A stretch of 64,000 nt of DNA from NCBI RefSeq assembly GCF_000526375.1, contig NZ_JAFY01000005.1:372001-436000 (forward strand), given 5' to 3'. The notes beneath the pieces were generated by a model. The model saw only the letters and a program-made list of their open reading frames with translations, was not told the origin of the DNA and did no database searches. Source of the DNA: Aminiphilus circumscriptus DSM 16581. GTDB lineage: Bacteria > Synergistota > Synergistia > Synergistales > Aminiphilaceae. Positions 1 through 64,000 of the stretch are shown here, piece after piece; positions within the stretch are counted from its first letter, which is position 1, and each line of letters begins with the position of its first letter. Made by a program: the position numbers and the translations under genes.

Positions 1-504
1 ATTGGCGAGCACACGCAGCAAAGTGATCCCGACGCTGCGCAGTGTAAGGCGCTTGTTCGCCGAGGCCAATTGCGCGCCGAGGATGGAGATGGCATTATAA
101 CCAACAAGCCCCATGGCGAGGTAGTGTGAAAGAGCGTCCAGGCCAGCCTGCCCCATGGCGATGGTGATGGCGGGAACACCCATGAAGACGTTGTTCGAGC
201 GGACTGCCATGAGAACGGACACCGCCGCCCGCCGCGGTTCGCTCCGACAGATACGGGCGAGAATCCATGCCGTCAGAGGTGCGAGAAGAAATCCCGCGTG
301 GATCGCCCAGAAGAGGTTCATCTGGGCGATCCCCTCTCCGCCGATGCGAAGGGTCGTCCGAAAAAGCAGCGCCGGGATGGCGATCCAGTAGAGAATGCCG
401 TTGATGGATGGGAGCACCGCGTCCGGAAGAAACCCTTTTTTCTTCGCCAGATATCCGATGAGCATGATGCAGGTCAGCGGGAGAACCATTCGAAATCCGT
501 GCAC
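1..504 (-). CDS. AEC-family permease, N-terminal part (runs off left edge)
   Basis: Inner-membrane transporter of the auxin efflux carrier family (organic acid or amino acid export is typical; the substrate cannot be told). The 168 visible codons hold several hydrophobic segments and the family-like stretches LTCIMLIGYLAKKKGFLP near the N terminus and MAVRSNNVFMGVPA in the middle, where the conserved Asn-Val-x-Met-Gly-x-Pro pattern lies. The GTG start at 504 is preceded by AAAGGGG seven bases upstream. The C-terminal half lies outside the window. It is divergent from the phosphomannomutase gene, with about 130 bp between the two starts. Confidence 0.8.
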   Translation of the reverse strand, partial: MHGFRMVLPLTCIMLIGYLAKKKGFLPDAVLPSINGILYWIAIPALLFRTTLRIGGEGIAQMNLFWAIHAGFLLAPLTAWILARICRSEPRRAAVSVLMAVRSNNVFMGVPAITIAMGQAGLDALSHYLAMGLVGYNAISILGAQLASANKRLTLRSVGITLLRVLAN

Positions 505-516
505 GGAGGCACCCCT

Positions 517-545
517 TTCCGTTTTTCGCTGCTTGCGTGTATAGT
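517..545 (+). promoter_or_regulatory. possible promoter of the phosphomannomutase gene
   Basis: A TATAGT hexamer at 540-545 lies about 90 bp ahead of the TTG start. The matching -35 (TTCCGT, 18-bp spacing) is weak, so only the -10 supports the call. Confidence 0.3.
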
Positions 546-637
546 TGAGTGTACGAGAAGCGCCGTTTGGAATCCAGAACCAAAGGAGGACGACGCGAGG
601 AGTCCTTCGGAAAAGCTGCACAGAGGAGGCAACGCAC

Positions 638-2023
638 TTGGCACACATTCCGTCTCACATTTTTCGCGAATACGACATCCGCGGCCTCGCGGAGGAGGAA
701 CTCACTTCTCCGGTCATGATCGCGGTCGGCAAGGCCTACGGAACGTTCCTCACCGAAAAGGGCATCCGAAAGGTTCCCGTCGGCGGTGACATACGCCTTT
801 CGTCGAAACGGATCCGCAGGGATGTCATCGAAGGACTGCGCAGCACCGGCATGGACGTCATCGACATCGGCACCGTCATGACCCCCCTCTTCTACTGGAG
901 CCTCTACCATTTCGGCTGCGACGGCGGCGTCATGGTTACGGGCAGCCACAATCCCAAGGAATTCAACGGCCTCAAACTCGCCCTCGGCAAGACCACGATC
1001 TTTGGGGAGCAGATCCAGGAGATTCGCCGCATCGCCGAAGAAGGACACTTCTTCGTGGCGGAACGCCCCGGCGTCCTCGAGCGGGCCGACATCGGCGAGG
1101 AGTATGTGGAGATGCTCTGCCGCAAAATCACTCTGGGGCCGAAAAAACTCAAGGTGGTGCTCGACGCGGGAAACGGCACGGCGGGACTCTTCATGGAAAA
1201 GTTCTTTCGGCGTCTTGGCTGCGACGTGCTCCCTCTCTTCGCGGAGCCCGACGGAACCTTTCCGAATCACCATCCCGACCCCACCGTACGAGAAAACCTC
1301 CAGACCCTCACGGAAACGGTCCTCCGGGAAAAAGCCGATCTGGGCATCGGTTTCGACGGTGACGCGGACCGACTCGGTGTGGTGGACGACGCGGGAGAGA
1401 TGCTCCTCGGAGACACGCTCATGGCACTCTATTGGAGAGAAATCCTTCCGAAACACCCCGGTGCAACGGCGATCATCGAAGTCAAAAGTTCCCAGGCTCT
1501 GGTGGAGGAAGTGGAACGCCTCGGCGGCGTTCCTCTTTTCTGGAAATCGGGGCACTCCCTCATCAAAGCAAAAATGAAGGAAATCAACGCTCTTTTCGCA
1601 GGCGAAGTCTCGGGACACATGTTCTTCGCCGACGAGTTCTACGGTTTCGACGACTCCTTCTACGCCGCGGCGCGACTCCTCCGCCTGCTGTCCTTCGAGG
1701 AACGCAGGCTTTCGGAGATCGTCCGCACCATCCCGCGCTACTACAGCACGGCAGAAACGCGCATTCCCTGCCCCGACGACAAAAAGTTCCATGTGGTAGC
1801 TGCAGTGCGGGAGGAAGCGCTCAAAACGCACGAGGCCATCACCGTGGATGGCGTGCGCATTCTCTACCCCCATGGATGGGGACTGCTGCGGGCCTCCAAC
1901 ACACAGCCCATTCTCGTCGCCCGATGCGAGGGAAGAACACCTTCGGCGTTGCGGGAGATCGAAGAGGACATGCACCGCCGCATCGTCCTCGGAGGCGGTG
2001 TCCCCTTTGAGTGGACCTATTGA
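638..2023 (+). CDS. phosphomannomutase/phosphoglucomutase
   Basis: Cytosolic alpha-D-phosphohexomutase that interconverts hexose 1- and 6-phosphates for sugar-nucleotide and surface polysaccharide synthesis. All four family sites are present: the active-site serine loop TGSHNP (Ser about 103), the metal loop DGDADR (240-245), the sugar-binding GEVSGH (322-327) and the phosphate-binding RASNTQP (418-424). The reading frame is open upstream to 545, but the TTG at 638 has AGAGGAGG eight bases ahead and gives 461 residues, the normal family length, so it is taken as the start. A long antisense frame overlaps it and is treated as a shadow. Sugar specificity (Man versus Glc) cannot be told from the motifs. 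Confidence 0.93.
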   Translation: MAHIPSHIFREYDIRGLAEEELTSPVMIAVGKAYGTFLTEKGIRKVPVGGDIRLSSKRIRRDVIEGLRSTGMDVIDIGTVMTPLFYWSLYHFGCDGGVMVTGSHNPKEFNGLKLALGKTTIFGEQIQEIRRIAEEGHFFVAERPGVLERADIGEEYVEMLCRKITLGPKKLKVVLDAGNGTAGLFMEKFFRRLGCDVLPLFAEPDGTFPNHHPDPTVRENLQTLTETVLREKADLGIGFDGDADRLGVVDDAGEMLLGDTLMALYWREILPKHPGATAIIEVKSSQALVEEVERLGGVPLFWKSGHSLIKAKMKEINALFAGEVSGHMFFADEFYGFDDSFYAAARLLRLLSFEERRLSEIVRTIPRYYSTAETRIPCPDDKKFHVVAAVREEALKTHEAITVDGVRILYPHGWGLLRASNTQPILVARCEGRTPSALREIEEDMHRRIVLGGGVPFEWTY

Positions 2024-2120
2024 GATTCTTTCCGGAAATTTTCCAGAAAACCGTCTCTTCACGGGATATTCCGCTGCACCGACCCCATACCCGACCCCAA
2101 AAGAGAGAGGATGACGTTCC

Positions 2121-2747
2121 GTGGTGTCGATCGGAGAACGTGTACCTGATTTCGAAGTACCCGCCTATCGGGATGGGACGGTTATCTCCGTTCGCCTTTC
2201 CCGATTCCTCGGTTCCTGGGTAGTGCTTTGCTTTTATCCAGGCGATTTCACGTTCGTGTGCCCCACGGAGCTGACCAATCTGGCCATCAACTACGACTCT
2301 TTCCGATCGCTCGGCGCCGAGGTGATCACCATCAGTGTCGACAGCGTCTTCGTTCACAAGGCATGGGAGGAACATGAGCTGGGGAGCCTCATTCCACAAG
2401 GTCGCGTGCCCTTCATCATGGCGTCGGACCTCCGCCGAGAAATCGGCAATGCCTACGGAGCGCTCGACGAAAAGACCGGTGCGCATCTCCGGACAAGCTA
2501 CCTCATCGACCCCGACGGTGTGCTCCAGGCCGCGGAGATCCTTGCTCCTTCCGTGGGCCGCAACATCCAGGAACTGCTCCGTCTCCTCTCCGCCTTCAGG
2601 CACGTGCGGGAGACGAACGGAGAGGAAGCGTGTCCGTCGGGCTGGTTTCCCGGCAAAACCACGTTGAAACCCCTTCCGGAACTCGTGGGCAAAATAAGCG
2701 CTGCCTGGAATCCCGAGAATCCGCTCATCTGGCCCCCCGGAAAGTGA
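2121..2747 (+). CDS. AhpC/Prx1-type 2-Cys peroxiredoxin
   Basis: Thiol peroxidase that reduces H2O2 and organic hydroperoxides; typical oxygen defence in an anaerobe. The peroxidatic cysteine lies in FTFVCPTE (Cys47) and a second cysteine in EEACPSGW (Cys171) fits the resolving position, so this is a typical 2-Cys enzyme. Length 208 residues is normal. The GTG at 2121 follows an AGAGAGAGG about ten bases upstream; a GTG three bases on is also possible, and the ATG at 2111 is out of frame. It starts 97 bp after the phosphomutase gene and could be cotranscribed. The electron donor (AhpF, thioredoxin or rubredoxin-like) is not encoded nearby. Confidence 0.92.
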   Translation: MVSIGERVPDFEVPAYRDGTVISVRLSRFLGSWVVLCFYPGDFTFVCPTELTNLAINYDSFRSLGAEVITISVDSVFVHKAWEEHELGSLIPQGRVPFIMASDLRREIGNAYGALDEKTGAHLRTSYLIDPDGVLQAAEILAPSVGRNIQELLRLLSAFRHVRETNGEEACPSGWFPGKTTLKPLPELVGKISAAWNPENPLIWPPGK

Positions 2748-2913
2748 GGCCTCCGGAACAATTCCGCAAAAAAACGAAAATGCTCCTCGTATTCGCGAAG
2801 AACCGTTTGTGATATTTTCTTGGCGGGTGGGGTGTCTCCGTTCGGCTCTTTCGACGTGAGGCGGCATACCTTTCGGGAGCACAAAAAATCCTCGAAGACG
2901 AGAGAAGGAGGTC

Positions 2914-3831
2914 ATGACCGGGGTGATCTTTTTTACGAAAATGCGCGGTAACGGCGACGAGTTCATCGTCATCGACAACAGACAGTATAACTATTGCCCG
3001 GCGGAACTCGCGACTCTGGCAAGGGATCTCTGCCTAGAGAAGAATGTCCTCGCCGGCGGAGGGCTGCTCGTCTTCGAAAAAACGAGAGATCCCTCGCAGC
3101 ATTTTTTCATGAGAGCCTTCAATTGCGACGGCACCGAGGAATTCCTTTCCGGAAACGGCGCCAGATGCCTTGCGGGACTCGCTTTCCAGATCGGCATCGC
3201 CCCACGGGAAATGGTCTTCGGCTTTTCCGGCGGAACCGTACAAGCAACGGTGGAGCCGGCCTCGCAAGATCCCGCAACAGCCGTGGTGACGCTCGACATG
3301 GGAGAAGTGGATCTGGCACAAGCACACTGGCACCAAGTATTCCCCTTCTGGGGCAAGACCTTCCTCTATCACGCGCTCTCCATCGGCGGCATTCCTCATT
3401 GTGTCATCCTTCTCGACCATCTCGAGGACCTATCCCCCTCCGACTTGGTTCCCCTCGCCCGAGGGCTTCGTTTCGACGAAAAACGTTTTCCCGAGGGCAC
3501 AAATGTCAATTTTCTCGAACGAGACGAGGAAGGACAGGGCGTTCGGCTCCTCACCTACCAGAGAAACGTGAACCGTCTGACCAGTTCTTGCGGCACCGCC
3601 ATCGCGGCGGGTGGAATTGTCGCGTGTCTCTCCCTGGGGTACTCTTCTCCGGTAAGCGTGACCACCCCCGGCGGCATCAGCGAGGTTACTGTCAGGCAGG
3701 ATACCACCTCTCCGGAAAAAGTGCGCATTTCCCTTCGGGGCGAAGCGTCCTGCCTGACCAAGGGAACGATTCTCTTCGACGCGAGGAGCACCTTTCGGAC
3801 GGCCCGTACCGTTTGCGCTCCTCTGCTCTGA
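2914..3831 (+). CDS. divergent DapF-like epimerase/racemase with first active-site Cys replaced by Ser
   Basis: Belongs to the diaminopimelate epimerase fold: the N-terminal KMRGNGDEFIVID matches the DapF KMxGxGNDF signature, and two pseudo-symmetric halves each carry the active-site loop. In the first loop the usual CGNGxRC reads SGNGARC, so catalytic Cys is Ser79; in the second loop Cys226 is kept (SSCGTA), but the normal ERGxGET before it is replaced by YQRNVNRLT. Length 305 is slightly above DapF. Strong GAGAAGGAGG ribosome site before ATG 2914. In related families, losing one of the two cysteines changes epimerisation to dehydration or another one-base chemistry, so diaminopimelate epimerisation is doubtful. 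It is a single gene between a peroxiredoxin and a convergent signalling gene. Confidence 0.75.
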   Translation: MTGVIFFTKMRGNGDEFIVIDNRQYNYCPAELATLARDLCLEKNVLAGGGLLVFEKTRDPSQHFFMRAFNCDGTEEFLSGNGARCLAGLAFQIGIAPREMVFGFSGGTVQATVEPASQDPATAVVTLDMGEVDLAQAHWHQVFPFWGKTFLYHALSIGGIPHCVILLDHLEDLSPSDLVPLARGLRFDEKRFPEGTNVNFLERDEEGQGVRLLTYQRNVNRLTSSCGTAIAAGGIVACLSLGYSSPVSVTTPGGISEVTVRQDTTSPEKVRISLRGEASCLTKGTILFDARSTFRTARTVCAPLL

Positions 3832-3879
3832 AAAACGGTTATAGCCAGGTGCAGTAGAGAGAAACCCCGGCGAAAGGGC

Positions 3880-3901
3880 AGAGCACTATGCCTGCTCTTT
3901 T
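3880..3901 (+). terminator. weak hairpin between convergent genes
   Basis: AGAGCA/TGCTCT stem (3880-3885 with 3893-3898) followed by TTTTG, overlapping the end of the convergent diguanylate cyclase gene. The stem is only six pairs. Confidence 0.3.
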
Positions 3902-6003
3902 GTCGCGTACATCCTCCGATCCGCCTCGCGCAAGACTCTTTCAAGCGTGGACCCATCCTCGGGAAAAGCGGCGATACCGAAGTTCGCCCGGGCTTTCAAA
4001 GCCGGTTCGGAAAAACGAAGGGCACGACATGCTTCATCGAGACGGAGGACAAAGGCTTCCGCCATTTCTTTCGTCATTCCCGGAAAGAGCAGGAGAAACT
4101 CGTCCCCCCCGTAACGTCCCACTATACCTGAAGAATCCACGTTTTCCCGGAAACAACGGGCAATGGACACGAGTACTTCGTCGCCGAGAGCGTGGCCGAA
4201 GGTGTCGTTGATGTCCTTGAAGTGTTCCACATCGGCCATGACAATTGCAAAACTTCCTCCTCGCTCATCGAGCTCTCGTTGGGCATCTTCCATCCGTCGG
4301 AAGAGAAACCGACGATTCGGAATTCCCGTGAGGGCATCCGTAAGGGCCTGTCGTTCCAACTCCTCCAGAAGCTCGTTCACCGCCCAGGTGGCGCCGAGGC
4401 TGCGGGAGAGCACGTAAAACACCTCCTCGTCCTCCCGCGAGAAAGCCCCGATGTCGGGACTCTCCGCAACCAAAACGCCGAGAAGCCGATCTCCGTACAT
4501 GATGGGAACATCAAGTTCCGACCGCGTCTCCTGAATAGTGGAAACATACATTTCGCTGAAACGAACGTCCGGGGTGTTTCGGAGTGTTTTCGTCCTCGCG
4601 GCCAATTCCACCAGACCGCCCCCGCTCCGTCTCCGCTTCGCGTCACGGAGAGCGAATTCTTTCTCCGAATATCCCGTGGAGGCAATAGTCCTGCACGCAC
4701 CCGTCTCTTCATCCTCGATTTCGAAGAAAGTCACGTGGGTGTACTGGAAATTTTTTTTCAAAAGCTCCACGACGCGCTCGGCAATGAGCTTTCGATCTCT
4801 GAGCAGCGCGATCTCGCTCACGACATCATGGAGAAGACGCATGTGCCCCAACTCCCGAGAGAGCATCTCCATATTCGCGATGTTCTCCAGGACCACTGCC
4901 ATGAAGCCCGCGACCAGGACGAGCACCTCCTGATCCCTGTGAGTAAAGGCATTCTCCACGGGACTGATGGCCACAAGCACCCCCCAGAGGAATTCCCTCG
5001 CAACAATGGGAACGGCGAGCTCCGAAAGCGTTCCGAATTCGTCCGGAACATATCTGGAATCTTTGCGGGTATCGTTGCACAAATAGGGAAGACGGGAATC
5101 GAGAACATGCCCCACAATTCCCTTTTTCTCCACGAGAAGCTCATGGAGTTCCTTGTCGCTCAGACGGTAATGGCCCTGAAAAGCCACGAGAGCAAGCGAC
5201 TCTTTTCTGGTTTCCCTTCCGAAGAGCAGAATGCGCTCGAACCCCAGGTCGCTGTGAAGCACGCCCAGGATGAGGGGAAAGAGTTCCTTCGCGCTCCGGC
5301 AGGCGAAGAGCATCTGAGAGATGTCGAGGAGAGCCCGCAAAACGCGAACATGTTCTTCCGTCTCTTTTTTCTGAGCGACGAGGTTGTCCAGCGCAAGATT
5401 AAGTGCCTCCTGGGCACGAAAGAGATTCTTGCGGAACATCTTCCCCCGCTCAAGATTTCGCGTGAGCTGTTTTTCCGTCTCCAGATGGGAGAGAACGGAT
5501 CCGAGCATTGCCGCGAGAAGACGAAGAAAACGGACATCTTCGTTCCGGAAAGCATTTTTTTCCGGCGATTGCACGTCGAGAACACCCAGAAGGGTACCAT
5601 GCCACAGCAGAGGAATGCTCAGCTCCGATGCGGTATCCTCTTTGCCCACGATGTAGTCCTTATCGAGGGTGACATCTTCCACCAGTTGAATTTCCCCGGT
5701 TGCAAGAGCCCTACCGCAAATGCCCTCTCCTCTCCGGATAGTCGTGACGGAAGGAACGTACCCCGCAAAAGCCGCAAGGCGAAGGGAATCGCTGCGTCGG
5801 TCCAGGAGATACACCGAGGGATAGGCAAAACGAGTGCTCTCCGCAATGGCTTCCATCGCGAAGGAACAAGCCTGCTCGGGGTCTTTTGCTTCATCCACCC
5901 GTTGCAGGTAGCGGAACAGCGCCTCCTGTTCGTCCATGGAAGAGAAATGGTGAAAACATTCTCCGGATTGTCTCAACACCCAAACGCCCTCCGTCGCCGA
6001 CAC
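3886..6003 (-). CDS. triple-GAF diguanylate cyclase
   Basis: Probable cytosolic sensor that makes cyclic-di-GMP. Three GAF-type modules occupy roughly residues 30-180, 210-370 and 385-540; the repeated ELSIPL/ELAVPI/ELDVPI plus LLGVL pattern marks each. A GGDEF domain follows (about 545-705) with LTDALTGIPNRR at its start and RYGGDEF as active site. No transmembrane segment is seen, so the signal is presumably intracellular. A coiled-coil linker separates GAF1 and GAF2. The start is uncertain: GTG 6003 gives 705 residues but has no clear ribosome site; ATG 5937 is the alternative. No EAL domain is fused. Together with the HD-GYP protein and the other GGDEF gene in this window it suggests active c-di-GMP signalling. 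Confidence 0.88.
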   Translation of the reverse strand: MSATEGVWVLRQSGECFHHFSSMDEQEALFRYLQRVDEAKDPEQACSFAMEAIAESTRFAYPSVYLLDRRSDSLRLAAFAGYVPSVTTIRRGEGICGRALATGEIQLVEDVTLDKDYIVGKEDTASELSIPLLWHGTLLGVLDVQSPEKNAFRNEDVRFLRLLAAMLGSVLSHLETEKQLTRNLERGKMFRKNLFRAQEALNLALDNLVAQKKETEEHVRVLRALLDISQMLFACRSAKELFPLILGVLHSDLGFERILLFGRETRKESLALVAFQGHYRLSDKELHELLVEKKGIVGHVLDSRLPYLCNDTRKDSRYVPDEFGTLSELAVPIVAREFLWGVLVAISPVENAFTHRDQEVLVLVAGFMAVVLENIANMEMLSRELGHMRLLHDVVSEIALLRDRKLIAERVVELLKKNFQYTHVTFFEIEDEETGACRTIASTGYSEKEFALRDAKRRRSGGGLVELAARTKTLRNTPDVRFSEMYVSTIQETRSELDVPIMYGDRLLGVLVAESPDIGAFSREDEEVFYVLSRSLGATWAVNELLEELERQALTDALTGIPNRRFLFRRMEDAQRELDERGGSFAIVMADVEHFKDINDTFGHALGDEVLVSIARCFRENVDSSGIVGRYGGDEFLLLFPGMTKEMAEAFVLRLDEACRALRFSEPALKARANFGIAAFPEDGSTLERVLREADRRMYATKEQA

Positions 6004-6153
6004 CGTGAAGACACAAAAAGAGTTCGAGCGGCGCGCCGCCCGAATTCCACGAGATCCCCGTAGAAGAAGAATACATCACGAAGCAGTGAGGCCGCAAGAA
6101 TGGATTTGGAATGTCAATCTTCCGAAAGCATCCTCTTCTCGACAGGACAACCT

Positions 6154-6182
6154 TTGTTTGTCGCGCCGAACTCTGTTATACT
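6154..6182 (+). promoter_or_regulatory. sigma70-type promoter of tpx
   Basis: TTGTTT (6154-6159), 17-bp spacer, TATACT (6177-6182). Predicted transcript start near 6189 gives a 45-nt leader before the tpx ATG. Confidence 0.6.
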
Positions 6183-6233
6183 CAAAAACAGGTCAGATTA
6201 CACGAACAACTACAAAACAGGAGGTGTTTCTCC

Positions 6234-6749
6234 ATGGAACGTACCGGAATCGTCACCATGAAAGGAAATCCCGTCACCCTGGTGGGACCGGAGATCAAAC
6301 CCGGCGACGCCGCTCCGGATTTCACCGTCCTGGATGGAAAGCTCAGGCCTGTTACGCTGAAGGAACATGCCGGAAAGGTCGTCATTCTCAGCGTCGCGCC
6401 CTCGCTCGATACACCCGTGTGCGATCTCCAGGCCCATCGTTTCAACGACGAGGCCGCCGCTCTCGGTTCCGGCGTGGCAGTCCTCAATATCTCCATGGAC
6501 CTGCCTTTCGCCATCAACCGTTTCTGTCTCACCGGCAACATCGAAAACATGCAGGTTCTCTCGGATCATCGAGACGCCTCTTTCGGAACGTCCTGGGGCG
6601 TTCTCATCAAGGAACTCCGCCTCCTCGCAAGAGCGGTCTTCGTGGTGGACGGCAGCGGCACGGTGCGCTACGCGGAAATCGTCCCGGAAGTCACGAATCA
6701 TCCCGACTACGACAAGGCCATCCAGGCAGCGCGCTCTCTTGTCGTCTGA
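6234..6749 (+). CDS. tpx: thiol peroxidase Tpx
   Basis: Atypical 2-Cys peroxiredoxin that reduces hydroperoxides, usually with thioredoxin. The peroxidatic motif SVAPSLDTPVC (Cys63) and the resolving-cysteine segment DLPFAINRFC (Cys98) are both intact; total length 171 is normal for Tpx. The ATG at 6234 is set by an AGGAGGTG nine bases upstream, although the frame is open further up. It has its own promoter at 6154 and is a single-gene unit, divergent from the GAF-GGDEF gene and convergent with the six-gene operon on the right. Confidence 0.95.
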   Translation: MERTGIVTMKGNPVTLVGPEIKPGDAAPDFTVLDGKLRPVTLKEHAGKVVILSVAPSLDTPVCDLQAHRFNDEAAALGSGVAVLNISMDLPFAINRFCLTGNIENMQVLSDHRDASFGTSWGVLIKELRLLARAVFVVDGSGTVRYAEIVPEVTNHPDYDKAIQAARSLVV

Positions 6750-6790
6750 GTCCCTGGAAGCACCGCAGGAAAACCACCCCCAACACAGGA

Positions 6791-6833
6791 CAGGGAGAGA
6801 AAAGAGTGTGTGTTTTCCTCTCTTCTCTCCCTG
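6791..6833 (+). terminator. hairpin after tpx
   Basis: CAGGGAGAG (6791-6799) pairs with CTCTCCCTG (6825-6833), with further pairs inside. No T tract follows, so it may stop transcription poorly or act as an mRNA 3' end structure. Confidence 0.45.
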
Positions 6834-6845
6834 CCTGACTCCCGG

Positions 6846-6875
6846 CGGAGGTTTCGCACAGAACCGAAACCTCCG
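6846..6875. terminator. 11-bp perfect hairpin between convergent tpx and AOR genes
   Basis: CGGAGGTTTCG (6846-6856) and CGAAACCTCCG (6865-6875) form an 11-bp stem with an 8-nt loop. It sits 160 bp downstream of the AOR stop on the minus strand and about 100 bp after tpx on the plus strand. It is likely part of a two-way transcription end. The 6876-7034 stretch shows no gene. Confidence 0.45.
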
Positions 6876-7034
6876 CGCATCTCCGCTTTTCAGAAATACG
6901 GTTGCGCGGAAATCCGAGTTCCCTTCCCGATTATGCCCTCCGACGTCGTCCCGGGAAACACCGGGGGCATGCCGATTTCCGCACGTTTCCGTAAAAGCGG
7001 CGTCCTGGGCAAAGCCTTTTTTGCCGCCGCTTGC

Positions 7035-8924
7035 TCAACTGCCGACGAGATCGGGAAACAGGGACAGCCTGCGCAGCGTCTCCGATTCGGGGACCCCTGT
7101 CTCCGCGTTCCACCCCCGAGCCGCATAGTACTCCCGGAGCATTTCCTCGTACTCCGACACAGCGCAGCGCGGATCGTCCGCATAGCGCCCGAATTCGGGA
7201 ATTGCCCGAACCCGAGGATGGAGTGCATCGTCCCCGGCGGTAAACCCCTCCCGCCGGTTGAAGAGCCGCTGGAGGGTGAAAACCCGTTCTCCCGTCTCGA
7301 GCAGCTCCTCTCCGGAGACATTCCACCCCGTCGCGGCGGCGAGCATGGCCGCATAATCGTCCAGGGTCACTCCGGCGTACATGTAGAACTTGCAGGTGCA
7401 GAGAACCTCCGGGAGCATTCCCGCGTCCTGGAGAAGCCGTGCCGCCATGCCTTTCCCCCGCTCCTCCCAGGGGGAGATTTCCTCCGGATCGGGAAGGCCG
7501 AAGCGTCGCAGTCCGAAATCGAGCTTGTCCCCATCCCAGGCCTTCGCCTCCACGGGATGAATGTGGCACATTCCCCTCGGATTGGTTCCGTAGGTGAGGG
7601 CAAGAACCTTTCCGCCCCTCGGATCATGGGCGGGCCCTTCGAGCCCCTTTCCCGTCACGGCCCAGGTGAGGACCTCGGGCCGACCGAGCCGTTCCGCCGC
7701 GGCACGCACTCCGTCGGCAACCAGATCCCCCACACCTTCACGAAAGACGATCTTCCGCACCAGCGGCGCCAGAGCAGCACCGTTTCCCCAGGAAAGACCA
7801 AGGGATTGAGCATCCTCCGGCAATGGAACGCCCCGTTCGGCACATTCCATCAGAAAGGCCGCCGCCCCTCCGGCGGAGATGGTGTCCACCCCAAGTTCGT
7901 TGCAGAGCCACGAGGCATGCACCGCCGCATCCACGTTCTCGTTGGTCACGAAGGCGGTGAAGGCCGCCACGGATTCATACTCTCCACCATCGTGCTCGGG
8001 CGTGGCGAACGGACCCGATGCGACCGCGACACGCCGTCCGCACTGGAGCGTGCACCCGCGGTAGCACCCCTTGGAGGCCACAAGATTCTCCTCCATGAAA
8101 TGCCGGAAGATCGCCTCCCCCTTTCCCCAGGAATTGCTCCGCCAGTTCTTCGTGGGCAGATCCCCCGAGGCATCGCTCCAGGCATAACCGCCCATGGTCC
8201 CGGCCCTGCGGAATTCCTTCGCCATGGGGTGTTGCAACACCTTCTCGTGCACCCGCCGGGTGGTCTCGCGAAAGGCTTCTGGGTCGGCGAGCGACACGGT
8301 ACCCGTACCCCGAACGGCCAGGGCGAGGAGTTTCTTGGACCCCATGACGGCCCCAACACCGATTCGCCCCGCCGCCCGGTGACGGTGCATCACCGAGGCG
8401 AAACGGACCAGATTCTCTCCTGCGGGACCGATGGAGAGGACGAGCAGGGAGGGATCTCCCACCATCTCCGCCACAAGACGCTCTTTTTCCAGGGTCGTCT
8501 TTCCCAGAAGCGCCGCGCCGGAAAGAAAGGAGAGCTTTCCATCGTCCAGAAAAAGCACACACGGTTCCGCCGCGGAACCGGTCACCACGAGCACGTCCAC
8601 ACCGGCTTTCCGAAGGGTGATGCCCGCGTCGCACCCCATGCGGCTCTCCCCCCAGGCACCTGTCAGTGGAGAAGTGCAGCAGATTTCCAGGCTTCCGCCT
8701 CCGGGAACGCGGAAGTCCGTCAGCGGCCCCGTGGCGAAGAGGAGCAGACTCTCCGGGTGCAGGGGGTCGAGGCGGGCAGGCTGATGCTCCAGAAGGCACC
8801 GGACCGCATAGCCCGCACCACCGATGCACCCGCGCAGGTCCTTCCGAAGGGAATGTTTCGTCACCGTCTTCCGCGCCAGATCCACCCAGAGTTCGCATCC
8901 CGCGTATCCCGAACTCTTTTCCAC
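7035..8924 (-). CDS. tungsten-type aldehyde:ferredoxin oxidoreductase
   Basis: Oxidises aldehydes to carboxylic acids with ferredoxin as acceptor, using a bis-pterin tungsten (or molybdenum) cofactor and one [4Fe-4S] cluster. The 629 residues carry the N-terminal AOR fold (GGAGYAVR, FATGPLTD, GESRMG), the cluster-type cysteines CYRGCTLQC (287, 291, 295) and a distal CTC (509-511) that supplies the fourth ligand. Last gene of a six-gene operon: it starts 11 bp after the substrate-binding protein gene ends, with GGGGGCGGG before its GTG. Next to an aminotransferase and a TPP decarboxylase, its likely substrate is the aldehyde they make. No partner 4Fe-4S protein or pterin-synthesis gene is nearby. 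Confidence 0.9.
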   Translation of the reverse strand: MEKSSGYAGCELWVDLARKTVTKHSLRKDLRGCIGGAGYAVRCLLEHQPARLDPLHPESLLLFATGPLTDFRVPGGGSLEICCTSPLTGAWGESRMGCDAGITLRKAGVDVLVVTGSAAEPCVLFLDDGKLSFLSGAALLGKTTLEKERLVAEMVGDPSLLVLSIGPAGENLVRFASVMHRHRAAGRIGVGAVMGSKKLLALAVRGTGTVSLADPEAFRETTRRVHEKVLQHPMAKEFRRAGTMGGYAWSDASGDLPTKNWRSNSWGKGEAIFRHFMEENLVASKGCYRGCTLQCGRRVAVASGPFATPEHDGGEYESVAAFTAFVTNENVDAAVHASWLCNELGVDTISAGGAAAFLMECAERGVPLPEDAQSLGLSWGNGAALAPLVRKIVFREGVGDLVADGVRAAAERLGRPEVLTWAVTGKGLEGPAHDPRGGKVLALTYGTNPRGMCHIHPVEAKAWDGDKLDFGLRRFGLPDPEEISPWEERGKGMAARLLQDAGMLPEVLCTCKFYMYAGVTLDDYAAMLAAATGWNVSGEELLETGERVFTLQRLFNRREGFTAGDDALHPRVRAIPEFGRYADDPRCAVSEYEEMLREYYAARGWNAETGVPESETLRRLSLFPDLVGS

Positions 8925-8935
8925 GTTCCCGCCCC

Positions 8936-9865
8936 CTAGAGAAGTCCTTCCTTTTCGAGGAAGTTCCGAGCCACTTTTTCCGCCTCCATGCCCTCGTCGA
9001 ACTGATAGTTCAGCTCCGCCATGGTAGCCTCGTCGATACGGCCGCTCACCTTTTCAATAATATCAAGCAACTGCGGATATTTCGCGAAGGTCTTCCGGTT
9101 GATCACGAAACAGGCACTGTAATCCGGGAAAAACCCCTTGTCATCCTCAAGGATCACCAGGTCGAGTTTTCGGATGCGCGAATCCGTGGAATAGGCGGCG
9201 ATGACATCAACCTCCCCGGCCTCGATGGCCTTGTACATGAGGGCATACTCCATGGGAAGCACTTCCTTGAAGGAAATTCCGTAGTGTTTGCTCCACCCGG
9301 GATAGGCATCATGACGCGTGTCGAAGTTCGAATCCCCGCCGAGACGCCACTGTTTCGCGAAGGCCGCGAGGTCCGACGCCTTCTTCAGATTGTACTTCTC
9401 CGCGGTCTCTCGGCGCACCGCCATGGCGTAGGTGTTGTTGAATCCGAGAGGTTTCGCCCAGCTCATGTCGTACCGTTTCTCGAATTCGCTCTTCACGAGA
9501 GCGTAGGCCTCGTCGCGCCCCAGGGGCGGCCCCTCGTAACGCAACAGACCGATCAGATGGGACCCGGTCCAGCAGGGATAGATGTCGATCTGGTTGCTCC
9601 GCATGGCCTCGTGGAGCACCGCCACACCCGCGAAGTCGGAATTGAAGTTCACCTTGAGCCCCGTGTGAGCCTCCACCAGAAGTTTCGCCATGTTGGCGAG
9701 GATGTTCGATTCGTTCCAAGGCTGTCCACCGATACTGATGGTTCCCTTGTAGTCCTTGGGTGTCTCGGCAAATGCCGGTACCGCCAGACTGCCGAGCAAG
9801 ACCCCAACAAGGAAAATTCCCATCACGCCGAAGCGCCACCACATCCGTCGGTTCTCACATCTCAT
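8936..9865 (-). CDS. OpuC/ProX-type ABC transporter substrate-binding protein
   Basis: Extracytoplasmic binding protein of the quaternary-amine uptake class. A signal peptide is clear (basic start, then a hydrophobic run ending at VPAFAE). The body has the OpuAC pattern: GGQPWNESNILANM near the mature N terminus, IDIYPCWTGSH and PLGFNNTYAMAVR in the middle, and IAAYSTDSRI near the C-terminal lobe hinge. ATG 9865 with GGAGAGGAG upstream is preferred over an open upstream extension; it overlaps the permease stop by 11 bases. Family ligands are betaines, choline, carnitine and, in some branches, amino-acid derivatives; the neighbouring catabolic genes suggest a nutrient rather than an osmolyte. 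Confidence 0.88.
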   Translation of the reverse strand: MRCENRRMWWRFGVMGIFLVGVLLGSLAVPAFAETPKDYKGTISIGGQPWNESNILANMAKLLVEAHTGLKVNFNSDFAGVAVLHEAMRSNQIDIYPCWTGSHLIGLLRYEGPPLGRDEAYALVKSEFEKRYDMSWAKPLGFNNTYAMAVRRETAEKYNLKKASDLAAFAKQWRLGGDSNFDTRHDAYPGWSKHYGISFKEVLPMEYALMYKAIEAGEVDVIAAYSTDSRIRKLDLVILEDDKGFFPDYSACFVINRKTFAKYPQLLDIIEKVSGRIDEATMAELNYQFDEGMEAEKVARNFLEKEGLL

Positions 9866-10601
9866 GCCGCACCATCTCCTCTCCTGGAACATCTTTTTCC
9901 TCACGGACGCTCTCCTCCGCCGCATACTTGCGCGCCAGCCGGAGCGCCCTCCTTCGAGGCTCGAAATGATTCTGGAGCATTTTCAGGCCCTGATCCGCCA
10001 GAAGGGCCAACACCGTCGCGGGCAGTGCCCCGGCGAGCACCACTTCCTGCCGCAAGGCACCGAGTCCCGCGAAAATCAACTTGCCGAGCCCCCCTCCACC
10101 GATGGCCGAAGCGAGGGTTGCCGTGCCGATGACCCATACCGTGGCAACCCGAATGCCCGCGATGATCACCGACCGGGCCAAAGGAAGCTGGACCTTGAGG
10201 AGAATCTGCGTCTCCGTCATGCCCATGCCCCGGGCCGCCTGAATCATGACGGGAGAGACGTTGCGCAGCCCCGTGTAGGTGTTCTGCAACACCGGAAGCA
10301 CCGCGTAGAGCACGAGAGCGCAGATGGCGTTGTCGTTCCCGATACCGAAGACGAAAATAAGAAACCCCAAGAGGGCCAGGCTTGGAATGGTCTGAAAGAC
10401 GTTCGCCACGCCGATGACCACCGAGGCCAGTTTCTCCCGCTTGGAGAGGTAAATCCCAAGGGGAATGCAGATGAGGAGGGTGATGCAAACGGCGATGCCG
10501 GAGATCATCACGTGCTGCCCCGTAAGGGCCAGGATGCGGGGCCAGTTCTCCGAGACATAGGTGACGAAGAGTTCCCAAAACGTCCGTTCAGGAGGAAACA
10601 T
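9855..10601 (-). CDS. OpuCB-type ABC transporter permease
   Basis: Membrane subunit of the OpuC-like importer. The 248 residues hold about six hydrophobic segments and the permease signature region around RGMGMTETQILLKVQLPLARSV, which contacts the ATPase (EAA-like loop). ATG 10601 has GAAAGGAGG upstream, and its first base overlaps the TGA of the ATPase gene (TGATG), so the two are translationally coupled. The N-terminal tail (TFWELFVTYVSENWPRIL) resembles OpuCB and OpuCD. Only one permease gene is present, so the channel is presumably a homodimer. Confidence 0.88.
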   Translation of the reverse strand: MFPPERTFWELFVTYVSENWPRILALTGQHVMISGIAVCITLLICIPLGIYLSKREKLASVVIGVANVFQTIPSLALLGFLIFVFGIGNDNAICALVLYAVLPVLQNTYTGLRNVSPVMIQAARGMGMTETQILLKVQLPLARSVIIAGIRVATVWVIGTATLASAIGGGGLGKLIFAGLGALRQEVVLAGALPATVLALLADQGLKMLQNHFEPRRRALRLARKYAAEESVREEKDVPGEEMVRHEM

Positions 10602-11734
10602 CAGGCACCCGCCTCCTTTCTGCTTCGAGAGAGCCTTCCGATGGCAAGCCTGGCCAGGCTTCCACTGGTGACGACACCCAGAAACACGTTCTCCCGGTTT
10701 ACCACGGGGATGGAGAGATCCATGTCGGCGAGCATCTCCGCCGCATCCCGTATGACCGCCTCCTCGAAAATGAGCTTTCGGTTTCGCCGCACCGCCTCCC
10801 GAAGGGTGCCCCCGTTCCGGAGCGTCCGTTTGAGCACCGGCAGATAGAGCATGCCCACCCAATTTCCCCTGGCATCCACCACCTGGGCGGTTTCCAGGCC
10901 ATCATCCTCCATGCGTTCCAAAACATCCCTGGGATCCTCTCCGGGAGCAACCCGAAGGAACGGATCATGAAGCAACGTCTCCAGCGAGGATTCGGGAGAG
11001 ATGGAGGCGAGACGATCCTCGCCGATGAAAGAGCGCACGAAGTCATTGGCGGGCGCATTCTGGATTTCCTCGGGAGATCCCATCTGCTCGATCTTTCCCT
11101 GGCGCATGAGCACCACACGGTCCGCCAGCTTCAGCGCCTCGTCCATGTCGTGGGTGACGAAGACGATGGTCTTCCGCAAGGATTTGTTCAGCTCCTTGAG
11201 TTCACTCTGGAGCACGTCCCGGGTAATCGGATCGAGAGCGCCGAAGGGTTCGTCCATGAGCACCACCGGAGGATCCGCCGCGAGGGCCCGCAGGACACCG
11301 ATGCGCTGCTTCTGCCCGCCGCTGAGCTGGTCGGGAAGACGGTGCCGAAACTTCGCCGGGTCCAGCCCCGCCAGGGCCAGCAGCTCGTCGACCCTGGCGT
11401 CGATGCGTCCGCTGTGCCATCCGAGCAGCCTGGGCACAATGCCGATGTTCTCCGCCACGGACATGTGGGGCCACAGGGCAATCTCCTGGATCACATAGCC
11501 GATGCCCCGACGAAGCTGCACCGGGTCCACCGAACGGATGTCCCGACCGTTGACGCGAATTCGTCCGGAAGTGCTTTCCTCGAGACGGTTTATCATCTTC
11601 AGACTGGTGGTCTTACCACAGCCGCTCGGGCCGATGAGCACCACGAATTCTCCCTCTCCGACCTCCAGATCCAGTTCCTTCACCGCCTCGGTGCCATCGG
11701 CGAAAACCTTGGAGACCGCCTCAAAAGTTACCAT
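10601..11734 (-). CDS. OpuCA/ProV-type ABC transporter ATPase with CBS pair
   Basis: Energises the importer. Walker A GPSGCGKTT (35-43), Q loop VIQEIALWPH, signature LSGGQKQR (137-144), Walker B VVLMDEPFGALD and the H loop THDMDEA are intact. After the nucleotide-binding domain come about 120 residues forming two CBS modules, as in OpuCA/OpuAA, where they sense ionic strength or cyclic-di-AMP. The ATG at 11734 follows GGGGGCAAGG; a GTG two codons upstream is an alternative. It starts 22 bp after the aminotransferase gene. CBS regulation is unexpected for a purely catabolic uptake system, so an osmotic role remains possible. Confidence 0.9.
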   Translation of the reverse strand: MVTFEAVSKVFADGTEAVKELDLEVGEGEFVVLIGPSGCGKTTSLKMINRLEESTSGRIRVNGRDIRSVDPVQLRRGIGYVIQEIALWPHMSVAENIGIVPRLLGWHSGRIDARVDELLALAGLDPAKFRHRLPDQLSGGQKQRIGVLRALAADPPVVLMDEPFGALDPITRDVLQSELKELNKSLRKTIVFVTHDMDEALKLADRVVLMRQGKIEQMGSPEEIQNAPANDFVRSFIGEDRLASISPESSLETLLHDPFLRVAPGEDPRDVLERMEDDGLETAQVVDARGNWVGMLYLPVLKRTLRNGGTLREAVRRNRKLIFEEAVIRDAAEMLADMDLSIPVVNRENVFLGVVTSGSLARLAIGRLSRSRKEAGA

Positions 11735-11756
11735 CCGCACCTTGCCCCCTTCTTCA

Positions 11757-12914
11757 TCAAAGCACCACGTTCCATTCCATGTTTTTCGTTGTACCGGAGC
11801 GTTCAGCAAGCGCGGGCACCGCTTCGTCGAAGGCCCGGAGAAAACGGTCCATCTCCTTCGTGGTCCCCACGGTGACGCGCAGCGCACCCGGAAATCCCCA
11901 TCCCGAACAGGGACGGACGATAACGCCTCGCAGAAGCAACTCCTTGGCGAGGGTTTCTCCGTCGTAGGGTGTGTCCGCAAAGACGAAATTCGCCCGGGAA
12001 GGCACCACGAAACACCCTCGATCCTCCAGTGCGCGCTCCAGCCGTTCCCGGTCGGCGAAAATACGCTGCCGCGCCGCCTCGAGCTCCGCTTTTCCGTGGC
12101 GCAGCAGCGCCACGGCTCCAGCCAGAGCAATTCTGTTGGCGTTAAAGGGCTCGCTCACCGTGTCGATGGCAGTGACAACGTCGGCGGAGGCCAGGGCATA
12201 CCCGAGCCGGGCTCCGGCAAGCCCGTAGTACTTGGAGAAGGTCCGTACGACGATAAGGTTCCGTTTCTCCCGAAGAAGCCGCACTCTGTCGGGAAGTTCT
12301 GCCGGCGGCGCGAACTCCGCATAGGCCTCGTCGAGGATCACCCAGGCCGTTTCCGGAAGACGATCCAGAAGACATTCAAAGGCCTTTCTGTCAAAGATGC
12401 TTCCGAGAGGGTTGTTCGGATTGGAAATCCACACCAGCTTCGTCTTCGCCGTCACGGCCTCGGCCATGGCATCGGGATCGACCCGCCAGTTCCGGACCGG
12501 CACTTCCACCACCCGGGCCCCCATAAGACGGGAAATTTCCTTGTACAGGCCGTAGGTGACCCCCGATCGGATCACCTCGTCTCCCTCGTCGAGAAAGCAC
12601 TTGCCGAGATTCTGGAGCATCCCCTCCGCGCCGTGGCTGACGGCCACCTGCGAGACATCCAACCCGTACAGCTCCGCGAGCAGCTCCTTGATCTCCGTGA
12701 ATGTCGCGTCCGGATAGCGGTGCACCCGCCGCAACTCCTCCGTCATGGCCCGCAGCGCCGTGGGAAACGGGGCGTAGGGGTTCTCGTTCGACCCCAGCTT
12801 GATCACATCGGTAAGCCCCAGTTCCCGTTCCACCTCGGCGATGGTCTTTCCCGGGACATATCCTTCCATGGCGATCACAGTCTTGCGCAATCCCTTCACG
12901 TCATGCAGCGCCAT
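11757..12914 (-). CDS. HisC-like class I/II aminotransferase
   Basis: PLP enzyme of the histidinol-phosphate aminotransferase group, 385 residues. The fold markers are all there: GSNENPYAPFP near the N terminus, the substrate and phosphate region HGAEGML, SNPNNPLGS, ILDEAYAEF (PLP aspartate) and FSKYYGLAGARLGY with the Schiff-base lysine at 228. No histidine-biosynthesis gene is adjacent; instead it lies 3 bp after a TPP-dependent decarboxylase gene and 22 bp before ABC transporter genes. This argues for transamination of an imported amino acid rather than histidine synthesis. HisC homologues are known to act on histidine, aromatic and other amino acids, so the call is by fold and context only. 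Confidence 0.85.
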   Translation of the reverse strand: MALHDVKGLRKTVIAMEGYVPGKTIAEVERELGLTDVIKLGSNENPYAPFPTALRAMTEELRRVHRYPDATFTEIKELLAELYGLDVSQVAVSHGAEGMLQNLGKCFLDEGDEVIRSGVTYGLYKEISRLMGARVVEVPVRNWRVDPDAMAEAVTAKTKLVWISNPNNPLGSIFDRKAFECLLDRLPETAWVILDEAYAEFAPPAELPDRVRLLREKRNLIVVRTFSKYYGLAGARLGYALASADVVTAIDTVSEPFNANRIALAGAVALLRHGKAELEAARQRIFADRERLERALEDRGCFVVPSRANFVFADTPYDGETLAKELLLRGVIVRPCSGWGFPGALRVTVGTTKEMDRFLRAFDEAVPALAERSGTTKNMEWNVVL

Positions 12915-12917
12915 ATC

Positions 12918-14585
12918 CTACACCTCCCTGCCGGCATCCACGCGGATAAGCGTGGGCATCTCCCGTCCCAGCGCAGCCGCGACCGCTTCAGCCAACTCCG
13001 CCCCGGACGAGACGGCAACCCCGGAAATGCCGTAGGATGCGGCCAAAAGCCTCAGATCCGGCCCGAGCAGATCCACCCCCAGATATTCCCCGGGATGCCG
13101 GGCCTCCTGGTTGCGTCGGATCTCTCCGTAACCGCCGTTGTCCCAGATCACCACGGGAAGGGAAAGTTTCTCCTGACAGGCCACGGCCAGCTCGGGCAGG
13201 GTAAACTGGAACCCTCCGTCTCCAGAGAAGACACAGACCGGGCGATCCAAAGCGGCGAGCTTCGCTCCCACCGCTGCCGGCAGAGCATAACCGAGCGTTC
13301 CGAACCCTACGGGGTGCAGGAAGGACCGGGGAGAGAAAACAGGAAATTCGCTGAGCGCCACATAGGCGGGACCCGTCATGTCCATGACGAGGAGCCCCTC
13401 GTCGGGGAGTCCCCGGCGAAGCCCCCGGAGCATGTCCAGCATGAAGGGAAGTGCCGTGCCCATGCGCGTTACCGCGGCGAGTTCGTTTTGGGAATTCTGG
13501 AGCAAGGTTTTGACCTCCTCCGACCGGGGAGGCCGAGAGACATGCAGGTCCGCGAGAAGGCGGCGCAGTACATCCCGGGCGTTCCCCTCAAGGGAAACGT
13601 GGGCGGGAAGGTTGCGAGAGAGCGCCGAAGGATCGGTATCGATGCGAATGAGATGCCCCTTCGGACGAAGCGGAGCCTCCCAGAGATCCGCGGGTGCCAG
13701 TTCCGTTCCGACAGCGAGAAGAACATCCGCCTCCTCGACGGCGTTGCGGACCGACGGAAAATGCAGACGTGTGCCAAGGGAAAGCGGGTGCTTTTCGGGG
13801 AGAAGACCCTTTCCGGCTGTTGTGGTGACCACGGGGGCGCCAAGACGTTCCGAGAGTGTTTCGATCTCCGGAGCTGCCGTCACGGAGCCGCCTCCGGCGA
13901 GGAGCATCGGGGTGGAAGCATTGCGAAGCAGGGAAATCACTGTGGCAAGATCGGTTTCGGAAGGGGGTGGGCCCAGTGGAACAAAGAGGTCCCGCACGCC
14001 CGGCGGCGCGGTTTTCGGATCGCGCCCCGAGGCGGTGAAACCGGGCCACGCAAAGGACGAAACATCGTCGATCTCCGTACCCAGCACATCCAAAGGGATC
14101 TCCAGATGGACCGGTCCGGGGCGCCCGGAAAGGGCGGTCCGCATCGCCTGCGCCACGGCGCAGGGAATCTCTTCCGCAGCATGGATGCGGCGACTTTCTT
14201 TGGCCACCGAGGCAACCATGATCGTGCTGTTCCGCAGCTCGTGGAGAAAACCGCTTTTTCCGGCGAGAAAGGCCCGTGGCACCTGACTGGAGATCACAAG
14301 CAGGGGAACGGCGTCGGCAAACGCCTGCCCCATGGGGGTGAGAATGTTCGTGAGCCCCGGTCCTGAAATGACGAGAGCGACACCAACCCTTCCAGTGGAA
14401 CGGGCATAGCCGTCGGCCATGAACCCGGCCCCCTGTTCGTGCCGGGCCGTGACGACCCGAAGAGCGCTTTGCAACAGCCCGTCGTAGATATGAAGCGTGT
14501 GCAGACCGGGAATGCCGAACACCGTATCAACACCGCACGTTTCGAGGCTTTGCACCACGAGATGTCCGGCGGATTGCTTTCTCAT
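12918..14585 (-). CDS. TPP-dependent 2-oxo acid decarboxylase (AruI/IlvB-like)
   Basis: Thiamine-diphosphate enzyme of 555 residues with the three standard domains. The N-terminal domain has GIPGLHTLHIYDGL and the catalytic glutamate in ARHEQGAG (Glu50); the cofactor domain has FSGDGGFQFTLPEL and WDNGGYGEI. The GIPGxHTLxxYxGL segment is more like 5-guanidino-2-oxopentanoate decarboxylase (AruI) than acetolactate synthase, and there is no IlvN subunit gene nearby. ATG 14585 has GGAGGAAGGAG upstream; the frame stays open to 14789 without a better start. It is the first gene of the operon and would convert the 2-oxo acid made by the adjacent aminotransferase to an aldehyde for the AOR. Confidence 0.82.
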   Translation of the reverse strand: MRKQSAGHLVVQSLETCGVDTVFGIPGLHTLHIYDGLLQSALRVVTARHEQGAGFMADGYARSTGRVGVALVISGPGLTNILTPMGQAFADAVPLLVISSQVPRAFLAGKSGFLHELRNSTIMVASVAKESRRIHAAEEIPCAVAQAMRTALSGRPGPVHLEIPLDVLGTEIDDVSSFAWPGFTASGRDPKTAPPGVRDLFVPLGPPPSETDLATVISLLRNASTPMLLAGGGSVTAAPEIETLSERLGAPVVTTTAGKGLLPEKHPLSLGTRLHFPSVRNAVEEADVLLAVGTELAPADLWEAPLRPKGHLIRIDTDPSALSRNLPAHVSLEGNARDVLRRLLADLHVSRPPRSEEVKTLLQNSQNELAAVTRMGTALPFMLDMLRGLRRGLPDEGLLVMDMTGPAYVALSEFPVFSPRSFLHPVGFGTLGYALPAAVGAKLAALDRPVCVFSGDGGFQFTLPELAVACQEKLSLPVVIWDNGGYGEIRRNQEARHPGEYLGVDLLGPDLRLLAASYGISGVAVSSGAELAEAVAAALGREMPTLIRVDAGREV

Positions 14586-14917
14586 GCCACCAACTCCTTC
14601 CTCCGTTCCACCTTCTTTTCGTTTTTTCCGTGTTCTTCGATCCATCGAGGCGGCAGCGCACAAAAAACCTTCTTTTCCCCCTCTGTCGGGAAAAGTCTCT
14701 GCGGCACCTATTTCTGCTTCTTCGTCTCCCACGATACTTCTGCGACGTGTCCGCCGGTTTCCTCGTTCGGAACGGGAACACCTCGGCACTTGAATGGAAC
14801 TGAATGAAAAGGGGAAACCGCGTACGGAGACCTCGCAAATTTACCATGCGACCACAGCACAATAAAATCACTTTTAGATAAGAGCACTGCAAAAAGAACT
14901 ATCTTCATTCGCAACGC
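14586..14917 (-). other. long 5' leader of the six-gene operon
   Basis: About 330 nt separate the predicted transcript start from the decarboxylase ATG. No convincing ORF with a ribosome site is seen. GGTTTCC and GGAAACC segments about 60 nt apart could pair, so a structured leader is possible. No known riboswitch consensus was recognised. Confidence 0.4.
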
Positions 14918-14923
14918 AAAGAT

Positions 14924-14952
14924 AGCATACCCAAATATGGATCAGATGTCAA
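14924..14952 (-). promoter_or_regulatory. sigma70-type promoter of the six-gene operon
   Basis: On the minus strand TTGACA (14947-14952), 17-bp spacer, TATGCT (14924-14929), inside an AT-rich stretch unlike the flanking coding DNA. It points toward the decarboxylase gene. Confidence 0.65.
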
Positions 14953-15001
14953 ACCGAATGGATTCATTCCATTCCAGAACGTGATGGAACTCCTCGAAAA
15001 A

Positions 15002-15035
15002 CAAAAAGCGGCACCCTCTCACAGGTGGTGCCGCT
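15002..15035 (-). terminator. rho-independent terminator of the HD-GYP gene
   Basis: AGCGGCACC (15007-15015) and GGTGCCGCT (15027-15035) form a 9-bp stem; read on the minus strand it is followed by TTTTTGT. It lies 130 bp after the HD-GYP stop. Confidence 0.8.
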
Positions 15036-15166
15036 CGAAAAGGAGGACACTTTCTTGAGTTCCTCCACCGCTCAGGTCAATGTTCCGGGCCCCCGATTCC
15101 GTTCCACCCCGAGACATTGTCCCTTTCAGAAATGCCGGCAAGACCTTCGAAGCGGTTCGGCATTCT

Positions 15167-17335
15167 TCAGACTTCCCTCTCGTCCCTGAAACGCTCGGCA
15201 ACCTCCTGAAATTCCTCCTCAAGGGCCACAAAGGCACGCACCACTGCCGGATCGAATTTCATTCCGCTCTGAGCACGAATGAAAGCCGATGCATCCGCGT
15301 GCGTCCAAGGCACCTTGTAGGGACGACGGCTCCGCAACGCATCATACACGTCCGCCAGGGCCACAATGCGCCCGTTCAACGGGATGACGGAGCCGGCAAG
15401 TCCTCGGGGATATCCGGTGCCGTCGTAGTTCTCGTGGTGGGAGAGCGCGATCTCCGCCGCCGTTTCGAGGCTCGAATGGCCGTGGAGAATGTTGTACCCT
15501 ATGGTCGTATGGGTTTTCATGATCTCGAACTCTTCGGGCGAGAGCTTCCGTGGCGCAAGGAGAATGCCGTCGGGAATGCCAACTTTGCCGATGTCGTGAA
15601 AAGGAGCGAACGTCTCCAGGTCCAGAAGTTCCTTCCCCATGAGTCCCAGATAGGCACCCACGATGCGGCAATAGGCGCTGACCCGCAGAAGGTGCGCCCC
15701 GGTCTCCATATCCCGAGCCTCGGCCGTTTCCGCAAGAGCCCTGTACAGGTCGAGCCGCGTGTTCCGCTCCTCCTCCACTCTCCGGGTAATGTCCATGGGT
15801 GTTCCGAGAAAGGCCGTCAATTCACCACGCTCATCCCGCACCGCGCTGATGTAAAGACGTACCCACAAAAGTGTTCCGTCTTTGCGGCGATTGACGATTT
15901 CTCCTTCCCACCGTCCCTTTTTCGGGTCGATGATACTCTCCCACATTTCGCCAAAAAGACGATCGTACTGCTCTTCCGTGTATCCCAGATCCTTATAGAC
16001 CTTTCGCCCAGGGTTGAGAATGCCCGGCGTTTTCCCCAGAGCTTCCTCCTGAGAATAGCCGTAGAGTTCCTCGAAGGCCCGGTTCACGTAGAGAATTCTG
16101 CCCGTCGTATCCGTGACGGTCATGCCGTGAATGGCACTCTGAAAAGCCCGGTGGAGGAGTTCCTTTTCCTGGCTGATCTTCCGGTATTCCGTGACATCCG
16201 TCACGTTCGCCATGCATGTCCCCTGCCGGGGGAAGGGGGAGAGCTTCACGTCATAGAAACGCCCCTTCCAGGCGATGTCGAAGCTCAGGACATCACCCGG
16301 AGCAAGGCTCCTTTCCAGAAGCTCCCTGTAGTCCGGCGGCAACAGATTCTCCAGACCCCGGAGATCCTCGAAACCGTGTTCTCCGAGCCATTTCCACGCG
16401 CTGGGATTGGCAAAGGAAATGCTCCCAGCGGCATCGATCTGAAAGACCACGTTAGGGTTCGCGAGTGGAAAGAGGGCCATGCGCTGCAATTCCTCGGCAA
16501 GACGATACTCCTCGGAGACGTTCCGCCCAAGGAAGGAGAAGCCTTCCAGCTTTCCCACCTCGGAAAAATGGGGGATCACGCTCCAATGCACGTGAAACTC
16601 CTTTCCCGCGGTGGTAATGTGGTGAAGTCGGAATGAGTCCGAAGCGGAACGTTCCCCGATGATGGTCCGAAGGCGTTCACGCAGGAAAACTTTTCTGGAA
16701 TCGTGAACGAAGTCCTCGAAAGTCCTCGCGCTTCCGTCGCTCACGACAATGCCAAAAAGGTGTTCCGCTGCGGGGTTGAGGAACGTGAACCGAAGCGCCG
16801 CATCGATCTCCACCAGAAGGTGCTCCGTTCTCTCCACGAGAGCGCGAAAACGGCTCTCGCTTTCTCTGGCCATGCGTTCCATACATTGCCATTCCGTCAT
16901 GTCCCTGAACTGTTCCATCACGGCGACGACCCGCCCATCCTCATCCAGAAGGGGCGAGGCGAAAATGAGACAGGGGATGTTTCCCCCCGTCCTGGTGGGA
17001 ACATCCATGCAAAATTCCAACGTCTCCTCCGCAGTGAAAGAGTGTTCCAAGGGACAATCGGGGCCGTTGCAGAAGGGGGCACGAAGGATCTCAAAGCAGG
17101 GTTTTCCCTCTACTTCATCCACAGCATAGCCGAAAATGCGGGAGAACATGCGGTTGGCCCGGAGAATGCGGCGGGTTCTTCCCAGAATCAGAATGCCCTC
17201 GGCGGAGGCATGAAAAAGCTGCTCCAGATTCCATCCGTTCTCTTCGGAGAGAATCCCTGCTTCTTCGGAAACACCACCTCGCGAGGAGCAGGCTGAACAG
17301 AATCGTTGCTCTTCTTCGTTTCCCGGGTCCAACAT
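15167..17335 (-). CDS. multi-PAS HD-GYP phosphodiesterase
   Basis: Likely cyclic-di-GMP hydrolase of 722 residues. Four PAS-like modules are read in order (about 30-155, 160-285, 290-395, 400-530); the first and last have classic features such as GILILGRTRRILRANRMF and GRILYVNRAFEELYGYS, and the last ends in a PAC segment (DGTLLWVRLYISAVRDERGE). The HD-GYP domain (about 545-720) has HLLRVS, FHDIGKVGIPD, and the HHENYDGTGYP GYP loop. No membrane segment is visible, so it is probably soluble. ATG 17335 follows GGCGGAGGAG. It is a single-gene unit with its own terminator. Confidence 0.9.
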   Translation of the reverse strand: MLDPGNEEEQRFCSACSSRGGVSEEAGILSEENGWNLEQLFHASAEGILILGRTRRILRANRMFSRIFGYAVDEVEGKPCFEILRAPFCNGPDCPLEHSFTAEETLEFCMDVPTRTGGNIPCLIFASPLLDEDGRVVAVMEQFRDMTEWQCMERMARESESRFRALVERTEHLLVEIDAALRFTFLNPAAEHLFGIVVSDGSARTFEDFVHDSRKVFLRERLRTIIGERSASDSFRLHHITTAGKEFHVHWSVIPHFSEVGKLEGFSFLGRNVSEEYRLAEELQRMALFPLANPNVVFQIDAAGSISFANPSAWKWLGEHGFEDLRGLENLLPPDYRELLERSLAPGDVLSFDIAWKGRFYDVKLSPFPRQGTCMANVTDVTEYRKISQEKELLHRAFQSAIHGMTVTDTTGRILYVNRAFEELYGYSQEEALGKTPGILNPGRKVYKDLGYTEEQYDRLFGEMWESIIDPKKGRWEGEIVNRRKDGTLLWVRLYISAVRDERGELTAFLGTPMDITRRVEEERNTRLDLYRALAETAEARDMETGAHLLRVSAYCRIVGAYLGLMGKELLDLETFAPFHDIGKVGIPDGILLAPRKLSPEEFEIMKTHTTIGYNILHGHSSLETAAEIALSHHENYDGTGYPRGLAGSVIPLNGRIVALADVYDALRSRRPYKVPWTHADASAFIRAQSGMKFDPAVVRAFVALEEEFQEVAERFRDEREV

Positions 17336-17601
17336 ACTCCTCCGCCTCCTTCTTTCTTTTGGCCAAACATGGTCGCAACACGTATGTTTCTCCTAGGATA
17401 CTCCATTCTTTCCGGAATAAAAACAAAAATTCCGCCCGCAAAACTACCGGTCCTCTTCCTCGGAAATGCTTCGAAGCCGTTTCCGAAACACTGATCAGGG
17501 CTTCGGACATGGCTTTGCGGAGAGTGCGATTTCGCGGAACACCTTCGTTCAAGGGAAGAGACGTTCCGGAAAGTACGACGGACGTCAGTTTTCCGGAGAC
17601 A
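17336..17601. other. intergenic stretch without a gene
   Basis: Upstream region of the HD-GYP gene. Besides its ribosome site, no reliable promoter or ORF was found; it contains AT-rich runs around 17400-17440. Confidence 0.4.
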
Positions 17602-17649
17602 CAAAAAACGCGGTGGAGAAAGGTGTTATCCACCCTGCTCCACCGCGTT
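17602..17649 (-). terminator. rho-independent terminator after the 42-codon gene
   Basis: AACGCGGTGGAG (17607-17618) pairs perfectly with CTCCACCGCGTT (17638-17649), 12 bp with a 19-nt loop; on the minus strand TTTTTTGT follows directly. Confidence 0.8.
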
Positions 17650-17694
17650 GTAACGAGAGACGTTCCAAGGGTGTAAAGATCCTGAAGGATCGCG

Positions 17695-17823
17695 TCAGCT
17701 TCTGACCGAACTCCTGCCCGCGGCAGCATCACGAATGAGTTTGACGAGTTCGTTCCGCTCCTCTTCAAGTCCCGTCATTTTCCGTTCCAAGTACATGATT
17801 TTCTCCGGATCCATACCGAACAT
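17695..17823 (-). CDS. small coiled-coil protein, 42 residues
   Basis: Not recognised. ATG 17823 has GGGAGGAATGG upstream, and the stop at 17695 is followed 46 bp later by a strong intrinsic terminator, so this looks like a complete short transcription unit. The product starts MFGMDPEKIMYLERK and continues with a heptad-like pattern of Leu/Val and charged residues (LEEERNELVKLI), i.e. one amphipathic helix, then a short basic/Ser tail. No cysteines and no signal peptide. It could be a regulator-binding or oligomerising peptide; function unknown. Confidence 0.6.
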   Translation of the reverse strand: MFGMDPEKIMYLERKMTGLEEERNELVKLIRDAAAGRSSVRS

Positions 17824-17965
17824 AATCCATTCCTCCCTGTGCTCCGTCCCTTTTCCGGAGAGAAGCTCCCGGAAAAAGAAAACTCCTTGACGTAAGCACA
17901 AGCTACACCCGTTCTCATTGTTTGTCAAAACGAGAATTTATTTTATAATTCAATCGATTCATCAA

Positions 17966-18253
17966 TCAAGACAAAAGACTCCCCTGAAAGAAACCTATGG
18001 AAAATCCAGAGAAACCCTGAATAAAGACCTTTCGCTTTCCCTTGACTCAGGTCGCATCAGGCTCTGCGAGGCGCCCTGCGGGGCTGACGCAGCCTTATTC
18101 AGAGATTCCTCAAGACAAAAGACTCCCCTGAAAGAAACCTATGGAAAATCCAGAGAAGCCCTGAATAAAGACCTTTCGCTTTCCCTTGACTCAGGTCGCA
18201 TCAGGCTCTGCGAGGCGCCCTGCGGGGCTGACGCAGCCTTATTCAGAGATTCC
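17966..18253. repeat. tandem duplication of a 144-bp unit containing a MITE-like inverted-repeat element
   Basis: Unit 1 is 17966-18109 and unit 2 is 18110-18253; they differ at one base seen by eye (GAAACCC versus GAAGCCC). In each unit the last 100 bp are bounded by near-inverted ends: GAAACCCTGAATAAAG on the left and CCTTATTCAGAGATTCC on the right (CTGAATAA/TTATTCAG perfect). Those ends match the two ends of the IS5-family remnant at 37783-38994 (GGAAACCCTGAACAAG and the complement of GGAATCTCTGAAAAAC). The interior is GC-rich with further small palindromes and codes for nothing convincing. The unit therefore looks like a non-autonomous relative of that IS plus 44 bp of adjoining DNA, duplicated in tandem. 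Confidence 0.8.
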
Positions 18254-18350
18254 CAGATAGAAACACCTCTCAAAAATTCCTCGTGATGTTCCAAAAAAGA
18301 AACAAATACACTCTTTCAGTTGCTTTTTGCCCTAAAAGACACAACAGCTG

Positions 18351-19316
18351 CTACAAACTCCGTCCCCGGACGACTACGTTGCGCGGGTGTCCCTCCATCC
18401 ATGCCGTGATATTCTCGAAAACGATCCGCGCTCGCTTCGCAAGCGCTTCCTCTGTGGCGAACCCTCCATGAGGCGCCAACAAGGTGTTGGGTGCGTCGAG
18501 AAGGGGATGATCGGCGGGAATGGGCGGCTCCATTTCGAACACGTCGATGCCCGCGCCCTTCAAATGCCCCTCTTTCAATGCGACGGCAAGGGCGTGGGAA
18601 TCCACCACTCCACCCCGGGAAACATTCAACAGCAGGGAGCCAGGTTTCATGCGGGCGATCCGCTCCCGGTCAAACAGGAGTCTCGTCTCCTCCGTAAGCG
18701 GCATATGGAGGGAGACGATGTCGCAGGTGGCGAGAAGCTCGTCCAGATCCACATAGGTGACCCCGAGCGCCAGGGCTTCCTTCCGGACGCTGCGGCTCCA
18801 GGCGACCACCTCACATCCGAAGGCAAGGAGCAATTCCGCCACCCGAAGACCGATCGCGCCGGTTCCGACAATCCCCACTTTTTTCCCCTGGAGTTCCTTT
18901 CCCAGATAGGTGCGGACACCACCCTGACGAACGACCCTGTCCCCTTCGGCAACACAGCGGAGAACACCGAGCATGAGTGCGATGGTCATTTCCGCCGTGG
19001 CCTGCGTGGCATACCCCGCGGCATTACATACCCAGATGCCCCGCTCACAACAGGCGGCGCAATCCACGTGGTCCGTCCCGGTAAAGGCCACGGAAAGCAT
19101 CCGCAACTCCGGCAGAGCACGAATGAGATCTCCTCCGAAGGGGACGTTGGCGAGAACCACCGCCGACGCTCCTTCCGCGCGCCTGCGGAGGATCTCCATG
19201 TCAGTGCTCCGCTCGCTCTCGAAACAGACCTCGTGTCCCGCCGTGCGAAAAGGAGCCGCAAGTCCGTCGAGAAGCTCCTGGGGAACACCCAGCGGTTCCA
19301 CAACAGCGATACGCAT
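18351..19316 (-). CDS. D-2-hydroxyacid dehydrogenase (NAD-dependent)
   Basis: Reversible reduction of a 2-oxo acid to a D-2-hydroxy acid. The NAD-binding GIVGTGAIGLRVAELL, the catalytic arginine in NVSRGGVVD, the glutamate in GIDVFEMEP and the histidine in APHGGFAT are intact. Length is about 321 residues. ATG 19316 is preferred because GGAGG sits nine bases upstream; ATG 19325 abuts that GGAGG but would overlap the kinase stop as ATGA. It is the last gene after ptb and buk, which suggests disposal of reducing equivalents from branched 2-oxo acids, or another link to the same fermentation. Exact substrate unknown. Confidence 0.88.
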   Translation of the reverse strand: MRIAVVEPLGVPQELLDGLAAPFRTAGHEVCFESERSTDMEILRRRAEGASAVVLANVPFGGDLIRALPELRMLSVAFTGTDHVDCAACCERGIWVCNAAGYATQATAEMTIALMLGVLRCVAEGDRVVRQGGVRTYLGKELQGKKVGIVGTGAIGLRVAELLLAFGCEVVAWSRSVRKEALALGVTYVDLDELLATCDIVSLHMPLTEETRLLFDRERIARMKPGSLLLNVSRGGVVDSHALAVALKEGHLKGAGIDVFEMEPPIPADHPLLDAPNTLLAPHGGFATEEALAKRARIVFENITAWMEGHPRNVVVRGRSL

Positions 19317-19321
19317 GGCTC

Positions 19322-20416
19322 TCATCCTCCGTAGGTTTTCGCGGTCTCCAACCCCTGGAGCACGCGCAAGGCGCCTTCCGCAAGGGCGCGCAGTTCATCC
19401 TCGCCCTCGTAGACCTTCACGGGGGCGATCCACTGTACCCGCCTGCGAATGCGCTCCACGAAATCCTCGGCGTAGGCAAGTCCCCCCGTGAGGAGAATCG
19501 CGTCCACCACTCCTCGAAGCGTCACCGCCCTGGACCCGATCTCCCTGGCCACCTGGTAGGTCATGGCATCCAAGATCAGCGCCGCCGAAGCGTCGCCTTC
19601 GTCAACGCGACGATAGGCCTCGCGAAGGTCATTAGTACCCAGATGGGCAACCATGCCACCGCCGCCCACAAGTTTCCGCAGCATGGTCTCCAGGTCCACG
19701 GCCCCACTGAAACAGAACTTGACCAGTTCTCCCGCGGGGAGAGACCCCGCCCGCTCCGGCGAGAAGGGGCCCTCTCCGTCAAGAGCGTTGTTGACATCCA
19801 CCACCCTTCCGTGAAGGTGGGCACCCACGGAGATGCCGCCCCCCATGTGGGCCACCACGAGGTTGAGTTCCTCGTAGCGTTTCCCTGTCTCCGCGGCGAA
19901 ACGACGAGCCACGGCCTTCTGGTTCAGCGCGTGAAAGATGGAGCGTCTTTCGATGCCGGGGAAACCCGAGAGTCGTGCCTGGGGAAGTAGCTCATCCACC
20001 ACGACCGGGTCTACAATGAAGGCGGGCTTACCCCCGGCCTCCTGCGCCAGGGAAAGCGCCAGAGGCGCCCCGAGATTGCTCGCGTGTGTTCCGTAACGGC
20101 ACGAAATGAGATCCTCCAGCATGGGAGCGTTCACCACATAGGTGCCTCCCTCGATGGGACGAAGCAGTCCTCCCCGTCCCACCACGGCATCCACGTCGGC
20201 AAGGCTGATTTTCTCCGCGTCGAGAACCTTGAGGATTTCCGTCCTCCGAAACGTCTCCTGGTCCGCCATGGAGACGAATTCCCGCAACAGCTCCACGTTA
20301 TACCGTTGGGTGTGGGAGAAAAGTTCCTGGCCGTCCCGGAACAGGGCAAACTTGGTACTGGTGGAGCCGGGGTTGATCACGAAAATCGTGAAGGAACCGT
20401 CCTTCGACACAGTCAT
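19322..20416 (-). CDS. buk: butyrate kinase (or branched-chain fatty acid kinase)
   Basis: Makes ATP from butyryl- or branched acyl-phosphate. ASKHA-fold kinase of 364 residues with the phosphate loop INPGSTSTK near the N terminus, VGRGGLLRPIEGGTY, HMGGGISVGAHLHG and the C-terminal ILLTGGLAY. ATG 20416 is chosen because CGGAGGGAGT lies eight bases upstream; a GTG two codons earlier is too close to it. It follows ptb after a hairpin-bearing gap and is coupled to the hydroxyacid dehydrogenase. A second kinase gene lies 2 kb upstream in the same direction, and the two differ markedly in sequence. Confidence 0.9.
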   Translation of the reverse strand: MTVSKDGSFTIFVINPGSTSTKFALFRDGQELFSHTQRYNVELLREFVSMADQETFRRTEILKVLDAEKISLADVDAVVGRGGLLRPIEGGTYVVNAPMLEDLISCRYGTHASNLGAPLALSLAQEAGGKPAFIVDPVVVDELLPQARLSGFPGIERRSIFHALNQKAVARRFAAETGKRYEELNLVVAHMGGGISVGAHLHGRVVDVNNALDGEGPFSPERAGSLPAGELVKFCFSGAVDLETMLRKLVGGGGMVAHLGTNDLREAYRRVDEGDASAALILDAMTYQVAREIGSRAVTLRGVVDAILLTGGLAYAEDFVERIRRRVQWIAPVKVYEGEDELRALAEGALRVLQGLETAKTYGG

Positions 20417-20446
20417 GCGCACTCCCTCCGAGGTAAAACACTACGA

Positions 20447-20477
20447 ACGAAGGGGCCGCACACAGCGGCCCCTTCGT
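20447..20477 (-). terminator. 13-bp hairpin between ptb and buk
   Basis: ACGAAGGGGCCGC (20447-20459) and GCGGCCCCTTCGT (20465-20477), perfect stem, 5-nt loop. On the minus strand only a broken T-rich stretch follows (TCGTAGTGTTTTA), so partial termination or mRNA processing between ptb and buk is more likely than a full stop. Confidence 0.6.
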
Positions 20478-20493
20478 TGTCCATCTTCGGGCG

Positions 20494-21414
20494 TCAGCGC
20501 CCCTGGTGGGCAGCGAGAGCCACAGCGGAGGCAATGGAGAGAAGCTTCGTCTCCGCCGTATCCGTGCGGCTCGTGAGAACCACCGGCGCCTTGGCACCCA
20601 ACACGAGACCGGCAGTCTTGTTTCTCGCGAAGTAGACGATGGCCTTGGCCATCATGTTTCCCGCCTCGATGTCCGGCACAAGAAGAATGTCCGCGTTCCC
20701 CGCCACTTCGGACTCGATTCCCTTGTGCTTCGCCGCTTCCACGCTGATGGCGTTGTCCAGGGCGAAAGGACCGTCCACGACGCATCCCTTGATCTGCCCG
20801 CGGCGACTCATCTGAGCAAGGGCTGCCGCGTCGAGCGTGCAGGGCATGTCCGGATTCACCACCTCCACGGCACCCAAAACGGCGACTTTGGGATTCGCGA
20901 TGCCGAAGGCATGGGCGAGTTCCACCGTATTGTTCAGGATGTTCACCTTCGCCTGAAGGTCCGGATACATGTTGAACGCGGGATCGCAGATGAAGAAGAC
21001 CCGGTCGTATCCTTCCACCTGATGGATGTAGACATGGGAAATGAGCGCTCCCGAGCGGAGTCCCTTCTCCTTGTTGAGAACGCCCCGAAGGAAGTTGGCG
21101 GTCTTGATCATCCCCTTCATGAGAATGTCCGCGCTCCCCGACGACACGAGTTCCACGGCCTTGAGGGCCACGGCGTTCTCGTTGCCCCGTTCGTCCACGA
21201 CCTCATAGTTCGCGAGATCGATGCCCAGCTTCGCCGCCACATCGGCGATCTTCACCGCGTTGCCCACGAGGATCGCGGTGGCGATGCCGTTCTTGCGGGC
21301 ATCCTCGACGGCTTCCATGACCTCCGCGTCCTCCGCCAGGGCGACGCTGATCTTGCGGGGCCCGATCTCCCGGGCGTACTCCATCAGTTCCGTCAACGAC
21401 CGAATCTGCTTCAT
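20494..21414 (-). CDS. ptb: phosphate butyryltransferase, copy 1
   Basis: Converts butyryl- or branched acyl-CoA plus phosphate to acyl-phosphate for the kinase. The 306 residues show the Pta/Ptb fold: GNAVKIADVAAKLG, ADILMKGMIKTANFLRGVLN, SHVYIHQVEGYD, VVNPDMPCTLDAAAL, GCVVDGPFALDNA and the C-terminal ADILLVPDIEAGNM. ATG 21414 follows AGGGGAGGTT. A good promoter sits 65 bp upstream, so it heads a ptb-buk-dehydrogenase unit. A diverged copy lies immediately upstream. Confidence 0.92.
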   Translation of the reverse strand: MKQIRSLTELMEYAREIGPRKISVALAEDAEVMEAVEDARKNGIATAILVGNAVKIADVAAKLGIDLANYEVVDERGNENAVALKAVELVSSGSADILMKGMIKTANFLRGVLNKEKGLRSGALISHVYIHQVEGYDRVFFICDPAFNMYPDLQAKVNILNNTVELAHAFGIANPKVAVLGAVEVVNPDMPCTLDAAALAQMSRRGQIKGCVVDGPFALDNAISVEAAKHKGIESEVAGNADILLVPDIEAGNMMAKAIVYFARNKTAGLVLGAKAPVVLTSRTDTAETKLLSIASAVALAAHQGR

Positions 21415-21477
21415 GCTGGTCAGAACCTCCCCTTGTAATTTGGAAAGTATGGATGAGCGTTTCCATCTCTTGGATAC

Positions 21478-21506
21478 ACTATACCGCTCTCTCGAACATA
21501 CGCCAA
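21478..21506 (-). promoter_or_regulatory. sigma70-type promoter of ptb-buk-dehydrogenase
   Basis: Minus strand TTGGCG (21501-21506), 17-bp spacer, TATAGT (21478-21483), between the two ptb genes. Confidence 0.6.
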
Positions 21507-21515
21507 GACGATCTC

Positions 21516-21543
21516 CCCTCTCCGGTTCATCTTCCGGAGAGGG
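21516..21543 (-). terminator. hairpin directly after the second ptb gene
   Basis: CCCTCTCCGG/CCGGAGAGGG 10-bp stem with an 8-nt loop, starting on the base after the ptb stop (minus strand). No T tract follows. Confidence 0.45.
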
Positions 21544-22470
21544 TTATTTTCTGGAAAGAACGGCACCGAGAGCGATGGAAAGGAGCTTCGTCCGGGCCGA
21601 ATCGATTCGGCTGGTGAGCACCACCGGAACTTTCGCCCCGAGAATCACACCCGCTCCCTCGCCTCCGGTGAGGTAGAGCATGGTCTTTCCCAAGAGATTC
21701 CCCGCCTCGATGTCGGGAACGAGAAGGATGTCCGCCTTTCCGGCGACGTCCGAATCGATGCCCTTGTGTCGAGCGGCTTCCTCGCTCACCGCGTTGTCCA
21801 GCGCCAGGGGGCCGTCAACCAGACACCCCTTGATCTGTCCTCGCCGTTGCATCTGGGTGAGCGCCGCCGCATCGAGCGTGCAGGGCATGTCCGGATTCAC
21901 CACTTCCACGGCGGAGAGCGCCGCCACCCGAGGACAGACACATCCGAGCGCGTGGTAACAGTTCACCGCATTTTCAAGAATTCCAACCTTGGCCTGGAGA
22001 TCCGGATAGGTGTTGATCCCTCCGTCGGTCAGTCCGTAGAAACGCCCCATCTTCGGAATGTAGAAGAGGAACAGATGACTCAGCAGCGCTCCGGAGCGTA
22101 ACCCCCACTCCTTGTTGAGCACCGCTTTGAGAAGCGTCGCCGTCTTGACCATGCCCTTCATGAGAGTGTCCGCCCGTCCTTCGGCAACCATCCGAACCGC
22201 CCGCTCCGCCGCATCGGCTTCACCGGGCTCGTGCACGATTTCGAACGCTCCGGCATCGACGCCCACTGTTTCCGCGACTCTCTCGATCTTCGCCCGGTCA
22301 CCCACGAGAACGCCCTCGACAATACCCTGTCGCCGTGCCTCATTCAGTGCGACGAGCACATCCTCATCCTGGGCGCAGACGGCGGCGATGCGCATACGTT
22401 TGCCATCGCGACAACGGTCGAGCAGGAAATCAAGATTCCGACAAGAAGAGAACTCTCCATCATGCGTCAT
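21544..22470 (-). CDS. ptb: phosphate butyryltransferase, copy 2
   Basis: Same role as the neighbouring copy, and the core motifs are kept (ADTLMKGMVKTATLLKAVLN, VVNPDMPCTLDAAAL, GCLVDGPLALDNA, ADILLVPDIEAGNL). It differs clearly elsewhere, for example SHLFLFYIPKMGRFYG in place of SHVYIHQVEGYD at the acyl-binding face, which may mean a different acyl preference. ATG 22470 follows GGGAGGCGGAAG; 308 residues. The kinase gene ends 95 bp upstream. The pair buk-ptb here and ptb-buk next door are in opposite gene order but on the same strand. Confidence 0.9.
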   Translation of the reverse strand: MTHDGEFSSCRNLDFLLDRCRDGKRMRIAAVCAQDEDVLVALNEARRQGIVEGVLVGDRAKIERVAETVGVDAGAFEIVHEPGEADAAERAVRMVAEGRADTLMKGMVKTATLLKAVLNKEWGLRSGALLSHLFLFYIPKMGRFYGLTDGGINTYPDLQAKVGILENAVNCYHALGCVCPRVAALSAVEVVNPDMPCTLDAAALTQMQRRGQIKGCLVDGPLALDNAVSEEAARHKGIDSDVAGKADILLVPDIEAGNLLGKTMLYLTGGEGAGVILGAKVPVVLTSRIDSARTKLLSIALGAVLSRK

Positions 22471-22565
22471 GCTTCTTCCGCCTCCCGCAACACATGTCTG
22501 TTTTCCGCACGTTCCCACACACCACGGTGCGTCAGGGTATGCGGATCTCTCCGAGAGCCCCTCCG

Positions 22566-23651
22566 TCAGGAAGCGGCGACCATTTCGCCGTAACGCAGAC
22601 ACGGCTCCTCGCCGCGCAGAACGCGCAATGCCCCCTCCACAAGGGCACGCATCTCGTCCTCGCCGGGGTAGACGAGGACGGGAGCAATCCACTGCACCTG
22701 TTCCGTGACGAGACGGACGAACTCGCCGTCGTGGGCCACACCTCCCGTGAGCAGAATCGCCTCGACTTCGCCCTCCAGGGGGACCGCATAGGCGCCGATA
22801 TCCTTCGCCACTTGGTAGGCCATGGTTTCGTAGACGAGACGGGCCTTCCCGTCTCCCTCGGCGATCCGGCGCCTCACTTCTCTGAGATCGCTCGTTCCCA
22901 GATATCCCACCACACCGCCCGCTCCGGCGATCTTCTTGCGAAGATCCTGCATGGTATGGTTACCGCTGAAACAAAGGCGGACGAGATCCCCCGCCGGAAC
23001 GCCTCCGGAGCGCTCCGGCGAAAAAGGGCCGAATTCGTTGGCATTGTTGAGGTCCACCATCCGTCCCGCCTTGTGGGTGCAGATGGAGATGCCCCCGCCG
23101 AGATGGGCCACGACGACGTTCATTTTCCGCCAGTCCCGACCGAGATCTTTCGCGGCGCGGCGTACCGTGGCCTTGATGTTCAACGCGTGTCCCAGCGAGT
23201 GCTTCGGCAGCTCCGGCAGTCCCGTGATCCGTGCCACGGCATCAAGCTCGTCCACGGCGACCGGATCGACAATGTAGGCGGGGATCTTGCGCGGAAAGGC
23301 GATGGCCGCCGCGAGGATTCCCCCCAGGTTCGAAGCGTGCTCCCAGGGCTTTCCCCGGCGCAGATGGCTCAGAAGCAGTTCGTCCACCGCATAGGTTCCC
23401 CCCGGGATGGGGTCCACGATGCCTCCCCGTCCCACCACGGCCTGAAGCGCATCCAAATCCCCCCCCTCCTCTACCACCGCCTGCTCGATCACTCGGAGAC
23501 GGAAGGGAAACTGTTCAACAACACACGGAAAGGCAGCGATCTCTTCCACGCAGTGGGACAGGGTCACTCTCCACGCCTCTTCATCGCCCCGATACCAGGC
23601 GATCTTGGTGCTTGTCGATCCCGGATTGATGGCAAGTACCTGCACTTCCAC
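22566..23651 (-). CDS. buk: butyrate kinase family, copy 2
   Basis: ASKHA-fold acyl kinase of 361 residues; INPGSTSTKIAWY, VGRGGIVDPIPGGTY, HLGGGISICTHKAG and ILLTGGVAHD mark the nucleotide and acyl-phosphate sites. The GTG at 23651 follows GGAGGAGGG; a second GTG two codons later is possible, but no ATG is close. It starts 50 bp downstream of the terminator that follows the branched-chain aminotransferase, so it is probably fed by read-through or by a weak promoter not recognised here. Isobutyrate or isovalerate kinase activity would fit the context. Confidence 0.88.
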   Translation of the reverse strand: MEVQVLAINPGSTSTKIAWYRGDEEAWRVTLSHCVEEIAAFPCVVEQFPFRLRVIEQAVVEEGGDLDALQAVVGRGGIVDPIPGGTYAVDELLLSHLRRGKPWEHASNLGGILAAAIAFPRKIPAYIVDPVAVDELDAVARITGLPELPKHSLGHALNIKATVRRAAKDLGRDWRKMNVVVAHLGGGISICTHKAGRMVDLNNANEFGPFSPERSGGVPAGDLVRLCFSGNHTMQDLRKKIAGAGGVVGYLGTSDLREVRRRIAEGDGKARLVYETMAYQVAKDIGAYAVPLEGEVEAILLTGGVAHDGEFVRLVTEQVQWIAPVLVYPGEDEMRALVEGALRVLRGEEPCLRYGEMVAAS

Positions 23652-23697
23652 AGGATTCCCTCCTCCGCTGGTGCTCTCGCAACGACATGTCTTGACG

Positions 23698-23725
23698 GAA
23701 AAAAGGACGGGAAGCTCTCCCGTCC
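23698..23725 (-). terminator. rho-independent terminator after ilvE
   Basis: GGACGGGA (23705-23712) and TCCCGTCC (23718-23725) with a 5-nt loop; minus-strand TTTTTTCC follows. Confidence 0.75.
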
Positions 23726-23734
23726 CCCTCCATT

Positions 23735-24682
23735 TTACGCCTCGTTCTCCTCGTGGCACCCCACGAAATCCTTGACGGGCCCTCGTTTTTCGTGAGGGCG
23801 CGCATCCCGGTAGATCTCGTATCCCTCGCTCCGGACGAGCTTGGAGAAAACATCCCGGATCCTTTTCGTCACAGGTCCTGGTTTTCCGTCCCCGACACTC
23901 CGCAGGTCCACCTCCACCACGGGGATGACCTCCGCTGCGGTTCCCGTGAGGAAAATTTCGTCCGCCGTGTAGATGTCCCAACGGTTCAGGAACGTCTCCT
24001 CCACAACATACCCCGCGTTCCGGGCCACGTCAATCACGGCGTTCCGGGTGACCCCGAGCAGAATGCCCACTGCGGAATGGGGAGTCTTCACCACGCCGTT
24101 CTTGACGAGAAAGATGTTGTCCCCCGTGCACTCCGCGACGTACCCTTCGCGGCTCATGCAGATGGCCTCGAGGACACCCGCATTGACCGCCTCGATCTTG
24201 GCCATGATGTTCGGCAGGTAGTTGCAGCTTTTCACCTGGGGTGCGAGAACCTCCCCGTAATTGCGCCGCGTGGCGGCGGTGATGACCTTGAGCCCCTTCT
24301 CGTAGAACTCCTCCGGATAGAGGGAGATGGAGGCGGCGATGCAGACCACCGAGGTATTGCCGTGACACTTTCTGGGATCCAGCCCGAGATCGCCCACGCC
24401 CCGGCCCACCACAAGCCGGATGTAGGCATCACGCAGGTTGTTCCTCCGACAGGTTTCCGCCACGATCTCCATCATTTCTTCCTTCGAGAGCGAAATGGGA
24501 AGCCAGATGGCCTTCGCGGAATCATAAAGACGATCGATGTGCTCCTCCAGTCGGAAAACTCGACCGTTGTAGGCACGAATACCCTCGAACACGCCATCGC
24601 CGTAGAGAAAACAATGATCGAAGACCGAGACCTTCGCTTCCTCTGCGGGGACGTACTGCCCATTGAGATAGATCACCGACAT
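23735..24682 (-). CDS. ilvE: branched-chain amino acid aminotransferase
   Basis: Class IV PLP aminotransferase, 315 residues, interconverting Val/Leu/Ile and their 2-oxo acids. Seen: LNGQYVPAEEAKVSVFDHCFLYGDGVFEGIR spans the family N terminus (only short parts quoted as marker: FLYGDGVFEG), Schiff-base lysine in QVKSCNYLPN (Lys151), and the C-terminal LTGTAAEVIPV. ATG 24682 has GAGGAGGGG upstream. It has its own promoter and terminator but lies directly before the acyl kinase and transferase genes, suggesting the route: branched amino acid to 2-oxo acid, to branched acyl-CoA, to acid plus ATP. Confidence 0.92.
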   Translation of the reverse strand: MSVIYLNGQYVPAEEAKVSVFDHCFLYGDGVFEGIRAYNGRVFRLEEHIDRLYDSAKAIWLPISLSKEEMMEIVAETCRRNNLRDAYIRLVVGRGVGDLGLDPRKCHGNTSVVCIAASISLYPEEFYEKGLKVITAATRRNYGEVLAPQVKSCNYLPNIMAKIEAVNAGVLEAICMSREGYVAECTGDNIFLVKNGVVKTPHSAVGILLGVTRNAVIDVARNAGYVVEETFLNRWDIYTADEIFLTGTAAEVIPVVEVDLRSVGDGKPGPVTKRIRDVFSKLVRSEGYEIYRDARPHEKRGPVKDFVGCHEENEA

Positions 24683-24747
24683 GTTCGCACCCCTCCTCTG
24701 CACGTAAGAACAATTCTTTTCTCCGACGGCACAAACACCGCATTTGT

Positions 24748-24775
24748 ATTATATCCCAAGAAAACGAGCCGTCAC
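24748..24775 (-). promoter_or_regulatory. promoter of ilvE
   Basis: Consensus TATAAT on the minus strand (24748-24753) with GTGACG (24770-24775) 16 bp upstream; leader about 60 nt. Confidence 0.6.
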
Positions 24776-24848
24776 CACAACAAGCTCGCCTTCCGGGCGC
24801 TCCACCGCAACATCGCCGAAAGCAGCCTCCCGCGGATCGGGCGAAACG

Positions 24849-25949
24849 TCAACCAATCCGCTGGAGCAGTTCCAGCGGAAGTCCCGCCACGTTGCCGCAG
24901 CCGAACACCCGTCCCGAAAGACGACCGAGCATCTCTTCCGGCGAGGGAGTTCCGAGCCGGAGGAATTCACGGGAGCTGCGAAACGGCGCGGGGCCGGTGA
25001 TCCAGCGGGCCTTCCAGGGAAGAGAACGCATCCAGGGAAGAAACGCCCTGTATCGGGCGGGACGGTCCATTCGGTGGTGATACCACAGGGTGGTCTCCTC
25101 CGGGAGCCACCTCAGTGTCTCCCACAAAACCCGCGTGCTCTCCGGATCGTTCGCCGCGAATGCCGAAGCAAGAGAAACACCTCCTCCGGAACACCCCGGC
25201 AGGGAAAACACCCGGAATTCCCCTAGACTCGGAGGCAGTGCTTCCCAGGCGCGACGAGAGAGTTCCAGATCCAGCCCGAGACGGATACAGGCGGCAAGCA
25301 CCGCAGTGGAATCGGGCCAGGCGTGTCCTCCGGAGCGTATTTCCCAGAAAAGAGGTGCTCCGTCGGCATCGGAAAGGCCGAAGGGAAGACATCCCCGGGC
25401 TTTCATCGCCTCGATCCGGGCAGCATTTGTGGCAAGTTCTTCGCCACATGCCACGGGCACATGCGGCGGAACTCCTCCGAGGAGAACGCGAAAGGCACGC
25501 TCGATCCCCGGCCCCCAGACCTCCTCATGATCCGCTCTGGCGTTGGTCCACACCACAAGAGTCGGATTCATCCAGCGTCCCGCGAGAGCTTGCAGTTCCG
25601 GGGCGACGGCACTGTTTTCGAGGATCACCGCTTCCTTGCCGGCAGGGGACTCTTTTCCCCGATAGCTGGGCACCTCCCGGGCCACATGACCCAACCACCA
25701 GCGCATTTCCTCCACGTGAGCCCCCGCGGCGCGGCGAATGACCCTTGTTCCTCCCGGCTCCAGAGAAAGAGGAATTACTCCGGTGATGCGTGCCCACACA
25801 AAATACCCCTGCGCCGCAAGCGCGGCGGCAAGAAGGCGTACGGCGCCACTTTTCCCCCGCGTTCCCGTGACGAGAATCCGCACCGCCGGAAGCCCCTGCA
25901 CGTGCTCTTTCAAAAAAGGACCACTCCGACAGAACGGAAATCCGCTCAT
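24849..25949 (-). CDS. pgsB: poly-gamma-glutamate synthase subunit PgsB/CapB
   Basis: ATP-dependent amide ligase that joins glutamates through the gamma-carboxyl. The 366 residues show the Mur-ligase-like P loop VTGTRGKSGAVRLLAAAL and the PgsB signature TNARADHEEVWG; VILENSAVAPELQ precedes it. ATG 25949 overlaps the PgsW stop as ATGA, with GGGAG upstream. It is the last gene of regulator-pgsC-pgsW-pgsB. PgsB normally works with PgsC in the membrane. It appears somewhat shorter than Bacillus PgsB at the N terminus, which lacks an obvious membrane anchor here. Confidence 0.87.
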   Translation of the reverse strand: MSGFPFCRSGPFLKEHVQGLPAVRILVTGTRGKSGAVRLLAAALAAQGYFVWARITGVIPLSLEPGGTRVIRRAAGAHVEEMRWWLGHVAREVPSYRGKESPAGKEAVILENSAVAPELQALAGRWMNPTLVVWTNARADHEEVWGPGIERAFRVLLGGVPPHVPVACGEELATNAARIEAMKARGCLPFGLSDADGAPLFWEIRSGGHAWPDSTAVLAACIRLGLDLELSRRAWEALPPSLGEFRVFSLPGCSGGGVSLASAFAANDPESTRVLWETLRWLPEETTLWYHHRMDRPARYRAFLPWMRSLPWKARWITGPAPFRSSREFLRLGTPSPEEMLGRLSGRVFGCGNVAGLPLELLQRIG

Positions 25950-27031
25950 TCCAGCTCCCACCGAGAGAAGAGCGTCAACCCCAACGCAAAAGCGACGAGC
26001 CCCACGGCGGCTCCGAGTCGCCCCCGAGTCGCCGGTCCTTTTCGTTCCGGCGCTTTGTCGAAGGGGATGCCGCTTCTCCGGGCGAGATCGCGCACGTTCA
26101 GGAAATGGATCACGGGAAGCCCAGTCCCGGCCAATTTCCCGAGAACACCGTTACCATAGAAGGAAACAGGCATCCGACGGGAAGAAGCCTCCGGAAAATG
26201 GAGCCCCCCGGGAAGAAGTGTCACATCGGGATCGGTCCCCAGATTGGCGTGGCTCCCGCCGATCTGCACCACGAGTTTCGGATCGAAGGCAAGCACCCGG
26301 CGTGTCTTTTCCGCCACCATCATCTCCAGGCACTCCTCCGCAAGCAGCGGAACGCCGTTTCTCCGGGCGGCCTCGCGGAGCAGGGCAACACCCTCGGCAG
26401 CGAGGCCGCCTCCGGTTTCTCCGTCCCCTCCCAACGTACAGAACGCCGGAGCAGTCCGCAGAAAACCATGGCGCCGCAGAAGCGTCAGCAGATCCGGCAG
26501 AAGCAGCTCCGGCACATTCGCTCCCCAGGTGGAGGCCGCCAGGGAAGGTGCGAGCAGCACGGAAAGGCCCATCTCCTCCGCTGCGGCGAGTGCGGCGAGG
26601 AGAAATCCGGGAAAGGAGGCGGAGGAAAGAATCGCCACTCGGTCGCCCTGGGCAAGTCCGGCCTCCTTGAACCACCGGAGCACCCGAACCGCCCAGCGCG
26701 GATCGCAGGATGTCCGTTTCGCCTCCAGGTCCCCCAGGGTGGTCGTGACGACACTCCACTCCAGACCGATCAGTCCCGTTCCCCAGGGATCGACCTCTTT
26801 CGGGGAAGCGATCCCTCGGGCCTCCCGCTCGGTAACGAGCACCTCCTGCGCGGCACGAACCCTGTCCCACAAACGCTCTTCTTCCCGAGAAAGACGAACC
26901 CCGCCTCCCGTCCCGTCCCCCAGGGTGCACAACACGAGAAGTGCGGCGAGCAGAACGAGCCCAAGCACGCCGCGCATGGAAAAGGACGATGCACCATCGC
27001 CGAAGAGAAGTTTTCGAAAGAACTCTTCCAT
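25946..27031 (-). CDS. PgsW-type poly-gamma-glutamate system protein
   Basis: Matches the poly-gamma-glutamate system protein (PgsW) found with CapBC in Fusobacteria, Synergistota and relatives; its biochemical role is not established. An N-terminal membrane helix (VLGLVLLAALLVLC) is followed by a mostly periplasmic body with the SSASFPGFLLAAL and VQIGGSHANLG stretches, and a C-terminal helix (GAAVGLVAFALGLTLF). ATG 27031 follows AGGTGA; the GTG three codons earlier has no ribosome site. It lies 9 bp after pgsC and overlaps pgsB. Confidence 0.75.
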   Translation of the reverse strand: MEEFFRKLLFGDGASSFSMRGVLGLVLLAALLVLCTLGDGTGGGVRLSREEERLWDRVRAAQEVLVTEREARGIASPKEVDPWGTGLIGLEWSVVTTTLGDLEAKRTSCDPRWAVRVLRWFKEAGLAQGDRVAILSSASFPGFLLAALAAAEEMGLSVLLAPSLAASTWGANVPELLLPDLLTLLRRHGFLRTAPAFCTLGGDGETGGGLAAEGVALLREAARRNGVPLLAEECLEMMVAEKTRRVLAFDPKLVVQIGGSHANLGTDPDVTLLPGGLHFPEASSRRMPVSFYGNGVLGKLAGTGLPVIHFLNVRDLARRSGIPFDKAPERKGPATRGRLGAAVGLVAFALGLTLFSRWELE

Positions 27032-27040
27032 GAAAATCAC

Positions 27041-27472
27041 CTAAAAGGGAAGCAGTTCCCGAACCAGGATCGCCGCGGCTCCCGCCGTCAGGGCCCCCGC
27101 ATAGGTTGGAAGCACACCCTGGCGTTGCGCATCCCCCGCGAGAAGACCGGGAACCAGCCATCCGCTCCAGGGAACCGAGAGAGGAAAGAACGCGCTCCAG
27201 AAAAGAAAGACACTCAGAGAAAGGAGCATCGCCACGGTCATGCGCCTTCTTCCGTAGAGACCGAAGCAGCGCGTTACAGCCTCCAGAACAAGGGCCAGCA
27301 GCATGCCGAGGCCGAAGACGAGAGGAGCGACGAAGGAACGGAACCCCACCACCGCTAAAAAACCCGGCGTGATGATGCCTCCCGTTGCAAAACCCGTCCG
27401 GGCGGAGAAAAGCGCTCCGGCGGCGACACCCAGAATCAGACGCAGCAAATCCTCAAAGGGGCCGGTCGGCAC
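27041..27472 (-). CDS. pgsC: poly-gamma-glutamate synthase membrane subunit PgsC/CapC
   Basis: Small polytopic protein (143 residues; Bacillus PgsC is about 149) with four hydrophobic segments and the typical ATGGIITPGFLA stretch. The GTG at 27472 has GGGAGGTGC upstream and lies inside the end of the regulator gene, a 20-bp overlap that implies coupled translation. An upstream ATG at 27499 in the same frame has no ribosome site. No pgsA/capA or pgsE gene is visible, so the cluster is reduced. Confidence 0.82.
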   Translation of the reverse strand: MPTGPFEDLLRLILGVAAGALFSARTGFATGGIITPGFLAVVGFRSFVAPLVFGLGMLLALVLEAVTRCFGLYGRRRMTVAMLLSLSVFLFWSAFFPLSVPWSGWLVPGLLAGDAQRQGVLPTYAGALTAGAAAILVRELLPF

Positions 27473-28121
27473 GGCGCCGCACCTCCCGAAGATGGGCATA
27501 GAGAGTGAAACGGCTTTTCCCCGTCTCGCGGCAGAGCACCTCCATCGCCCCCTTGAACGAGAAGAACCCCCGCTCGCGAAGGCGCTCCAGAAGAAGCTCC
27601 CGCTCCTTTCTGGAGAGGAAGCGGAGTGGTTTCCCGAAGAGAGGACGCACCTCCCGAAGAAGTTCCTCGAAATGCGTGTCGCTTCCCGAGACAAAACGTT
27701 CCGGCGGCGCGGCAAACGGAAGCGGATCCACTTTCGTGAGCGTTTCCGCCCACTCCCGGAGCAGTTGTGCCCTGGTCATGTCCTGATTGAGGCAGAGCAA
27801 GCCCACGAGGTGCCTCTCTCCGTCCCGGACGAGGACAACGCTGGAGCGCAGAGCCCGACCGTCCGGCCCGGTGGAGGCGTAGTTGGCGATGTAGTCGAGA
27901 TCCTCGCACTCTTCCGAGCGGAGAAGAAACGCGCCGAATTCCGTGAGGGGAGAATCGGGAGAACGCTCCGTGAGTGACGCGTTCTCCATGGCCACCACCC
28001 GGTGCCCTCCGTTGGACACATCGTGGAGCACGATCTCCCAGTCCGGCCCCAGAGTTTTTCCGAGGACCCGCACGACAGGAATGAAGGGAAGCAACAAGGG
28101 ATGACACATTTGTGGGTTCAT
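27453..28121 (-). CDS. YheO-like PAS/HTH transcription regulator
   Basis: Two-part protein of 222 residues: an N-terminal YheO-type PAS domain (GKTLGPDWEIVLHDVSNGGH, then RSSVVLVRDGERHLVGLLCLNQD in part) and a C-terminal helix-turn-helix region (about 165-215) with GAMEVLCRETGKSRFTLYAHL. Proteins of this type usually sense a small ligand and regulate the adjacent operon. ATG 28121 follows GGAAGG. Because its end overlaps pgsC, it is the first gene of the poly-gamma-glutamate operon and likely controls it. The signal is unknown. Confidence 0.82.
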   Translation of the reverse strand: MNPQMCHPLLLPFIPVVRVLGKTLGPDWEIVLHDVSNGGHRVVAMENASLTERSPDSPLTEFGAFLLRSEECEDLDYIANYASTGPDGRALRSSVVLVRDGERHLVGLLCLNQDMTRAQLLREWAETLTKVDPLPFAAPPERFVSGSDTHFEELLREVRPLFGKPLRFLSRKERELLLERLRERGFFSFKGAMEVLCRETGKSRFTLYAHLREVRRRADRPL

Positions 28122-28385
28122 GCAAAGCCTTCCGTTCCTCGAAACAGGATGCGGCGTCTCCCCTCTTTCCGAGCGGAAACGCCGCTTTATCCTACCACCC
28201 TCTCCAAGAGCGTCAATGTGACGCCCCTCTAAGAGCTTGCACTCTCCCTATCCCTGAGCAAGACATGGGAAATGTATCCGTAACGCATAGGGACAACGCA
28301 TTCACGAAGAAGAAGGAACAGCGGTTCTTGGTGAGTAAAAAGACATCGTCCGAAAAAATGACGATGAGAAACCTCGCTCAACTTC

Positions 28386-29375
28386 TCACAGTTCCAGCGT
28401 GTGCCCCACCTTTGCCTCCCGGGCCTTCTTCACGATGGCGGCGGCGGACACCACATCCAGGGCGGCGAAGCCGACGGTCTTCATGACCGTGATCTCCTCG
28501 GGAGACGTTCGTCCCGGAACACGTCCCAGCAGGAGATCTCCCAGTTCTCCCGCAATGCGCTCCGGCGTGAAACGCCCCTGTGCCTGGGGAATCAGGAAAT
28601 CCCCTGCCTCAGCAAGCACCGCGTCCAGGCTGTCCACGAAGATCCGGTCAGCCCGCTCCAGCAAACGGACATCGAGTTCCTGCATGTCCGGACGGTAGGA
28701 GCCCACACCGTTCACGTGGGTTCCCGGCGCGACGCGGTTCCCGTCAAAGACGGGAGTCAGCGAGGTGGTCACCGCCGTGATGACCTGCGCCTCCTCGACA
28801 GCCTCGTCGGAAGAGGCTGCGGCGCAAAGCGTCGCGCCGAAACGCGCCGCCAGGGGTGCCATGCGCTCCACGAACGCTTCCGTGCGCTCCCGGACCACGT
28901 CGAAGACGAACACGTTTTTCAGGGCGCGCACCGTGAGCAGCGCCTCAAGCTGAGCCTCCGCCTGCCCCCCTGTGCCGAAGAGCGCCGCCGTGGAGGCGTC
29001 GGGACGGGCCAGCAGTTCCGTCGCAGCACCGGAGATAGCGGCGGTGCGCATCTGAGTGAGAACCGTTCCGTCCAGGATCGCGTCCACTTCACCCGTCTCT
29101 CCGTCCAGCAGAATCATCGTCGCCGGAACCACGGGTTTTCCCTTCTGTGCGTTACCGGGGAACACGGAGACGATCTTGATCCCCGCCCGTTCCACTTCCT
29201 CTGCGTAGGCGGGCATGAAAAGACACTGCCCCTTTCCCTTCCCCACATCGAGAACGCTCCGCAACGGCACCTGGGTTCTCCGCTCCGAATGGAGAACAAA
29301 GGCTTTCTTGTCCGCCTCGATGGCATCGCGCATGGTGAACACCGAGCGTATGGCTTTCCTGTCGAGCAACAGCAT
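28386..29375 (-). CDS. ornithine cyclodeaminase / mu-crystallin family enzyme
   Basis: NAD(P)-dependent enzyme of the OCD family, 329 residues: DGTVLTQMRTAAISGAAT is the substrate/lysine region and FGTGGQAEAQLEALL the dinucleotide loop; VNGVGSYRPDMQELD follows. Members deaminate ornithine to proline or reduce cyclic imines (pyrroline-2-carboxylate) or make alanine; residues visible here do not separate these. ATG 29375 has GGAGGAGGGG upstream. A palindromic operator-like site lies just upstream of a possible promoter. It is a single-gene unit. Confidence 0.85.
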   Translation of the reverse strand: MLLLDRKAIRSVFTMRDAIEADKKAFVLHSERRTQVPLRSVLDVGKGKGQCLFMPAYAEEVERAGIKIVSVFPGNAQKGKPVVPATMILLDGETGEVDAILDGTVLTQMRTAAISGAATELLARPDASTAALFGTGGQAEAQLEALLTVRALKNVFVFDVVRERTEAFVERMAPLAARFGATLCAAASSDEAVEEAQVITAVTTSLTPVFDGNRVAPGTHVNGVGSYRPDMQELDVRLLERADRIFVDSLDAVLAEAGDFLIPQAQGRFTPERIAGELGDLLLGRVPGRTSPEEITVMKTVGFAALDVVSAAAIVKKAREAKVGHTLEL

Positions 29376-29438
29376 CGCAGACCCCTCCTCCGCCGGTCAT
29401 CGTCCCCGAAAAGGAACGGCGGGGGCATGACAGCTTCC

Positions 29439-29488
29439 TTTATAACGGATGCTAGCGCTTTGACCATGAAATTGTCAATCTGACAATT
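29439..29488 (-). promoter_or_regulatory. candidate promoter with palindromic operator before the OCD-family gene
   Basis: AATTGTCA-ATC-TGACAATT (29470-29488) is a perfect 8-bp palindrome with a 3-bp centre, the style of a dimeric repressor site. On the minus strand TGGTCA (29461-29466) and TATAAA (29439-29444), 16 bp apart, follow immediately. The -35 match is weak. Confidence 0.4.
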
Positions 29489-29754
29489 ATTTTTTATCTC
29501 GATAACGTACAATATCTTTCTCAAAATTGAGAGGAGCAGGTCTTTCCAAAACAAGACGATAACCTCCGAATCAAGAGGTATTCTTGCTGTACTCCACCAC
29601 AGCGAAAACCCCAAGGAGGACTGTCGTCATGGAGAATCCCACCACAAAGCGGCCATCGAATGCACAGCGGGAGACCCTGTGCAGAAGTGCGATCTCTCTG
29701 GACAGCAACGTACTTGAGTACCACCTCGGCGGGATCATTCGCTCCACCGCTCAA

Positions 29755-30159
29755 GAAAACGCTGAACGGACTCCTGGAGGCCGAGGCCGACCGCATTTGC
29801 AGTGCCGAACGTGTCGACAGTCGTTCCGGCCGCTACGAGCGGACCAAGAGGCCTTTCCGAGTTCGTATCCCAGCTCTCCCCGCCGATGTTTCCCACCGCA
29901 CATTGTGGAAACCGCAGGTGCCCAGCAGGGCCCCTTGTGTCTTGCAGGTGATTCCCCAGCGGATACCCATTCCCCTGTCGAAAAGCCCTCCCAGAAGATC
30001 GACCATGTCACGAGCCTCGGCGAGAGTCCGCGTCGGATCGAGCGTCAGATATTCCATAACTTCAGGATCCGACCAGCGACACAACAATTCCTCCGCGTCG
30101 TCAGCTACAAGATACCTCAAGCGGAGACGCGGCGTTTCGAGTTCCGGGAACGTACCCAT
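29755..30159 (-). pseudogene. decayed GNAT-family acetyltransferase
   Basis: ATG 30159 with GAGGAGG six bases ahead begins a RimJ-like GNAT: LETPRLRLRYLVADDAEELL, IRWGITCKTQGALLGTCGFHNVRWE. After that the reading frame is lost; the expected next segment RRGELGYELGKASW appears in another frame at about 29850-29880, and further fragments (ESVQRFLER) in a third. The acetyl-CoA binding loop is missing. The C-terminal limit is uncertain and could extend to about 29640. Confidence 0.6.
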
Positions 30160-30409
30160 TGGAAGCCTCCTCATACTGCAGGATCCACCCTTCCGAGAGC
30201 GCCATGCCGACACCCCGGGGAATGTCCTCCTCTGACTGTGCCCTTCGCGTCAACGACCACGCGCACGTCGGCCCCGCACTCCGCGGGTAGCCCCGACGTA
30301 CCTCCTGCAGTATACTTAATGTTGGAGGGCGTTGCGGGAAAACGGAACGCACGGGATGATTCCGTCGGCATTCCCTCAAGGCTGCTCGAACGAACGACAG
30401 GAAATCGAG

Positions 30410-31528
30410 GTGTTCATCATCGACTGGAAAGGGACTCTTCCGCAACATCTCTTCAACATCGACCAACAGGGATACGTTTCCGCCGAAGCCGAAACGATCC
30501 GTTACCCTGATGGCCTGGAGCGCATCGACTGCGGCCTCGGCACAAATCCGATAGGCATGCCCGCCGCAGTCCGCGCAGGGCTGGAGCGATTGAGCACATG
30601 TGCTCTCTGCGACTACCCCGCTCCCGAACCGGAGGATCTCAAAAAGGGCATTGCGGCAACCTATCCCTGCTGGCAGGTGAAGCCGGAGCAGATTCTCCCC
30701 GGGGCAGGCTCCATGGGCGTCCTGGTGACGCTTCTGCGGCTGCTGCTCCGCCCCGGCTCCGTCCTTGCAGGCCCTTCGCCCCAGTTCACGGATACGATTC
30801 TCCAGGCGCTCTTCAACGAGGCTTCCTATGCTCCGGTTCCGCTTGCACCTCCCGTCTTCCGCCTGACCGCAGCCCCCCTCCTCGAAGCCGTCGAAAAGGC
30901 TCCGACACTGCTTTACCTCGACCGCCCCCACAACCCAACCGGCCAGGTGCTCCCCCTGGAGGACGTGGACAGACTTGCCCGCCGCGGCATGGAAAAAGGG
31001 GTATGGATTCTCTCCGACGAAGCCTACGGGGACTTTCTGCCCCCCGAGGAATCAGCCTGTCGTCTGCCCCATCCAAACCTGGTGACCTGTCGCTCTTTCT
31101 CGAAAGGGTTGGGAGGCGCAGGACTCCGGGTTGGATATGCCGTGACGCGCAACGAAGAGCTCGCCACCCTCTTTCGCCGGATTCAGCCCCCCTTCGCCGT
31201 GGGAACCCTCGATGCGGCGTTGGCACTGGCTGCCCTGGAGGACACTTCCTTTCTGGAGGAAACCCGTCGCTACGTGCGCTACGCCAAAGAGCGGACCCTG
31301 GAAGCCCTCCGGACAAAGGCGGAGTGGACCGTGGCGGAAACCGACCTGCGCGTGCCCATCTTCTTTCTGTCCCAGGAATCGGGAGACCTTGTGCGGCGCC
31401 TTGCCGCAGGAGGCATTCTCTGCGAAGCCGGAAGCGGCTACGTGGGACTGGACAACCGCCGTGCGAGGCTTCGCGTTCCCTCCCCGGACAAGCTGGAACT
31501 CTTCCTGGAACGTATAGGCACCATATAG
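30410..31528 (+). CDS. class I/II aminotransferase (HisC/CobD-like)
   Basis: PLP fold-type I enzyme of 372 residues. Seen: GTNPIGMP, PGAGSMGVLVTLLRLLL, the unusual DRPHNPTG in place of NPNNPTG, LSDEAYGDF and FSKGLGGAGLRVGY with the Schiff-base lysine. The GTG at 30410 with AGGA eight bases upstream is preferred; the frame is open to 30332. Single gene, convergent with the membrane protein on the right. Substrate cannot be told; similarity to histidinol-phosphate aminotransferase and threonine-phosphate decarboxylase is general. Confidence 0.82.
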   Translation: MFIIDWKGTLPQHLFNIDQQGYVSAEAETIRYPDGLERIDCGLGTNPIGMPAAVRAGLERLSTCALCDYPAPEPEDLKKGIAATYPCWQVKPEQILPGAGSMGVLVTLLRLLLRPGSVLAGPSPQFTDTILQALFNEASYAPVPLAPPVFRLTAAPLLEAVEKAPTLLYLDRPHNPTGQVLPLEDVDRLARRGMEKGVWILSDEAYGDFLPPEESACRLPHPNLVTCRSFSKGLGGAGLRVGYAVTRNEELATLFRRIQPPFAVGTLDAALALAALEDTSFLEETRRYVRYAKERTLEALRTKAEWTVAETDLRVPIFFLSQESGDLVRRLAAGGILCEAGSGYVGLDNRRARLRVPSPDKLELFLERIGTI

Positions 31529-31673
31529 CATCTATTTTAAAGAAGAAAGGACGCTTTCCGGGAAATCTCGGACACACCCGGACGGTTGTTGCCGTGGTTT
31601 CCGGAGAAGGCCGCAGGCGCATGGAAAGGCCTTGTGTCCGGCTGGAGAACCCGGAAATCGGCCACATCATGCC

Positions 31674-31720
31674 GTAGAAAACAGGACATGCCCTCCGGGA
31701 TGGATCCGCCGGAGGGCATG
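31674..31720 (-). terminator. rho-independent terminator of the membrane-protein gene
   Basis: CATGCCCTCCGG (31687-31698) pairs with CCGGAGGGCATG (31709-31720), 12 bp; minus-strand tail TCCTGTTTTCT. It may also help end the convergent aminotransferase transcript. Confidence 0.65.
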
Positions 31721-31765
31721 TCAATCTCCCGTACTTTCAGCGGGAGTGCAAGAGCTAAACGCCGC

Positions 31766-32896
31766 TCAAGCCTTGTTCAATTTGCTCAGCTTGTAGAGAC
31801 CGATGGTGAATAGCCCCACACCCTGGAGAATGAAGAAGGCCCAACTGATGGTGCCGTACCCCTGGGCGATAAGGCCGATAAGCCCGAAATTGGAAATGCC
31901 CAACCCCGCAAGGGAAAGTCCCGCTCCCACAAGTCCCCGGGCGGTGTTGCTCATGCCGTGGCCCCTCTTGGCGATGAGGGACGAATTGATGCGCTCGTTG
32001 ATGGAGTGAAAAAAGCCGACCCCGGTCTCTATCATCGTCCCGAAAAGAACCACCAGCCACACGGGAAGCAGAAAAGGAATGCCGAATTTGTCGATGATCC
32101 CGTTGATCGGGATCTCCATGCTCAGCACGTCGGGATAGAACCCGATGGTGACGAAGTAGAAGAAAAATCCGGGCAAAATGCAGATCACCGCCGCCGCGAT
32201 CCCCGAAATGATGGCTTCCCGCCGAGTTTCCAGGTAATTGAGGGAGAAGAGAACCGTGGACGTCACGGCGATGTTGTAGAAGGCATACTGAAATCCGCCC
32301 ATGGCCCAACCCGGCTTGACAATGTCGGCGGCGAAGTTGGCCGAAATGGCTCCTCCGAACCTTGTGACCCCCACGAAAAGGAAGAATGCGTACACGCCGT
32401 AGAGAAGATAGGACCACCAGGAAAGAGCCACCTCGATGGCCCGGCTGCCACTGTAGGTCAGGTACGCCACTGCCACGAGGAAAAGACCGGAGCCGACCAG
32501 GGACGGAATGCCCAGCGTATCCCGCAGAATGCTTCCCGACGCGGCGCCCACCACACCCATGATGAGAAAGAGAAGAACAATGAAGCACACCTCGTAGAGA
32601 ATCCACCCCTTGCCGATCAGTTTTTCGAAGAAGGTGCGGTAATCGTACGCCTTGAAAGCCCGGGCGAACTCAAAGCTGAGCGCGAACAAGGCAGCCCAGA
32701 GCACCGTGGTGAGACACATGCCCATCAGCCCGCCCGTGGGACCGTACTGCACGAAATACTCCACCAGCTCGCGTCCTGTTCCGTAGCCGCCGGCGATGAG
32801 GACGGACTGCGCGATGAAACCGGGGAGCAGGTATTTTTTGTACCAGGAATAGTCCATGAAAAAAGACAGCGCGCTTTTCTTCTTTTCTTCCGCCAT
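31766..32896 (-). CDS. YkvI-like polytopic membrane protein (APC-superfamily-like)
   Basis: About ten hydrophobic segments in 376 residues; GFIAQSVLIAGGYGTGRELVEYF near the N terminus and TMIETGVGFFHSINERI in the second half match the YkvI family, distant relatives of amino-acid/sodium symporters. Substrate is unknown. ATG 32896 has AAGGAGGGG upstream at a rather long spacing (about 11). A promoter and an intrinsic terminator lie upstream (33247-33275 and 33047-33078), so expression may depend on read-through of a structured leader. Confidence 0.8.
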   Translation of the reverse strand: MAEEKKKSALSFFMDYSWYKKYLLPGFIAQSVLIAGGYGTGRELVEYFVQYGPTGGLMGMCLTTVLWAALFALSFEFARAFKAYDYRTFFEKLIGKGWILYEVCFIVLLFLIMGVVGAASGSILRDTLGIPSLVGSGLFLVAVAYLTYSGSRAIEVALSWWSYLLYGVYAFFLFVGVTRFGGAISANFAADIVKPGWAMGGFQYAFYNIAVTSTVLFSLNYLETRREAIISGIAAAVICILPGFFFYFVTIGFYPDVLSMEIPINGIIDKFGIPFLLPVWLVVLFGTMIETGVGFFHSINERINSSLIAKRGHGMSNTARGLVGAGLSLAGLGISNFGLIGLIAQGYGTISWAFFILQGVGLFTIGLYKLSKLNKA

Positions 32897-33046
32897 GTGG
32901 CGTTTCCCCTCCTTGCACAACATATGGCTTCACTCCGCCATGGAGCCTCTCCCGGCAACGGAACCGTTTCGTACCGTCGCCTCTTCCGCTCGTCTCGTCT
33001 CGTCTCGTTCACGCCCGGTCGCGCGCTCTTTCACTCCCCCTTTCAC

Positions 33047-33078
33047 AAAAAAAGGTCCCGCCGAAGTTCAGCGGGACC
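33047..33078 (-). terminator. intrinsic terminator ending the leader RNA
   Basis: GGTCCCGC/GCGGGACC (33054-33061 with 33071-33078), 9-nt loop, then T7 on the minus strand. Confidence 0.85.
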
Positions 33079-33240
33079 CTGCCTGTTCTGCCATACGACA
33101 CGTCAGCCGTCAGACATTGCAGGAGGAGTCCCGGAGGCGAACATAAAACAGGAATACCCTACGGTGCGGAACGAAAAGGTAAACCCATATCCCACGAGAC
33201 ATCACCCCTTTTGACAAGTAGTATGCAGTGTGGCTGATTA
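33047..33240 (-). ncRNA. candidate structured leader RNA or small RNA, about 190 nt
   Basis: A near-consensus promoter (33247-33275) fires toward a strong intrinsic terminator (33047-33078), giving a short transcript with no convincing ORF. Visible pairing includes GGGATA with TATTCC and CCTGTTTT with AGAACAGG, besides the terminator stem. The YkvI-like gene begins 150 bp beyond the terminator. No known riboswitch or T-box core was recognised. It could be an attenuation leader or an independent small RNA. Confidence 0.5.
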
Positions 33241-33246
33241 GGGGCA

Positions 33247-33275
33247 ATCTTAGAGCCGCGTACGTTCCCTGTCAA
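33247..33275 (-). promoter_or_regulatory. strong sigma70-type promoter of the leader RNA
   Basis: TTGACA (33270-33275), 17-bp spacer, TAAGAT (33247-33252) on the minus strand. Confidence 0.7.
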
Positions 33276-33448
33276 GCTCTTTCCGGAAGAATCGGCATTG
33301 ATCCGCGCCTCAAAGTCCACCCCTCGCTCGCATCCTGATCACGCCACATCCTTGCGTAAATCCCTTTTTTCGCAAGGAGTACCTCCCAGCCATCGTTATT
33401 TCTCAGGCCGATGTCCAGCAATCTCCCATGAACGACGCTCCAGACACC

Positions 33449-33646
33449 TCAGGCCTTCCTTGCGGACGGCCAGAGCACCGCCTGGGCGACAACGACCTTT
33501 TCGCCGTCGAACGTAGCCGCCGGAGATCCGTAAAGATCATATCCAAGAGCGAGCATCTCGCTCACTCGATGACAAAACGAGGCGTCATCCGGCCCCGTCA
33601 ACAACCGGTACACGGGAAGACCGTCGGGTGGTAGAGACATCGACAT
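33449..33646 (-). CDS. DUF1737-domain small protein
   Basis: The 65-residue product is almost entirely a DUF1737 domain: YRLLTGPDDASFCHRV, LGYDLYGSPAATFDG and VVAQAVLW match the family pattern. ATG 33646 (or 33640) follows GGAAAGAGAG. It lies 67 bp after the DUF488 gene on the same strand and may be cotranscribed. No function is established for the family. Confidence 0.7.
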   Translation of the reverse strand: MSMSLPPDGLPVYRLLTGPDDASFCHRVSEMLALGYDLYGSPAATFDGEKVVVAQAVLWPSARKA

Positions 33647-33713
33647 CACTCTCTTTCCGGGAACGAATCCCCGCCGCATTTTTTTGAAGAAAATCGCCGA
33701 ACATCCCGAGAAA

Positions 33714-34124
33714 TCAGGCATCCCGAAATGCACCCACATTGTCTGAGGAATGATCAGTCCTTTCCGTGAGTACCTCAGATTTTCCGTCGAGGTATTCCTT
33801 CAGCACGACCGCATGGTTCACGTGAGCATCTCGAGCGGCAAAAAGAAGCGTGAGCGTTCCCTTCCGCGAAAGCTCCACAAGCTCGTCCACCACCTGCGGC
33901 CTTCCGTCGAGTTCGGAAACATAGCGCTCCCTGAATGCCTCCCACTGGGAGAAATCCCGGTGGAACCATTTTCGGAGGGCGTCGCTGGGTGCCGCGTCCC
34001 TCAGCCACAGATCCGCCTGCAGCCGCTCTTTCGTGAAACCCCGAGGCCACAGCCTGTCCACGAGAACCCGAACGCCGTCCGCATCCTCCTTTGGATCGTA
34101 CACACGTTTCGTCCGAATCGCCAT
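33714..34124 (-). CDS. DUF488 (YeaO-like) protein
   Basis: 136 residues with the family marks KRVYDPKEDADGVRVLVDRLWPRG and FRERYVSEL, and the C-terminal LTLLFAARDAHVNHAVVLKEYL. ATG 34124 follows GGGAGGTGG. Members are small cytosolic proteins of unknown biochemical role. Lies 100 bp downstream of the frameshifted creatininase-like gene. Confidence 0.85.
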   Translation of the reverse strand: MAIRTKRVYDPKEDADGVRVLVDRLWPRGFTKERLQADLWLRDAAPSDALRKWFHRDFSQWEAFRERYVSELDGRPQVVDELVELSRKGTLTLLFAARDAHVNHAVVLKEYLDGKSEVLTERTDHSSDNVGAFRDA

Positions 34125-34223
34125 CAACCCACCTCCCGAAACGCCGCACATCGACTCTAACGGAGAAGAATGCATCTTCTCCGGCCCTCTCCCTTTTGCT
34201 CTCACGTTCAAAAGAGATCTCTC

Positions 34224-34999
34224 TCACCTTTGCCTGTTGTCATAGTTCCAATTTCGTCTCTCCAGATCCTGAACCAGATCGACGACAAAATCGGTGACGC
34301 ACCGGAGCATCCGCTGCCCCTTCTCCAGCGTCGCCTTCGTCGGGTCGCCCGTCGCCCCCGTCCTCGTGATCTCCTCGATGTCCCAGATGACAGTGGCGAA
34401 CTCCCCAGAGCCATCACATCCTCGGGCACCTGCCGTTCCGCCAGGGACACATCGACCAGTTCCGGCCGAACGGCCATGGTGATCGAGGTCTCCCCCTCGC
34501 CTCCATGGCCGAGGCCGTTCCACACGTCGAACATGTCGGCAAGCCGCGCACCGGTGATGTTCCACCACGCGGGGACAAACACCAGAACAGCGTCCTTGAA
34601 GCGGTCCTTCACCTTTCGCGCGGCGATCTCGAGAGCCGGAATGTTGCCGTCATGCCCGTTCAGAATCACGATACGGCGAATACCGTGCTCGATCAGGCTG
34701 GTGAAGATATCCTCCGCCAGGGCGATGGTCGTCTCGAACCGCAACGTGACGGACAAGGGGTAGTGATTGTAGTGAAGAGAGGTTCCGAAGGGAACTCCGG
34801 GGACTACCACGGTCTTCGACAGCCTGAGCGCCGCCTGTCGGGCGATCTCCGTGGGGACGAACAGATCAGGCCCCAGAGGCAGATGCCATCCGTGGCTCTC
34901 GCAACTGCCGAAAACGGTGATGGCGCTGTCGATTTCTTCGTCCTGGATCATATTCTTCAGTTCAAACGCGGAAAATTCGTTCAGAAAAACCTTTTTCAT
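34224..34999 (-). pseudogene. creatininase-family amidohydrolase with one frameshift
   Basis: ATG 34999 with GGAGGAGGAAG ahead starts a creatininase-type protein: GSCESHGWHLPLGPD (metal site), NGHDGN and GHGGEGETS are present. Near 34403-34406, in a run of four Cs (Gs on the coding strand), the frame shifts by one base; adding a single G gives LGEFATVIWDIEEITRTGATGDP and a normal end at 34224, about 258 residues. Without it the protein ends in an Arg-rich tail at 34208. It could be a true pseudogene, a phase-variable tract or a sequencing slip. The family includes creatininase and other amidohydrolases. Confidence 0.75.
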
Positions 35000-35341
35000 C
35001 GCTCTTCCTCCTCCGAAATCCGGCCATCCAAACCCCACAAAGACCCCGACTTGCGCAAAACCGGGTGAAAAACTTGCGGTCGCCGCATGGCGGTCTCGTC
35101 TGTCCTGCATCGAACGCAAGCATATCAAATAGAATAGATTTTTCTCCTGCGAGGACGGCATGGTATAGTTTCTCTCAGTAACACTTTGAACGACCGTTCT
35201 TCCTCGCGTCAGGAGGGGAGAACTCCCCAGGCAACCGTCCCTCTCTCATCGAAGAGTCCTGGGAAAAAGCTCGCTCGTTCGAAACAGCCCGTTCTTCTTT
35301 CGGGAAACAAACTCCTCATCCTGCCCGGAGTGTGATGCGCC
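35000..35341. other. divergent intergenic region
   Basis: Between the creatininase-like gene and the plus-strand sensor. A TATAGT at 35164-35169 could be a -10 for the sensor gene, but no -35 is clear. No ORF or RNA was recognised. Confidence 0.35.
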
Positions 35342-37120
35342 ATGCATCGATGGACATTCGTTCTCGGACTTCTTCTGCTCGCGGGAATCGCGTGGGCCGA
35401 GCAACCACAACCGGTAGTCCGCCTATGCGTAGATCCGGACTGGGAACCCTATGAAAAGCTCACCCCGGACGGCCGTCATGTGGGCATTGCTGCGGATCTT
35501 CTGCAGCACATCGCCCAAGCCGCCGGAGTGAGGATTGAAATTGTACCCACCCGAGACTGGGAGCAAAGCCTGGAATACGCCCGACAGGGCACATGCGACG
35601 GGCTCTCTTTTCTCAATCGCACCACGGCCCGGGACGAATGGCTGGCCTTCACCAAACCGTATTTCACCGATCCCAACGTGATCATCACCCGAAGAGAGCA
35701 CGAGTACGTTCCAGACCTGGCGCGTCTCAAAGATGCCCGCATCGCCCTCCCCCGAGGCACGAGCATCGAGGAACGCGTGCGCCGGGAGTACCCCAATCTG
35801 ACCGTGATAGCCGTTGATTCCGAAGCCGAGGCATTTCGGCTCGTTGAAGAGCGTCAGGCCGACCTGACGCTGCGTTCCTTGACTATGGCAGCCTATATCA
35901 TCCGCAAGGAGGGATGGTTCAACCTCAAAATCTCCGGAGAGGTCCCCGCCTATGCCAACCAGTTGCGCATCGGCATCCGGCGTCCACTCCTCCACGTGCG
36001 CGATATTCTCGACACGGGAATAAGCGCGATCACTCCCGATAAGGTGGAGACCGCAGTCAACCGCCACATCGCCATCAACGTCGCCTACCGGGTTGACTAC
36101 GGTCTTGTGACCAAGATCGCAGGAACCTTCCTTGCACTGCTCCTCCTCTTCGGCATATGGGGCAGGCGGGAGCGACGTCACAAAAAAGCCTTGTCCCTGA
36201 TCAACACCGAACTGGTCGAGGAAATGCAACGACGCAAAGAAAGCGAAGAGCTGCTCCGCGCCAGGGAATACCGCATGCATCTCATTCTGGAAACCGCCCA
36301 TGAAGGAATCGCGGTCATGCAGGGCGGACGGATCGTCTACTTCAACCGTGCATTACCTCGTCTTTTCGGATACACCGCCGAAGAGCTGCTGGCGTTACCG
36401 TCCTTTGCACCACTCGTGCATCCCGAAGATCTGACGCTCGCGACGGAAAAACACCGCCAGCACATGGAGGGAGAAACAGCCGAACAGCGCTACCCTCTGC
36501 GCCTGGTCCGCAAGGACGGATCAGCATTCTGGGCCGAGCTGAGCGGCGTTTTCCTCCAGTGGAACGGCCACCCCGCCACTCTCAATTTCGTGACGGACAT
36601 CAGCGACCGGAAGGCCCAGGAAGAGCACATCCGCCACCAGGCCACCCACGATGCCCTGACCGGACTGGCGAACCGTTCTTTCTTCCTCGATCTCCTGGAA
36701 CAGGAAGTGGAATGGAGCAGAAAGGAAGGGAAAAAACTCGGCGTGCTCTTCGTCGACCTGAACCGGTTCAAACCGGTGAACGACACCTATGGACACGAAG
36801 TGGGCGATCAGCTTTTGAAAGCCTTTTCACTGCGCCTGGTCGGCGCGGTGCAAAGCATCGACACCGTAGCCCGCATGGGCGGAGACGAGTTTCTCCTGCT
36901 CCTCCCCAACATTCCCCACCGCACCAGCGCGGAGCAGGTCGCCGCGAAAATCCGCCACGCCATGAAACAGCCGTTTTCCATCGGTGGCCACGACATCATG
37001 CTCTCGGCAGGAGTGGGCATCGCCATCTTCCCCGACGACGGCACGGAAACCGCACAGGTGCTTCAGGCTGCGGACCAGGCCATGTACGCGGACAAGCAGC
37101 GCCACACCACACCCCTCTGA
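35342..37120 (+). CDS. periplasmic-binding-domain/PAS/GGDEF diguanylate cyclase
   Basis: 592 residues. A signal peptide (VLGLLLLAGIAWAEQ) is followed by a family-3 solute-binding domain (about 25-250; RLCVDPDWEPYE, GIAADLLQHIA, LSFLNRTTARDEWLAFT), one transmembrane helix (FLALLLLFGIWG), a PAS domain (about 310-430, with RKDGSAFWAELSG as its PAC part) and a GGDEF domain (ATHDALTGLANRSFF, ARMGGDEFLLL). It should sense an amino acid or similar small molecule outside the cell and make c-di-GMP inside. ATG 35342 has CCGGAG about 12 bases ahead. Single gene. Confidence 0.9.
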   Translation: MHRWTFVLGLLLLAGIAWAEQPQPVVRLCVDPDWEPYEKLTPDGRHVGIAADLLQHIAQAAGVRIEIVPTRDWEQSLEYARQGTCDGLSFLNRTTARDEWLAFTKPYFTDPNVIITRREHEYVPDLARLKDARIALPRGTSIEERVRREYPNLTVIAVDSEAEAFRLVEERQADLTLRSLTMAAYIIRKEGWFNLKISGEVPAYANQLRIGIRRPLLHVRDILDTGISAITPDKVETAVNRHIAINVAYRVDYGLVTKIAGTFLALLLLFGIWGRRERRHKKALSLINTELVEEMQRRKESEELLRAREYRMHLILETAHEGIAVMQGGRIVYFNRALPRLFGYTAEELLALPSFAPLVHPEDLTLATEKHRQHMEGETAEQRYPLRLVRKDGSAFWAELSGVFLQWNGHPATLNFVTDISDRKAQEEHIRHQATHDALTGLANRSFFLDLLEQEVEWSRKEGKKLGVLFVDLNRFKPVNDTYGHEVGDQLLKAFSLRLVGAVQSIDTVARMGGDEFLLLLPNIPHRTSAEQVAAKIRHAMKQPFSIGGHDIMLSAGVGIAIFPDDGTETAQVLQAADQAMYADKQRHTTPL

Positions 37121-37227
37121 CATCGGACACCGTCACGGGAATCCACGAGGATCTTTCGCTCTCTCCGCGAAAGAGGCGTCCCTCCCGAAAAAGACTGGGC
37201 AGGATGCGCGGCGGAAAACCATTCATG

Positions 37228-37654
37228 TCAGGCTTCTCCGTCAGCGACGGGCCGCAGCCCGAGGAACACCTCGTGTCCGGTATCGCTGTACGAGCTGTGC
37301 TCAAGGGGGACCGCGAGGGGTTCGAAGCCGGCGGCAGCAATCAGCTCCAACCATACGGCTCTCAGGAACAGACCCATCACGTGACGGTCGTGGACAACTT
37401 CGACGGCTCCGCTTTCGTCTCTCAAGAGGCACGCCATGTCGGTCACGTCTATGTCGGTTTGTGAGTCGGGAACCCATCGCCATTCGAGGTAGCGCAAGCC
37501 GCGCCCACCCCCGCCGCTGCCGAGATCGAGCAACGTCCGGGGCGGCCGCCGACAATGGGCTTGGAACAGGCACCGGTAGAACACCGCTTCCTCCGCGTAG
37601 TCGCCCACCGGCGTCAACAGCGGATACCAATCCGCCAGATCACGGTAAAAGAGC
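37228..37654 (-). pseudogene. SAM methyltransferase, truncated at the N terminus and internally deleted
   Basis: Reads ALFYRDLADWYPLLTPVGDY, RTLLDLGSGGG, then jumps directly to GRGLRYLEWRW, EHDRHVMGLF-type C-terminal segments. In class I methyltransferases of this type about 100 residues (the rest of the SAM-binding fold) lie between those points, so an in-frame internal deletion is inferred at the G-rich site near 37525. The 5' end is cut off by the IS3-family remnant at 37655; only the first few codons seem lost there, and the frame now reads into the IS end. Not functional. Confidence 0.75.
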
Positions 37655-37782
37655 TGGGGTCGGTCGTCAAATAGCGGACACCAAAACATGTAAGCAGCCT
37701 ACTGCTCTTTGAAAAATTGTTTCTCATAGGTGGCAGGGGAGAGAGAACCAAGTCTCTTCTGCCGTCGCTGCCGATTGTAAAA
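37655..37782 (-). mobile_element. remnant of an older copy of the IS3-family element (right end only)
   Basis: About 128 bp match the right end of the intact copies, including TGGGGTCGGTCGTC and the last codons of the transposase, but with several differences (an extra A, ACATG for ATATG, GGTGG for GGCGG, GAGAGA for GAGATA). The match stops where the IS5-family element begins. Confidence 0.85.
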
Positions 37783-38994
37783 GGAAACCCTGAACAAGCT
37801 TCTCGAAAAATGTTCACAGCGGGAGGAAAAGAGGAAATGCCCCGCAAAGACCACGTTTCCCGCACCTCTGGCAGCGGAACGTGAGGAATGATCTCCGTCT
37901 TCCAGCCCTTTTTAACCCCGGTAGCGATTTTTAGAGACACTACCCCCCTGTGGACAGGAGAAAACCTCTCGCCATGGTGAGATTGCACAGAGCGAAGAGC
38001 ACGTACACGACACCGGTATTTTTGGCAAAGCCCCTACACGCGCACTTTGGGAAATCCGAAGGCGCCTGTGACGACGGAGCAGACCTGTTCAACCCGCGAA
38101 CGGACTTTTGAAAGAAGACGGTTTTGCTCTTTCTCTTCTTCGGTGAGCTTTTTGTGCTTCGTGGCTCTTTTTTGGGTATAATCCACGGCCCGCGGGGCTT
38201 TCTTTCGGATCTCTTCGGTTTTGCCCATGTAGGCCGATCCGTGCAGGAGTTCACCAATTCGGGTGGAGTCGTGCACGTTTGCGGGAGTGGTGACGAGGCT
38301 CGCGGACCTGTTTGCTTTCCTTGTCCATCCCGACATGGACTTTCATGCCGAAGTAGTACTGGTTGCCCTTCTTCGTGGAGTGCATCTCCGGATCGCGTTT
38401 CTTCTCCAGGGTTTTCGCCTGCGAGGGAGCGTGGATGATTGTGGCGGGCGCGTTGGTTCCCTCGGAGAGTTTTAAGCCCCTGGAGGCGAGAGAAAGATTT
38501 CCTGCCTCGAAGGGACTCTTGCGAGCTTGTGGGTTTCCAGAAGATGGCGGAACGTGCAAATCGTGCGTCCGGAACGGGTTCGTTGCGCAAGATCGATACG
38601 GGCGGAAGCGCCGCATGGACTCCACGTCACACGAGGGCTTCTTCCACACCCCTGTCGCTCAAGGCCCGACCTCGTTCTGGAGAACGTGGAGCCGCAAGCA
38701 TTTCCAGCCCTATGGGAGGACGTCCCTTTCCCTCTTTCGGATAGAAGGGTTCGAGAAGAGCGCAAAGCTTTTTCCAAGGGACTCTCTGTTCCATTTCGGC
38801 GAGAAAGAGTTCCCGTTTTGTGGGTTTTCGGTCTTTCTCGAACGAAATGGCGCTCGCGAAAGTTTTCTGTCGCTTTCTCGTACCTCAGCCCCCTGGAAAG
38901 AGGGTCGCACCGGAGGAACATGGTGGCTTTGGGATTCATTTTACGGTCTCAAGGGAAAAACGGCGACATCCGCGCGGAGTTTTTCAGAGATTCC
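37783..38994 (-). mobile_element. degraded IS5-family element
   Basis: About 1.21 kb bounded by GGAAACCCTGAACAAG on the left and the complement of GGAATCTCTGAAAAAC on the right. The transposase (minus strand) is broken into frames: near the right, MEQRVPWKKL-type N terminus around 38790; in the middle LKLSEGTNAPATIIHAPSQ and RDPEMHSTKKGNQYYFGMKVH (38340-38480); then ANVHDSTRIGELLHG and LTEEEKEQNRLLSKVRSRVEQV (38050-38290). These are the DDE catalytic-core and C-terminal signatures of IS5-type transposases. No target duplication is preserved, consistent with rearrangement. Confidence 0.8.
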
Positions 38995-39609
38995 TTAGGC
39001 ATAAACCCGCTCGCCAGAGATCTCGCGTCCATCGCCTCTCAAGGGCGTGGCGGTCAGGCTTACAACCTTGGCGTTGGGAAACCGCTCGAAAACCCGTTCC
39101 CAACTTCTGGCGACGTTGTGATGCCCCTCGTCCACCAGGATCAGGTCGAAGAAATCATCGGCGAAGGCGGGAAGCCAGCGGTCGGCCAGGCTGGCCAGTT
39201 GCTGGATGTTTGTAACCACGATATGCGAATTCTCGCAGTCGTGGATGTTCGCGTCCTGGCCGTCCAGGACGGCCGTGAAGGGGCCATGACTCACGTCGGT
39301 CAGAACGCGCGTCGAGGTCCAGAAACATTCCCGACCGGCGACATCGAAGGCCGTGGAAATGCCCCGGCGAATCTCAAGGTTCGGGGCGATCACCAGGACC
39401 CGCCCCTGGGCGGTCTCAAAAGGCAGCAGCGCCATGAGGCCTGTCTTGCCGCAGCCCACCGGAATCTGAAGGATGGCGTGGTCGCTACTGTTCCGGAAAT
39501 GTTGGCGCGTGCGGAACCAGCCCTCGACCTGGGGATCACGCAGGTCGGGGTTGCCCTGGATGAAGGGCCGCGTTGTGTTGAAGAATCTGGCTATTTCCTC
39601 GTTGGTCAT
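38995..39609 (-). pseudogene. SF2 helicase, N-terminal fragment cut at the IS5-family element
   Basis: ATG 39609 overlaps the hsdR stop as ATGA, so it was the next gene of the defence operon. The 204 residues contain motif I PVGCGKTGLMALLP, motif II DLILVDEGHH and motif III SLTATPLRGDG, then end with a TAA that is the last triplet before the IS5 terminus at 38994. The second RecA domain and any C-terminal nuclease are gone. HELICc-lacking fragments cannot translocate, so it is presumed inactive. What full-length protein it came from is not recognisable. Confidence 0.75.
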
Positions 39610-40197
39610 TCTTTTTCCGTCCAGTCCCTGCAAAGAACTTCCGCTTGTTCCAAAACAAGCTCCGTGGCGTGAGCCTGCTTGTCCGGCGGATAGCCATATT
39701 TTCGAAGAATGCGCTTGATGATCACCCGCATCTGGGCGCGGACGTTTTCCCGGACGGTCCAGTCTATGGTGATGCTGTTCCGCACCGCCTTCACCAATTC
39801 CTGGGCGATCAGCCGCAGTGTCTCATCGCCGAGTACGGCCACTGCGCTATCATTGACCTCCAGTGCGTCATAAAAAGCTACCTCGTCATCCGTCAGCCCC
39901 AGCTTCTCGCCTCGCTGGTTGGCCTCGCGCAGGTCCTTCGCCAATGCGATCAATTCTTCGATCACCTGTGCCGTTTCAATGGCCCGGTTTTGGTATTTCT
40001 TAATCGCATTCTCAAGAAGCTCTGCAAACGACCGGGCCTGCACCAAGTTCTTTCGCCCGCGTGCCTTGATCTCGCCTTCCAGCAACTTGCGCAGCATTTC
40101 GACCGCCAAGTTCCTTTGCGGCATGCCGCGCACTTCTGAGGTACGTTGAAAATATCGGACACCAAAGTTACTATCCAACCAAAACGGAGGTGTCTGA

Positions 40198-40515
40198 ATG
40201 GCAAAGAACGCAACGAACGGTCGCTATTCGAAAGAATTTCGGCATGAAGCCGTCAACATGATCATTGAAGGCGGCTTGACAGCATATGAAGCATCGCGTC
40301 AACTCTCCCTGCCCAAGTCGACCCTGGAAAACTGGGTGAGAGCGTACAAGGCCGGAAAACTTTCCGATATTGGCGGCGAGCGGCGGCCTCTCACTCAGGT
40401 TGAGGAGGAGCTTGAGCGCGTCAAACGAGAGCTTGCTCAAGTAAAACAGGAGCGCGATATCTTAAAAAAAGCCGCCGCGTACTTTGCCCGGGAGTCGCTG
40501 TCCGGTACGCGGTAA
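40198..40515 (+). CDS. IS3-family transposase OrfA (copy A)
   Basis: 105-residue HTH protein: [33 protein letters not shown], then a leucine-zipper-like helix ([20 protein letters not shown]) as usual for IS3 OrfA. The A7 run at 40464-40470 (codon frame A AAA AAA G) is the expected -1 frameshift signal for making the OrfAB transposase. Confidence 0.95.
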
Positions 40516-41366
40516 TCAGGCGGTTTCGATCGAAGTATCCGGTTCCTCGGCTATGTCGGGTTCTGGAGGTTTCAACCAGTGGCTACTACGCCTGGCTGAA
40601 ACGACCGGATTCTCTCCGGAATCAAGAGGAAAAACGGCTCGAACTCGAAATCATAGCGGCTCATAAAAGAACGGAAGAAACCTACGGTCCGGAACGTCTG
40701 CAGAAAGAGCTTGCCTGCCACGGCGTTCACATTGGAGTTCACCGGATCAAACGGATTCGCAGGAAACTGGGGCTTCGCTGCAAACAGGTCAAAAAGTTCA
40801 AGGCAACCACAAACGCAAACCACAAGCTGCCGGTTGCCACAAATCTTTTAGAACAAAACTTTGTCACGGAGGCCCCGAATCAAGTCTGGGTAACGGATAT
40901 CACTTACATCCCCACAGCCGAGGGCTGGTTATATCTTGCCGGTCACAAGGATCTTTTTACCGGAGAGATTGTGGGCTACGCCATGGGAGAACGCATGACA
41001 AAGAATCTGGTCACCCAGTCCCTGTTTCGCGCTGTCGCTGCCAAGAGGCCTGCGGCTGGTTTGATTCATCATTCCGACCGTGGCAGTCAGTACTGCGCCG
41101 CGGGCTACCGAAAACTCCTTGACCAGTTCAAAATGCGGGCATCGATGAGCCGCCGTGGGAACTGCTATGACAACGCGCCCATTGAGAGTTTCTGGGGTGT
41201 GCTGAAAAACGAACTCGTTCATCATTGCCGTTACGAAACCCGGCAGGAAGCTATACGGCAGATCACGACGTACATCGAAATCTTTTACAATCGGCAGCGA
41301 CGGCAGAAGAGACTTGGTTATCTCTCCCCTGCCGCCTATGAGAAACAATTTTTCAAAGAGCAGTAG
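40461..41366 (+). CDS. IS3-family transposase OrfB (copy A), -1 frame
   Basis: Continuous open frame from the slippery A7 to the stop at 41366, with no good start of its own at the left. The rve-type core has WVTDITYIPT, IHHSDRGSQY and NAPIESFWGVLKNE, giving the D, D, 35, E triad. Ends YEKQFFKEQ. Most of it is missed if only ATG starts are considered. Confidence 0.93.
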   Translation, partial: LKKSRRVLCPGVAVRYAVIRRFRSKYPVPRLCRVLEVSTSGYYAWLKRPDSLRNQEEKRLELEIIAAHKRTEETYGPERLQKELACHGVHIGVHRIKRIRRKLGLRCKQVKKFKATTNANHKLPVATNLLEQNFVTEAPNQVWVTDITYIPTAEGWLYLAGHKDLFTGEIVGYAMGERMTKNLVTQSLFRAVAAKRPAAGLIHHSDRGSQYCAAGYRKLLDQFKMRASMSRRGNCYDNAPIESFWGVLKNELVHHCRYETRQEAIRQITTYIEIFYNRQRRQKRLGYLSPAAYEKQFFKEQ

Positions 41367-42708
41367 GCTGCTTACATATTTTGGTGTCCGCTATTGACGA
41401 CCGACCCCACTTCCGCCAGGAATTCATCGGACAGGATCGAGATGTCCGGCTTCTTTAATCCAGCGGCCGCGAAGATGTCGATGACCTCATCCGAAGACAC
41501 CGCCTTCGAGACGATCTGCCGGATGGCGAGTTCTATCTCTTCAGGGCTGCGGCGGCCGTCGCCCGTGCTCTTCGTCAGCACGGTCCTCACCGCCTGGAAG
41601 AAGGCCACGTCGTCCCGAATCTCCAGCGCCTTCTCATGTGGAACGGCCAGCGCAAACGCCTTCGACAATTCGCCAACCGCCTTTACCAGCCGGTTCTTGC
41701 CGTCATCCTGGGCCAGCACGTGCTCCTGCGCCGCCGGAAGCACCGACAGCCGTTCCGGAGGCCCACCGGTCTTCCAAGTCAACCAGTCGAAGCCGTGGAA
41801 GATGTCGCAGCAGACCTCGTACCGTTCCAGCATGATAGCCACAGCCTCTTCCTGGTCGATGGCTGTTTGGCCCTTGCCGCCGCTCTCGGTGTAGTTGGCC
41901 AGAGCGTATTTGAGCTGGTCAGCGAGGCCAAGGTAATCCACCACAAGACCGCCAGGCTTGTCCTTGAAGACGCGGTTCACCCGCGCGATTGCCTGCATCA
42001 GCCCGTGGCCGCGCATTGGCTTGTCCACATACATCGTGTGGAGACATGGCGCATCGAAGCCTGTCAGCCACATGTCGCGAACGATCACCACTTTGAACGG
42101 TTCTTTCGGGTCCTTGAAGCGCTTTGCCAGTTCCTCACGGCGAGGCTTGTTGCGGATGTGGGGCTGCCAATCGACGGGGTCCGATGCCGAACCCGTCATC
42201 ACGATCTTGAGGATTCCCGCGCTATCGTCATCATTGTGCCAGTCCGGACGGATCGCCGTAATGGCCCTATAGAGTTCGACACAGATGCGACGACTCATAC
42301 AGACGATCATCGCCTTGCCATCCATTGCCTCTAGTCGTCGCTCGAAGTGCTTCACCAGATCCTCGGCGATCAGTTTTAGCCGCTTCTCTGTGCCGACCAG
42401 GGCTTCAAGTTGTGCCCACTTGGTCTTCAACCGCTCCTTGTGCTCGACCTCTTCGCCCTCGGTGGCCTCCTCGAACTCCTCGTCCAGCAAGGGCCAAGCG
42501 GTTTCATTCAATTCCAGCTTCGCCAGGCGACTTTCGTAGTAAATCGGGACGGTCGCCCCGTCCTTCACTGCCCGCTCGATGTCATAAATACTGACGTAGT
42601 TGCCGAAGACCGCGCGGGTGTTTTTGTCGGTCAGTTCGATGGGGGTGTGAGGTACGTTGAAAATATCGGACACCAAAGTTACTATCCAACCAAAACGGAG
42701 GTGTCTGA

Positions 42709-43026
42709 ATGGCAAAGAACGCAACGAACGGTCGCTATTCGAAAGAATTTCGGCATGAAGCCGTCAACATGATCATTGAAGGCGGCTTGACAGCATATGA
42801 AGCATCGCGTCAACTCTCCCTGCCCAAGTCGACCCTGGAAAACTGGGTGAGAGCGTACAAGGCCGGAAAACTTTCCGATATTGGCGGCGAGCGGCGGCCT
42901 CTCACTCAGGTTGAGGAGGAGCTTGAGCGCGTCAAACGAGAGCTTGCTCAAGTAAAACAGGAGCGCGATATCTTAAAAAAAGCCGCCGCGTACTTTGCCC
43001 GGGAGTCGCTGTCCGGTACGCGGTAA
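42709..43026 (+). CDS. IS3-family transposase OrfA (copy B)
   Basis: Protein identical by eye to copy A OrfA, 105 residues, with the same A7 slippery run (42975-42981). Confidence 0.95.
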
Positions 43027-43877
43027 TCAGGCGGTTTCGATCGAAGTATCCGGTTCCTCGGCTATGTCGGGTTCTGGAGGTTTCAACCAGTGGCTACTAC
43101 GCCTGGCTGAAACGACCGGATTCTCTCCGGAATCAAGAGGAAAAACGGCTCGAACTCGAAATCATAGCGGCTCATAAAAGAACGGAAGAAACCTACGGTC
43201 CGGAACGTCTGCAGAAAGAGCTTGCCTGCCACGGCGTTCACATTGGAGTTCACCGGATCAAACGGATTCGCAGGAAACTGGGGCTTCGCTGCAAACAGGT
43301 CAAAAAGTTCAAGGCAACCACAAACGCAAACCACAAGCTGCCGGTTGCCACAAATCTTTTAGAACAAAACTTTGTCACGGAGGCCCCGAATCAAGTCTGG
43401 GTAACGGATATCACTTACATCCCCACAGCCGAGGGCTGGTTATATCTTGCCGGTCACAAGGATCTTTTTACCGGAGAGATTGTGGGCTACGCCATGGGAG
43501 AACGCATGACAAAGAATCTGGTCACCCAGTCCCTGTTTCGCGCTGTCGCTGCCAAGAGGCCTGCGGCTGGTTTGATTCATCATTCCGACCGTGGCAGTCA
43601 GTACTGCGCCGCGGGCTACCGAAAACTCCTTGACCAGTTCAAAATGCGGGCATCGATGAGCCGCCGTGGGAACTGCTATGACAACGCGCCCATTGAGAGT
43701 TTCTGGGGTGTGCTGAAAAACGAACTCGTTCATCATTGCCGTTACGAAACCCGGCAGGAAGCTATACGGCAGATCACGACGTACATCGAAATCTTTTACA
43801 ATCGGCAGCGACGGCAGAAGAGACTTGGTTATCTCTCCCCTGCCGCCTATGAGAAACAATTTTTCAAAGAGCAGTAG
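42972..43877 (+). CDS. IS3-family transposase OrfB (copy B), -1 frame
   Basis: Identical by eye to copy A OrfB, with intact DDE motifs (WVTDITYIPT, HSDRGSQY, NAPIESFWG). Confidence 0.93.
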   Translation, partial: LKKSRRVLCPGVAVRYAVIRRFRSKYPVPRLCRVLEVSTSGYYAWLKRPDSLRNQEEKRLELEIIAAHKRTEETYGPERLQKELACHGVHIGVHRIKRIRRKLGLRCKQVKKFKATTNANHKLPVATNLLEQNFVTEAPNQVWVTDITYIPTAEGWLYLAGHKDLFTGEIVGYAMGERMTKNLVTQSLFRAVAAKRPAAGLIHHSDRGSQYCAAGYRKLLDQFKMRASMSRRGNCYDNAPIESFWGVLKNELVHHCRYETRQEAIRQITTYIEIFYNRQRRQKRLGYLSPAAYEKQFFKEQ

Positions 43878-45238
43878 GCTGCTTACATATTTTGGTGTCC
43901 GCTATTGACGACCGACCCCAGTGCCGGTGAACCCGATGAACGAGGCGTTCGGCAACGCCTCGCGCATATGCCGCGCGAAGCCGTCGATGAAGTCATATTG
44001 GCTGCGATGCGCTTCGTCGGCGATCACGACGATGTTACGGCGGTCCGATAGCAGTGGGTGTTGATCCTCGTCGTCGGACGGAAAAAACTTATGGACCGTC
44101 GTAAAAACGACTCCTCCGGAGGCGGTCGTCAAGAGCTCTCGCAGGTTCGCCCTGTTCTGAGCCTGCATGGGCTGCTGGCGAAGCAATTCGTGACAGCGCG
44201 CGAATGTTCCGTAAAGCTGGTCGTCCAGGTCGTTTCGGTCGGTGATCACGACCAGCGTCGGGTTTTCCATCGCCGGATGCAGCACAACTCGCCCGGCGTA
44301 GAACGCCATCGTCAGGCTTTTGCCCGATCCCTGAGTGTGCCACACAACACCGACGCGCTTGTCGCCGCCTGCACCGGCAGCCCGGACGGTTGAATCCAGC
44401 GCCAGGTTCACCGCGTGGTACTGGTGATAGCCCGCCATCTTCTTGACCAGCACGCCGCCACCCACATCCTCGAACACAACGAAGTGCCGAATCAGGTCCA
44501 GGAACCGTCGCTTCTCAAACACGCCCTCAATTACGACCTGAAGCTGAGGCAGCCGGTTGTCTGCCAGTTCTTCGCCTTCAATAGTCCGCCAGGGCATGAA
44601 CCACTCGCGGTCGGCCGTAAGCGTACCGATCCGCGCCAGCACACCGTCCGAGACCACCATCGCCTCGTTGAACGAGAACAGCGACGGAATTTGCATTTTG
44701 TAAGTCTGAAGCTGATTGAATGCAGACCATATGGTGGCGTTTTCGGTGGCGGCATTTTTAAGTTCCATCACCGCCACTGGCAGGCCGTTGATGAACAGCA
44801 CCACATCAGGCCGGCGTTCGTGCTGGTTCTCGACCACGGTAAACTGATTCACCGCGAGGAATTCGTTGTTCTCCGGCTCATCGTAATCGAGCACGCGGAC
44901 GAGATCGCCGCCAATCGATCCGTCGGCCCGCTGGTATTCGACCGGTACTCCCTCGACCATGTACTTGTGAATCACATGGTTACTCGCCACCAACGACGGC
45001 GAGTCCGGCCGACTCAGTTTACGGAAGGCTTCCTCCACTGCATCAAATGGCACTGCCGGGTTCAGCCGTTGAAGCGCTTGGCGCACACGTTGTTCGAGAA
45101 TTACTTGTCCGTAGTTCTCTCGTTCCGCGGCAAGCTCACCCGGAGCGATCTCCAACCCAGAAAAGACTTGGTAACCCAATCTCTCCAACCAACCCAGTGC
45201 CGCTTGCTCAACAACTGATTCAGTAAATGGGTTCTCAC

Positions 45239-48200
45239 TCATATATTTCTGCCCCCCGTCTCCCCGGAAAGTCGTCCCCAAACATCCCGGTAGTCACGGC
45301 CCGACATTGCCGTTCCTCTGGGGGCAAGCCGTCCCCAGTCGCTGTCACTTAGGGTTTTCAAGAAGTCACGAGCTACACCGACAGTCTGATTGCCCGCCGG
45401 GATGCCCGTCCTCCGCTCAAATTCATTGCCCATCGGTTCGGCAATACTTCTTGGGACACTATTCATGCGCATAAGCACCGCCGCCTCGGTCTTGACGCCG
45501 TGATAAATCATGGCGGGCAAGCTGTTGATCCGGCGTTTTTCGTCAGCGGAAAGCTGATCGAAGTCAATGCCGCTTATCTTGCACAATGCCGAAAGACCCC
45601 ATGGACCATTGTTCGTCAAATCTCGGTAGATTGCTTTGCACGTGCTTGTAATCGCCTCGGTGCCGGTCTTATTACTGAAGAACTCCGTCGCTATGTCCTG
45701 GATGGAGCGCCCGTCCACCCAAGCACGAGTGATGTTGGCGATATGCTGATGCGTCAACCCCTCTGAACTGATCTCTGATAGCTTGATTTCCGGGATACGC
45801 ATCATGATGCCGATCAGGTTTGGAAGAGGAGACGTAACCGCATCTCCGAATATGCTCGTTGGCTCCCAATCCGCAGGTGTTAACTTTCTCTGCATCTGAT
45901 TGAGACCTGCAAGTGCTGCGGCAACGCCTTCCGGGGCAAAGCCTGTCGCATCGGCCAAGGCCGCCGGGCCCGGATTGGCCGCTAACTTCCGGGCGTAGTC
46001 CCCCGTGGCTTGTAGGAGGGCTTGTGCCTTTTGCCTCGCGCTCCTGTCTGAACGCTCCTGCAGTATTCCGAAGCCGTAGGTGTTTCGAAGTAGCTGCTCT
46101 GTTTCGGCCAGCACAGAATCAAGGTTCTTCTTTTCATTCCAGAGGTGCGCTACGTAGCAACGGAAGTCCGACCATTGCTCGTTCTGAATAACCGAGGAAA
46201 GCTGGCCAAGCATGCCAAGGCGCTCTACTTCATCCAGTAATCCAATGAGGCGGGAGATCAATGCCCCCGTCGTCCTGCTAACGAACTGCTGATTACCGGT
46301 CGGATCACTGCCCGCCGCTAATCCCACAATACCAACACTTTCCTGATTCACTCGCCCTGCGCGTCCTGCAAGGTTCCAGAATGTTCTTGGGCTCATTTCC
46401 TTCCCATAGGGATACTTCCGCGTGGCTAAGAACACTGACGCGACGGGGAAGTTGATGCCATGGATGAGTGTCGTCGTCGTGCAAAGGACTCGCAAGGCTC
46501 CGATTTCGGTAAGCCATTCCATGAGCGTTCGGGTTTCGTCGGAAAGCCCCGTATGGTGAACGCCTACGCCGTGCCCGAGCATCTGAATAAGTTCGAATTG
46601 TGAACTGATTTCGGTCTGCAGGAATCGCTGGACCAGGGCGACTTCCGGTGAAATATCGTCAAGAGGTGCGAGGCTGTTTCGCACAACTCGCGCCACAGAC
46701 CACACATGATCAATCTTCTGGGCAACAGCGATGCTGGTCCCCCGTTCCGAGAACACCTTTGCCATAGCCCCGGCCTGGACAGACACTCCCTTTGCTTTTG
46801 AGAAGGGAATATCCAAGGGTTTGACGGCCCCGACCTGATGCTGTCCGCGGAGATGAATGGTCTTCGGAGTTGTGGTCAGAGTTTCGTATTGCAGCCTCCA
46901 TCCCCCGCGAGTCGAACTGTCCACTACGGCATGGAATAGGCCGACGGCTCGTTCATTTGGTTGCCAAGGTGACGTTCCAATGCTTATCGTCTTACCCGCA
47001 TCAGCGCCGAGCCATCTCGCCAAATCACCTGCATTTGGTACAAAAGGCATCAACAAGAGGAAGTTGGCTCGGTCACATTCCCGCTTGATGGTGGCCAGCA
47101 GCAATTCGATCCTCAGCCCACGTTCCTCGTCTTCGATGCTGTGCGCCTCGTCCATTACCACCAGAGCCAGCGGACGAGCTACCTTCTTGTTCCGAATAAC
47201 AAGGTGCAGCTTTTCCGGTGTGGAAACAAGAATGTGAAAGGGCACGACTTCGCTTTGGGCGGCAAGCATCGCTTCCTCGAACGCGTCTATCTCTATAGCA
47301 CCGGTCAACTGCTCAACCACTATATCCAATGGACTGAAGTCTTCACGCAGGCGGCGGGTCAATTGTGCCACGAGAGCTCGCGTTGGTGCGACATACGCGA
47401 CCCATCCCTTGTCCGCGTCGAACTGATTCAGTGCCTGGAGCATTCGGAACTGCGCCAGCGTAGTCTTCCCTCCAGATGTCGGCAGGTCCACGACCACTGC
47501 GCGGCTTGCCTGGTCCAAGAGACCCTGTTCCTGCAAGGCGGCCCGTTGCGGAGGCAAGAGCTCGAACATTGAGCGCGTCTTGATAACGCTTTTGACGAAT
47601 CGGGTCACGCGGGAGTTAACCGCTTGGGCCACCTTCCAGAGGGAAGCGGCAACCATCCGTCGGGAAGTGGCGTGCAGCCAGCGGAGGATAACTTCGAGAG
47701 CGACGTCCTGTGCGGCTGAAGCTGCTCGTCGTGCCGATTCGAAATGTTTGTCCAGCTCGGCTTCAATTCCCACCGGTTGCCCTTGCAGCATATAAACTGA
47801 AAGAAGTTCCGTCGCCTTCGCCCAGTGGTACAGCGCAATAAGGCGAAGAGCCGCAGCTTGAGCGACGGCGTTGTCGGGTTTGGCAAGTGAGCCGTTCTCG
47901 TATTGTTCTTGGTCCTTTCGCAGACCGGCAATGATCTCTCGGACCCCATCAAGGTCATCCCATCCTTGCTTGCGCAAGAGACGCACCCAGCAGTCGAAGA
48001 GCCTGCGGAGTATCCGGTTTTCCCAAGTTGCATCCGCAACTGACGGCGGCTTTACCTCCCGTTCATGGTCTTTGAGCCAGCGCCTAAGGTCTGTCCACTG
48101 GTCTCCGCAATAAGCAAGCGCCGACAAATGGAGAACATGAAATATCCTATTTTCTGAACTCGCTGGTATCGGCAAAGTCCTTCGCAAGGCATATGCTCGG

Positions 48201-48508
48201 AAAGTTCCTGCCTGTGCCTGCAATCGCAGTTGAACACGCTCTTCATCGGCCGCAGGATGCAGAAGCGCATCCAGCCCCTCGATTGCAGCCATTTCGTAGG
48301 CCGTGGCAACGCGCTCCACCAGTTCGCTGTCCGTAACAGTCTCGTCAAAGGCAATCACCATCTGATGTCCGACAGCGGAGCGCATGGTTCGGACCTTGGC
48401 TACCTCCAACGCCCGTGCAAGCCCGTTATCACCGATAGCCTTGATAGCCCAATGCTGGTCGACGCGATTGAGGGCGTCTTCGGTAATGACCATGTCAGTT
48501 CTGGCCAT
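45239..48508 (-). CDS. HamB/AbpB-like SF2 helicase of a Hachiman-type defence pair
   Basis: 1089-residue helicase: about 330 N-terminal residues of helical repeats, then motif [14 protein letters not shown] (about 344-349 for TSGGKT), APTRALV, motif [13 protein letters not shown] (DEAH 453-456), [12 protein letters not shown] and motif [13 protein letters not shown] (about 714-719), then a 350-residue C-terminal region. Ski2/DEAH-like motor without a visible nuclease domain. ATG 48508 with GGGAGGGCGG overlaps the nuclease-like gene by 14 bp, which is the HamA-HamB arrangement. Its stop overlaps the hsdR start (ATGA). In known Hachiman systems HamB senses damaged or unusual DNA and releases HamA. 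The assignment is by domain logic, not by search. Confidence 0.72.
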
Positions 48509-49307
48509 GTCCGCCCTCCCGTTCTGCGATAGCGCGTTGTGCAAGCGAATTGATGGTTTTCCTCGGTAGATACATCGCTCTCAGTTCAATGCTTGTTTCC
48601 GTGGGACATCCCTCAGCCAGTTTACTGGCACGGCATGCTAAATCCTCTCGCTTCGGTTCCACATCCCTTACCAGGATGCCGAACAGAGAAACGTCGCCAG
48701 GGTTGGCGAGATAGCGTTTCGCAGCGCTACGGTAACGCTGAAACCACTCGGTCCCGTTCGCATGATGCCCGAGGTACTTCACCAGGGAATCCTTCACCAC
48801 TGTCGAGTCGCGCAATTCCTCCAACTGCTTCCTTAGCCCGTGGCGGCCGTCCATAACACTCGGAGGCCATGCCTCCTGCTGAGAGGTCTTGACCTCGCCG
48901 AATGCAAAGCGGTGAGTATCGTCGACCGCACCCGTGTTCTGAAAGCCAACGAGATCTGTTCCGGCGGGGCTGGCGCTCGGATTCTTTAGGTCGCGCCCAG
49001 TTGGCCAGGGGAACTCACAAGCCCGATGCTCGACAAGAAATGCCTCTGATAGGGCCTCACCCACACGCCAGTTCTCCGGCGTTACGCTATTGGCCAGAAT
49101 GCGCTTCAAACTCTTGTCCGAAAAGTCGGTTGTTATAACGCTCCTCAGAATGGCTTGAAGGTCCAGCGTTCCGGCATCGTCCCAAAGAATGTGCGACACG
49201 GAACCGCTCAACGCGGTCGCAAGCTCTCCGTCCGTATAGGACGCGCCTCGTGCCGTGACGGGCGCAACATCCGCTATATAGAGCTCGGTTCCGGTGGCCA
49301 TCGTCAT
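48495..49307 (-). CDS. HamA/AbpA-like (DUF1837-type) nuclease-like protein
   Basis: 270 residues. A PD-(D/E)xK-like core is seen: GEALSEAFLVEH (helix with Glu), GTDLVGF (Asp118) and FGEVKTSQQ (Glu138-x-Lys140), matching the pattern of DUF1837/HamA proteins. ATG 49307 shares a base with the hsdS stop (TGATG) and has GGGAGGTGCG upstream; a GTG three codons earlier is less likely. Paired by overlap with the large helicase gene, it is read as the effector half of a Hachiman/AbpAB-type pair lying inside a type I restriction operon. The remaining residues are not recognisable. Confidence 0.65.
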   Translation of the reverse strand: MTMATGTELYIADVAPVTARGASYTDGELATALSGSVSHILWDDAGTLDLQAILRSVITTDFSDKSLKRILANSVTPENWRVGEALSEAFLVEHRACEFPWPTGRDLKNPSASPAGTDLVGFQNTGAVDDTHRFAFGEVKTSQQEAWPPSVMDGRHGLRKQLEELRDSTVVKDSLVKYLGHHANGTEWFQRYRSAAKRYLANPGDVSLFGILVRDVEPKREDLACRASKLAEGCPTETSIELRAMYLPRKTINSLAQRAIAEREGGHGQN

Positions 49308-50633
49308 CAGGCGCACCTCCCGGCGATCCGCTCGGCTTCTGTAACGACTAGTTCGCCCGAGATTAGTCTCGGTAACAGAGCATCGCGGAGGTCGGCAAGA
49401 AAGACGTTTTCATCGTAGATTCCTTCGAGCCGCTGTTGAGTCGGAATGAATAGGTGTCCAAAACGCCCCACTATCTCCCTCGGCGGTAAGGCAAACTTCG
49501 GTTTTTGCAGACCATCAAGAGGCAACATGTTCACAGTCGTGCCGTTAGTGTGTCCAGCAACAACATTGTGAAAATGCTGAGTCCGGAACAGCAGGTATGT
49601 GAACCACGCTGGAAGATAGCTCGTAGCCTTTTGCTGAATGCGGAATATATGATGACTGAACAAACCTTGAGGGCCGTACCGCTCAGGTACAATCGCCGCG
49701 TATCCAATCAGAAGATAATCAAAGCCCTGCTCAGTGTTTGTAACGATCACATCCCCTGGTTTCAGCAAATGAGCAGGCCTGTATTCGCCGTTGTACCACT
49801 TTAATCCCTCGTATTTGTAGCCGCCGCCTTCGTAAACCGAATTGAGATTGTGCATCGGGAGACCTTCCCCTGGCTGGCACAGATGCTGGCCTTTGTAACT
49901 CAGACCTTTATTGGCAGTGATTTGATCAGCCAGCGAAGTGATCGTCCACCCTCTGGGAATCTCGCCCAGTTCGGAGTCCTCGAAGGAGTCTGGAAAAAGG
50001 GCGGAGATTTCGGGCTTGAGTCCGTGGGGCTGCCGGCCGGCGGCCTTGGCGCGGACGGGGTCGAAGTCCACAAACCAGCTCTTGAAGATCGCCCGTGCCG
50101 TCGCTTCCAGCGTCCGGTTCATCATGCGGTTGAGTGCGATCTTGTCGTCTAGCGCGCCGAGGATGCAGGCGATAGCGTCTTGTTGGCCGAGAGGGGGCAG
50201 TGTTAGTGGGAATCGACCGAGAACTTTCGCATTTGCTCCCGCTTGGGCAGAGCCGGTTTTTGAGCTGTTGATGAAACCCCACCAACGGGACGTTCGCATG
50301 TTGTACCACACGAACCGTGGGCTCACGCGGGATCGGTCCAAACGAAAACGAATGAGGTACGAAGCGAATACTGCGTCCTCATCACCCCAGTAGAGGTAGT
50401 TTTCCCCGGTACTGTTGCCCGTTCTAGCAACGACGATATCACCAGGAGTTAGCTTGTATTTGCGGTGCTCCTCAGGTGTGATTGGGCAGTACGGCACATG
50501 CGACCAGTCAACGACTCCGCCCTGAATGTCCGTAATGCGCAGGAACTTCGGGCCGACCTGATCGGTGGTAGCGCTTTCGGTGTATCCATAGGACACGTCC
50601 ACTGCGACATCAGCCAAGCTTGTTTCTTGCCAT

Positions 50634-50644
<11 letters not shown>
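49307..50644 (-). CDS. hsdS: type I restriction-modification specificity subunit HsdS
   Basis: 445 residues with two target-recognition domains, each followed by a conserved helix region: [27 protein letters not shown] after the first (only part of it: PPLGQQDAI) and [10 protein letters not shown] with [17 protein letters not shown] after the second. Each half would read one part of a bipartite DNA site. ATG 50644 overlaps the hsdM stop by 11 bp. The two recognition domains differ, as usual. Intact. Confidence 0.93.
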
Positions 50645-52205
<1,561 letters not shown>

Positions 52206-52206
52206 T

Positions 52207-52350
52207 TCAGCTCTCCTCTCCGGCGAAGAATTCCTGTAACAGGTCTTGACCGCGTTCGCCCAGACCCCGGAGCAAGTCCTTGATCTGATTCAATACCAAC
52301 GGGAACGGCTTGGCCCGATTTTCTGTGTGTATCCGCTCGATAGATTCCAT
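52207..52350 (-). CDS. short ORF between HTH gene and hsdM, 46-47 residues
   Basis: Not recognised. [12 protein letters not shown] then [19 protein letters not shown] and an acidic end (EFFAGEES): one or two amphipathic helices. It ends just ahead of the hsdM start and begins 16 bp after the HTH gene, so it fits the operon, but the ribosome site is weak. Confidence 0.45.
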
Positions 52351-52366
52351 AGTCTTCGATACCTGC

Positions 52367-52570
52367 CTAATCGGTCCTCTGGTCGTTTGAGGAAGCACCT
52401 CCGGCTTTCACCCACTCGTCGATTTCGTTCTTCTTGAATTTCCATAGTCGACCCATCCGGTGAGCGGGCATCCGGTGTTTGTCGATCCATCGATACACCG
52501 TGTCGTTGCTGACACCGAGGTATTTGGATATCTCTTCCACCGACAACCATCGGTCTTCGATCTCGGTCAT
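52367..52570 (-). CDS. excisionase/MerR-like HTH DNA-binding protein
   Basis: 67 residues of the HTH_17 class: RWLSVEEISKYLGVSNDTVYRWI, then MPAHRMGRLWKFKKNEIDEWV, the winged-helix pattern used by excisionases and small regulators. ATG 52570 follows GGAGCAGGAG. As first gene of the restriction/defence operon, it may control its expression (many type I loci carry such a gene) or be left from an element. Confidence 0.85.
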   Translation of the reverse strand: MTEIEDRWLSVEEISKYLGVSNDTVYRWIDKHRMPAHRMGRLWKFKKNEIDEWVKAGGASSNDQRTD

Positions 52571-52604
52571 TTCTCCTGCTCCCGCAGTATGTTACGGTTT
52601 GCGA

Positions 52605-52844
52605 CTACCCGCTCGCCTCGGCCGCACAAAGGGAGAGGGACGCACCTCTCCTATTTTCCAATAGATTATGATTCGCCGATCCTTTCCGATTGTCAACCGC
52701 AATTTGCCGCAGAAACCTGGATTTGTCCGTATCGATTGTCCCGACGATCTCTCGAGTTTCCGCTTCACGGAATACATACCGGAATCGATCCCTATCCGGG
52801 CCGTAAACCTGCCGTTCGAGAGAAATTACCCGTTCCGGGGCCAT
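52605..52844 (-). CDS. possible small unknown protein, 79 residues
   Basis: Open frame from ATG 52844 with AGGG eight bases upstream. Product begins MAPERVISLERQVYGPD and has alternating charged/hydrophobic stretches (RYVFREAETREIVGTI). Not recognised. Could also be a chance frame in the DNA between the HTH gene and the cyclotransferase pseudogene. Confidence 0.3.
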   Translation of the reverse strand: MAPERVISLERQVYGPDRDRFRYVFREAETREIVGTIDTDKSRFLRQIAVDNRKGSANHNLLENRRGASLSLCAAEASG

Positions 52845-53417
52845 TGTGAGGACCCTAAAGGATGCAGTCCTCTCTCGTTCGAGAGGAATCCGACATAGAG
52901 CCAGGCCGGAAGATCGACTCCCTTTGTCCGGACAGGGACCAGGACGCGGCGGTAGAGGCAGGGACCGCCGGGGTGAAACCCCTCCAGCCGGTCGATGGCC
53001 GGGAGGCGGATCACGCACGGGGTCGTCGAAGGTCAGAAGCTCCCCGTACACGGGGCTCTAGGGCGCGCCTGTGCCCTTCTTTGGGAGCCGGTCGGGGGGT
53101 GGCTCGGGATTGGACATGCGGGCCGTCACGTGCGCTTGTGTGGCCACGTCGGCGAGCGGGTTGGGGTCCCTCCCGACGGCGAGGATGTCCTCCTCCGGGA
53201 CCTGCAGGACCGGGATTCCGGAGGATGTCTCGAAGAGGCGGCCGCGGACCGTGGCGTCCTCCATTGCCAGGACTCCCCGGCAGAATCGGTCGTGGTTCCA
53301 GAAACCGCGCTTCAGGGTGCCGTAGACGAAGAGTCTTAGCATTCCGTTTGTGTTCGGCTTCAAGGGTTCTGTTGGGTTCATTGCCTGGTTCATGGGGTTC
53401 ATTGGAGTGTCTGTCAT
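52826..53417 (-). pseudogene. gamma-glutamylcyclotransferase-like (AIG2/GGCT fold) gene with stop and frameshift
   Basis: ATG 53417 overlaps the amidotransferase stop (ATGA). Reads LRLFVYGTLKRGFWNHDRF and RGRLFETSSGIPVL, the GGCT N terminus, to a TAG at 53058-53060. The same frame continues SPVYGELLTFDDPVR, then a one-base shift brings IDRLEGFHPGG, LYRRVLVPV and LPAWLYV, the rest of the fold. So one in-frame amber stop and one frameshift are needed to explain it. A functional 119-residue fragment is unlikely. The catalytic glutamate region is beyond the stop. Confidence 0.7.
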
Positions 53418-54196
53418 GGCTCCGCGCCCTTTCTCTCCTGGGCGACGAACTCGAACGGTTCCACCGAATACGAGGCCAGGTCCTCGCGCCGGAAAACCAC
53501 CAGGCTCATGGGCTGGACCGGTAACTCCCTCCAGCCCTTTTCCTCCGCCAGCACAGCGTCGAGGTATGCCGGGTCCGAGGCGTAGAGGACGGCTTTGCGG
53601 CGGGGATGCCAGCGCAGTTCCAGCGGCCGGTTCCCCTTGAGCACGATGACGGTTTCCGGATCGGTCCGGCAGGCGATGATGGCGGTGATCTGCCCGCGGC
53701 AGCGCCTGATGCGCGCCTTGAACCGCTCGATATCCATAGCCCCGTCCCGCGCGGCGTTCGCGGCCAGGCGGAACAGAATCTCGCTGTCCACCTCGGAGAA
53801 GCGTCGCAGCTTCCAGCGGCGGAAGAGGTAATCGGCGTTGTAGATGGTGCCGTTGTGGGTGCCGATCACCTCCCCGGCGCGGATCGGGTGGTTGTTGCTG
53901 TTGACCCGCTCGTCCCCTCGGATGCGCCACCGGGTATGGCCGAGCAGGAGCGTGGCGCGGTCGTTTATGCTGGCAAGGAGTTCGGCGAAGGCCTTGTCCG
54001 TGACGAACCGCTCGGCCGTCACCGGCCGCTTGAAGAGCCGGTGTCCGCCGTCGGTGTCGAGCCATGCCGCGCCGGTGGCGTGTGGTCCGCGCTCCTCGCT
54101 CAATACAAGCAGGCGGGTGAAGAGCCAGGCGAGATACTCCCGCTCCTCGGCGCGTCGCCGCTTATTTCCGAAGATGACGCCCGCGAGCCCGCACAT
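53414..54196 (-). CDS. class II glutamine amidotransferase domain protein
   Basis: 260 residues starting MCGLAGVIFG; after Met removal Cys is N-terminal, the Ntn-hydrolase nucleophile. ERGPHATGAAW, LLGHTRWRIRG, HPIRAGEVIGTHNGTIYNAD and DSEILF follow in the order of the GlmS/PurF glutaminase domain. No sugar-isomerase or PRPP domain is attached, so ammonia must be used by another protein, probably one lost from this locus. Such stand-alone GATase-II genes occur with GGCT-fold and amidoligase genes in phages and mobile elements. It overlaps the upstream gene by one base and the downstream pseudogene by four. Confidence 0.82.
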   Translation of the reverse strand: MCGLAGVIFGNKRRRAEEREYLAWLFTRLLVLSEERGPHATGAAWLDTDGGHRLFKRPVTAERFVTDKAFAELLASINDRATLLLGHTRWRIRGDERVNSNNHPIRAGEVIGTHNGTIYNADYLFRRWKLRRFSEVDSEILFRLAANAARDGAMDIERFKARIRRCRGQITAIIACRTDPETVIVLKGNRPLELRWHPRRKAVLYASDPAYLDAVLAEEKGWRELPVQPMSLVVFRREDLASYSVEPFEFVAQERKGAEP

Positions 54197-54534
54197 CAGG
54201 ATTTCCCTCCCTGCGGATCGACGATGAACCCGCGGAAGACGCCCTCGGTGTATTCCTTCGGGTGCGCCTTGATCCAGCGTGCGGCGTCCGGCCAGCCGAG
54301 CTCTCCGGCCAGCCGGGCGACGACCGGCCGGTCGAGCATGTTGGTCAGCCCCGAGAGCCGGACTGCGTCGATGCCCTGCCAGATCAAGGTGGGAATCGGT
54401 ATCCGCGCGGGTTTGTCGTCCTGCACCTCAGCAAGGCCGTGTTTGATCAGGGCATCGAGGAAGGATGCGGCCTTTTCCTCGGGCGTGTCGCCCCGGACCG
54501 TAAGCTTGACGCACACAACTTCAAAGATCTCCAT
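54196..54534 (-). CDS. phage-type hypothetical protein (DUF5049-like)
   Basis: 112 residues; IPTLIWQGIDAVRLSGLTNMLDRPVVARLA resembles a small phage/mobile-element family (recalled as DUF5049; low certainty), quoted here by its key residues IWQGI and SGLTNMLD. ATG 54534 lacks a ribosome site: only a T-rich stretch and a 16-bp hairpin lie upstream, so it might be leaderless or start elsewhere. Directly followed by the amidotransferase gene, with which it shares a base. Confidence 0.5.
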   Translation of the reverse strand: MEIFEVVCVKLTVRGDTPEEKAASFLDALIKHGLAEVQDDKPARIPIPTLIWQGIDAVRLSGLTNMLDRPVVARLAGELGWPDAARWIKAHPKEYTEGVFRGFIVDPQGGKS

Positions 54535-54545
54535 AAAATTAAAAA

Positions 54546-54592
54546 AACGCTACCCGCCAGCTCGTTGAAACTGCCAGTTCAACGAGCTGGCG
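54546..54592 (-). terminator. 16-bp perfect hairpin with T-rich tail (minus strand)
   Basis: CCGCCAGCTCGTTGAA (54553-54568) and its complement (54577-54592), loop of 8. Minus-strand GTAGCGTTTTTTTAATTTT follows, running into the next ATG. It looks like an intrinsic terminator placed before the DUF5049-like gene. Confidence 0.6.
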
Positions 54593-54628
54593 GACACAGA
54601 AGAGTATGCCGGGAGATTTGTTTTGATA

Positions 54629-54669
54629 ACGCCAAGGGCCATCCTCGTTACGAGGATGGCCCTTGGCGT
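54629..54669. repeat. 41-bp near-perfect palindrome
   Basis: Twenty bases (54629-54648, ACGCCAAGG...CCTCGT) and their exact complement (54650-54669) are separated by one base. No T tract on either side. The adjoining DNA has a short GGCTCT-type hexamer repeat (54675-54700). Confidence 0.8.
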
Positions 54670-54733
54670 GTTGGCGCTCTGGCTCTGGCTCTGGCTTTGA
54701 TTATGGATATTGCCCTTGTGCCTCCGCCGCTTC

Positions 54734-54943
54734 CTATCGGGCGATGGAGGTGCCTGCTGCGGTAACCCTGGGAGCTGCCGCAGAAGGGGCGAGAAAACTT
54801 TCCGTCATGGGAAAGAGCCCCACGGGAGTCTTGAGGTAGAGATGTTCCACCACACGCCCGTCGCGGATCTCCACGGGGAAAAAACGCCCTTCGGGAGTCA
54901 TCCAGTGGTGCTTGCCGCTGATGGTGACGAGTTTATTGCTCAT
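54734..54943 (-). CDS. small unknown protein, 69 residues
   Basis: MSNKLVTISGKHHWMTPEGRFF, then FPVEIRDGRVVEHLYLKTP and an Ala/Thr-rich tail. Not recognised. The ribosome site is weak. No signal peptide; a small beta-rich domain is plausible from alternating residues. It is isolated between the palindromes and the tRNA terminator. Confidence 0.4.
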   Translation of the reverse strand: MSNKLVTISGKHHWMTPEGRFFPVEIRDGRVVEHLYLKTPVGLFPMTESFLAPSAAAPRVTAAGTSIAR

Positions 54944-55060
54944 GTGTCTTTCGTGCCTTGCCTTTCTTCTCTGATTCCGACGTTTGGGAAGTACGGAACG
55001 GGGCCTTCGGTACGACTCCGGCGTTCCTGGACAGACGCACTTCCCATGCTTTCCTGCAAT

Positions 55061-55093
55061 ACAAATGGGCCATTCCGGTTTCCCGAAATGGCC
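55061..55093 (-). terminator. terminator of the tRNA array
   Basis: GGCCATTCCGG (55068-55078) pairs with CCGAAATGGCC (55083-55093), 11 bp with one G-T, TTTC/GAAA tetraloop; minus-strand CATTTGTATT follows. It lies 11 bp after the tRNA-Asn CCA. Confidence 0.6.
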
Positions 55094-55103
55094 TCATGTC
55101 TTC

Positions 55104-55179
55104 TGGCTCCTCGGCGAGGACTTGAACCTCGAACCTAGTGGTTAACAGCCACCCGCTCTGCCGATTGAGCTACCGAGGA
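55104..55179 (-). tRNA. tRNA-Asn (anticodon GTT)
   Basis: Full cloverleaf on the minus strand, acceptor TCCTCGG/CCGAGGA, anticodon loop CTGTTAACC, T loop GGTTCAAGTCC, encoded CCA. Confidence 0.97.
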
Positions 55180-55287
55180 ATATCCAAAGGCGTTTCCCGA
55201 TGCTTCGATTGCATAGATGACTTTTTATGGAGAAACACGAAAACCCTCTGGAAATCCGGTGTGTCTCATTTGGTTGAGTCTATTTTC

Positions 55288-55362
55288 TGGAGGCGGCACC
55301 CGGATTCGAACCGGGGGATAAAGGATTTGCAGTCCTCTGCCTTACCACTTGGCTATGCCGCC
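55288..55362 (-). tRNA. tRNA-Cys (anticodon GCA)
   Basis: Acceptor GGCGGCA/TGCCGCC, anticodon loop CTGCAAA, T loop GGTTCGAATCC, encoded CCA. Confidence 0.97.
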
Positions 55363-55374
55363 TCGGGAAGTTCC

Positions 55375-55449
55375 TGGAGCGGAAAACGGGATTCGAACCC
55401 GCGACCCCAACCTTGGCAAGGTTGTGCTCTACCGCTGAGCTATTTCCGC
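55375..55449 (-). tRNA. tRNA-Gly (anticodon GCC)
   Basis: Acceptor GCGGAAA/TTTCCGC, anticodon loop TTGCCAA, T loop GGTTCGAATCC, encoded CCA. Confidence 0.97.
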
Positions 55450-55464
55450 ACCTCAAAGGAAAAA

Positions 55465-55540
<76 letters not shown>

Positions 55541-55556
55541 GATCGGGCGAAAAAAA

Positions 55557-55634
55557 TGGCGGGGCTGACGAGACTTGAACTCGCGACCTCCGACGTGACA
55601 GGCCGGCGCTCTAACCGTACTGAGCTACAACCCC
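55557..55634 (-). tRNA. tRNA-Asp (anticodon GTC)
   Basis: Acceptor GGGGTTG/CAGCCCC with G discriminator, anticodon loop CTGTCAC, T loop AGTTCAAGTCT, encoded CCA. Confidence 0.96.
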
Positions 55635-55663
55635 GCATACTGCCGTTGCCATAAAACTCTTGT

Positions 55664-55738
55664 TGGTGGGCGGAATTGGGTTCGAACCAACGACCCCCTG
55701 CTTGTAAGGCAGGTGCTCTTCCGCTGAGCTATCCGCCC
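55664..55738 (-). tRNA. tRNA-Val (anticodon TAC)
   Basis: Acceptor GGGCGGA/TCCGCCC, anticodon loop CTTACAA, T loop GGTTCGAACCC, encoded CCA. First gene of the six-tRNA array; the integrase gene starts 170 bp beyond its 5' end. Confidence 0.97.
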
Positions 55739-55795
55739 CCATGCCCACCGACGCGAGGCATAGTATATCGAGCCGCGGCAGGGATGTCAACACCT

Positions 55796-55829
55796 TTGCG
55801 ACAAATTTCGTTTCCCCTTGCGACAGTTT
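55796..55829. repeat. pair of TTGCGACA direct repeats before the integrase gene
   Basis: CTTTGCGACAAATTT and CCTTGCGACAGTTTA, TTGCGACA at 55796-55803 and 55818-55825, 22 bp apart (two helical turns). Possible arm-type integrase sites or an operator. Confidence 0.4.
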
Positions 55830-55906
55830 ATTTTCCCCCTTGGCAGATGCTCAAAATTCGGCGGTTTTTTCCTCCAGGGACATTGACATTCAAAGGAGTG
55901 AACCCC

Positions 55907-56872
55907 GTGAAAGCTGCCAGAATCGCGCACATTTCCCAAAGAGCCCCGGAATCGTGGCAAGATGCCATGTCCCGGTTTCTCTCTCTCCGGAAGGCACAAG
56001 GCGCCGCACCGCGAACTCTCCGAGGATATGAGGAGAATGTCCGCGCCTTCTTCCGCCGATATCCCACGGCATGGAGCCCCGCTTGCCGTGATTGCCTGCT
56101 GGACTACCTCGCACAGGACGGCATCAGCCCCGCCACGTACAACGTCCGGCTCAAGGTGCTGCACCCTTTCTTCCGGTTCTGCGTGAGCCAAGGCATCTTC
56201 GACGAGTCCCCCGCCGAGGGATTGAAATATCGCCGCCAGGAGCCCCGCATCGTGGACCACGACACGGACGACCTCCGAAAGGTGCTGTCCGCCATACCGG
56301 AAGACACCTTTGCCGGGCTCAGGGACAAGGCGCTCTTCCTTCTCTCACTCGATTGCGGCATTCGCCCTTCGGAGGCGCTCCAGCTTCTCCCCTCAGACAT
56401 CGACCTTTCCGCTTGCCGCGCCCGCATCCGCGCCGCCACCTCGAAGACGCGGACAGGAAGAACGGTCTTCTTCTCGGACCACGTGAAGACACTCTTGGAA
56501 CGTCTGCTTGCCGCACGCCCGGAAGAATGGAATGAGGGGAAAGCTCCCGTCTTCTGCACCTCCTACGGCGCGTCGATGGACACCCACGCATGGACGGTCC
56601 AACTCCGCCGCTACGCCCAGAAGGCGGGGCTCTCCCGCTTCTCCGCCTACGACCTGCGCCACCAGCACGCCATCGACTACCTTCGGAATGGTGGCGATGT
56701 CATGACGCTCCAGAAGGGGATGGGGCATGCCACCCTGGACATGACCAGGCAATACCTCGCGCTCTCGGACGACGACCTCCGGACCTCGCACGACAGAGCA
56801 TCCCCGGTCAATGCCCTGCTCCAGAAAGAAGAACCCCGGAAGCGCATGGGGAAGTTGCGAGAAAGGAGGTGA
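55907..56872 (+). CDS. tyrosine recombinase (phage-type integrase)
   Basis: 321 residues. N-terminal SAM-like core-binding domain (AMSRFLSLRKAQGAAPRTLRGYEENVRAFF in part) and a catalytic domain with GIRPSEALQL (Arg I), YDLRHQHAIDYL (His-x-x-Arg region; the second box reads LRHQHA) and MGHATLDMTRQYLAL (His/Tyr nucleophile). The GTG at 55907 has AAAGGAG nine bases upstream; the frame is open further left through the tRNA-Val gene, which rules out earlier starts. Likely carries the mobile element to its right into or out of the chromosome near the tRNA array. Confidence 0.92.
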   Translation: MKAARIAHISQRAPESWQDAMSRFLSLRKAQGAAPRTLRGYEENVRAFFRRYPTAWSPACRDCLLDYLAQDGISPATYNVRLKVLHPFFRFCVSQGIFDESPAEGLKYRRQEPRIVDHDTDDLRKVLSAIPEDTFAGLRDKALFLLSLDCGIRPSEALQLLPSDIDLSACRARIRAATSKTRTGRTVFFSDHVKTLLERLLAARPEEWNEGKAPVFCTSYGASMDTHAWTVQLRRYAQKAGLSRFSAYDLRHQHAIDYLRNGGDVMTLQKGMGHATLDMTRQYLALSDDDLRTSHDRASPVNALLQKEEPRKRMGKLRERR

Positions 56873-56878
56873 AGAGGC

Positions 56879-57031
56879 ATGAAACCGAGCTATTGCATCA
56901 ACGACGGCGTGTCGAGTTGCCGAGAGTGCGCATTTGTCAACTACGGGCTTGATTGTATGAATCAGCGAGTCCGGGATGACGAAGAGGAGGAGATCCCCGA
57001 GTGCGATTGCGACGAGAGCCTGATACCGTAG
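56879..57031 (+). CDS. Cys-rich acidic small protein, 50 residues
   Basis: Starts 7 bp after the integrase stop with a perfect AAGGAGGTGA nine bases before ATG 56879. Seven cysteines: CINDGVSSCREC near the start (C6, C14, C17), one in YGLDC, then ECDCD near the end, plus an acidic run (DDEEEEIPE). A small zinc-binding domain is plausible. Not recognised; likely made with the integrase. Confidence 0.6.
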   Translation: MKPSYCINDGVSSCRECAFVNYGLDCMNQRVRDDEEEEIPECDCDESLIP

Positions 57032-57236
57032 GGATACCCTATCTATACGGTATGTGCCGCGCATACGACGGGATCACGACCAGATCAGCATTCACAAGGG
57101 CTCTCGCGCTACATGCCCGTAAATCGACGCAGATGCCCTTATTTCACACGGGCATTTGGGGAGGTTTCTTTATCGAGAGACGGCGGATTAGGTGCCGCGT
57201 GGCGCGGCGTGGCGGAATGAGGAAAGGAGAATCGGC

Positions 57237-57512
57237 ATGACGATCAACGAAGTGGACGAGATTCTAGACCGGATCAGCCTTTGCCGGGAGCCGTTGCACA
57301 TCCTGCTTGACCATCTTTTGGACGTTCTAGATGAATGGAAAGTCTTCCCGGAAGGTCCAAGGCGTGATGAATTCTACCGACACATAAAGTTGTGCAGGCT
57401 CGTCGCCCGGGAGATGGCGAGGCTGCAAGAGGACGTTGCTTCACTTTGTCACAAGACAGAAGCACAGCCTTTTGAGTCGAAAATGGTTTCCGTCATTGAA
57501 CCTGAAATCTAA
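57237..57512 (+). CDS. unknown helical protein, 91 residues
   Basis: ATG 57237 has AAAGGAGAA seven bases ahead. Mostly alpha-helical by pattern (TINEVDEILDRISL, ILLDHLLDVLDEW, LVAREMARLQEDVASL). No recognised domain. Third gene of the plus-strand integrase group, preceded by a 205-bp gap in which no gene is seen. Confidence 0.55.
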   Translation: MTINEVDEILDRISLCREPLHILLDHLLDVLDEWKVFPEGPRRDEFYRHIKLCRLVAREMARLQEDVASLCHKTEAQPFESKMVSVIEPEI

Positions 57513-57604
57513 AATGTGAACCATAATTTCTCAGTTTTAACCGGGGAAGTCGGCGCGGTGTTTCCGACCCCTGTCGTTTTCGCCAGGAAGGACCCGCGCC
57601 ACAA

Positions 57605-57632
57605 CGGGGAGGAGAAAAAAGCCTCCTCCCCG
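57605..57632. terminator. hairpin between convergent gene groups
   Basis: CGGGGAGGAG (57605-57614) and CTCCTCCCCG (57623-57632), loop AAAAAAGC; TTCTCTTTC follows on the plus strand. Probably ends transcription from one or both sides. Confidence 0.5.
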
Positions 57633-57735
57633 GTTCTCTTTCGTCTCCCCAAGGGGCATCTGCTCCAAAGGCTTCCGTCCCGCATCGTCTCTTCTCGCTC
57701 CACGTCTGAGCCCCACGCCCGGAGAGACTCGGGGC

Positions 57736-58062
57736 TTAGCGCGAGTCCGCCTCCGCCAGTGCCCCGCACAGCCGTTCCTCTGCCCTTCGGAGTTCGGAGG
57801 CGTGAAAAGGATCACGCTCCCCGCGCCAGTGCCGCGCTTCAAGAAGCTCTCGGTCCTCCCGGCTGAGAGAGGAAAGCGCTTCCCTCATGCGATCACAGCG
57901 TCGCGTGAGGAACTCCACCTCTTTCTCCACGCGCTCCGTTTTCGGGAGCTTCGACAAAAGCGCCAGGGATCTCTCGTCCTTTGGAAACCGCCGGAGCAGG
58001 TAGACCGCCTCCGCGATCTCATCCGATGCGAACTTGCCCAGAAGCGCCCGTATCTTATTCAC
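57736..58062 (-). CDS. unknown mobile-element protein, 108 residues
   Basis: GTG 58062 has GGAAGG nine bases ahead and overlaps the preceding gene. Helix-rich, highly charged (EVEFLTRRCDRMREALSSL, SREDRELLEARHW). The C-terminal half is reminiscent of small phage late-gene regulators, but no motif is decisive. Last gene of the minus-strand cluster. Confidence 0.5.
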   Translation of the reverse strand: MNKIRALLGKFASDEIAEAVYLLRRFPKDERSLALLSKLPKTERVEKEVEFLTRRCDRMREALSSLSREDRELLEARHWRGERDPFHASELRRAEERLCGALAEADSR

Positions 58063-58408
58063 GCGGCAGCACCTTCCTTCCAACAGCCCTCTTCGTAAAC
58101 CTCGCCAGTGCGGCGGCTCCGCCTCGTGGAAGGCGGTCGTCCGTCAGATACGCCTCGACAGCCATCCGGTCTTTCTGTGGGAGTTCGTGGATCATCTCAG
58201 CCAATGCGCGGATTCCCGGGAGGACCTTTTCGAGTCCTTCCCTTGTCTCCGCGTGCTGGTTCTGGAGGAAATACGCCTCGCCACCCTTGACGATTTCGCC
58301 GAGACGTGGATTGCGGACGAGGGGCAATGCCGCGAGCCTGTCCAGGAGCCGGAGCGCGGCGAGGATGTCCGGAGCCAGAAGGCGCAGCGCCCAAAGCGGA
58401 ACGTCCAC
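58055..58408 (-). CDS. unknown mobile-element protein, 117 residues
   Basis: GTG 58408 has AAAAGGAGG eight bases ahead. Leu/Ala-rich helices (LRLLAPDILAALRLLDRLAAL) then a charged C-terminal half ending in ARFTKRAVGRKV. No signal peptide or known domain. Overlaps the next gene by 8 bp. Confidence 0.5.
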   Translation of the reverse strand: MDVPLWALRLLAPDILAALRLLDRLAALPLVRNPRLGEIVKGGEAYFLQNQHAETREGLEKVLPGIRALAEMIHELPQKDRMAVEAYLTDDRLPRGGAAALARFTKRAVGRKVLPRE

Positions 58409-58766
58409 GGCGTGCCTCCTTTTTTATCGAAGCGTGTGTGCGGTTTTTTCCCCTCAACCCGGTGCTCGCGAAAATTGAGCTGAGGGGAAAACCTCTGTGC
58501 GTCGCCTCTAGGGCTTTTGCTTCTTCGCCGGTGCCCCCTCCAGCAGCAATTCCAGATCCTTCCGCCGCCCTTCAGGAAGCGCCGAAAGGTAAAGGTCACG
58601 CTCCCCGAGGTTCATCGTGCGGAGACGCGCTGCCTCTGCCTCAAGTCGGATCTTTCGCTCCGCTTCAATGCGCTTTTGCTCAGCCTCAAACGCAGCCGCT
58701 TGTGCCCGGCTCACAATGGATTGTGGGGTCGGTCGTCAATAGCGGACACCAAAATATGTAAGCAGC

Positions 58767-59672
58767 CTACTGCTCTTTGAAAAATTGTTTCTCATAGGCG
58801 GCAGGGGAGAGATAACCAAGTCTCTTCTGCCGTCGCTGCCGATTGTAAAAGATTTCGATGTACGTCGTGATCTGCCGTATAGCTTCCTGCCGGGTTTCGT
58901 AACGGCAATGATGAACGAGTTCGTTTTTCAGCACACCCCAGAAACTCTCAATGGGCGCGTTGTCATAGCAGTTCCCACGGCGGCTCATCGATGCCCGCAT
59001 TTTGAACTGGTCAAGGAGTTTTCGGTAGCCCGCGGCGCAGTACTGACTGCCACGGTCGGAATGATGAATCAAACCAGCCGCAGGCCTCTTGGCAGCGACA
59101 GCGCGAAACAGGGACTGGGTGACCAGATTCTTTGTCATGCGTTCTCCCATGGCGTAGCCCACAATCTCTCCGGTAAAAAGATCCTTGTGACCGGCAAGAT
59201 ATAACCAGCCCTCGGCTGTGGGGATGTAAGTGATATCCGTTACCCAGACTTGATTCGGGGCCTCCGTGACAAAGTTTTGTTCTAAAAGATTTGTGGCAAC
59301 CGGCAGCTTGTGGTTTGCGTTTGTGGTTGCCTTGAACTTTTTGACCTGTTTGCAGCGAAGCCCCAGTTTCCTGCGAATCCGTTTGATCCGGTGAACTCCA
59401 ATGTGAACGCCGTGGCAGGCAAGCTCTTTCTGCAGACGTTCCGGACCGTAGGTTTCTTCCGTTCTTTTATGAGCCGCTATGATTTCGAGTTCGAGCCGTT
59501 TTTCCTCTTGATTCCGGAGAGAATCCGGTCGTTTCAGCCAGGCGTAGTAGCCACTGGTTGAAACCTCCAGAACCCGACATAGCCGAGGAACCGGATACTT
59601 CGATCGAAACCGCCTGATTACCGCGTACCGGACAGCGACTCCCGGGCAAAGTACGCGGCGGCTTTTTTTAAG
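58767..59672 (-). CDS. IS3-family transposase OrfB (copy C), -1 frame
   Basis: Identical by eye to the other copies; DDE core intact. Confidence 0.93.
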   Translation of the reverse strand, partial: LKKSRRVLCPGVAVRYAVIRRFRSKYPVPRLCRVLEVSTSGYYAWLKRPDSLRNQEEKRLELEIIAAHKRTEETYGPERLQKELACHGVHIGVHRIKRIRRKLGLRCKQVKKFKATTNANHKLPVATNLLEQNFVTEAPNQVWVTDITYIPTAEGWLYLAGHKDLFTGEIVGYAMGERMTKNLVTQSLFRAVAAKRPAAGLIHHSDRGSQYCAAGYRKLLDQFKMRASMSRRGNCYDNAPIESFWGVLKNELVHHCRYETRQEAIRQITTYIEIFYNRQRRQKRLGYLSPAAYEKQFFKEQ

Positions 59673-59935
59673 ATATCGCGCTCCTGTTTTACTTGAGCAA
59701 GCTCTCGTTTGACGCGCTCAAGCTCCTCCTCAACCTGAGTGAGAGGCCGCCGCTCGCCGCCAATATCGGAAAGTTTTCCGGCCTTGTACGCTCTCACCCA
59801 GTTTTCCAGGGTCGACTTGGGCAGGGAGAGTTGACGCGATGCTTCATATGCTGTCAAGCCGCCTTCAATGATCATGTTGACGGCTTCATGCCGAAATTCT
59901 TTCGAATAGCGACCGTTCGTTGCGTTCTTTGCCAT
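59618..59935 (-). CDS. IS3-family transposase OrfA (copy C)
   Basis: 105 residues, identical by eye to copies A and B, with the A7 frameshift run. Confidence 0.95.
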   Translation of the reverse strand: MAKNATNGRYSKEFRHEAVNMIIEGGLTAYEASRQLSLPKSTLENWVRAYKAGKLSDIGGERRPLTQVEEELERVKRELAQVKQERDILKKAAAYFARESLSGTR

Positions 59936-60597
59936 TCAGACACCTCCGTTTTGGTTGGATAGTAACTTTGGTGTCCGATATTTTCAACGTACCTCATTGG
60001 GCTTGCTCCTGTGCCTCGGCTGCTCCCGCCTCAGCCGCCTTGAAAAGCCGTGAATCCTCCGCCTGTCGTTCGAGCTGCTCTTCAAAAATGGACACCTTCG
60101 CCGCAAGCTCGACGTCGGAAATCACTCGCGGACGATCCGCGTCCAACCACTGAAGAAACCGGAGGAGATGCCGTCCAAATTGCGTCAGTTCCTGCCCCGT
60201 TCCTTCGCAATGCGGACAGAGATGCGGAGCTTCCCGCAGAGCAGGGTTTCCCGAGATCCACCCCCGCGCACTGGGACAGCCGTCGCAGGTTGTGAACAAT
60301 TTAAGCTCCTCGGGAATTCGCTCGCCACGCGCATCTTGGAGCGCGATGCGCTCTTTTCGCCGCACCTCTTCGAGCGCCGCCTCCCGTTCAAGATAGCGCC
60401 GCGTATACGCAGCCGCCCGCTCGTTGTGCTCCCGGACCGCCTCGTTGTGGAGAGCGGATTCCTCTATCGCCCACGCCGCTGTGGGCTGTCCTGCTCGCCG
60501 TGCAGCGTCCGCCCGCTTCCCCGCAGCATTGAGGCGCTCTTTTGCCTCCTGGTCCATCTCGTCGCCACCAAAACCCAGCCGGTCCCACCAACTCATA

Positions 60598-61113
60598 CTA
60601 AACTGCCCCCTTCACGATTTTTGAGATCTCGTCGCCCGTAAGAACGCGGCGATATTCCAGGACCTCTGCCACTGCAAGAATGTCACACCACCAGCGCCGC
60701 ACCAACCTTGTTGTGACGTTCACCTCCCTTGTGAACATTTTTTCCTGCGACTCCTCCCCGGAGCACCGCGCTCGCATGAGGGATAGCAAGTTTCCGGAGT
60801 CCTCCCGGGAGCAATCGAGCAGCTCCTGAAGAGCGGGTTCTGTGCCGGTCCCGTGCAGGAAGAGCACCTCCGCCACGGGACCTGCCAGCAAGGCGACACA
60901 GGTTCTTCGCACTGTTTCAGGAATGCCTTCCACGAGGCGCCTTACCGCTTCCCCTGGAGCATCCGCTAAACGGATTCCCCGCGCCCCCTGGACAGCTAAA
61001 ACCTCCCCGCCTCCGGAAGAGTCGAGGCGCGCCACATAGAGGGGAAGCCCCAACCGAACCCTTGCTACGGAGTGTCCGCTTTCGTGGACCGCCGCGACCG
61101 TAACGGGGCTCAT
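60598..61113 (-). CDS. stand-alone M41 (FtsH-like) metallopeptidase domain protein
   Basis: 171 residues. AAVHESGHSVARVRLGLP carries a zinc-protease HExxH (HESGH), and CVALLAGPVAEVLFLHG resembles the third-ligand region of FtsH peptidases; the ReDSGNLLSLM-type helix follows. The AAA+ ATPase and membrane parts of FtsH are absent. ATG 61113 overlaps the preceding gene (ATGA). In phage-like elements such domains may process a protein or block a host factor, but that is not shown. The third zinc ligand cannot be placed with certainty. Confidence 0.65.
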   Translation of the reverse strand: MSPVTVAAVHESGHSVARVRLGLPLYVARLDSSGGGEVLAVQGARGIRLADAPGEAVRRLVEGIPETVRRTCVALLAGPVAEVLFLHGTGTEPALQELLDCSREDSGNLLSLMRARCSGEESQEKMFTREVNVTTRLVRRWWCDILAVAEVLEYRRVLTGDEISKIVKGAV

Positions 61114-61469
61114 GCGCCGTGTCCTTTCTTTCCCGTCTGAGAATAGGAAGGCTCGTCAAGCCACCGAAGAGCCAGCGGAGAGGCGACGAAGGTCGTCCCG
61201 TTGTTGTACTGCTTCCATATGAACCCCCACAGGAGCGAGAAGTCTCCGTCAACCGGCGGAAGTGCGATCACGTAAGGACCATCGGTGATGGTGCCTTCCC
61301 ACGACGATTCGTCAATCACAGCCCTTGCCGCCTGTAGAAAGCTCCGCAGAATCTCCTGTCCGACGTCCTCGTTGCTCGATTTGATCGCCTGATCAACCGT
61401 CATCGCACCGTCAAAGTAGTCCACAGGTCCCAACTCGTAGACGTAAAACCCGTTTTCGACCACACTCAT
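61110..61469 (-). CDS. unknown mobile-element protein, 119 residues
   Basis: ATG 61469 has GGGAGG six bases ahead; an in-frame ATG at 61487 is less well placed. Contains VENGFYVYELGPVDYFDGA and WGFIWKQYNNG. No domain recognised. Ends with a basic tail and overlaps the metallopeptidase gene. Confidence 0.5.
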   Translation of the reverse strand: MSVVENGFYVYELGPVDYFDGAMTVDQAIKSSNEDVGQEILRSFLQAARAVIDESSWEGTITDGPYVIALPPVDGDFSLLWGFIWKQYNNGTTFVASPLALRWLDEPSYSQTGKKGHGA

Positions 61470-61504
61470 AGGAGCCTCCCCTTTCATGCTTTAAAGTCCC
61501 GCAG

Positions 61505-61603
61505 ATGACGCATGACGGAAATTGACCGATTTTAGGTAATTACCCTCGTATATCCTCTTCGCGAGCTATTACCTAAAAATGACGATTTTCCGTCATGCGT
61601 CAT
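61505..61603. repeat. nested inverted repeat, 99 bp, candidate origin or regulatory hairpin
   Basis: Outer arms ATGACGCATGACGGAAA (61505-61521) and TTTCCGTCATGCGTCAT (61587-61603) are perfect, 17 bp. Inner arms TTTTAGGTAAT (61530-61540) and ATTACCTAAAA (61568-61578) are perfect, 11 bp. The centre is AT-rich. It lies right after the SF3-helicase gene. No ORF crosses it. Confidence 0.75.
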
Positions 61604-61617
61604 GCTCCCATTCTGCG

Positions 61618-62982
61618 CTATTCCACCGCTGTGAATGCAAGTCCTTCTACCATGACACCACACATGCCCTTTCGTGCTGTGAATCCCGCCGCTTCGAGCT
61701 CTTTCCTGAGCGCTTTGTTTGAGATTACCCGTTCACCGTTGCGCTTCGCCCACTCAACAAAAGCCTCGTGCAACCTCGACAGTGGAACGTCGTGTCCAGG
61801 GATTCGCCGCGTCGTGTCATCCAAAAACGAGAGCACAACGCTTTGGTCATCTTGGTACTGCCGCGTCGCCGTACTGACGATGCGCGGTTCCTTCAAGCCG
61901 TCCCGTCGCCATTCCCGAAGCCCCGAGAGCGCCCAATTCAGAATCCCGTCCAGCTCTTGCAGGAGCTTGCTCCGCAGTTCCGGATCTCGCCGCTCAGGAG
62001 GGAAGGTAACGTTGAAAGGGATGTGTTTGCATCGTCGCCAAAACCCATACGAGGTATCCCGCACGCGGGGAGCACCGTTCGCGGAGTAGACGAGCTTGAA
62101 CTGTGGTCTGAGCGTGAAGTGCTCCCGAAAGAGGAACCTCACGCGAAGAGAGTCCTCTCCGCTCATCGCCTTCAAAAGCGCGCTGTCGAGCGTTTTGCCG
62201 GGCTCCACCTCGGAGCAGAACACGTAACGACAGCCACGGAGCGCCGCGAGTTCGTTTGTTGGTTGGTCTCCGTACTTCACTACGAGCGCGCCCGGTGATA
62301 GTGGCGCCGCGTACTCTCCAAGCAGCGCCGCGAGAGTCTCCACAAAAACGCCCTTCCCGTTCGCGCCGAGCCCGGAGAGGAACAAAAAGCACTGCTCCCT
62401 CGTTGTTCCCGTCAGCATGTACCCGGCGAATCGTTGCAGATACCCGACAAGCTCCACGTCGCCACCCATCACTTCTAACAGGAACCGCTCCCACCCGGGG
62501 CACGTCGCGGCGGAGTCAAAAGAGGCTCCGGCAACCTTGGTCATGAGGTCCCCCGGGCTATGGCGTAGCAGCTCCCCCGTGCGGAGATCGAGCGTTCCGT
62601 TCCGGAGATTCAGGAGTTCCGCATCACTGTCAAGCGCTGACTCTTCGACGCGAATTCCAACTTCACTTTTGAGCAGTTTCCCCATCGCAGAAAGCGCCCC
62701 TGCGCGCTCGCTTGCCAGTGCCCAATTCGCGAGTGCTTTGCGCCGTTCGGGATTCGCCGTTTCGTCCGCCGCCTGGCGCAGGAGGAGTTCGGGAACATCT
62801 TTCGCGAAGCCTAAAATTTCTGAATCGTCGCTGCCGCGCCACCGCGTCCCATCGAAGACGAGCCATCCGATGGACGGACACCAGCGAATCCTGTCTCCGT
62901 GGAGAAACGCGAGGCGCTTTGCGTTTCCCATGTCTGTAAAGTGTTCGCCGCCAAGCGCGACGAGTTCGAGGGTTCCCATCAT
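61618..62982 (-). CDS. phage/plasmid primase-helicase, P4/D5 type (SF3 helicase)
   Basis: 454 residues. N-terminal D5_N-like region (FDGTRWRGSDD, then LLNLRNGTLDLRTGEL) and a C-terminal SF3 helicase core with Walker A FLSGLGANGKGVFVETL, the following YVFCSEVEPGK and KLVYSANGAPRV (sensor/arginine-finger region). Drives unwinding at an origin of a small replicon. ATG 62982 shares a base with the stop of the primase gene. The lysine-serine of the usual GKS is GKG here, a minor departure. Confidence 0.87.
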   Translation of the reverse strand: MMGTLELVALGGEHFTDMGNAKRLAFLHGDRIRWCPSIGWLVFDGTRWRGSDDSEILGFAKDVPELLLRQAADETANPERRKALANWALASERAGALSAMGKLLKSEVGIRVEESALDSDAELLNLRNGTLDLRTGELLRHSPGDLMTKVAGASFDSAATCPGWERFLLEVMGGDVELVGYLQRFAGYMLTGTTREQCFLFLSGLGANGKGVFVETLAALLGEYAAPLSPGALVVKYGDQPTNELAALRGCRYVFCSEVEPGKTLDSALLKAMSGEDSLRVRFLFREHFTLRPQFKLVYSANGAPRVRDTSYGFWRRCKHIPFNVTFPPERRDPELRSKLLQELDGILNWALSGLREWRRDGLKEPRIVSTATRQYQDDQSVVLSFLDDTTRRIPGHDVPLSRLHEAFVEWAKRNGERVISNKALRKELEAAGFTARKGMCGVMVEGLAFTAVE

Positions 62983-63803
62983 CAGACCGCCACCTTTTGC
63001 GCCATGCGCACCAGGTAATCGGCGCGGCGCCCTTTAGCTCGTTCAGCCCTCCCACTGCTCAAAAAGAGCCGGATCATGCGCTCCACGTCGCCTCCGGTCC
63101 AGTAGGAGAGGTCTCCCATGAGTGCGTAGTCGGATTCTGACGAGCTTTTGTGCAGAGTCTCGCCGCTCCAAAGCCTGCGGATCGTCGGACCGCGCCTCGA
63201 CGCGAACATTTGCTCGATGAGCAACGCGTCATCCTGCGGAACATCCCTCAGTGGAAGCCTTGGGAGCAGCGGCTTTGGAGGTTCCAACGCCGCGAGAATG
63301 CGCCGCACTCCAATGTCCGCGTTCCGAAATCGCCGGCGACCTTCGAGCACGTCTCCGGTGATCGTGAAAAAACGGCTTCGGAAGTAGAGCTCCACCGATC
63401 CCCTCCGACGAGAGGCAAGCTCCCCGGTGTGCCCAAAGAGCACGTGGAGCCCGGTGTCGCTTGGGGAAACCTCGGTGTAAGAGTCCAAATGACCGAGGAA
63501 AAGTCGTCCCTCGCTGGAGAGCGGAAGGGCATCATCCAGATCGAGCCCGCCGATGCCGTCGCCGAGCGCAAAGAGAATGCCTTCCCCGCCCCGAAGTGCT
63601 GCGGCTACCGCGTCAAAACTCACCCACGTCGAGGAATCTGTGCAGCTCGCGCACGCCGTTCGATCAGCACGGAGCGGGAGCTTGCGCCCTTCTGCGGTGA
63701 GCTTCCACAGGGCAAAACGCGGACGGTCGAGGATCTCTCTCGGGAGGTTCTGACGAATCCGCTCCAGGAGAGCGCGAGGTGCGATGTCGATTGGCGGACG
63801 CAT
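62982..63803 (-). CDS. primase-polymerase (AEP-like) protein of the mobile element
   Basis: 273 residues. Prim-pol type marks: GGLDLDDALPL (acidic pair), SPSDTGLHVLF and RFFTITGDVL, then a linker and a helical C-terminal part with SDYALMGDLSYWTGGD as in primase C-terminal domains (PriCT). The start ATG 63803 overlaps the upstream stop (TGATG). With the adjacent SF3 helicase it forms a two-gene replication module, split from what in other elements is one polypeptide. Confidence 0.8.
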   Translation of the reverse strand: MRPPIDIAPRALLERIRQNLPREILDRPRFALWKLTAEGRKLPLRADRTACASCTDSSTWVSFDAVAAALRGGEGILFALGDGIGGLDLDDALPLSSEGRLFLGHLDSYTEVSPSDTGLHVLFGHTGELASRRRGSVELYFRSRFFTITGDVLEGRRRFRNADIGVRRILAALEPPKPLLPRLPLRDVPQDDALLIEQMFASRRGPTIRRLWSGETLHKSSSESDYALMGDLSYWTGGDVERMIRLFLSSGRAERAKGRRADYLVRMAQKVAV

Positions 63804-64000
63804 CAGAACAACCCCAACTGCGCAGGCTCTAGCCGCTTTGGTGGTCGCTTGACGTACCACCATTCCGGCGCGTGCTCCACGCCTTCGACCAGCTCGAAGA
63901 AGCGGAGGTCAAAGCAACGCCGCCGTATCCCTGCGATGGTCCGCACGTCCGGTTTTATGTCCCGGAGGTCCGCACGCCACACGAGGCGCCGCGAGTCTTC
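63803..64000 (-). CDS. unknown protein, C-terminal 65 residues (runs off right edge)
   Basis: Minus-strand frame open to the window edge and ending TGA at 63803. C terminus has RRLVWRADLRDIKPDVRT, FFELVEGVEH and EWWYVKRPPKRLEPAQ. Coupled by overlap to the primase gene. Not recognised. Confidence 0.6.
   Translation of the reverse strand, partial: EDSRRLVWRADLRDIKPDVRTIAGIRRRCFDLRFFELVEGVEHAPEWWYVKRPPKRLEPAQLGLF

Follow-up and report, generated by a model that had tools for sequence, protein, structure and literature searches.

A conserved importer-transaminase-decarboxylase-oxidase module of anaerobic bacteria, with trimethyllysine as its candidate substrate

In the arginine transaminase pathway of Pseudomonas and rhizobia, AruH and AruI act ahead of a dehydrogenase and a guanidinobutyrase, so that an amino acid is transaminated, its omega-cationic 2-oxo acid is decarboxylated and the resulting aldehyde is oxidised. 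Several 2-oxo acids with an omega cation serve as substrates of AruI homologues (PMC7268258). In the choline route to glycine betaine (OpuB/OpuC with GbsB/GbsA), a QAC importer is combined with a betaine-making enzyme, and ergothioneine is taken up by the importer EgtU, which belongs to SBP subcluster F-III. Oxidative amino acid fermentation in Pyrococcus employs a transaminase, 2-oxoacid:ferredoxin oxidoreductases and an aldehyde:ferredoxin oxidoreductase (AOR), which oxidises amino-acid-derived aldehydes with ferredoxin. Delta-valerobetaine (TMAVA, 5-AVAB) is formed from trimethyllysine by gut microbes and has been associated with heart failure, fatty liver and obesity; the sole bacterial route named for it is DavB/DavA, in which the monooxygenase DavB makes an amide that DavA hydrolyses (PMC8976029, PMC11773067). 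Because it starts with a monooxygenase, DavB/DavA is a poor fit for the anaerobic gut.

Here we analysed an operon that shares steps with these systems. The window, i.e. the whole 64,000-nucleotide stretch of DNA from Aminiphilus circumscriptus DSM 16581 under study, carries between 7035 and 14952 six intact genes, all on the minus strand and behind a single promoter:

14924..14952, minus strand: sigma-70-like promoter TTGACA-17-TATGCT (10/12 consensus matches, the top promoter-like site of the region)
12918..14585, minus strand: TPP-dependent 2-oxo acid decarboxylase of a sister clade of AruI, 555 aa (PRK07524 HMM and own clade; start taken as the ATG at 14585, not that of the longer ORF)
11757..12914, minus strand: HisC-family PLP aminotransferase, 385 aa (TIGR01141 HMM)
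10601..11734, minus strand: OpuC/ProV-type ATPase with CBS domain (PF00005, PF00571; TIGR01186 proV, 365 bits against a cut-off of 326.6)
9855..10604, minus strand: OpuC-type permease (PF00528; top NCBIfam matches ProW/ChoW)
8936..9844, minus strand: AfProX/OpuCC/EgtU-type substrate-binding protein, 302 aa (PF04069 OpuAC and solved-structure relatives; an alternative upstream ATG is possible at 9865)
7035..8924, minus strand: tungsten-type AOR, 629 aa (PF02730 and PF01314, the AFOR N and C domains; aligned to solved AORs)

In this order, the gene-to-gene junctions measure 3, 22, -4, 10 and 11 bp, the negative value being a 4-bp overlap of the ATPase and permease genes, and most starts have a purine run resembling a ribosome-binding site upstream. 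The coordinates, the HMM families and linkage across two phyla confirm the first-pass annotation, which had described a six-gene operon with gaps of 22 bp or less; the single promoter that it proposed lies exactly at the upper boundary it gave. An Rfam scan of window positions 1-30000 found no RNA regulatory element.

Of 151 Synergistota genomes, at least 13, from five families, have the five-gene core of decarboxylase, aminotransferase, ATPase, permease and binding protein contiguous, as do two Clostridia; this core thus exists in other anaerobes, where the first-pass annotation had suggested looking for the gene set. An AOR gene adjoins the core in 10 loci, at two different positions. Across the 151 genomes, the decarboxylase clade is present in 14 of the 15 that hold the binding-protein clade (Fisher p 1e-17) and coincides with the AOR clade in 12/13 (p 3e-14), and both genomes that break the pattern, G078 and G125, do so at a contig end. 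Homologous loci lacking the enzymes, which had been thought capable of exposing the linkage as accidental, were therefore not the pattern found. One aligned sequence (L188) had been read in a wrong frame and is disregarded. Ordinary OpuC importers do occur by chance near acetolactate synthases: in other Synergistota (L184, L185), a second apparent pairing of a TPP enzyme with OpuC was traced to an acetolactate synthase of an ilv operon next to an ordinary osmoprotectant importer, and was rejected. For the present locus, however, chance placement of an ordinary glycine betaine importer next to unrelated enzymes is very improbable. Gene order conserved in many families and two phyla, together with clade co-occurrence, largely refutes it, and module binding proteins also carry residues of their own, namely a Trp at a cage position where ordinary paralogues have Tyr, and the motif DENFDTRPDAYPGW.

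The nearest solved structures of the binding protein, by both sequence and fold, are OpuBC/OpuCC, ProX and EgtUC. Fold comparison gave Z values of 27-31 against ProX, OpuBC and EgtUC-type chains, 16-18 against other QAC binders and below 13 against amino acid SBPs, and the protein fits subcluster F-III (quaternary amines; OpuC/AfProX/EgtU) by fold and sequence. All of the aromatic cage found in EgtU, ProX and OpuCC is retained, as is the EgtU carboxylate Arg. The cage residues W92, N137, Y139, Y218 and Y242 are invariant in 14 SBPs and correspond to F293, N339, Y341, Y419 and Y443 of EgtU (numbering of PMC9732360, mapped by a near-constant offset). At three positions it departs from the ergothioneine binder: EgtU Lys242 (the carboxylate Lys), Glu375 and Phe293 are replaced by Gln41, Asn173 and Trp92. 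The first-pass annotation had hinted at a quaternary amine such as a betaine of an amino acid. The invariant cage favours the quaternary amine, but an ergothioneine-type betaine is unlikely: without a free alpha-amine there is nothing for the transaminase to act on, which makes alpha-betaines such as ergothioneine and glycine betaine improbable as the oxidised substrate. An alpha-N-trimethylated acid cannot be transaminated, and therefore the charge should be on the side chain. Choline oxidation, by comparison, needs no transaminase or decarboxylase, whereas the onium group handled by the module must be on an amino acid side chain.

The decarboxylase scored 535.6 bits against the HMM of PRK07524 "AruI" (5-guanidino-2-oxopentanoate decarboxylase; curated cut-off 500), and its Clostridial orthologue scored 529.5 bits. 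In the tree, a separate 100/100 clade of anaerobes holds the decarboxylase; it is sister to the proteobacterial AruI-like clade and outside it. A genome scan with a TPP pattern returned mostly proteobacterial AruI. Membership above the subfamily cut-off and the sister position speak for a route in which arginine, or a methylated arginine, is converted via 5-guanidino-2-oxopentanoate to 4-guanidinobutanal and then by AOR or aldehyde dehydrogenase (ALDH) to 4-guanidinobutanoate, as does the presence of arginase-family enzymes in 15 of 19 module genomes. That family is, however, missing from the other 4/19, the modules conserve neither a guanidinobutyrase nor an arginase gene, and presence of the arginase family was not discriminating when tried as a criterion. 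Moreover, the OpuC importer, with its cage intact, and the OpuA-type importer that replaces it in one locus both belong to quaternary-amine families, with no arginine-type SBP, and the transaminase is HisC-type, whereas the arginine transaminases known so far, AruH and AspC, are relatives of one another. The module further differs from the arginine transaminase pathway in its AOR or betaine-aldehyde dehydrogenase (BADH)-like oxidase and its anaerobe hosts. Arginine, hinted at by the first-pass annotation, is therefore kept as an unlikely substrate, given a decarboxylase that stands in its own clade beside AruI and an importer unlike those usual for arginine.

The aminotransferase scored 326 bits against TIGR01141 hisC (equivalog cut-off 276.55), and its gene lies in an operon that looks catabolic. 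The genome encodes another, more distant HisC homologue (37%) at a separate place (G000:C7:717762-718835). The HisC orthologue is missing in G003, and G338 has none dedicated near the module. We know of no HisC activity on trimethyllysine.

In the AOR clade, the cluster residues C287, C291, C295 and C511 and the catalytic residues E315 and H454 are invariant; the cluster motif, CX3CX3C, exceeds the classical CX2CX3C by one residue. By family, the enzyme would contain tungsten and pass electrons to ferredoxin. In the Clostridial loci L067 and L153, the order is ATPase-permease-SBP-TPP-HisC, followed, in place of AOR, by an aldehyde dehydrogenase whose top NCBIfam match is BADH with scores below the BADH cut-off; in L153 it spans 11869-13338. 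In a further Clostridium locus (L152), the decarboxylase gene and the same ALDH type adjoin an OpuA/ProU-type ABC importer instead of OpuC. G008 retains only a 57-aa remnant of a decayed AOR and is alone among the searched Synergistota module genomes in having a close relative (54%) of the Clostridial ALDH; it is one case, to be expected by chance at about 1 in 15, and only hints at the same exchange. Two other module genomes (G100, G140) have neither an operon-type AOR nor the ALDH.

The same chemistry might serve to place a compatible betaine in the cell, as OpuB choline uptake leads to glycine betaine, instead of yielding energy or nitrogen. The OpuC-type importer with its CBS-domain ATPase and the closeness of the last Clostridial enzyme to BADH are consistent with such osmoprotectant synthesis. 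No downstream catabolic gene is conserved at the modules, and an MttB-type demethylase (PF06253), sought as a demethylation follow-up, was found in only one Synergistota module genome, the window's own. An osmotic regulator was not seen, however, and the ferredoxin-linked AOR and the FadR-type GntR regulator of the Clostridial modules suit catabolism as well. We consider this purpose rather unlikely.

The replacements of AOR and of the importer support both a quaternary-ammonium substrate and the order import, transamination, decarboxylation and oxidation. The latter is the route put forward in the first-pass annotation, and conserved linkage and the two independent replacements (AOR by an NAD-type ALDH, OpuC by an OpuA-type importer) argue strongly for it. 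The OpuC-type importer would take up an amino acid whose side chain bears a permanently charged quaternary ammonium group, transamination by the HisC-like enzyme would yield a 2-oxo acid, the AruI-like enzyme would release an omega-onium aldehyde by non-oxidative decarboxylation, and AOR would oxidise this to the acid. The 2-oxo acid of free lysine cyclises, which a quaternary or guanidino group prevents. Judging from sequence, we give about an even chance that the module is a self-contained catabolic or conversion unit for a side-chain quaternary amino acid, most probably N6,N6,N6-trimethyllysine, which would pass through 2-oxo-6-(trimethylammonio)hexanoate and 5-(trimethylammonio)pentanal to 5-(trimethylammonio)pentanoate (delta-valerobetaine), then excreted or retained as a compatible solute. 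Several findings count against this reading: ALDH scores short of the BADH cut-off, Gln at the position of the EgtU carboxylate Lys, no HisC activity known on trimethyllysine, the HisC gaps of G003 and G338, and the lack of both oxidases in G100 and G140.

S-methylmethionine would follow an identical reaction order: the imported dimethylsulfonium amino acid would lose its amino group to the transaminase and CO2 to the decarboxylase, and the resulting DMSP-aldehyde would be oxidised to DMSP, as happens in some DMSP producers, where DMSP-aldehyde and S-methylmethionine routes are established. OpuC-type importers carry DMSP, which also counts in its favour. Relatives of the decarboxylase, however, use longer 2-oxo acids whose cation is a distal nitrogen, and none of the DMSP-specific genes was seen in the modules, making this substrate quite improbable.

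The trimethyllysine route would share substrate and product with DavB/DavA (PMC8976029, PMC11773067) but employ no oxygenase, and neither gene (lysine 2-monooxygenase, amidase) is in the operon. In our literature search, for which most subscription journals were outside reach, no relevant transaminase/decarboxylase route for trimethyllysine was found. Whereas CoA-dependent ferredoxin oxidoreductases handle the 2-oxo acid in Pyrococcus, the module has a TPP decarboxylase of its own, encoded alongside an importer. Reduced ferredoxin would be the gain, with NAD as the probable acceptor in Clostridia; the energy gain would be small, because ABC import costs ATP and the route includes no substrate-level phosphorylation.

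Tentatively, we propose that trimethyllysine is taken up by its own importer and converted to delta-valerobetaine without oxygen, the aldehyde step falling to a tungsten enzyme that reduces ferredoxin in Synergistota and to a BADH-like enzyme in Clostridia. Genomic linkage that ties an AOR to a single amino acid route also bears usefully on what an AOR oxidises in the cell. If the proposal is true, the gene set would be a marker that is searchable in metagenomes and testable in culture, and the module would be an anaerobic, O2-free source of a host-active metabolite, which could explain delta-valerobetaine from gut-type anaerobes.

The six-gene operon that the first-pass annotation placed at 7035-14952 is borne out. 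All six genes are intact on the minus strand, and Pfam and NCBIfam confirm the family of each:

14585-12918, minus strand, TPP enzyme (decarboxylase)
12914-11757, minus strand, HisC-like aminotransferase
11734-10601, minus strand, ATPase
10604-9855, minus strand, permease
9844-8936, minus strand, substrate-binding protein (SBP)
8924-7035, minus strand, aldehyde:ferredoxin oxidoreductase (AOR)

The successive gene junctions measure 3, 22, -4, 10 and 11 bp, and the promoter-like site TTGACA-17-TATGCT (14952-14924) is the top match of the region. Immediately upstream of this promoter lies a gene for a PAS-PAS-PAS-HD (HD_5) signalling protein (15167-17335, minus strand), which is not conserved next to the module in the other neighbourhoods compared. 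A 144-bp tandem repeat of two copies, 99% identical (17966-18253), separates the PAS/HD gene from a 2-hydroxyacid dehydrogenase gene. The latter occupies 18351-22692 (minus strand) together with the genes that follow it, for a putative butyrate kinase and a pair of putative phosphate butyryltransferase paralogues, these three assigned by eye only. Six tRNA genes (Asn, Cys, Gly, Phe, Asp, Val) cluster at 55104-55738. Elsewhere in the genome are two MttB-family methyltransferase genes (G000:C2:717767-723295), a family that none of the other sampled Synergistota module genomes contains.

The genome, from the phylum Synergistota, contains six AOR-family genes. Among 21 relatives searched, orthologues of the operon's AOR share 51-58% identity with it (96% within the same genus) and the remaining full-length AORs about 40% or less; the orthologues' neighbourhoods carry the same genes as the operon. 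Across 151 genomes of the phylum, the decarboxylase clade stands at 45-55% identity, whereas acetolactate synthases reach at most 37%. The TPP, HisC, ATPase, permease and SBP genes are contiguous in at least 13 genomes, window included, and an AOR adjoins the module in 10 loci, either downstream of the SBP gene (six) or upstream of the TPP gene (four). The AOR is located elsewhere in G012 and G064, no AOR of the module clade was found in G100 or G140, and G003 has two SBPs and lacks a HisC orthologue. Taken over all Synergistota modules, no further neighbouring gene is conserved. In one family (L061:14704-16578, L058:5596-7464, L190:429-2315) the AOR gene is upstream of the TPP gene; a universal stress protein gene stands before the AOR gene and, after it, a gene for a small protein of about 100 residues that recurs beside the module.

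The TPP, AOR and SBP clades occur in 15, 13 and 15 of the 151 genomes, respectively. TPP and SBP coincide in 14 (Fisher p 1.1e-17) and TPP and AOR in 12 (p 3.1e-14), p values that take no account of phylogeny, with the genomes spanning five families. Not included in the TPP count are three Acetomicrobium genomes whose orphan decarboxylase is more distant (43-45%). Two genomes outside the TPP set break the pattern, G078 and G125; both are short contigs ending where the missing gene would be.

In the alignment, the AOR clade retains four cluster cysteines (C287, C291, C295 and C511) together with E315 and H454, which correspond to C288, C291, C295, C494, E313 and H448 in Pyrococcus AOR. Its first cluster motif, CX3CX3C, exceeds the classical AOR motif by one residue, the latter seen as CX2CX3C in an outgroup AOR (L052).

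The module also occurs in Clostridia. A 'Clostridiales' MAG (L067) and a second Clostridium (G217, L153) have the order ATPase-permease-SBP-TPP-HisC, followed by an NAD-type aldehyde dehydrogenase (ALDH) where the AOR would be expected. In a third genome, G338 (L152), the TPP gene, again with this ALDH, adjoins an OpuA/ProU-type importer whose SBP is of the OpuAC family. The three ALDHs are 63-69% identical, and the top NCBIfam match of each is betaine-aldehyde dehydrogenase, at 525-545 bits, below the equivalog cut-off of 668.6. Unrelated or distantly related proteins, presumably with the same role, have thus taken over the oxidising step and replaced the importer, and this exchange is our strongest evidence for oxidation of an aldehyde and import of a quaternary amine. 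In G008 the AOR has decayed, leaving a C-terminal stretch of 57 residues and a small inverted fragment. Among the Synergistota module genomes searched, G008 alone has a close relative (54%) of the Clostridial ALDH, a single case in which the ALDH is unlinked to the module. L067 and L152 also share a FadR-type GntR protein (56% identical), possibly the regulator, and nearby 2-hydroxyacid dehydrogenases (41% identical to each other and only 28-32% to that of the window), possibly a branch that reduces the 2-oxo acid.

In a maximum-likelihood tree, the Synergistota and Clostridial module decarboxylases and two orphan Acetomicrobium sequences form one clade (support 100/100), sister to a proteobacterial AruI-like clade. 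The earlier label "AruI-like" is correct as a family name but no guide to substrate. An AruI homologue of Sinorhizobium prefers 5-amino-2-oxopentanoate (PMC7268258), so the family accepts various omega-cationic 2-oxo acids. The Acetomicrobium orphan (L060, L062, L063) has no importer, transaminase or AOR beside it and adjoins isochorismatase-like and TusA-like genes, assigned by eye.

By sequence and predicted fold (mean pLDDT 83.9), the module SBP groups with OpuBC/OpuCC, ProX and EgtUC, of the ergothioneine importer EgtU. EgtUC contacts the trimethylammonium through F293, N339, Y341, Y419 and Y443 and the carboxylate through K242, T296 and R379 (PMC9732360). With a near-constant offset of 201-202, these correspond to W92, N137, Y139, Y218 and Y242, and to Q41, T/S95 and R177, of the module SBP. 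The five cage residues are invariant and R177 nearly so among 14 module SBPs; in ordinary paralogues Tyr takes the place of W92 and the motif DENFDTRPDAYPGW is missing. In OpuBC/OpuCC chains, YTG is followed by D in one form and by T in another; D accompanies choline specificity, and module SBPs have T or S. Since the transaminase requires a free alpha-amine, the onium group must sit on the side chain, and the most common amino acid of this kind is trimethyllysine, whose 2-oxo acid resembles the AruI substrate in length and charge. Free lysine gives a 2-oxo acid that cyclises, whereas a quaternary nitrogen is unable to attack the ketone. We infer both the substrate and the order of the reactions, in which trimethyllysine would be imported, transaminated, decarboxylated and oxidised to delta-valerobetaine, as well as the metal and the electron acceptor.

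The known route between these compounds uses the lysine 2-monooxygenase DavB and the amidase DavA (PMC8976029, PMC11773067); a literature search covering few subscription journals found no description of a transaminase-decarboxylase route. Because ABC import costs ATP, the energy balance of the proposed pathway is doubtful, and compatible-solute synthesis is therefore a serious alternative as the module's purpose. All the parts come from known families; the novelty lies in their combination, in the link to an importer for quaternary amines and in the swap between AOR and ALDH.
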